Shown here piece after piece: positions 1 through 26,287 of a stretch of DNA of 26,287 nt. The stretch lies in IMG/VR virus record IMGVR_UViG_3300028597_000064, positions 1-26,287 of that record. One strand, written 5' to 3'. The DNA is from a virus. Both the position numbers and the translations under genes were made by a program. Below the pieces are notes generated by a model. It saw nothing but the letters and a program-made list of their open reading frames with translations, searched no databases and was not told the origin of the DNA. Numbering within the stretch: position 1 is the stretch's first letter; the number at the start of each line of letters is the position of its first letter.

Positions 1-3000
1 GCGACGGCGTGGGGGCCGGCTGCGAACTGGCGTGCGACGGGGATGGTCATCTCGACGATCGCGCCGCTAGCGTCGGTCTGCTCCCCCGTGACGGTGACGC
101 CGTCGATGGTGAACGTGACCACGGTCAGCGGCTCGAAGTTGGCGACCGCGACCGTGATGGTGCCGGGCGGCTGGTCAACCTCCGCGTCGGAGACGAGCAG
201 GTAGGCGGGGGCGAGGACCGGGCCGTCCCCGCCGTCGACGGTGGCGGTGAACGTGCCAGTGCCGACCAGGGCGCCGGCTACCTGCGGCGCGGATGTGACG
301 AGGGCGCGGGTGGCGGTGAAGTTGCCCGTGCCGGTGAGGCTGGCGGTGCGGGCGATCGGGACCACCGGGTCGACGGGAGCAGTGACGCGGAGGTTGTCGA
401 AGCGGTAGTCGGTGCCCTGGCCGGACAGGGCGATCCCGGTGGCGGTCTTGGGGCGGCTGCTGGTGTTGTCGTCGACCTCGAAGAGAGGCACGCCGTTGCG
501 GTACACGGTGATGCGGGTGACGATCGCGCCGCCGTATGCGGCGACCTCCTCGATCTTCACGGACGCGGTGATCATGGAGTTGTCGGCGAGGGGGAACGCC
601 TCAGTGAGCACCTCGCGGGTGCCGCCGTTCCACGCCTCGACGAAGGCGTAGTCGTTGCCGAACGCCACGCGGTAGGCGGTGTTGGCGGCGTGGTCGTAGC
701 GCAGCCACAGGGTCTGGTAGTTCTCCGTGCCGCGGTGCACGTCGACGGTCATGGTGAGGTTGGAGCGACCAGCGTCGAGATAGGCCCGCTGCATGTTCTG
801 GCTGGTGCCGACGTAGAGCCGGTTCGAGCTGATGGTGGCGGCGTGACCCTGCCAGACGTGGCCACTGTCAGCGGTGCCGACCGGGCCGTCCGGGCGGTTG
901 AACGAGTCGACGACGTTGGTGACGGGCGGCACCACGGCGACGGTCGCGGTGTGGTACCCCAGCCCGACGAGCGCGGCAGCGACCTGCGGTGGGCCGGGAG
1001 GCGGCTCAGGGATGAACGTGAAGTCCTGCGAGAACTGCACCCACGGCGCGTTGGCCGTGTCCCTGGCGTCGACCGTGGCGGGGATGTCGCTGGAGGCGGT
1101 GGGGTCACCGAACCGCAGCCATGCGTACCGGCCGGACAGCTCGGTGAGGATGTGCCAGTAGCCGAGCTCTATGACCAGCCGGTCACCCGCGCTGCACGTG
1201 TAGCTGGTAAGGGTGTCGGTCTGGACGCGGATCTTCTCGGCGAGCTGGTCGAACAGGTAGTTCGGAGCAGTCGGCGATGAGGACGCGTCCTGGTCGGCGA
1301 GGCCGGCCCACAGGACCGCCTTGGACGAGCCGTCCAGCCCACAGACGCTCACGCGCATCTGCAGGTACGGGCGGAACGTCGCCCACGTGACCATCGCCGA
1401 GATGGCGACCCGCACCGTGCCGCTGATCGTCTGTGCTGCCAGGGGCTCGGAGACGAACTGGGAGAGGGCGCGCTCGTTCCCCTCGCCCTTGGTGGGCGTG
1501 GGCGCACTGATCGGGGTGTTGGACTTCGTGCGCACCAGCGGGCGGCGCGTCGCGTCGCTGTACTGGGTCCACGCGGGGTGGAACGCGGGCGAGACAGCGG
1601 GAGCGCCCGCAGACGGCAGATAGAAGCGGGTGCCGGTCGGCCCCGGCACTACCTGGGTGGCGGTGGCGGTGAACGTGCCAGTGCCACCCAGCGATGCCGT
1701 ACGGACGGCGTCGACCTGCTGACGGATCTCAACGCCCGTTGCGTAGGCGCGGACCTTGCCGCCAGCGGGGCCGGCCGTGTCGCCATAGGCGATGACCTCC
1801 AGGGAAGGCCAGAGATGACCAGCGCTGGGGACGTACAGCCATTGCACCCAAGTCCAGCCATCGGCCTCCTGAATGGTGCTGGTCGAACCGACGTAGACGG
1901 CATCGGCCCAGTCCTCGTGGTCGCTCCACATGCTGAGCTGGACGTCCGCGTGACCATCCCAGCCTGGGTCAGAAACGACGCACACCCATGCGCCGACCGT
2001 CATCTGCTTGCCCGCCTGCACTGGCATGTTCGCCGTGCGGAAGCCGTAGCCACCAGATGTGATGGCGCTGTCGATATAGCCAGCGGACGTGTAGCTCGGA
2101 GGCAGGCCAGGAGGCAGAGCGGTGGTCTTCGAGGCCCCGTACCAGAACCCGGTGTCGCCACCAGGGCCAGCGAACTGCGGGTCAGGGTAGATGTTCGGCC
2201 CCATGTCGCCACGGACGGCGCGGGCAGTGAACTTGCCGGTGCTGGCGAGGGAGGCGGTGACCTGGGGCGCGGGGGTAGCGATGCCTGCGGCGGCGTAGTG
2301 TGCCGCAACCCGCGCGGGCGACAGGGCAGCGCCATAGAAGGCGACCTCGTCGATTCGCCCATCGAAGCGCTCCCCGCCGCCACCGGCAGACCCTGCACTG
2401 CCGATGTTGATGCGCTGATTGGTGACGTTGTGCGCAGCCTGCGCGGCGCTGCCAACGAGTGCGCCGTTGAGATACAGCCTCGCCGTCGTGCCGTCATAGG
2501 TGGCGACCACGTGGTACGTGCCGCCCACGACGACTGGCACCGATGACGCGACTGACACAAATCCAGCAGCGGTGCCTCGCCAGAACGTGACCACGTCGCC
2601 GTCGAGACGAAGCGAGTACGTCATGTCGTTCGCGCCGGTCCCGTTGAAGCGCGACACGAGGGTCTTGGGGCCAGCGTCTACGGAGTCGGGCTGAAACAGA
2701 GTCTCGACACTGAACGCGGGGAGGTCCATCCACGCGGCGTAGTCGACTCGTCCGGGCCGTCCGGTGACGGAGACCGTCTTGATGTCGATGGCCTTGTCGG
2801 GGTCGCCGGGCAGCAACCCTGCTGCGCCGAGGATGACGCCCCCCGCGTCGTAGTCACCCGTGCGGCCATTCCCGGAGGAGTCGAGCATGTAGAGCCCGGA
2901 GGTCTCCCCGAGCCGGTAGTAGGCCAGAGGGGACTCTGCGAGCACGCTGGCGGGGTACGGCGTGAGGAACCCCGCAGCGTAGTGGGCGGTGATGCGGCCC

Positions 3001-3641
3001 AGAGGCAACACCGTGCCGTAGTAGGCCACCTCGTCAATCACACCCGCGTACGGGTCAGAGCCGCTCCCGTCGCTGTTCGCGCCGATGGTCAGGTCGAGAG
3101 CGGAGGCGTTGAGGGCAGCGCTGGTCCCGCTGCTCCCCCTGAGCACGCCGTTGACGTAGATGCGGGCGGTGGTTCCATCCCACGAGGCGGCGACGTGGTA
3201 GGTGGTCCCTGCGGTGATGGTGACGCCACTGGCGTAGACGTAGCGGTTGCCGCCCCCGTCCACACCGAGGTACAGCACGAACTGCGTGCCCTCCTGCCGC
3301 AGCAGGAACGACGACTGCGAGAACGACCCGTTGTAACGAGCGGCGATCACACGGGACTGGTTGCTCGCGCTGGGCTTGACCACCGCCTCGATGGTGAACT
3401 GCGAGACGTCCATCCACGCGGCGTCCGCGACCCGGCCACGGTGCACCGTCGAGCCGGGGAAATCGACTGCGGTGCCAGACCCGGAGCCCAGTAGGCCCGA
3501 TACGCCACGGGTTGGCGAGCCGTCGTAGACGCCGTTCCTGCCACTCCCGCTGGCGTCGAGCATCGTCGACGAACCGGCTGGGTCGTCAAGACGCCAATAG
3601 GCCAGCGGCGCATCCGCGAGCACTTCGTCGGCGTACGCCAC
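1..3641 (-). CDS. Large multidomain minor tail protein with tandem LamG domains (3' end outside window)
   Basis: The frame is open from a GTG at 3641 to the left edge (at least 1213 residues, no stop), so the C-terminus is missing. Two tandem concanavalin/LamG-like domains are visible. The first (about residues 1-223) opens with PLAYWRLDD and a DASGSGRNG turn. The second (about 228-450) opens with PLAYYRLGE and DSSGNGRTG. A carbohydrate-binding-like beta domain follows (about 475-640), then a further beta-rich region, then a jelly-roll-like domain beginning near SFNRPDGPVG (about residue 900). Short linkers of the form A-S/A-L-x-G-T-G-x-F-T-A-T recur five times. Such proteins are usually surface-binding tail-tip or appendage proteins, and the position after the tape measure and a small appendage gene fits. 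The start is supported by GGAGGGG about 10 bases upstream, though that site lies in a hairpin. The binding target is unknown. Confidence 0.8.
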   Translation of the reverse strand, partial: MAYADEVLADAPLAYWRLDDPAGSSTMLDASGSGRNGVYDGSPTRGVSGLLGSGSGTAVDFPGSTVHRGRVADAAWMDVSQFTIEAVVKPSASNQSRVIAARYNGSFSQSSFLLRQEGTQFVLYLGVDGGGNRYVYASGVTITAGTTYHVAASWDGTTARIYVNGVLRGSSGTSAALNASALDLTIGANSDGSGSDPYAGVIDEVAYYGTVLPLGRITAHYAAGFLTPYPASVLAESPLAYYRLGETSGLYMLDSSGNGRTGDYDAGGVILGAAGLLPGDPDKAIDIKTVSVTGRPGRVDYAAWMDLPAFSVETLFQPDSVDAGPKTLVSRFNGTGANDMTYSLRLDGDVVTFWRGTAAGFVSVASSVPVVVGGTYHVVATYDGTTARLYLNGALVGSAAQAAHNVTNQRINIGSAGSAGGGGERFDGRIDEVAFYGAALSPARVAAHYAAAGIATPAPQVTASLASTGKFTARAVRGDMGPNIYPDPQFAGPGGDTGFWYGASKTTALPPGLPPSYTSAGYIDSAITSGGYGFRTANMPVQAGKQMTVGAWVCVVSDPGWDGHADVQLSMWSDHEDWADAVYVGSTSTIQEADGWTWVQWLYVPSAGHLWPSLEVIAYGDTAGPAGGKVRAYATGVEIRQQVDAVRTASLGGTGTFTATATQVVPGPTGTRFYLPSAGAPAVSPAFHPAWTQYSDATRRPLVRTKSNTPISAPTPTKGEGNERALSQFVSEPLAAQTISGTVRVAISAMVTWATFRPYLQMRVSVCGLDGSSKAVLWAGLADQDASSSPTAPNYLFDQLAEKIRVQTDTLTSYTCSAGDRLVIELGYWHILTELSGRYAWLRFGDPTASSDIPATVDARDTANAPWVQFSQDFTFIPEPPPGPPQVAAALVGLGYHTATVAVVPPVTNVVDSFNRPDGPVGTADSGHVWQGHAATISSNRLYVGTSQNMQRAYLDAGRSNLTMTVDVHRGTENYQTLWLRYDHAANTAYRVAFGNDYAFVEAWNGGTREVLTEAFPLADNSMITASVKIEEVAAYGGAIVTRITVYRNGVPLFEVDDNTSSRPKTATGIALSGQGTDYRFDNLRVTAPVDPVVPIARTASLTGTGNFTATRALVTSAPQVAGALVGTGTFTATVDGGDGPVLAPAYLLVSDAEVDQPPGTITVAVANFEPLTVVTFTIDGVTVTGEQTDASGAIVEMTIPVARQFAAGPHAV

Positions 3642-3652
3642 GTGTTGTCACC

Positions 3653-3668
3653 CCCTCCGGGTGGAGGG
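3653..3668 (-). promoter_or_regulatory. Small hairpin containing the ribosome binding site of the large tail protein
   Basis: A perfect 6-bp inverted repeat (ccctcc at 3653-3658, ggaggg at 3663-3668) has a 4-base loop. On the minus strand its 3' arm is the GGAGGG purine tract serving as ribosome binding site for the GTG at 3641. It could limit translation of the very large downstream gene, or be incidental. It lies in the 32-base gap after the 114-residue gene. Confidence 0.35.
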
Positions 3669-3673
3669 ATGGA

Positions 3674-4018
3674 TCAGGACTGGGTGTAGGTCGGGGTGAC
3701 CTTGATCTGGCCCTGCGCGGTGAGGTTGGTGGAGGTGATCGAGCCACCCCCGATGAACGTTCCGCCCGTCGCGGCCGACCAGATCCCGAAGTGGGTGTAG
3801 GTGCCGGCCGGGAGGTCGATGGTGACCTCGGAGCCAGCCACGACGCCGTCAGCAGTGCCGGCCGTCCACGTGGTCTGCTTGCGGGCGTACGCCGGGGCGC
3901 CTCCGGTGGCCTCGGATGCACCCGTGGTGCCAGGGTCAGCGGTGTGCAGGCTGACGTAGCTGCCGAGCGCCGTCACGGCGGTGGCGGCGGACTCCTTGGA
4001 CGCGTTGGTGAGCGGCAT
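3674..4018 (-). CDS. Small tail appendage/fibre-like protein
   Basis: This 114-residue protein follows the tape measure gene. Its N-terminal half contains a SLHTADPGTTG stretch, then an ATGGAPAYARKQ stretch, and its C-terminal half is Gly/Thr-rich with a THFGIWSAATGGTF motif. From memory of the family, small proteins with a 'SLHTADPG' opening and an 'HFGIWSAA' core are common next to tail fibre genes in phages of actinobacteria; that assignment is by recognition, not by search. The ATG at 4018 has a good AGGAG ribosome site in the 42-base gap upstream. It probably forms part of the tail tip or a fibre attachment. No catalytic motif is visible. Confidence 0.75.
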   Translation of the reverse strand: MPLTNASKESAATAVTALGSYVSLHTADPGTTGASEATGGAPAYARKQTTWTAGTADGVVAGSEVTIDLPAGTYTHFGIWSAATGGTFIGGGSITSTNLTAQGQIKVTPTYTQS

Positions 4019-4060
4019 CTCTGCTCCTATAGCGAGAGGTGGGTGTGCTGATGACTTCGA

Positions 4061-7000
4061 CTAGCGGCGACGCGGCCGGGTGGTGACGTTGCGGTTCGAG
4101 GAGCCGAGGGTTTCCTTGATGATCTGGCGGACCTTGCCGGTGTCAGCGCCGTCGATGTGGATGGTCGTAACGGCCGTTGAGCGGGCGCTGGCAGCGTCGA
4201 GCTGGCTCACTCGGTCGACCCGCATCTGCTCGACCTGACGGCGCACCTGATACGGGGTGGGGAGCTTGATGTCGCCGAAGTTCCACTGCCCCTGCATCGA
4301 CTCGGCCGCGCTCTTCATGAGGCGGTCGATCTCGTCGAGCTGTTGCTGCTGCTGGTAGGTGCGGTTCTTGATCGCCCCGAGGCGCTTGCGCTCGCTCTCC
4401 AGGTAGGAGATGTACTTGCGGTGGGAGATCCGGCCGAGCTCCTCGGCGGTCTGCACGGCCTCCAGACGCTGCTGGAAGGCGGTGGCCTCCCGCTCGATCT
4501 GCGCCTGTCGCAGTGCCACGCGGGACGCGGCGACGGTGCCGCGGTCCTGGCCCGAGGCGATGTCGGACTGCAGCCGGCGTCGGGCGTCCTTGACCGCCGC
4601 GGTAGCCATGGCCAGCGGGTCGGACAGGTCGATCGAGAGCAGGTAGAGGTTGTTCTGCAGGTCGAGCATCTCCTGGCGCGCCTGCTCGCGCTCGGCCTCG
4701 CGGTCCTTCTTGGACTTCTTGTCCTTCGAGGGGTCTTTCGGGGGCTCGAAGCCGGGCACGTCGGAGCCGGACGAGTAGACGTCGTCCTCCCAGCCCCCTG
4801 CCGTCTGCATGGAGCCGAGAGCTCCGAGCATCTGCTCGGCGTTCTTGTCGCGGCCCGGCATCTGGCCGGGGACGCCACCACGGACGAACTCGTCGATGCC
4901 GCTCATCATGGACATCGCTTCGCGCTTGACGGCCTCGATCTTGAGGTACGCCTCGCGGGCGGCTCGGGCCGCGTTGATGGCCTCCTGGAGGATCGCGCGG
5001 GCGACGTCGACGGCGGTGTCGCCGGCCTGCCCGATGATCCGGGCGAGCAGATCCTGATTGCCGCCTCGGATGGCGGCACGGATCTCGCGGCGCATGAACC
5101 GCTGTCCGACCCGAGCGACCTCAGCGCGCGACGTGGCGTTGCGCTGGGCGGCGCGACGGAGGTTCTCCAGCTCGTCGAACTGCGACTCAGCCAGGGCGCG
5201 TCGAGCGGAGGCGATGCGTTCGGTCAATGCACCGACGTCGCCAGCCCCGGACTGCCTACGGGTCTGCAGGAGACGCCGCAAGCGACCGGTCTGCACCCGG
5301 ACGCGTCCGCCGAAGTCGGTCTCCTGCATCCCGTCGAGCTTGTTGTCGAACTCGTTGTCGATGTTCTCGGCAACCGCCATGACCTCTTCCTTGGTCAGGG
5401 CGGTGTTCTTCTTGAGCGCCTGACGCCATGCCACGGCCTCGCCGCGGAGCTGGCGGGCGATCATGTTGACCATGGACTTGCGGGCGTCGGCGAGGTCGTC
5501 GCCCTCGATGCCCTCGAAGTCCTCCTCGGAGACCAGTGACCGGGCGATGTCGCGCGACGTGCTCCGGTCGAGCTGGGTCTTGTCGGTGATGCCGCGCTGG
5601 GCGAGCTGGGCCTTGAGGCGGTCCTGCAGGACGGACTCGGTGGGGGTGTAGACCTCCGACAGGGTGCGCTTCTCGTACTGCGCCTGAGAGAACTCGTCGG
5701 TCGAGTAGCCGGTGAAGACGTCGTACGTCTTCTCGACCTTGGCGCCTGCCGCGCGGAGCTGGTCGTTGAGGACGGTGCCGAGGACGCCGTCGAGCTGGAC
5801 TCGGTCGCCGATGCCCTTCACGCCGTCGCGGATGGAGTTGGCCATGCGGCCGGCGAACTCATCGGGGTCGATCGCGGCTGCAGCGCGGATCGCGGCGTCC
5901 CCAGTGCCGTCCAGGGCGTCGGCGAGGAGCCGCAGGCGGTCGTCGGCAGTGCCACCGCTGGCGGTGAGCGCCTCGAACGCGTTCTTGATCGTGTCGGGCT
6001 GGAAGTCCGCGAGCGCGGGAACCTCGATGGGGTTGGCTGCTGCGCGGGCGTCGATGGCGTCGGCAACGGCGCGACGGCGAGCGGCCTCCTCCTCCAGACG
6101 CTGCGCCGTAGCGATGTTCGAGTCGTCGGCCTGCCCGAAGGTGACCGCGTTCATGAACCAGCCGGTGGCGTCGCGGTTCTGCTGGGCGAGCGAGTCCAGC
6201 TCGGACGCGCTGGCGACGTAGTCGGAGCTGGTGGAGTCGCGGGTGAGGCCCGAGCTGCGCAGGGCCTGCTCGGCTCCCTCCTGGGCCTCGCGCATCCGGT
6301 CCGAGGACTGCTTGAGCGCGCTGATGGCGAGGAGCCCGCCGATCGCTGCAGCGAAGGGGCCGACCGTGGCGAGAGCGGCCTTGCCGGCTGCTGCGTAGCC
6401 GGATGCGCCCGCGCCCGCGATGATGCTGCCGGTGGGTGCGCGAACGCCCGTTGAGGCGGCCAGCGACGGGGTGATGAGGCCGGCCCGGCTAAGGAGGCCC
6501 GCGCCGCCCTGGGAGAGGGCAGCCATGCGTGCAGCGCCGCCGAGGAGGGCGATCGAGGCGACCGCACCCTTGACCACGCCGGGGAGCTGGTTCCAGACCT
6601 GGAGGATCGACGTTGCGGCCTCCACCAGCTCGCGGAAGGCGATGATCATGCCGCCCAGGACGTCGAGGACGCCGCTCTGGCCCAGCTCGGAGGCGAACGC
6701 CTTCATGACGGCGACGGTCTGCTGGATCTGCCCGCCGATGTCGTTCATGCGGAGCTCGAAGATCCGGTCGCCCTCGCCGGTCGCGCCAGAGCGCGCGGAG
6801 CGGGCTTCGCGCATGATCGTGTCGAACTCGTCGAGCATGACGACGGCGGCGTTCTGGACCTTGCCTCGACCGAACCCGGCCGCGATCTCGGCGCGCTCGG
6901 TGTTGGAGGCGTTCTCGTAGACCCGTGCCAGCTCCTGGATCTGGGTGGCGAGGTCAGCAGACTGGTCGATGCCGTACTTGCCGGTCATCGCGACCAGAGA

Positions 7001-8701
7001 GCCCTCGCCGCCACGGGAGAAGATCTGCGCCATCCAGCCGGCTACAGCGCTGGATGTCTGGCCGGTGCGCGACTGGAGGGCAGCCGCGATCGCGAACACT
7101 TCCTCCTGGTTGAAGCCAGCGGCCTGACCGACCGTGCCGGACTCGGCGACGGACTGGATGGTCTCGCCGGGCATGACGCCGAAGCGCCGGCCGAGGTAGG
7201 CGTCGAGGTCGTAGGCGCGGATCTGGCCCTGCGCTCCCCCGCCGAAGGCGTTGGCGACGGCAGCGATCTGGGTCTGCAGCTCCATCGGGTCCGTCTTGGA
7301 CCCCAGGGCCATGCGGGACACGACACGCGCGGAGATCTCTGCGATGCGCTCCTGCTCGGCCAGGGACGCCCCGGAGGACTCGGTGGCCCCGAACAGGCCG
7401 AGGGAGCGCGCACCGAGCATGACGCCCTGCGAGGGGGCGGCGCCGGCCATGGTCGCCTGGGCGGCGAGGCCGTCAGCCATCTCTGCTGCGGCGTCGGCCG
7501 AGGCGCCCGAGGCGATCTTGAGCTCGGTCATCGCCTGCTGAAACTCGATGCCCTCCTGCAAGGTCTGCTGCAGAGTCGCGGTGAGCGCGAAGAGCGCCTT
7601 GTAGGCGGTGCCGTAGAAGACAGAGAACTTGAACGCCTGCCCGATCTGCTCGGCGTACGGGCGGTCACCTCGGCCGTGGAAGCCGGTCATGAACTGCGAG
7701 CCGAAGCCGCCACCGCCCGAGCCACCGGCCATGCTCGCGGCGCGCTGCGAGTAGGCGCGGCTGTTCATCTCCCCAGCGAGCTTGTTCTCGGCAAGGATCA
7801 GTCGCCGTTCGGCCGCCCTGACCTGCTCGTCGACGCGGATGCGCTCATCGGCCGATGCCCCGGCCTTGGTGGCGATGGTCGCCTGACGGCTCTGGGCGCG
7901 CGCCAGTCGGCTCGCGGCCTCATTGACGTCGTCCTGCAGCTTGCCGACCTTCGTGGTGACGTCGGGGCTGTCATACTTGGGCTGGACGGCGTTGTATGCG
8001 ATGTCCTCGCGGGCGCGGGTGGTGTAGCCCTGGATCGCCCCGAGCGTGTTCTTGCGCTCCAGCGCGTTGAGCTCGGCGGCGACCTTGGCGCGCTCCCTGA
8101 GCTGGGTGCTGTGCTGGTCGTACTGCCTGTCGTGCCACCAGTCGTCGAGCTTGGCCTGACCGTCGACCCGCCTCTTGGCCTCGGCGATCTCCGCCTTGTT
8201 GACGTTGTCGAAGGCTTGCTGCTGGGCCTTGGCAGCGGCGTTGACGGCGCGGAGGGAGGCGTTGTCGGCACGCTCCCGGAGCATGAGCGACCCGGTCTCG
8301 TTGACCGTGGTCTTCTTGCCGTTCTCGTCGTAGTTCCACTCGCCGATGAACTTGGGGTGCTGCGGGTTGTAGGCGGGGTTGGGGAAGGTGCCCTTGGCGT
8401 TCGTGATCGTCGGCGTGCTGATCGAGAGCTGCTTGTGCACCTGGGCGCGGGCCAGCTCGGCGTCACGCAACCTGAGCGTGGCGGCGGTGAGGTCGTCGTA
8501 CTCGCGCAGGGTGGTGCGCTCCAGCCCCGACTGGGCCTGCGCACCGAGGTTGCCGAACGCGCTCGATCGGACCGCCGCCGACGAGAGACGGTTGAACTCC
8601 TCGGCCTGCCGTGCGATCCGCTCCTGGTCGGTCAGGTACCTCTGCACCTGATCCTGGCCGGAGTAGATCCAGCCGATCTTGGTGACCAGCTCGTCAACCA
8701 C
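4061..8701 (-). CDS. Tape measure protein
   Basis: At 1546 residues this is the longest complete gene in the window. It directly follows the chaperone pair, as expected for the protein that sets tail length and is packed inside the tail tube. The N-terminal 350 residues are rich in charged and Ala/Gln helices. Hydrophobic segments lie at about residues 354-380, 677-724 and 755-794, typical of tape measures whose hydrophobic parts may assist DNA passage. A Lys/Arg/Glu-rich stretch is near 1320-1344, followed by long helical sequence, and the C-terminus is basic (TTRPRRR). No lysozyme or peptidase motif was recognised. The GTG start at 8701 is preceded by GGAGAGGA and lies 2 bases after the stop of the chaperone frame. 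By the rough rule of 1.5 angstroms per residue the tail would be near 230 nm. Confidence 0.93.
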   Translation of the reverse strand: MVDELVTKIGWIYSGQDQVQRYLTDQERIARQAEEFNRLSSAAVRSSAFGNLGAQAQSGLERTTLREYDDLTAATLRLRDAELARAQVHKQLSISTPTITNAKGTFPNPAYNPQHPKFIGEWNYDENGKKTTVNETGSLMLRERADNASLRAVNAAAKAQQQAFDNVNKAEIAEAKRRVDGQAKLDDWWHDRQYDQHSTQLRERAKVAAELNALERKNTLGAIQGYTTRAREDIAYNAVQPKYDSPDVTTKVGKLQDDVNEAASRLARAQSRQATIATKAGASADERIRVDEQVRAAERRLILAENKLAGEMNSRAYSQRAASMAGGSGGGGFGSQFMTGFHGRGDRPYAEQIGQAFKFSVFYGTAYKALFALTATLQQTLQEGIEFQQAMTELKIASGASADAAAEMADGLAAQATMAGAAPSQGVMLGARSLGLFGATESSGASLAEQERIAEISARVVSRMALGSKTDPMELQTQIAAVANAFGGGAQGQIRAYDLDAYLGRRFGVMPGETIQSVAESGTVGQAAGFNQEEVFAIAAALQSRTGQTSSAVAGWMAQIFSRGGEGSLVAMTGKYGIDQSADLATQIQELARVYENASNTERAEIAAGFGRGKVQNAAVVMLDEFDTIMREARSARSGATGEGDRIFELRMNDIGGQIQQTVAVMKAFASELGQSGVLDVLGGMIIAFRELVEAATSILQVWNQLPGVVKGAVASIALLGGAARMAALSQGGAGLLSRAGLITPSLAASTGVRAPTGSIIAGAGASGYAAAGKAALATVGPFAAAIGGLLAISALKQSSDRMREAQEGAEQALRSSGLTRDSTSSDYVASASELDSLAQQNRDATGWFMNAVTFGQADDSNIATAQRLEEEAARRRAVADAIDARAAANPIEVPALADFQPDTIKNAFEALTASGGTADDRLRLLADALDGTGDAAIRAAAAIDPDEFAGRMANSIRDGVKGIGDRVQLDGVLGTVLNDQLRAAGAKVEKTYDVFTGYSTDEFSQAQYEKRTLSEVYTPTESVLQDRLKAQLAQRGITDKTQLDRSTSRDIARSLVSEEDFEGIEGDDLADARKSMVNMIARQLRGEAVAWRQALKKNTALTKEEVMAVAENIDNEFDNKLDGMQETDFGGRVRVQTGRLRRLLQTRRQSGAGDVGALTERIASARRALAESQFDELENLRRAAQRNATSRAEVARVGQRFMRREIRAAIRGGNQDLLARIIGQAGDTAVDVARAILQEAINAARAAREAYLKIEAVKREAMSMMSGIDEFVRGGVPGQMPGRDKNAEQMLGALGSMQTAGGWEDDVYSSGSDVPGFEPPKDPSKDKKSKKDREAEREQARQEMLDLQNNLYLLSIDLSDPLAMATAAVKDARRRLQSDIASGQDRGTVAASRVALRQAQIEREATAFQQRLEAVQTAEELGRISHRKYISYLESERKRLGAIKNRTYQQQQQLDEIDRLMKSAAESMQGQWNFGDIKLPTPYQVRRQVEQMRVDRVSQLDAASARSTAVTTIHIDGADTGKVRQIIKETLGSSNRNVTTRPRRR

Positions 8702-8703
8702 TG

Positions 8704-9033
8704 TCAGTCCTCTCCCCGTAGTCCACGCGTGAGCTCGTTGCCCGTCATCTCCGCGTCTTCGGCTTGGTCAATGGGTTGAAGACCGCTCTCTCGGCGCTGC
8801 TTGATCGCCTCAAACCACCCCTCCAGTCGGGAGGCGTGGTGCCAGATGTTCTCGTCAGGTACTTCGTCGTCCGGGAGCTCGAAGTAACCGAGCACCTGGA
8901 GCGCCGCCGTGATGGCGACTGTCAACTCGTGGGGGCAGCGCCGGGCGTCCCGTCCGGGGAAGAGAGAGTCGAGGGAGCCTCCGACGCGCTTGAGGGCTCC
9001 GATGATGCGGAGGAACTCACCGGAGCGTCCGAG
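8704..9033 (-). CDS. Tail assembly chaperone T extension, made by -1 frameshift (GT fusion spans 8704-9812)
   Basis: This frame is open from just after a TGA at 9043-9045 down to the stop at 8704, and lies in the -1 frame relative to the upstream chaperone gene. It is probably not translated alone: the only start at the overlap is a TTG at 8925 with no convincing ribosome site. A GGGAAAC heptamer at 9033-9039, in the correct phase, would shift ribosomes into this frame. The result is a fusion of 260 G residues plus 109 T residues (369 in total). The T part includes an amphipathic helix region and an acidic YFELPDDEVPDE stretch. In lambda and many siphoviruses the GT product bridges the tape measure and tail tube protein during tail assembly; the order major tail protein, G, T, tape measure here matches that. 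Confidence 0.82.
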   Translation of the reverse strand, partial: LGRSGEFLRIIGALKRVGGSLDSLFPGRDARRCPHELTVAITAALQVLGYFELPDDEVPDENIWHHASRLEGWFEAIKQRRESGLQPIDQAEDAEMTGNELTRGLRGED

Positions 9034-9812
9034 TTTCCCGCTTCACGCTGCGGGGTGGTCTGGCCGTCGAGGGAGTCGATGATCTTGCTGATGACCTGGG
9101 GCGGGAGCGTCTTGACCAACGAGCGTTCGGACAGCAGTCGCACGCTGTGGTCGCAGTTGCCGTGCGCCCACTCACCGGGCTTGCCGACCGCTCGGCACTC
9201 GCGGGTGGCGACGTAGATCTCGGTGATGCGGCGCTCCTCCATGAAGAGGTCGAGGGTCTGCCGCTCACGCCACTTCTCGAAGTAGGACGCCTCCAGGTCT
9301 TCGCGGGTGAACTCCTCGGCCTCCCGCAAGGACTCGTTCTGCTTCTTCTCCTGGCCGTTGCGGATGGCCTGCATGTACTCGATCTGGAGCTCTTCGAGCT
9401 GCTTCCAGCGGGGGTCGTCGTCACCAACGCCGGCATCGCGCAGGAGCTGCGGCATGCGGCGCATCTCCTCGACCTTGGCGCGCCACTCCTCAGAGGTCTC
9501 GATGTCGTTGACGACGTCGAGGTACATCTCCTCCACGTGGTGGTTGACCCACGCCTGACGGAGCTTCTCGTCGCTCATGAGCTGGACCTCGGCGTCGAAC
9601 GCGGCCCGTTCGGGGTTGTCGCGGTCGGCGAGGTCGCGCATCTTGAGGCCGCGCTTGACGATGCCGTCTCGGCGGGCTTCCTCGATCTCGAACGTGTTGA
9701 GCTTGTTGACCCAGATCAGCACGGGCTCGTCCTGCTCATCGTTGCCGAGGAAGATCGCCTCGCCCTCGACGAACAGGTCAGTGACCCGGCGCAGCCGTCC
9801 GATGGTGTCCAT
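8922..9812 (-). CDS. Tail assembly chaperone G
   Basis: This 296-residue protein lies between the major tail protein and the tape measure. It is charged and largely helical, with many Glu/Arg/Lys residues, and ends in a Ser/Pro/Ala-rich tail from about residue 260. That low-complexity tail is translated only when the ribosome does not shift at the slippery heptamer. A role as chaperone for tape measure and tail tube is inferred from position, the frameshift arrangement and composition rather than a catalytic motif. The ATG at 9812 has an AGAGG site 5 bases upstream. It is longer than the roughly 140-residue lambda G protein, but long first chaperones occur in phages of actinobacteria. Confidence 0.85.
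   Translation of the reverse strand: MDTIGRLRRVTDLFVEGEAIFLGNDEQDEPVLIWVNKLNTFEIEEARRDGIVKRGLKMRDLADRDNPERAAFDAEVQLMSDEKLRQAWVNHHVEEMYLDVVNDIETSEEWRAKVEEMRRMPQLLRDAGVGDDDPRWKQLEELQIEYMQAIRNGQEKKQNESLREAEEFTREDLEASYFEKWRERQTLDLFMEERRITEIYVATRECRAVGKPGEWAHGNCDHSVRLLSERSLVKTLPPQVISKIIDSLDGQTTPQREAGNSDAPVSSSASSEPSSASEAPSTLSSPDGTPGAAPTS
9033..9039 (-). other. Programmed -1 ribosomal slippery site GGGAAAC
   Basis: On the minus strand the heptamer reads G GGA AAC in the zero frame of chaperone G (end of an Ala codon, then Gly and Asn codons), the canonical X XXY YYZ phase. The -1 frame has a stop only 3 bases upstream of the heptamer and then stays open to 8704. Downstream, GGAGCC and GGCTCC can pair as a 6-bp stem with a loop of about 15 bases, a possible stimulator. 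Such sites are well established between G and T genes of siphoviruses. Confidence 0.88.
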
Positions 9813-9858
9813 GTGTGCCTCTGTTCCTAGTTCAGTTCCATCTCCCCCGAGGGGAAGA

Positions 9859-9884
9859 GCCCGCCCCTGGAGTCAGGGGCGGGC
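9859..9884 (-). terminator. Hairpin after the major tail protein gene
   Basis: A perfect 11-bp inverted repeat (gcccgcccctg at 9859-9869, its complement at 9874-9884) has a 4-base loop and begins about 15 bases after the major tail protein stop. Read on the minus strand it is followed by TCTTCCCC, pyrimidine-rich but not a true U-tract. A terminator, partial attenuator or mRNA 3'-end stabiliser is plausible. Confidence 0.7.
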
Positions 9885-9899
9885 CAGTCCGTGCAGTGA

Positions 9900-11123
9900 T
9901 CAGGCGTCGAAGACGAGGAGGGTGCCCTCGTCGGACTCGTACGGCAGAGAGACGGTCATCTTCTGCAGCACGCGGCCCTGGTAGCCGGGGGCCGAGAAGC
10001 GGGCGTCCGGCACGTGGAGGCGCTTGATGGTGTCGCCGGTCTCCGGGTTCTTGATGACCACGTCAAGCGTCAGCGGAACGGCCGTCGAGGCGCCGATGAC
10101 CTTGAGCGGGTCGGAGACGCCGGTCACCTTGCGGAGCAGGGAGAGCAGGTCGGCGTTGTCGCGGGGCTTGATGTCGATCGAGCCGTTGACGGTCGGCACC
10201 TCGAAGTCCTGGGCGACGGCGTAGTAGTTGCCGAACTCCTCGTCCTTCTCAAGCTGCACGCGCCAGTCGACGTTCACCGACTGCACGGAGTTGAGGCGGT
10301 ACTGCTGCGAGCCGGGACGGTCGGCCGGGTCGTAGCCACCGACGTAGATCTCGATGTCGCGACCCTTGACCGCGGCCGGCTTGACCGTGGTGTCGGGGTG
10401 CACCGTCTGCGGGTAGCTGGTGACGTCCGGGCTGGAGTAGACGACGCGGATCTCGGCGTCGACCGCGACCGGGTCGGCGATGGTGATCGTGGTGACGCCG
10501 GCACCGTTGGTGACGGTGGCGTAGGACTCGGTGTAGTCCGCGCCGTACGCGAGGCGCTTGTCGCCCACGGTGACCGCCAGGATGCGGCGGGCCTCACCCT
10601 CGGCGACCTCGTAGGCCGGGTGCGCGGTGACGATGGTCTGGTCGGCAGTGTTGGTGCCGTCGTGAACCTCAACGTACGTTGCGCCGGGGTTGTAGAAGAT
10701 GGTGTCGCCACGGAGGGTGGCGGTCTGGGTGGCGTTGTCCCGCAGGCCGAAGCGGTAGGACATCTGCTCCAGGGTCAGGTACGGCAGCGCGACCGAGGTG
10801 GTGACCTGGGCGGGCAGCGCGGACTTCTCGCCGGCCTTGAACTGGGACGCGATGTCGAGCGGGAGCGACCGGGCGAGGTCGATGCCCACTGCGGGGTCCG
10901 AACCGGGGACCAGGAGCTCCTCGACCTCGGTGGAGGTGTCGAACGACTCCAGCGTGAAGGTGAGGTCCGGGGTGTCGCGAACGGTCGCGACGGACTTGTA
11001 GTTGCCGAGCTCGTTGATCTTCTCGGTCGGGATGTTGAGCTGACCGGGACCGCCGCTCTGGATACGGTCAATGACCGCTACGCCGTTCCCCACGTGCAGG
11101 ATCTGACCGCCCTTGATGGCCAC
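9900..11123 (-). CDS. Major tail (tube) protein
   Basis: This 407-residue protein immediately precedes the chaperone pair and tape measure, the usual place of the tail tube protein. It is beta-rich. The N-terminal part has a TVRDTPDLTFTLESFD stretch and the C-terminal part includes NGSIDIKPRDNADLL and LTLDVVIKNPETGD, like tube proteins with a paired beta-sheet core. A central segment (about residues 170-232) looks like an inserted Ig-like domain, which would explain a length above the common 200-300 residues. The GTG at 11123 has a strong GAGAGGAG site 6 bases upstream. A strong hairpin follows the gene, consistent with high expression. Assignment rests on composition and gene order. Confidence 0.85.
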   Translation of the reverse strand: MAIKGGQILHVGNGVAVIDRIQSGGPGQLNIPTEKINELGNYKSVATVRDTPDLTFTLESFDTSTEVEELLVPGSDPAVGIDLARSLPLDIASQFKAGEKSALPAQVTTSVALPYLTLEQMSYRFGLRDNATQTATLRGDTIFYNPGATYVEVHDGTNTADQTIVTAHPAYEVAEGEARRILAVTVGDKRLAYGADYTESYATVTNGAGVTTITIADPVAVDAEIRVVYSSPDVTSYPQTVHPDTTVKPAAVKGRDIEIYVGGYDPADRPGSQQYRLNSVQSVNVDWRVQLEKDEEFGNYYAVAQDFEVPTVNGSIDIKPRDNADLLSLLRKVTGVSDPLKVIGASTAVPLTLDVVIKNPETGDTIKRLHVPDARFSAPGYQGRVLQKMTVSLPYESDEGTLLVFDA

Positions 11124-11200
11124 GGGTGGCTCCTCTCGCCTTTCGTCGCGCTATCACGAGCGCCTTCGAGAGAGGACTTCGACCGTGCAGGGAACGGACG

Positions 11201-11869
11201 TTATCCGGGGCCACCCGAGGGCCGGACCCGCATGTCGGCGACCTTCTCCAGGAACCGCCGGCTGATCTCCACGGCGCGGGCGTCCCACTCCGGGTTGCGC
11301 TTGGCGTCGCGGTAGGCGTTCATGGGCTGGATCTGCCTGCGCGGGTGGAAGATCGGCAGCGTGGAGCCCTTGCCGCGCCGGAAGGGGTGGTACATCTCCT
11401 GGCGCGCGTCGCCACGGGCGCGACCCCTGCCGAGAGCCACCCAGTCGCCGGATGGGCCACTGCGCCAGGACGCGATGTTCATGCCCCACAAGCCCTGCAG
11501 CTCCAGGGACAGGAAGGAGCGCTTGGTCCACGTCTTGGCCGAGCCCTCCTCGATGGTGCGCCAGTACTTGGCGATCGACTGGTCGAGGCGCCTCTGGTTG
11601 CCGACCCCGGCGTACGTGTCGTTGTAGACGGCGTTCCAGGGCTCCATCGTGACCTTGACGAGCCGGTTGGTGCTCACACCCTTGCGCAGGATGCGGCCTG
11701 CGATGAGGGCGCCGACCTGCGCTTGGACGGCGAAAGCGAGCTGCCGGTTCTGCGCCTCCATGTCGGCCTTCGCGACCTGGAAGCGGCCCCGCTCGTTGCG
11801 GATGGCAGGGAGGCGAGGGGCCTTGATGTTGATGTGGAGGCCAGGGCTCGGAGAGTGGCTACTGGCCAT
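11201..11869 (-). CDS. Basic neck-region protein, function unrecognised
   Basis: This 222-residue protein is strongly basic, with an Arg-rich second half and a C-terminal Pro/Gly tail. It has alternating helical stretches and a Trp-rich centre (KYWRTIEEGSAKTWTKRSF). It starts with an ATG at 11869 that overlaps the end of the 94-residue gene by 11 bases, so the two are probably translationally coupled. Its place between tail terminator and major tail protein suggests a role in head-tail joining or tail completion. It does not show the typical HK97 gp10 pattern, so I do not name it. A TAA stop at 11201 is followed by a 77-base gap holding a GTCGAAGT octamer. Confidence 0.78.
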   Translation of the reverse strand: MASSHSPSPGLHINIKAPRLPAIRNERGRFQVAKADMEAQNRQLAFAVQAQVGALIAGRILRKGVSTNRLVKVTMEPWNAVYNDTYAGVGNQRRLDQSIAKYWRTIEEGSAKTWTKRSFLSLELQGLWGMNIASWRSGPSGDWVALGRGRARGDARQEMYHPFRRGKGSTLPIFHPRRQIQPMNAYRDAKRNPEWDARAVEISRRFLEKVADMRVRPSGGPG

Positions 11870-12143
11870 GGGTGAGCTCCGAGCGGAGGATCTCCATCTG
11901 GCTCGACAGGCGGGCCATGAGGCGTACGGCGTCCTCGTTGACGATGGAGCCGTCGTCGATGGACGCCTTGAGCATGTCGACGCACACGTCGTGGTAGGCC
12001 CCGACCGCGGTGAGGACGCGCTTGCGCAGCTCGCGCTGCTCGTGCTCGGACAGGTGGCGGTAGACGTTGGACTCGATGTAGGTCATGAGGTTGCCGACGA
12101 GGCGGCGTCGCTGCTCGTTGAGCAGGTTGCGGGCGAACTGCAT
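11859..12143 (-). CDS. Small helical protein of the neck region
   Basis: This 94-residue, mostly helical and charged protein begins with MQFARNLLNEQRRRLV. The ATG at 12143 overlaps the stop of the tail terminator gene as ATGA, and the TAG at 11859 lies inside the start of the next gene, so it sits tightly in the connector operon. The frame continues upstream, but the overlap and the upstream gene's own coding argue for this start. I do not recognise a family. A structural or assembly role is inferred only from neighbours. Confidence 0.75.
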   Translation of the reverse strand: MQFARNLLNEQRRRLVGNLMTYIESNVYRHLSEHEQRELRKRVLTAVGAYHDVCVDMLKASIDDGSIVNEDAVRLMARLSSQMEILRSELTHGQ

Positions 12144-12670
12144 CACGCCTCCTGCATGACGTCGTTGAAGTAGGCGATCGCGGTCACCTTCACGACCTGC
12201 CAGCGCAGCGGCATGGCGGTCTCTGGGGACACACGGTCGACGTCGTCGAGCTCGATCTTCCAGCCGGGCACGGGCTGCTTGGTGGACTGGTCGACGACGT
12301 CGAGCCAGCGCCGGCTGCCGGCGACGCGGCCGAGGAAGATGTCGCGGATGTCGCTGGCGAGGGTGAGCGCTGCGGTCGAGGTGTCCTGGAACACGTCGAC
12401 GAAGATCGGGTACTCCTGGCTGGTGAACGGCCCGCCGAGTTCCTGGGGGTCTGGGCCGAACTCGTCGCCGAGGGTGACGGCGATCGTGCCTGCGGTGACC
12501 TTGGAGTCGAGCTGGGTGCCGACGACGGCCGAGGTGGTGATGATCTTGGCCGGCGTTGCGCCGAAGGGCGTGGTGGCGGCGTCGGTCCACCCGAGGGCGT
12601 CGAGGCGTGCCTTGAGGTGATTTGCCACGGTGTGGTGGACGTGGCGCGAGGCGTGTCGCAGATATGTCAT
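12143..12670 (-). CDS. Tail terminator-like protein
   Basis: This 175-residue protein has a helical N-terminus (TVANHLKARLDALGW), beta strands, and a central SQEYPIFVDVFQDTS segment followed by DIRDIFLGR. This alternating alpha/beta pattern resembles tail terminator or minor tail U-type proteins, which cap the tail tube and join it to the head. Its ATG at 12670 overlaps the preceding stop as ATGA, and its own stop overlaps the next ATG likewise. Position after adaptor and stopper candidates and before the major tail protein agrees. No sequence search was possible. Confidence 0.72.
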   Translation of the reverse strand: MTYLRHASRHVHHTVANHLKARLDALGWTDAATTPFGATPAKIITTSAVVGTQLDSKVTAGTIAVTLGDEFGPDPQELGGPFTSQEYPIFVDVFQDTSTAALTLASDIRDIFLGRVAGSRRWLDVVDQSTKQPVPGWKIELDDVDRVSPETAMPLRWQVVKVTAIAYFNDVMQEA

Positions 12671-13116
12671 CAGGATTCTCCCTCGGCGAGGCAGATGACC
12701 GACCAGACGTCGATCGTGCCGAGAGCGACCGGGGGCTGCACGGTGGAGCGGTGGTAGACGTCTCCCCCGGCCTTGACGTGGGTGAAGTCCTTCACCTGCT
12801 GCCAGTCGGGGTCGAGCATGGTGAGAATGACGCGGGCCGGGATGTAGGTACCAAAGGTCTCGGTCTGCGGAGCACGGTCCTGGTACTCCACGACGCAGTC
12901 GACCTGCTTGGTCTCGCCGGCTCGGGTGTTGGTGATGCGGTCGTCCGGGTCGAACGGGATGCCCTCCTCGTCAACGTCGCCGGCCGGTGCTGAACGGGCG
13001 TTGAAGTAGAAGGTGACCTTGTCCTCGGGGCGGGTCGGCTCACCGAAGCCCATCGCCTGCTTGAGGCCCTGGAGCACCCGAGCCTCGTTGAAGCTCGGCG
13101 GGACGTACTTGGTCAT
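12670..13116 (-). CDS. Head-tail stopper-like protein
   Basis: This 148-residue protein lies directly after the adaptor candidate. It is beta-rich, with an acidic loop (DVDEEGIPFDPDDR) and a VDCVVEYQDR strand. Stopper proteins close the portal channel after packaging and are usually 100-150 residues long, placed between adaptor and terminator genes; that order is the main argument. The ATG at 13116 starts 2 bases after the upstream stop with only a weak GGGG ribosome site, suggesting coupling. Confidence 0.65.
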   Translation of the reverse strand: MTKYVPPSFNEARVLQGLKQAMGFGEPTRPEDKVTFYFNARSAPAGDVDEEGIPFDPDDRITNTRAGETKQVDCVVEYQDRAPQTETFGTYIPARVILTMLDPDWQQVKDFTHVKAGGDVYHRSTVQPPVALGTIDVWSVICLAEGES

Positions 13117-13118
13117 GG

Positions 13119-13616
13119 TCAGCCCCTGTACTCGTAGGCGAACAGCCCGCCCCCGGTGATGCCACCGCCGCGTGCCAGGTAGTTGTCGAACACCGCCGTC
13201 ATCGGGCGGGCCGCGGAGCGCTGGTCAGCGACGATGCCGTCGAGGCGCTCCTTGAGGAACTTGAGCTCGTCGCGCAGCAGGTTGGCGCTGCGCTGGGTCT
13301 CCACCTCGGCGGGGCCGGCCTTGTACCGCTCGCTGGTGAGCAGGGTGCGGAGGCTGGCGCGGATGATGCGGATGGACGTGAAGATGATGACCAGCGCCGC
13401 CCCGGACGCGGAGAGATCCTGGGAGGTCTCCCAGTCGTCGCCGAGGTCGTCGAGAGTGAGGGTGGGGAAGAAGCCGTAGAGCTGGGCCTCGGCGAAGCCG
13501 TCAGCGAGGCTGTGCGCGAGGTCGATGTCGGTGGTGTTCGGGAACTCGGCCTCGAACATGCCAGGGACCGCCAGCTCCCGCTGCAGGGCTGGGACGAGAG
13601 TCGAGAGCGCGGTCAT
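13119..13616 (-). CDS. Head-tail adaptor (connector) protein
   Basis: This 165-residue protein is dominated by helices: an N-terminal LSTLVPALQRELAV stretch, a hydrophobic helix near residues 70-92 (SASGAALVIIFTSIRIIRAS) and a long charged helix near 95-135. The C-terminus is Gly-rich. Helical bundles of this size that follow the head genes are typical of adaptor proteins (gp6/gp15 type) that dock on the portal. The ATG at 13616 lacks a good ribosome site; a GTCGAAGT octamer sits 7 bases upstream instead. It opens the connector run after a hairpin. Confidence 0.7.
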   Translation of the reverse strand: MTALSTLVPALQRELAVPGMFEAEFPNTTDIDLAHSLADGFAEAQLYGFFPTLTLDDLGDDWETSQDLSASGAALVIIFTSIRIIRASLRTLLTSERYKAGPAEVETQRSANLLRDELKFLKERLDGIVADQRSAARPMTAVFDNYLARGGGITGGGLFAYEYRG

Positions 13617-13639
13617 GCCTACGACTTCGACTCGGACGC

Positions 13640-13678
13640 AGAGACGGCCCCTCCACGCGCTGAGGAGGGGGCGTCTCT
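13640..13678 (-). terminator. Hairpin between the unrecognised 160-residue gene and the connector genes
   Basis: Two 15-base arms (13640-13654 and 13664-13678) pair with one central G-G mismatch around a 9-base loop. No U-tract follows on the minus strand. A GTCGAAGT octamer (13624-13631) follows directly, and then the start of the adaptor gene at 13616. Confidence 0.65.
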
Positions 13679-13723
13679 ATCACCAACCGGGGGATGCACC
13701 CTGGTGCGGCGAGTGTAGCGGGA

Positions 13724-14206
13724 CTACTTGCGCGGCGGGGCCTTCGGCTGCATCTCTTCGTAGGTGGGCATGGACCCACCGATGGGCCACTTCTCCTGGA
13801 TGACCTCGTCGATGAACTCCATCTCGGACTTGCTCGCGTCGACCTCCACGACCATGGCCTTGAGGCGACGGACGTTCACCTGCCCGAGCTCGCGGACGGT
13901 GTTCTGGAAGTCGGACTGGTCGAGCTCGAAGATGGCCTTGAGGTCGTCGTCGGACAGCTCATCCGGGGAGGGGGCGTGGCCCTTGCCGTCGACGCGCACG
14001 AGCATCCCGTTGCGGAACGGGTTGTTCTCGGGCTTGCGGATGACCTCCTCCGCGAGCTCACGGTCGAGCTGGCTGAGCCGTAGCCGGCTGCCCTTGCCCG
14101 ACACGGAGACGGTCTGCTGCTGTCCGCGGCTGTTCTCGACGGTCAGGGAGACGCGACCGGGGATGGTCGACTCCCAGATCTCGCGGGTCTTCTCTCCAGT
14201 GGCCAT
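13724..14206 (-). CDS. Unrecognised protein between holin and connector genes
   Basis: This 160-residue, acidic protein has a beta-rich first half (RVSLTVENSRG, QQTVSVSG) and a helical second half (SDDDLKAIFELDQSDFQ), ending in PKAPPRK. I chose the ATG at 14206 because GAGAGG is 7 bases upstream; the ATG at 14212 would leave only 1 base. It forms its own small unit, with a 94-base gap upstream carrying a GTCGAAGT octamer and a hairpin downstream. A head, tail or lysis-related role is equally open. No motif gives a function. Confidence 0.72.
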   Translation of the reverse strand: MATGEKTREIWESTIPGRVSLTVENSRGQQQTVSVSGKGSRLRLSQLDRELAEEVIRKPENNPFRNGMLVRVDGKGHAPSPDELSDDDLKAIFELDQSDFQNTVRELGQVNVRRLKAMVVEVDASKSEMEFIDEVIQEKWPIGGSMPTYEEMQPKAPPRK

Positions 14207-14300
14207 GTCCATACCTCTCGCTGTTCCTTGCCCCCATTCAATCGGGGCTGTCTATGACTTTCCGGTGTCGCAGGATCGTCAACAACTTCGACAGCAGCGA

Positions 14301-14645
14301 TCAGACGGGGTCACCCGGCCACGGGTCGATGCCCTCGTCGGGGGGCATGGTCACCTCGGCCTCGACGTGGGCGTCAGCCGGCGCCTGGACGGCCACGAGG
14401 CCGGCGAGGGTCTCCGAGGTCGTCAGGGACGGTCCCGTGCCGCCTGTGGCCGCGTCAGAGGCGATCGAGCCGAGGATGGACAGCAGGCCGGCCATGCCGG
14501 CGACCGACAGGACGCCGACCCAGTCGGTGTCGAGCAGGCCAGTGCCGTTGCCGATGAGGATCGAGCCGAGGCCGTAGGCCACGGACTTCACACCCCGCTC
14601 GAACGCGGCGCGCCAGAACTCCCCGGTGTAGATGCTCATGCTCAT
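14301..14645 (-). CDS. Holin, r1t-like
   Basis: This 114-residue protein has an FWRAAFERGVKS opening, a first membrane segment at about residues 17-37, a TGLLDTDWVG turn, and a second membrane segment at about 41-64. This arrangement matches the r1t holin family, small two-helix proteins that permeabilise the cytoplasmic membrane at lysis. The C-terminal 50 residues are soluble and acidic. The ATG at 14645 overlaps the endolysin stop as ATGA. A second ATG two codons later (MSMS) is also reachable from the GAGGAGGAG site, so either or both may be used. The endolysin gene lies immediately upstream. Confidence 0.88.
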   Translation of the reverse strand: MSMSIYTGEFWRAAFERGVKSVAYGLGSILIGNGTGLLDTDWVGVLSVAGMAGLLSILGSIASDAATGGTGPSLTTSETLAGLVAVQAPADAHVEAEVTMPPDEGIDPWPGDPV

Positions 14646-15280
14646 CACTCCTCCTCGGCGAGCAGGTTGTCGATCTCGACCTGGGTGGCGAGATCCGTGA
14701 CCTGGGCGCGCAGCTTGCGCAGCAGCAGGTTCGTCTTCTTCTCCCGCTCGCGGGACTTGGCCTGGGCGTCGATCAGGCGATCGAGCTTCTGGTCCATGCC
14801 CTTGAGCAGCGAGTCGTACTGGGCCATGTCGTCCTCCGGTGGGTAGGGCCATACGGGCTGAGGGATCGGGTTGAGGCGCGGGCCGTCATCCGGTCCGTCG
14901 CCCTTGAGTCCGTTGCGGCCCCGCAGGTACGACAGCTCCTGCGCCTTCGCCCCGGACGCGAGCAGCGGGTGACCGATCACCCCGGCGTGGATGTGGTCCA
15001 CCCACGGCCCCTGCTCGGGCGTGCGGTGCCACGCGAACATGCCGGCCTCGCGCAACGCGCGGACGCACTTCTTGTGACGGCACCAGCGGATGTCCACGAC
15101 CCCTCCCCGGTCGTGGGTGCCGGCGCTGTTCACCTCTCCCCCGCCGTTCTGGTACGAGCCCTGGGTGATCGTGAACTGGTGGCCGGCGATCGCCTCGGCG
15201 TGCTCGATGCACGCGATCGTGAGGGCGTCGATGTTCGTTCGCCCGCGCCACTCAGGGCGCTCAAGTCGAGGGTCGCTCAT
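14645..15280 (-). CDS. Endolysin, M15-type (L-Ala-D-Glu or D,D) peptidase domain
   Basis: This 211-residue protein contains an AGTHDRGGVVDIRW motif (His56, Asp63) and a PWVDHIHAG motif (His96/His98), matching the zinc ligands of M15 peptidases that cleave peptidoglycan cross-links. The catalytic domain spans about residues 10-125. A Pro-rich linker (about 136-150) leads to a C-terminal coiled coil (about 155-205) rather than a recognised cell-wall-binding domain. An in-frame ATG at 14827 (residue 152) has GGAGG 5 bases upstream and could give a separate 60-residue coiled-coil product. The main ATG at 15280 lacks a clear ribosome site and has a GTCGAAGT octamer 7 bases upstream. Exact bond specificity cannot be read from sequence. 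Confidence 0.85.
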   Translation of the reverse strand: MSDPRLERPEWRGRTNIDALTIACIEHAEAIAGHQFTITQGSYQNGGGEVNSAGTHDRGGVVDIRWCRHKKCVRALREAGMFAWHRTPEQGPWVDHIHAGVIGHPLLASGAKAQELSYLRGRNGLKGDGPDDGPRLNPIPQPVWPYPPEDDMAQYDSLLKGMDQKLDRLIDAQAKSREREKKTNLLLRKLRAQVTDLATQVEIDNLLAEEE

Positions 15281-15314
15281 GGTCTGTACTTCGACCCCGC
15301 CCGTACGCGGACAG

Positions 15315-15360
15315 CACGAAGCCCCCCAGGGAGACCCTCATCAGCCTGGGGGGCTTCGTG
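15315..15360 (-). terminator. Strong 16-bp hairpin after the major capsid gene
   Basis: A perfect 16-bp inverted repeat (15315-15330 and 15345-15360) surrounds a 14-base loop, about 35 bases after the capsid stop. The GC-rich stem lacks a following U-tract, and could act as a terminator on either strand or protect the capsid mRNA 3' end. It separates the head genes from the lysis pair. Confidence 0.82.
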
Positions 15361-15394
15361 TGGCGGTGGCCCGGTTACGAGCCGGACGCTCGGA

Positions 15395-16378
15395 TCAGAC
15401 CGTTCCGTCCACGATGCGGCGAGCGCGGTCGGGACGGTAGATCAGACCACCGCAGTCCATGCGACCCCGGATGTGCCGGTAGTCGACGGTGTTCTCGGAC
15501 CACGACTTGGTCTGCATGCCACCGTACTTGGCGAACACGCCGACCGTACCCCCGAAGACCCAGAGCTCGTTGTCCGGGATGTAGGAGTTGTCGTTCTCGT
15601 CCGTGTAGTTCGCGAGGCGAACCACGTTGGCGCCACGGTAGACGCCGAGGCGACCCCGGCGACGGATCTCGGCGGTGGCCTCCGGGTCGAACAGAGCAGC
15701 AGCGTCGGTGACGACGTCGCTGATCTTGTCGATCATGGTGGCCCGGCCGAGGATCGTGACGGGCGGCATGGTGCCGTTGTTGGGCGTCACCACGTCGTTG
15801 ACCTCGCGCACGGCGGTGTCGAGGATGTCCTTCGTCAGGCCGGTCGTGGCGTTGACGTAGTACGGGCTGGAGGACGGGATCGCCGCCTGCAGCAGGTTGA
15901 ACATCCGTCGGTTGACCTCAGCGTCGAGGCGCTGCAGAGCGAGGTCCGCGAGCTCCTCGATCGTCTCGGCGTAGCCGGCGCGCAGCTTGTCCTCGAACTC
16001 CGAGACGTGGAACCCGATGGTGTCTCGGGGAACGTCGAAGCGCTCGGTCTTGAGCTGCGTCTCGTCGATGTAGCCACCGCGAGCGGTCCAGAACACCTGC
16101 ATGCCCCGGCGCTCCGAGATGGTCACGGTGTCGAACTCGCCGACGTTCCGCGTCTCGAAGTAGGTCGGGAACAGGTTGTCGAACTGGAAGCCGTAGTCGA
16201 AGCGCTCGGCGAGGATCGCCGCCTGCTCGCGGTGCCACGTCTCGTTGCCCCAGTTGGCCTGGGCCTCCTCGTTGAGAGCAGCCTTCGCGCGCTCATAGGC
16301 GGCGATGTCGTCGGCCTTGGGGCGACCGAACGGGTCGACGGAGGACCGAGCGTCAAGCATGGTCTTCACAGCGGTCAT
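15395..16378 (-). CDS. Major capsid protein
   Basis: This 327-residue protein follows scaffold and decoration candidates and has the composition of an HK97-fold capsid subunit. It has a helical, charged N-terminus, a strand-rich region with EFDTVTISERRGMQVFW, a long spine-like helix (ETIEELADLALQRLDAEVNR, about residues 138-157), and a C-terminal beta region ending in GLIYRPDRARR. No separate delta domain is obvious, consistent with a distinct scaffold gene. The ATG at 16378 has AAAGGGG upstream. The strong hairpin downstream fits a highly expressed gene. Confidence 0.88.
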   Translation of the reverse strand: MTAVKTMLDARSSVDPFGRPKADDIAAYERAKAALNEEAQANWGNETWHREQAAILAERFDYGFQFDNLFPTYFETRNVGEFDTVTISERRGMQVFWTARGGYIDETQLKTERFDVPRDTIGFHVSEFEDKLRAGYAETIEELADLALQRLDAEVNRRMFNLLQAAIPSSSPYYVNATTGLTKDILDTAVREVNDVVTPNNGTMPPVTILGRATMIDKISDVVTDAAALFDPEATAEIRRRGRLGVYRGANVVRLANYTDENDNSYIPDNELWVFGGTVGVFAKYGGMQTKSWSENTVDYRHIRGRMDCGGLIYRPDRARRIVDGTV

Positions 16379-16394
16379 GGTTGGTTCACCCCTT

Positions 16395-16922
16395 TCAGAA
16401 GGTGACGACTGCTTCGCAGTAGTCGGTGGACACGTTGGTGACGGTCAGCCACGCGGCAGCAGCCGAAGCCGCCTCCGCCCAGCGGGTGCCGTTCCAACCG
16501 AGCGAGTCGCCAACAGCGACGCCGGTCAGGTCGACCATCTGCACCGCGCCCTTGGACCGGGTGCCCCGGTTGTAGGCAGGGGTGTTCTTGAACCAGACCT
16601 TGGTGCCAACACCGGCCCACATCACGGAGAGCTGGTCCTTCTTGGCGGTGCCGAGGTCGAGCGAGTCGTGACCGAGGAGCCCGGTCTCGAAGACGCCCAT
16701 GATGTGGTTCTCCTCCTGGACCAGGAGTCCGCGGAGGCCGGTGACGGGGGCGGGGTTGGCCGCACACGCCTTGAGGAAGCCGGGGTTGGCGGCGTCGATC
16801 TCCACGGCGGTGCCGATCAGGAGAGCGTTGCCGGTGGCCGGCGTCTTGAAGCGGCCCTCGCGGGTCGCCATGGACTCGTCGCTGCGGCGGAAGCCGAAGT
16901 TGAGGCCGTAGTCGGAAGCCAT
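16395..16922 (-). CDS. Head decoration-like protein
   Basis: This 175-residue protein lies between scaffold and major capsid genes. It is beta-rich and Gly/Ala-rich, with a GNALLIGTAVEIDAANPG strand pair and a GLRGLLVQEEN segment. The combination of position and small beta fold is typical of capsid-decorating or stabilising proteins. The AGGAGGG ribosome site lies within the end of the scaffold gene, 4 bases before this start. No specific family was identified. Confidence 0.7.
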   Translation of the reverse strand: MASDYGLNFGFRRSDESMATREGRFKTPATGNALLIGTAVEIDAANPGFLKACAANPAPVTGLRGLLVQEENHIMGVFETGLLGHDSLDLGTAKKDQLSVMWAGVGTKVWFKNTPAYNRGTRSKGAVQMVDLTGVAVGDSLGWNGTRWAEAASAAAAWLTVTNVSTDYCEAVVTF

Positions 16923-16926
16923 GTGA

Positions 16927-17445
16927 TCAGCCCTCCTGGCTCACGTAGCGCCGCAGGAGGAACCCCTTGGCGACCGACTCGGTGCCGTTGCCGGCAACCT
17001 GCTGTCCGGCCATCGCGGTCTCGCGCGGAACGACGGTGGTGGTCTTGGTCGTGGTGCTGGTCGACGCGAGGTCGGCGAGGTAGCCCTCGAAGTCCTCGTC
17101 GGCCATGGCGACGATGCGGGCGACCCGCTTCTCGTCCTCGAAGAAGTCCTCCGCGAGGTGGCTCGCGGTCTCCTTCGCCTTGGCGATGCGCTCGTCCTTG
17201 CGGGCGGCAGCCTCACGCTCGGTCTCGATCTGGGCCTTGAACTCCTCCAGGGCCTTCTCGGCGTCCGCGGCCTTCTGCTCTGCAGCCTGCTTGGCGCTCT
17301 CGGCAACGTCGAGCTTGGTCTCCAGCTCGCCCTTGTCCGAGACGAGCTGGTCGCGCTCGGCGGTCAGATCAGCCGTCTCCTTGGCCACGCGGTCGCTGAG
17401 GATCGCGATGTGCTCGTTCTCGGAGTACGTCTTCTCGTCTGCCAT
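16927..17445 (-). CDS. Scaffolding protein
   Basis: This 172-residue protein has a long Ala/Glu/Lys/Asp-rich coiled coil (about residues 10-98, for example AESAKQAAEQKAADAEKAL), an acidic patch, a Thr-rich linker (STSTTTKTTT) and a short basic C-terminus (LLRRYVSQ) that could bind capsid protein. This is the usual design of internal scaffolds that guide procapsid assembly and are then removed. It directly precedes decoration and capsid genes. The ATG at 17445 has a strong GAGGAGG site. Confidence 0.85.
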   Translation of the reverse strand: MADEKTYSENEHIAILSDRVAKETADLTAERDQLVSDKGELETKLDVAESAKQAAEQKAADAEKALEEFKAQIETEREAAARKDERIAKAKETASHLAEDFFEDEKRVARIVAMADEDFEGYLADLASTSTTTKTTTVVPRETAMAGQQVAGNGTESVAKGFLLRRYVSQEG

Positions 17446-17470
17446 GCCTCCTCCTCACCTACTCGTTGTG

Positions 17471-17492
17471 GGTCGAGGCATGTCGCTCGACC
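17471..17492 (-). promoter_or_regulatory. Inverted repeat in the leader of the scaffold gene
   Basis: A perfect 7-bp inverted repeat (ggtcgag at 17471-17477, ctcgacc at 17486-17492) with an 8-base loop lies 26 bases upstream of the scaffold start. It could be an operator or an mRNA leader hairpin. No convincing -35/-10 pair was seen nearby, so a promoter is not claimed. Confidence 0.3.
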
Positions 17493-17546
17493 AGCTTTCG
17501 GTGAGGGACTTCGGCACGTATGACGAAGGTGTGGAGAACGCGCGTT

Positions 17547-17581
17547 GAGGGACGGTCAGGCCAGCGGCTTGACCGTCCCTC
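17547..17581 (-). terminator. Hairpin overlapping the end of the fibre cassette
   Basis: A perfect 12-bp inverted repeat (gagggacggtca at 17547-17558, its complement at 17570-17581) with an 11-base loop overlaps the stop codon and last codons of the 69-residue gene. No U-tract follows on the minus strand. It separates the fibre cassette from the scaffold-capsid genes. Confidence 0.75.
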
Positions 17582-17765
17582 CATCCCAGTAGCCAGCGAG
17601 CTCGACGGGTCGGGTGGTGGTGCCGTTCCACCAGCCCAGCAGCTCAGCAGGGCGCAGGGCCGTGCCGTCGTAGAAGACGTGCGCGACCGATTCCTGGGTG
17701 ACGACCGTCAGCAGCCACGACCGACCGGCGTTGGCTGGCTGGGCGGGGGTCCACGGGGAGGCCAT
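17556..17765 (-). CDS. Small Trp/Gly-rich appendage protein
   Basis: This 69-residue protein has two imperfect repeats in its C-terminal half, LLGWWNGTTTRPVE and LAGYWDGGTVKPLA, preceded by a similar FYDGTALRPAE. Short beta repeats like these are common at the ends of phage tail fibre clusters. It starts with an ATG at 17765, 5 bases after the preceding stop, and its last codons form one arm of a hairpin. An accessory fibre role is inferred from its position. No family is named. Confidence 0.68.
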   Translation of the reverse strand: MASPWTPAQPANAGRSWLLTVVTQESVAHVFYDGTALRPAELLGWWNGTTTRPVELAGYWDGGTVKPLA

Positions 17766-17770
17766 CTACG

Positions 17771-18694
17771 TCACGTCACCGGGACGGCCACCAGCGGTGA
17801 GCGCATCGAGTTGTTCTGGTTGTTGACGAAGCCCATCGCACCGTAAGACATCTCGTTCTGCGTGCCCTTCGACACCGGGATGACCTTGTACTTCACGCCG
17901 TTGACGGTGTGGGTAGAGCCGGATGCCAGCGTGGTGTTGTCGGGCACGTCAGTCCAGTTCCAGCCTGCGAAGTGGAAGGCGGCGAGGCGACCGCGGGGAC
18001 CGTCAGCGTCCTCGAATACGACGTAAGGCGACAGCAGCACCTCGCCGTTCTTGGCGATGCGCTGGATGGCCCACGTACCGGACGACAGCGGGGACTGGGG
18101 CATGTCCAGCACGGCCAGCCGCGCCAAGGTCCAGGACTCGGTGTTGCCCCGGTTGCGGGAGATGTTGACGTTCAGCGAACCGGAGTACCAGCCGGGGATG
18201 CTGTCAGAGCTGGCGCCGCCACCGAAGGCCACGCATGGCTGGGTGTCATCGGCTCCGGTGTAGTAGGGGGCGACATCACTGAGGAAGATGTACCCCCGCA
18301 GAGAGCCACCCGAGACGTGATCGGCGCCCGCCTCTCCTGCTCGTGGACCTTCGACGCTAATGAAGAGGTGCTCCTTGCCGGCCGAGACGATGCACCGGTA
18401 GGCGTTGGTAGTGAAGGTGCCATTGCTGCGAGTGCGTAGGACTCGGACGTTCTTATCTACGCCCGTGGTGCCGTCGTGCTGGCGGTACGCCGCAAACTGC
18501 AGCCGGGAGGCGTTCGGGGCAGCGTCATTGAGGTCGACGATCATGTCGGCACCCCTGGTGGTCGTGGCCTTGAGCAGATTCGGCTGCCCGGCCGCGTTGG
18601 GCCGCGACCAGTCGGTCGAGGCGAGGATCGCGGTCCTGATGTCGGCAAGGAGGTTGGCTCCCGTCGTCTGGAACTCGCTGTAAGTCGTACCCAT
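17771..18694 (-). CDS. Tail fibre cassette protein, beta-rich
   Basis: This 307-residue protein is the third large member of the fibre cassette. The N-terminus (TGANLLADIRTAILASTDW) is helical, and the remainder is beta-rich with many Gly, Ser and aromatic residues, including GKEHLFISVEGPRAGE and a Trp-rich FHFAGWNWTD stretch. Its ATG at 18694 overlaps the upstream stop as ATGA. The frame stays open upstream, but the overlap fixes the likely start. The pattern suits a phage particle-surface or receptor-contact protein. I see no enzymatic motif. Confidence 0.8.
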   Translation of the reverse strand: MGTTYSEFQTTGANLLADIRTAILASTDWSRPNAAGQPNLLKATTTRGADMIVDLNDAAPNASRLQFAAYRQHDGTTGVDKNVRVLRTRSNGTFTTNAYRCIVSAGKEHLFISVEGPRAGEAGADHVSGGSLRGYIFLSDVAPYYTGADDTQPCVAFGGGASSDSIPGWYSGSLNVNISRNRGNTESWTLARLAVLDMPQSPLSSGTWAIQRIAKNGEVLLSPYVVFEDADGPRGRLAAFHFAGWNWTDVPDNTTLASGSTHTVNGVKYKVIPVSKGTQNEMSYGAMGFVNNQNNSMRSPLVAVPVT

Positions 18695-20835
18695 CAGGCC
18701 ACACTCCCTGCGTCTAGTGCCTTGGTGCCGCGCCCCTTGTAGACAGCGGCCGTGTTCTGTGGAGCGGCTGGAGTGCCGCGCGTCTCGGGTTGCACTGCGG
18801 TGCGGTCGAACTCCGTGGGGGTCGGCACGGACACGACGAGCGAACCCCATCGGCCGTTCGCGTCGTTGCGGAAGCCGACCTTGGTGGCGGTGCTGGAGGG
18901 CGATGAGTCCCGGATGGAGCACACGATCCGGCCGTTGGCGAGCATGGCGATGTACTCGCCTCGTGCCACCACTTGAAGCCGGTCCCCTGGGAGCATGGTT
19001 CGCGAGATCGTGTCCCACAGGGCGTAGGTGCCACCCGTGCACCGGTAGAACGCGAAGCGATCTGGACTGGCGAGGAACTGGAAGAGGAAGAAGTTGCTGG
19101 CGTCGGTGTAGCGGAACACGATGCCGATGTCGTTGGCGAAGACGTCGCCAGTGGCCTCGATCGCATGGTCGGCTGAGCCCACGTCGGCGACGATGAGTCC
19201 CTGCCCGGACCCGCCAGGGGCGTAGAGACCGCCATTGAGGATGCCCCACGTCCGGCTGCCGGAAACCGTGTAGTTGTTGCCGAGGACGGGCGAGCCGACG
19301 ACGGTGGTGGAGTTCACCCGCTCGAAGTCGTCGTAGTGCAGGATCGAGCCGGCCCCGGAGGTGGGGGTGACGGGCACTGCCGTCGACCACTGAGTGACGG
19401 TGCTGTCTTCGGCCTTCACTGCCCGAACCTGCATGTTGTACGTGGTGCCGTTGGTCAGTCCGGTGATCAGCGTGGGCCTCGTTGCTCCACCGGAAAGAGC
19501 GACGGGCGTGCCGCCGTCGATGCGGTACTCGTAGGAGCTGGCGAACGAGACGGCGCTGCTTGACAGGAGTGTGGCGCCATTGGCAGGTCGGGCAGTCGCG
19601 AGCGGGGTGACGTTGGTGATGTCAGGGAGCGCGTAGGTGACCGGCCGCTCCAGGGTGTGAACGCCCGCCAAGCCGCCCGTGAGCGCTCCTGCGGCAATGC
19701 TGGCGTCAACAAACGCCGGGTCGGCTGCCGACCCCGACAGCAATGTGGTGCCGGCACGCTGGATCTGCACCGTCATGGTGCCGCCGCTGGGGGTGTAGAC
19801 CAGCGAGATGTCGACGCCATTGGTCAGGTTCCATCCACCTGGGACCGAGCCAAGAGCGAGACTGGCGACCTGTACGCCCCCGATGTAGAGCCGTAGCTGG
19901 CCGTTGTAGTTGTCGCTGACGAGTCCGCAGAAGCTGGGCTGATTGTTGTAGAGCGCTCCAGTGGTGGTCTTCGACAGCGACGAGGACACGATGCCGAAGC
20001 ACAGCGCGTCTGCGTAGCCGGACTGCTTCAACCGGCCAGTGATGATGCCCTTCTTGCCGGGCAGGTCGACGCCGATGCTGATGACGTTGGCAGACTGGGA
20101 GCCAACGTTGTTGATGAGGGTGATCGCGTCGGCGCTCACCGAGGTCGAGCCGGCCGCGTTGACCTTCCAGTCCGTGCCGGTGAAGGCCCCCAGCGCACCG
20201 GAGGCCGGATGGGGTGCGACAGCACCGCTGGTGTTGGTGCCGACCACGAACTGGACCATCCGCATGACGTTGCCGCTGGATGATTGGCTGACGGAGACCC
20301 GGTGGACCTCGGATACGGCGGGGACTCGGTACGCCTGCCCGGAGTACGGCCCGGACTGCAGACTGGTCCAACCAGGGTAGGGCACCGGGTCGAGGGGCCA
20401 CGTGGTCATCGTGAAGTAAGGCGCGGCGAGGGCGAACACTGCCTGCCCCGCCCCGGCGACCTGCTCCGGGCCGACACAGGTGGGGCCGGGGGACGACGTC
20501 AACGCGGCGAGTGCAACGTTGGTGGAGGCCAGTCCGCGCACCGTCCAACCGCCACCAATGCCACCCACGGTGCCAGAGAAAGTCATGACTGCGGCCCCCG
20601 CGCTGGTGGCGCCAGTGCCCTTCCAGACGAAGATGCCGGCAGCGGTGTCCGCGTGCGCTTCGGTCCACGTGGCCCCCAGCCCCGAGACTCCGGTGGGCAC
20701 GCCGGCACCAGTGTCACGACTCCATGCGACATAGACGGTGTCGCCTGCGGCGGGCGCCTTGGTGAAGTTGTACTGGGGCTGGGTGAAACTGCTGCCCCAG
20801 TTGACGCCGACCTGCTCCTCAACGGTGACGGCCAT
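18694..20835 (-). CDS. Minor tail/fibre protein with fibronectin III and jelly-roll domains
   Basis: This 713-residue protein has an N-terminal beta domain (about 1-205), a second LamG-like domain (about 206-400), a fibronectin type III domain (about 407-497, with TLITGLTNGTTYNMQVRAV, the usual FnIII core) and a C-terminal jelly-roll-like domain (about 500-680). The C-terminal domain resembles one in the large left-edge tail protein. Fibronectin III and LamG domains in phage tails commonly bind cell-surface carbohydrate. The ATG at 20835 overlaps the upstream stop as ATGA. Its location between protease and scaffold genes rather than after the tape measure is unusual. Confidence 0.83.
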   Translation of the reverse strand: MAVTVEEQVGVNWGSSFTQPQYNFTKAPAAGDTVYVAWSRDTGAGVPTGVSGLGATWTEAHADTAAGIFVWKGTGATSAGAAVMTFSGTVGGIGGGWTVRGLASTNVALAALTSSPGPTCVGPEQVAGAGQAVFALAAPYFTMTTWPLDPVPYPGWTSLQSGPYSGQAYRVPAVSEVHRVSVSQSSSGNVMRMVQFVVGTNTSGAVAPHPASGALGAFTGTDWKVNAAGSTSVSADAITLINNVGSQSANVISIGVDLPGKKGIITGRLKQSGYADALCFGIVSSSLSKTTTGALYNNQPSFCGLVSDNYNGQLRLYIGGVQVASLALGSVPGGWNLTNGVDISLVYTPSGGTMTVQIQRAGTTLLSGSAADPAFVDASIAAGALTGGLAGVHTLERPVTYALPDITNVTPLATARPANGATLLSSSAVSFASSYEYRIDGGTPVALSGGATRPTLITGLTNGTTYNMQVRAVKAEDSTVTQWSTAVPVTPTSGAGSILHYDDFERVNSTTVVGSPVLGNNYTVSGSRTWGILNGGLYAPGGSGQGLIVADVGSADHAIEATGDVFANDIGIVFRYTDASNFFLFQFLASPDRFAFYRCTGGTYALWDTISRTMLPGDRLQVVARGEYIAMLANGRIVCSIRDSSPSSTATKVGFRNDANGRWGSLVVSVPTPTEFDRTAVQPETRGTPAAPQNTAAVYKGRGTKALDAGSVA

Positions 20836-22334
20836 CAGCCCGAGACCTTCCTGTAGACGAGGGTGCCAACGGGCGTTCCGAGAGGTACGGACGCACCGGG
20901 CTCAAGAAGGAGCACGCCGGGGTCGATCGCCTGGACCCACTGGGCGCCTGCAGCACCCGGCGTGGTGGTGTTGTTGTTCACCAGCGACCGCCACAGCTTG
21001 CCGTTGCGAGTGACCACCTGATCGACCATGTACGGGTCGGCCGAGGCGTACACCTCGACGCCCGTCAGCGCGACCACTTGGGCTCCGGCGCCGCTGTCGA
21101 AGCCGGTGCCGCCGTACAGGCCCCAGTCGAGCACGTCGTCGGAGTCGGCCGTCACCTCGGTCTGGGTCCAGTTCATGAACTGCGCCCAGTTGCTGCTGAC
21201 GACCACGGAGCCGTTCTTGTTGGCGAACAGGGCGCGGTAGTTGCCGTTGTAGTGCTGGGGGCCGTACGCCGTCCAGAACTTGACGCGCGTGATGCCGGGG
21301 ATGTCGAGAGACGCGAGGCTGAGGGTCAGCTTCGAGAACGCAGTGGTCCGCAGGTTGTTGGTCTGCATGAGCGCGGCCTGCGGGTACTGCGCCGGGGCGC
21401 CGGACACGCCGGCTACCGAGGCTGCCCCAAACGTCGGAGCCACGCCGTCGCCGCCAATGGTCGGAACGAAGACGGAGGGGATACCGCCGTCCATATCGTA
21501 GACCGCGGCCAATGCGTCTGGAGCCCACTCGCCCCGATAGACCTGCCCGCTTCCCTCGGGCGGATCGACCGGCTCCCACTGCGAGCCGTCGAAGCCGAGG
21601 AGCTGACCCGAGGCAGCCCCTCCTGTGGCGACATCCCCGAGGCCGTCGAGGGTGACGGCGCCGGCCTCGGGGATCTCGCCCCGGACGATGTTGAACTCGT
21701 CGCTGACGCGCTCGGCGAACGCCTCCAGCTTTGCCGCGAGGGTGGGGCTGGCGGTGAGGGACACTCCTTCGAGGGTGGGGGTGTCCTTGAGTCGGATAAG
21801 GGCACGCCAGTACGAGCCTCCGAAGAACAGGCGGGCGCGGGCGAATGTGGGGCGAGGGGCGATGGCCGTGGCGAGGGTGACGCCGTCGCGGATCAACGAC
21901 CATTGCGCGTTGGTCGCGTCGATCCATGACCATGCCAGCTTGTAGGTGCGGAACTGGTTGTCGCTCGTCCCGAGGGCCGCGTTGACGAGCGTCCCGTCTG
22001 CTCCGTTGCCCTTGCCCAGCACCTTGCCCTGGTAGTGCTGGAGCTGGACGCCGCTGAACGATGCGGGCACGCCATCGCTGGCGGTCGGGTTCGCCTCGTC
22101 GGCGTTCATCAGGCCGATGCTGGTGCCGCCGTCAGTGGTGCCGCCTTGGCCGTACTGCAGCATCGGGAACTCCACCGACCCCGACGACGCGGTCACGTCG
22201 AAGCCGTCGAGGGACACCGCCCACCCTGAGCCGGCCGCGTTGTTGACGTTGGCGAGCGTCACCACCGGATCGGCGACGGTCACGGACGGGTGACGGAGGT
22301 AGCCGCCCCCAGCGATAGGCCCGAAGTCGATCAT
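20835..22334 (-). CDS. Minor tail/fibre protein with carbohydrate-binding-like C-terminus
   Basis: This 499-residue protein is beta-rich. Near the middle, an LDGLGDVATGG ... GQLLGFDGSQWEPV segment is a signature I recognise from phage fibre linkers. The C-terminal part (about residues 432-471) has MVDQVVTRNGKLWRSLVNNN followed by Pro, Gly and Trp, reminiscent of small CBM5/12-type carbohydrate-binding modules. The ATG at 22334 overlaps the collagen-like gene's stop as ATGA, and its own stop overlaps the next ATG. It is likely the second component of a fibre that begins with the collagen-like shaft. Receptor identity is unknown. Confidence 0.82.
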   Translation of the reverse strand: MIDFGPIAGGGYLRHPSVTVADPVVTLANVNNAAGSGWAVSLDGFDVTASSGSVEFPMLQYGQGGTTDGGTSIGLMNADEANPTASDGVPASFSGVQLQHYQGKVLGKGNGADGTLVNAALGTSDNQFRTYKLAWSWIDATNAQWSLIRDGVTLATAIAPRPTFARARLFFGGSYWRALIRLKDTPTLEGVSLTASPTLAAKLEAFAERVSDEFNIVRGEIPEAGAVTLDGLGDVATGGAASGQLLGFDGSQWEPVDPPEGSGQVYRGEWAPDALAAVYDMDGGIPSVFVPTIGGDGVAPTFGAASVAGVSGAPAQYPQAALMQTNNLRTTAFSKLTLSLASLDIPGITRVKFWTAYGPQHYNGNYRALFANKNGSVVVSSNWAQFMNWTQTEVTADSDDVLDWGLYGGTGFDSGAGAQVVALTGVEVYASADPYMVDQVVTRNGKLWRSLVNNNTTTPGAAGAQWVQAIDPGVLLLEPGASVPLGTPVGTLVYRKVSG

Positions 22335-22978
22335 GCGTTCAGTCCGTTCTCGAAGGTGGCGACGAGGTCCACGTTGGACACGTCGCCGATCTCCTCGCTC
22401 ATGCCGCCACCTGTAGGCGCGGCGATCCATGCCGTGGCGTAGTCCGCTGCACTGGCCTTCGACAGGATCTGGCCAGTCGCGCCGCCCGTAGGAACGCCGG
22501 GGCCGGCCGGTCCGGCGTCGCCCTTGGCGCCCGTCGCTCCGGTGTCACCCTTGTCGCCCTTGAGGCCCTGCGGACCCGTCTCGCCTGGCAGGCCCTGGGC
22601 TCCGGTGTCGCCCTTGTCGCCAGGGATGCCCTGCTCCCCCTGTGGCCCCTGGTCGCCCTTGTCGCCCTTGGGGCCGGGCTCTCCTTGGATGCCCTGAAGA
22701 CCTTGGATGCCCTGGAGGCCCTGGAGCCCGGTTGCACCGTCGTCTCCGCGATCGCCCTTCTCGCCCTTCACGCCGGGGATGCCCTGCGGCCCCTGGTCGC
22801 CCTGGGGTCCGCGCTCGCCGGTGTCCCCCTTGTCGCCCTTGTCGCCCTTGGCTCCGGGCAGGCCGGGGACGCCGGGGTAGCCGGCCGGGGTGGTGATGAG
22901 CAGCTCGGACTTCTGCTCCTCGGTGACGACGGTGCGCTCGACGTCACCCTTGAACGTGAGGACGTACTTCTCGGCCAT
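22331..22978 (-). CDS. Collagen-like tail fibre protein
   Basis: This 215-residue protein contains about 42 consecutive Gly-X-Y triplets (about residues 33-158), rich in GDK, GDT, GPQ and GIQ, which would form a trimeric triple-helical shaft without hydroxyproline. A 32-residue N-terminal segment probably attaches to the particle. The C-terminus has GQILSKASAADYATAW, a signature common in phage fibre proteins after collagen repeats. The ATG at 22978 overlaps the preceding stop as ATGA. The repeats make the DNA repetitive, so assembly errors or length variation between relatives are possible. Confidence 0.9.
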   Translation of the reverse strand: MAEKYVLTFKGDVERTVVTEEQKSELLITTPAGYPGVPGLPGAKGDKGDKGDTGERGPQGDQGPQGIPGVKGEKGDRGDDGATGLQGLQGIQGLQGIQGEPGPKGDKGDQGPQGEQGIPGDKGDTGAQGLPGETGPQGLKGDKGDTGATGAKGDAGPAGPGVPTGGATGQILSKASAADYATAWIAAPTGGGMSEEIGDVSNVDLVATFENGLNA

Positions 22979-23376
22979 CAGTCCTCCGCGCGGGTGACGT
23001 TGAGGATGTTCGTGACCGAGCCCCGCAGGAGCTGGTAGGTGCGCACTGGGGACTCGTGGTCGTCGTAGAGCTCGAAGTCGTAGACGGCCTTGGCGACGTC
23101 GATCTTCATCGTGTCCTCGCCGGACCACAGGAAGCGGATGCGTCCGGTCTCCGGGTCGTCAGGCTCGGTGCCCTGGCCGAGGATGATGAGGCCGTTCTCG
23201 GTGGTGGCTTCCAGCAGGACCGGGCTCTTGAGGCTCTTCCGCACCTGCAGGGCCGCGGTCATGTGACCGACCGGGCGCGGGGTGACGACGTCGTCGACGT
23301 CGAGGGACCAGCGGAACTCGAAGTCGAACGTCGCGCCCTGGACGACGTCGAGTTGCTCCTCGTGGACGGTGGTCAT
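22978..23376 (-). CDS. Baseplate/fibre adaptor-like small beta protein
   Basis: This 132-residue protein begins MTTVHEEQLDVVQGATFDF. It continues with a strand pattern including HMTAALQVRKS, LLEATTENGLIILG, GRIRFLWSGEDT and AVYDFELYDD, then ends in a strand with YQLLRGSVTNI. This pattern resembles the N-terminal domain of upper baseplate (BppU-type) and related small tail proteins, which attach fibres to the virion. The ATG at 23376 overlaps the micro-protein's stop as ATGA. It directly precedes the collagen-like fibre gene, which supports an attachment role. The match is from memory of the pattern. Confidence 0.75.
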   Translation of the reverse strand: MTTVHEEQLDVVQGATFDFEFRWSLDVDDVVTPRPVGHMTAALQVRKSLKSPVLLEATTENGLIILGQGTEPDDPETGRIRFLWSGEDTMKIDVAKAVYDFELYDDHESPVRTYQLLRGSVTNILNVTRAED

Positions 23377-23474
23377 GCGGTCTCCTTGAGGTCGTGCAGG
23401 CACAGCGGGCAGACGTCGAAGCGCATCCGGCCCTCGTGGGCTCGGTGCGCGCAGCGACAGTCAGGGCAGGTCAT
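23373..23474 (-). CDS. 33-residue Cys-rich micro-protein (zinc-knuckle-like)
   Basis: A 102-base frame encodes a protein beginning MTCPDCRCAHRAH and containing VCPLCLHD. The CPDC and CPLC pairs, about 16 residues apart, form a plausible four-cysteine zinc site. The ATG at 23474 overlaps the protease stop as ATGA, and its own TGA overlaps the next ATG likewise, so it lies in an unbroken chain of coupled genes. That arrangement is the main argument that it is a real gene. No function can be assigned. Confidence 0.72.
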   Translation of the reverse strand: MTCPDCRCAHRAHEGRMRFDVCPLCLHDLKETA

Positions 23475-24271
23475 CGGTTGGCCCACTCCAGAACGGCCGT
23501 TGCGAGGTCAGTGGCCTGGGCCTGGGTGAGGTCGTCGAGCTGTGCCTGCTCGGCCGCAGCGGCTGCCTGTCGCACAACCTCGGCCTCGGCGTTGGCCCAG
23601 CCGGGGCGCACGGGCGGGACGATGACCGCGCCGCCGAGGAAGATCGGGTCGACGAAGCGCCGGATCGAGGCGCGCTCGCGCAGGTGGCTGCAGCACTTGC
23701 CGGCGTCGTAGTCGGTGTAGTCGAACTGCTCGCCGCACCCGGTGTCGCCGACGCAGGCGACCTGTCGGGAGACGCACTCCATGGAGAAGTACAGGCCCCG
23801 GTCGCCGGCTGCCTTCTCGATCGCGTCGACCTGCTTGGGGAACAGGAAGCGCCACACGGCGGCGGTGGTCTCGATGTGGTTGCCGATCGCCGGCTCGGTG
23901 CCGGCTGCCTCGCGCCCCGCGATGAGCGAGCCGTCCATGAGGGAGCCGATGATCTGGCGGTCGTCGTGGAGCCAGTTGAGCGGCCCGCCAGCGACGGTGT
24001 TCTGGCCGAGCTCCAGGTCAGCGGTGGTCCACATCGCGCCGTTGCTGTTGGGGGTGTCGGCCTCGACGAACCGGCCTCGGAGGTAGGTGAAGCCGGCGTT
24101 GGCCATGGCGATCTCGCGCACGGGGCCGGTGATGACGGTGCGCCCGGACTTCGCCTGGACGACGAACGCCTTCTCGGTGGTCACGGGGGCCGTCTCAACG
24201 GGCGTTGACGCGGGGGTGCCGGGACCGGTGCCGTACTTCGCTCGCAGGATGTCGCGGAGGTCGATGCTCAT
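23471..24271 (-). CDS. Prohead (capsid maturation) protease
   Basis: This 266-residue protein follows the portal gene. The segment LRGRFVEADTPNSNGAMW and a NWLHDDRQIIGS motif (His102), with YFSMEC (Ser163), fit phage prohead serine proteases in which these His and Ser residues are catalytic. Such proteases cleave scaffold and capsid proteins during head maturation. Between about residues 166 and 196 it has Cys166, Cys173, Cys179, Cys193, Cys194 and His196, which could bind zinc. The C-terminus is Ala/Gln-rich and helical and might serve a scaffold-like role. The ATG at 24271 starts 3 bases after the portal stop. Confidence 0.82.
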   Translation of the reverse strand: MSIDLRDILRAKYGTGPGTPASTPVETAPVTTEKAFVVQAKSGRTVITGPVREIAMANAGFTYLRGRFVEADTPNSNGAMWTTADLELGQNTVAGGPLNWLHDDRQIIGSLMDGSLIAGREAAGTEPAIGNHIETTAAVWRFLFPKQVDAIEKAAGDRGLYFSMECVSRQVACVGDTGCGEQFDYTDYDAGKCCSHLRERASIRRFVDPIFLGGAVIVPPVRPGWANAEAEVVRQAAAAAEQAQLDDLTQAQATDLATAVLEWANR

Positions 24272-24274
24272 CTC

Positions 24275-25927
24275 TCAGCCCTTCGGGTTTCCGTTGCCGG
24301 TGCGGCCCTTCACCTGTCCCTGGACGGACTGCGGAGAGTCCCCGCCGCCCTTGGGCCGGCCACCTCGTGCTCCTGAGACCTGTGCCGGCTCCTCTCCTTG
24401 TCCTTCGGCTCCTGGAGCGCCGTCGCCACCGGGGTTGCCGGCAGCCGAGAAGGGCACCTGGGTCTGGAAGATGTCGTCGAAGTACTCCTCCTCGAACTCC
24501 CGGCGCAGGGCCTCGGTGGCCTGATCGAAGCCAAAGAACTCCAGGGTCGACTCGCGGGAGAGCTCCTTCTGGGTGCGCAGCGCGAGGATGGCGCGGACGG
24601 TCTCGCCGTCGTTGTCGAGCTGCACCGAGCGGGGCGTGAAGGTGAGCTTGGGCTCCTCGGTGAACATGCCGGCGTTGGCCGGGTGCTCGACGACGCGGCG
24701 GGCGATGTGCTCCTCCAGGGAGCGCTTCATCATGTGGCGGCGGGTCTCCAGGAGCCGGCCGATGCCGCGGGCGATCGTCAGGGTCGACTCGTTGCGCTGT
24801 CCGGACTGGGCGATCGACATCGCGCCGAGGCAGCGGGACATGATCCGCTGGTCGAGGGCTCCGTACTTGGCGCTGTCGAGGACGTGGGTCTGGTCGGGGG
24901 TGATGATGTCGATCGAGAGCCGGTGGTCGCCGATGACGACGGGGAGCTTGGCGACGACCTTGAAGTTCTCCTGCAGGTTGTCCAGCTCAGCCTGTGCGGC
25001 CGGCTCGTCCTTGGAGCCCTGGCGCACGAGGAGGATGTAGTTGGCCGCGCCGACGAGGTTGACCCGGTCGGCCTCCATGAGCTGCTGCTTGAGGTCGAGC
25101 AGCGGGAAGACGGACTTGAGGCGGATCATGGGGAACCGCTCGTAGCTCATCTTGGTCCGGGTGTGCCGGAAGACGCTGCCGGGGTTGATGAGCAGCAGGC
25201 GCTTGGGGTCGACGCCGATCGAGCCGAGGTACTCTCGCTCGGCCTTGTCGAGCTCGGGGGCAGGCCCGAGGGTGAACTCGCGGAGGACGGGGTCGCCGTA
25301 GGCGTTGTCGTAGGAGGCGACGGCTGCGGCGTACTCCTCCTTGGTGGCGTTCCATGCGAGGCGGTCCTGGCCGAACGGTCCGGGGCGCAGCGGGACGACG
25401 CGGCTGGGGTCGAGGAACGTCAGCGCGCGGGGGCAGAAGACGGTGACCTTCTTCTTGCGCTTGACGCCGCTGGAGGTCCGTCCGCGCACGGTGTAGGTGT
25501 TGCGGCCCCACCAGACGCCGACGACGACCTGGGAGTGGATGAACTCCTCGCGGTGCCACTGGCGGGCGAAGGCGTCGAGGTTCAGGTCGCGGGCGATCTG
25601 GTTGAAGATGTCGGTCTCGTCGGCCTCGCCGGACTCCCACTGGACGCCCTGGAGCATGAGGCCCTCGGTGACGTCGCAGACACCGCCGACGACGTCGTCG
25701 TTCTCGACGGCCTTCCGGGCGGTGGCCATGAGCGTGTAGGGGTTGTCGGGGGCGACGTACGCCTGCCGGTTGTAGAGCGAGGGCTTGCCGCGCTGGGTGC
25801 TGACCCAGTTGGCGATCTCGCGGCCGACGCGGTTGACGTAGGGCGCGATCGAGCTGTCGTCGACCACTCCCCCGGTGGCGTTGATCCACTGTGCGCCGGC
25901 CTCGGCGGTGTGCACTTCGACGGTCAC
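24275..25927 (-). CDS. Portal protein
   Basis: This 550-residue protein has the size and make-up of a siphovirus portal, the dodecameric ring through which DNA is packaged and ejected. It is helical and charged, with a long central helical region (about residues 300-420) and a disordered Gly/Pro-rich C-terminal tail of about 60 residues. The protease gene follows at once. I chose the GTG at 25927, which overlaps the preceding stop as GTGA; the frame is open upstream, but there it would lie within the preceding gene. Assignment is from length, composition and gene order; no single motif is decisive. Confidence 0.85.
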   Translation of the reverse strand: MTVEVHTAEAGAQWINATGGVVDDSSIAPYVNRVGREIANWVSTQRGKPSLYNRQAYVAPDNPYTLMATARKAVENDDVVGGVCDVTEGLMLQGVQWESGEADETDIFNQIARDLNLDAFARQWHREEFIHSQVVVGVWWGRNTYTVRGRTSSGVKRKKKVTVFCPRALTFLDPSRVVPLRPGPFGQDRLAWNATKEEYAAAVASYDNAYGDPVLREFTLGPAPELDKAEREYLGSIGVDPKRLLLINPGSVFRHTRTKMSYERFPMIRLKSVFPLLDLKQQLMEADRVNLVGAANYILLVRQGSKDEPAAQAELDNLQENFKVVAKLPVVIGDHRLSIDIITPDQTHVLDSAKYGALDQRIMSRCLGAMSIAQSGQRNESTLTIARGIGRLLETRRHMMKRSLEEHIARRVVEHPANAGMFTEEPKLTFTPRSVQLDNDGETVRAILALRTQKELSRESTLEFFGFDQATEALRREFEEEYFDDIFQTQVPFSAAGNPGGDGAPGAEGQGEEPAQVSGARGGRPKGGGDSPQSVQGQVKGRTGNGNPKG

Positions 25928-26274
25928 TTCATCAGCTCCATGTCCTGTCGCTGGACCTCGATGAGGCGCGACGCGGTCTTCCACTGGCGGTCCAGCTCGG
26001 CGAGGAACCGCTCCACCTGCTGGGTGCGGATGCGGGTGTACTGCCGTGAGGCTCCTTCGACGCGGTGCAGCAGCACGGCCATCTCGGTGAGGCGCGCGGA
26101 GTAGCCCGAGCACTCGCGGAGCACCTGATCGGCGTTCTTGCGGTGGAACGTGCGGATCGCTGCGGCGATGAGGTCGAGTTCCTTCTCGATCTCCTCACGC
26201 GGTCCGAGGTGTCCGGGCGGGCCGAGGGCCGAGACGGGGTCGTAGATGGCTGCAGCGAGGGTTGCCGCAGACAC
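25924..26274 (-). CDS. Small helical protein upstream of portal (5' end possibly outside window)
   Basis: At least 116 residues, almost entirely helical after a Pro/Gly-rich opening, with charged heptad-like stretches (REEIEKELDLIAAAIRTF, RIRTQQVERFLAEL). The GTG at 26274 has no visible ribosome site and the frame remains open to the right edge, so the true start may lie upstream. Its stop overlaps the portal start as GTGA. A small coiled-coil protein here could assist packaging or portal assembly. Function is unassigned. Confidence 0.7.
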   Translation of the reverse strand: MSAATLAAAIYDPVSALGPPGHLGPREEIEKELDLIAAAIRTFHRKNADQVLRECSGYSARLTEMAVLLHRVEGASRQYTRIRTQQVERFLAELDRQWKTASRLIEVQRQDMELMK

Positions 26275-26287
26275 GGGCGACGTGAAG

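Follow-up and report, generated by a model that had tools for sequence, protein, structure and literature searches.

A recurrent GYCGAAGT octamer as a candidate -10-like element of late promoters for a sigma-28-type factor in uncultured high-GC phages

Bacterial promoters of the FliA/WhiG (sigma-28) type have the consensus TAAA at -35 and GCCGATAA at -10 (PMC2859248; PMC8325347). In phage T4, the late promoter (TATAAATA, read by gp55) is a box spanning -13 to -6, and this lone 8-bp box works with helper proteins (PMC1524935). Structural genes of phages phiEco32 and 7-11 are preceded by short, conserved extended -10-like motifs, found via intergenic comparison and serving a sigma encoded by the phage (PMC4331800). 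In cluster K mycobacteriophages, an asymmetric repeat termed SAS is found in one orientation 3-7 bp from gene starts (PMC3203893). Finally, a -10 box (TANNNT) located ~10-12 bp before a start codon is taken as the mark of a leaderless gene in bacteria, since such proximity implies a leaderless mRNA (PMC3160421).

Here we analyse an octamer, GTCGAAGT (GYCGAAGT as a group consensus), that recurs in a 26,287-base stretch of viral DNA (the window, i.e. the whole stretch analysed) and in its metagenomic relatives. With bacterial FliA/WhiG promoters it shares the 5' part of the -10 element, as the first five positions match GCCGATAA (GCCGA; T also at position 2), and the sigma factors of the relatives belong to the FliA/WhiG family. 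It differs in positions 6-8, which are AGT in the core group and TAA in FliA, in the T allowed at position 2, in the lack of a conserved TAAA, and in its association with phage late genes which are often predicted to be leaderless. As in T4, a single 8-bp element at the presumed -10 position lacks a conserved -35, a phage sigma would be involved and late structural genes would be served; here, however, the sigma is of FliA/WhiG type with regions 2-3-4, unlike gp55, the sequences are unrelated, and a dependence on clamp or gp33 is not known for the phage sigma. The likeness to phiEco32 and 7-11 lies in the motifs before structural genes, while those phages have a TGATGT core motif, a sigma distantly related to the sigma-A family and no tie to leaderless starts. 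SAS is likewise asymmetric, uniformly oriented and a few nucleotides before ATG, but it is a 13-bp, SD-like (Shine-Dalgarno-like) sequence of largely non-structural genes, whereas the octamer has no SD character, precedes late genes and also occurs far upstream of SD starts. We thus propose that the element would act in the manner of late promoters in T4, phiEco32 and 7-11, with a FliA/WhiG-type factor, a leaderless arrangement and GYCGAAGT as the box in place of TANNNT.

In the window, GTCGAAGT is present in seven exact copies, compared with a mean of 0.90 (largest 4) in dinucleotide shuffles; the gene-bearing minus strand has six of them and the plus strand one (Table 1). According to gene calls made in this analysis, 97% of the window is coding and 812 nt are not. 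Five of the seven copies, all oriented with transcription, lie inside these 812 nt (binomial P ~6e-7), and a sixth gap holds the one-mismatch form GCCGAAGT. This confirms the first-pass annotation, which had described the octamer in five intergenic gaps of the minus strand, and the word is not equally frequent inside genes of this window. The sites given there were exact for the copies beginning at 11176, 13624, 14285, 15288 and 25914; the first copy lies at 4054-4061, not 4053-4060, and the one-mismatch copy before the scaffold gene, placed there near 17509-17516, is present at 17508-17515. All six minus-strand copies listed were real, but the plus-strand one was overlooked. Both copies within the portal gene are probably due to chance. 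Similarly, several exact copies in coding DNA outside the late module of the 79.5-kb relative G004 look like background.

Table 1. Octamer copies, predicted promoters and associated features of the window
Feature	Position	Strand	Remarks
GTCGAAGT, predicted -10-like element, leaderless promoter	15288..15295	-	exact; 7 nt to ATG of gene 14645-15280; place and spacing kept in G001
GTCGAAGT, predicted -10-like element, leaderless promoter	13624..13631	-	exact; 7 nt to ATG of adaptor gene 13119-13616
GTCGAAGT, predicted -10-like element, leadered promoter	14285..14292	-	72 nt before SD-led ATG of gene 13724-14212
GTCGAAGT, predicted -10-like element, leadered promoter	11176..11183	-	52 nt before SD-led GTG of major-tail-protein-like gene 9900-11123
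GTCGAAGT, predicted -10-like element, leadered promoter	4054..4061	-	after tape-measure gene; SD-led ATG at 4018 lies 35 nt downstream
GCCGAAGT (second form in the group), predicted -10-like element	17508..17515	-	sense strand, gap before scaffold gene 16927-17445; alike in G001, G004, G003
GTCGAAGT, probable chance coding copy	25914..25921	-	within portal gene start, in-frame V-E-V codons; counterpart absent at G001 portal start
GTCGAAGT, probable chance copy	24476..24483	+	antisense within portal gene
Head-tail adaptor-like gene, predicted leaderless	13119..13616	-	identity by position; ATG 13616; no SD match
First gene of lysis-type operon, predicted leaderless	14645..15280	-	ATG 15280; no SD match
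GC-rich hairpin GAAGCCCCCC...GGGGGGCTTC, likely terminator of upstream operon	15318..15357	-	between major capsid gene and 15288 promoter; read from sequence
GC-rich hairpin AGAGACGCCCC...GGGGCCGTCTCT, likely terminator	13640..13678	-	directly before adaptor promoter; read from sequence
Palindrome AACGNNCGTT	1731, 4169, 6443, 9118, 10671, 11193, 12993, 17537, 20868, 23492, 24197		

Two placements of the octamer can be distinguished: i) 7 nt before an ATG or GTG without SD, or ii) 27-89 nt before a start led by an SD. As for i), the window contains two such predicted leaderless genes, the adaptor-like gene and the first gene of the lysis-type operon, and the earlier description of the octamer 7 nt before both ATGs, neither with an SD match, holds. 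PHROG comparison gave no match for the adaptor-like gene; no family match was obtained for the other, previously called an endolysin, and the ORF downstream of it matches holin phrog_443. As for ii), an SD is present where the octamer lies 35-72 nt upstream of the gene, and no start codon is located 7 nt downstream of the far-upstream octamers. One of these, before gene 13724-14212, has a counterpart before the orthologue in G001 only, among the contigs checked, while that of the major-tail-protein gene is conserved in G001, G003 (as GCCGAAGT), G005 and G006. The first base of the copy at 4054 also belongs to the TAG stop codon that ends the tape-measure gene. At the left edge of the window (3-3641), a large protein with two LamG/concanavalin-type lectin domains is encoded, possibly a receptor-binding tail protein.

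The T-tract terminator scan did not pick up either of the hairpins in Table 1, and the sigma-70 promoter scan gave no result. By eye, comparable GC-rich hairpins lie ahead of the adaptor octamer in several relatives. The gap 9813-9899 before gene 8922-9812 contains no octamer, but a GC-rich hairpin with GGAACTGAACTAGGAAC-type repeats behind it; at this position, G001, G003 and G004 have recurring GGAACT repeats.

Relatives were recruited from IMG/VR by the capsid protein (13, later 23 contigs) and include G001 (capsid 97% identical), G004 and G020 (86 kb); their gene calls, made in this analysis, are rough. No close DNA relative of the window was found among phage records, and no prophage relative among assembled genome contigs searched by capsid. 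When the upstream DNA of orthologous genes was compared, G[T/C]CGAAGT appeared in equivalent gaps of the metagenomic relatives, down to ~47% adaptor-protein identity, and was surrounded by random flanks. The octamer has therefore not been lost in relatives, and the differing flanks noted at first pass are borne out by chance-level identity around it. In every close relative the octamer is placed 7 nt from the adaptor start, and it also precedes the first gene of the portal operon. The scaffold and major tail protein genes of the relatives carry it within their leaders and have SD-led starts. The adaptor gene was compared in seven phages: pairwise identity averages 0.93 for the octamer, 0.34 for the DNA upstream of it and 0.41 for the spacer, and all seven have C at -1. 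Besides the window, ten distinct relatives have the octamer or a sigma-28-like variant at this position. The capsid relatives whose adaptors are least similar (G013, G018, G021-G023, GX15bay) have no box there, and most of them show an SD-like start.

The block of genes at 17556-23376, flanked by the head gene 23471-24271 and by the scaffold gene, has almost no counterpart in relatives: only 22978-23376 was matched (38%, elsewhere in G001), and the flanking genes are nearly adjacent in relatives. Within this block, the product of 22331-22978 contains collagen repeats, an unusual location for tail-fibre-like cargo.

The spacing to start codons was counted in six contigs (G000, G001, G003, G004, G006, G012; ORFs of at least 60 aa). 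GYCGAAGT was located exactly 7 nt before ATG or GTG 23 times, and never more than 6 times at any other spacing; for 300 permuted words at spacing 7, the mean was 0.18 and the maximum 4. Among all 8-mers at spacings 0-39, GCCGAAGT at spacing 7 had the top count. In 49 aligned sites, only the octamer, C at -1 and the start codon formed strong columns, and all upstream columns were below 0.25 bit except for the base adjoining the octamer. The C at -1 adds little in itself, because other starts, too, are most often preceded by C (in about half of cases). A short conserved element at a constant distance before late genes is what a phage-sigma promoter of the T4-late or phiEco32 type would show.

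The fixed 7-nt distance to ATG or GTG at SD-less genes might also indicate a translation-initiation element like SAS, with the octamer on the mRNA guiding the ribosome or a phage RNA-binding protein to starts without SD; SAS, too, stands 3-7 bp from starts. We consider this very unlikely. Unlike SAS, the octamer lacks complementarity to the anti-SD; its sequence is similar to a sigma-28 -10 box, and it is accompanied by a sigma gene in relatives. Three of the five exact gap copies are 35-72 nt away from the start, and because the same word is found tens of nucleotides upstream of ordinary SD starts, it is probably not a translation signal. A promoter would explain both placements: with RNA beginning 7-8 nt beyond the box, the transcript would open with the start codon itself in one case and with a leader in the other. 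The first-pass term "start-associated sequence" is thus right as to position for some genes and probably wrong in the sense of a translation signal, while the "regulatory element" proposed alongside it is supported and can be narrowed to a promoter -10-like element.

The best argument for the octamer as a sigma-28-type -10 box is a graded series of boxes at the adaptor position. In distant relatives, GCCGATGA (G020), GCCGACAT (G017), GCCGAGAA (G009) and GTCGAACA (G010) are found there, 7 nt before ATG. Of these, GCCGACAT is identical to the sigma-28 box of E. coli aer (PMC2859248), and G020, the bearer of GCCGATGA, has a FliA-type sigma. Genome-wide, the FliA-like box of distant relatives is only weakly in excess, and the claim for these phages therefore rests on the adaptor position. 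In G010 (55% GC; loci L088, L089), GCATGTCACAGATC was also observed before several ATGs at fixed spacing, with 6-mers occurring 4-5 times against ~0.1 expected; it may be this phage's own start-linked repeat.

As for the -35 region, no conserved TAAA was found ~15 nt upstream of the octamer, nor was it among the commonest 4-mers at offsets -14 to -25. A search by column information and 4-5-mers returned only G-rich words and AACG/GCGTT, parts of a palindrome, at spacings that are not fixed. The palindrome itself, AACGNNCGTT, was rejected as a -35 element, as it lies anywhere between 3 and 30 nt from the octamer. It is abundant in its own right, with 11 copies in the window (0.14 expected) and 49 in G004, where permuted control palindromes reach 0-6. 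The copies are dispersed over genes and gaps, often ~2-3 kb apart, and 12 of 49 octamer promoters have one at most 70 nt upstream (3% at random). The palindrome may represent a dispersed operator-like site.

Among the longer related contigs, nine encode a sigma factor, mostly of FliA/WhiG type. Seven of eleven contigs (G002, G003, G004, G006, G010, G012, G013) gave matches to the domains of sigma regions 2 and 4; the four without them, including the window, are fragments of 15-26 kb, and the sigma gene is absent from both the window and its closest relative G001, also a fragment. In the octamer group (G003, G004, G006, G012), the gene is divergent from the late genes and lies ~6 kb upstream of the portal operon. 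Both proteins scanned, those of G006 and G004, contain regions 2, 3 and 4; the phage sigma thus keeps region 4 although no -35 is conserved at a fixed distance, whereas sigma-28 promoters ordinarily possess one and FliA/WhiG factors usually rely on TAAA, which counts against the promoter reading. The G006 sigma matches TIGR02479 (FliA_WhiG) at 1.6e-49 and the solved WhiG at 6e-32. The TIGR02479 cut-off of 189.6 bits is exceeded by G019 (203) and G020 (230), while G006 (168.6) and G004 (128.4) fall below it, with FliA_WhiG still ranked first or second in NCBIfam. In sigma alignments that include an E. coli FliA row, region 2.4/3.0 retains a D, R, R pattern; a search of the open literature on FliA residues contacting GCC found no paper, and such contacts are not counted as evidence here. 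Isolated phages in the collection gave no close relative of the sigma (best 36% identity). Sigma region 2 was not found in G018, G021-G023 and GX15bay, nor recognised in G017 (61.6 kb), which has the box at its adaptor, and G013 has a sigma but no box there.

The case of G017 would suit a promoter element read by an alternative sigma of the host, a bacterial WhiG or FliA, instead of a phage sigma. Bacterial factors of this kind do read GCCGATAA-like boxes, and leaderless genes are common in Actinobacteria (PMC3160421). However, most relatives long enough to judge have a sigma of their own, and it is in the group with the more diverged sigma that the box deviates from the bacterial consensus by ending in AGT, so that host recognition also seems very unlikely to us.

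About as improbable is a site in the gaps, placed in the sense of transcription, for a repressor or another DNA-binding protein (L5-type stoperator, operator or antiterminator). To our knowledge, stoperators keep no fixed distance to start codons, while the octamer has a fixed spacing at many genes, and exact 7-nt spacing, C at -1 and a purine at +1 amount to promoter geometry. Stoperators do resemble the octamer in being asymmetric, located in short intergenic spaces and aligned with the direction of transcription (PMC9283540), but they are 13-mers and not 8 bp long. The module-exchange boundary also suggested at first pass, i.e. recombination between phages at copies on operon borders, has a negligible probability, since conservation is limited to the 8-bp word, a single C at -1 and the start codon, with flanks at chance identity, the distance is constant to the downstream gene only, and the gene order of the relatives is conserved with no shuffling at octamers.

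We therefore favour the view that a sigma-28-type factor encoded by the phage uses GYCGAAGT as the -10-like element of its late promoters and that some genes have leaderless mRNAs as a result, and assign to this reading a probability of roughly 0.8. According to the model, the phage sigma related to FliA/WhiG would bind host RNA polymerase and recognise the octamer, with RNA beginning about 7-8 nt downstream. At the adaptor, the lysis gene and, in relatives, the portal operon, the first transcribed base would be the A or G that opens the start codon, leading to an mRNA without leader; at the scaffold, the major tail protein and the genes ending at 14212 and 4018, it would start ahead of an SD-bearing leader. 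Promoters would lie between late operons, at least two directly after a hairpin, so that each block could be restarted independently. The recurrence, conservation and spacing of the octamer, the sigma gene in relatives and the likeness to the FliA/WhiG -10 consensus are observed. The pairing of sigma and element is inferred, since the window is a fragment without a sigma gene, as are the transcription start and, from the genes served, the late timing; the sigma gene of the window's phage presumably lies beyond the contig end, ~6 kb past the right end and in divergent orientation.

A more far-reaching scenario, which we regard as tentative and rather doubtful, is that of a sigma-28-type phage factor freed from the -35, with a lone 8-bp element, a mixed late regulon and many starts on the start codon. 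Sigma and element might have co-diverged from bacterial WhiG/FliA (GCCGATAA to GYCGAAGT), and a co-activator or clamp might have taken over the role of the -35 contact, similar to T4.

In the open-licence literature, we found no description of a FliA/WhiG-type phage sigma with late promoters or of systematic leaderless late genes, and the octamer is not named in the relevant literature searched. For this group of uncultured high-GC phages, the proposed element would allow late promoters to be read as a code that is linked to an identifiable sigma. With it, start codons misplaced by gene callers could be corrected and late operons read from sequence alone. Furthermore, the sigma/-10 pairs form a natural series that runs from GCCGATAA-like boxes to GYCGAAGT and may serve for the study of how sigma-28 specificity changes.
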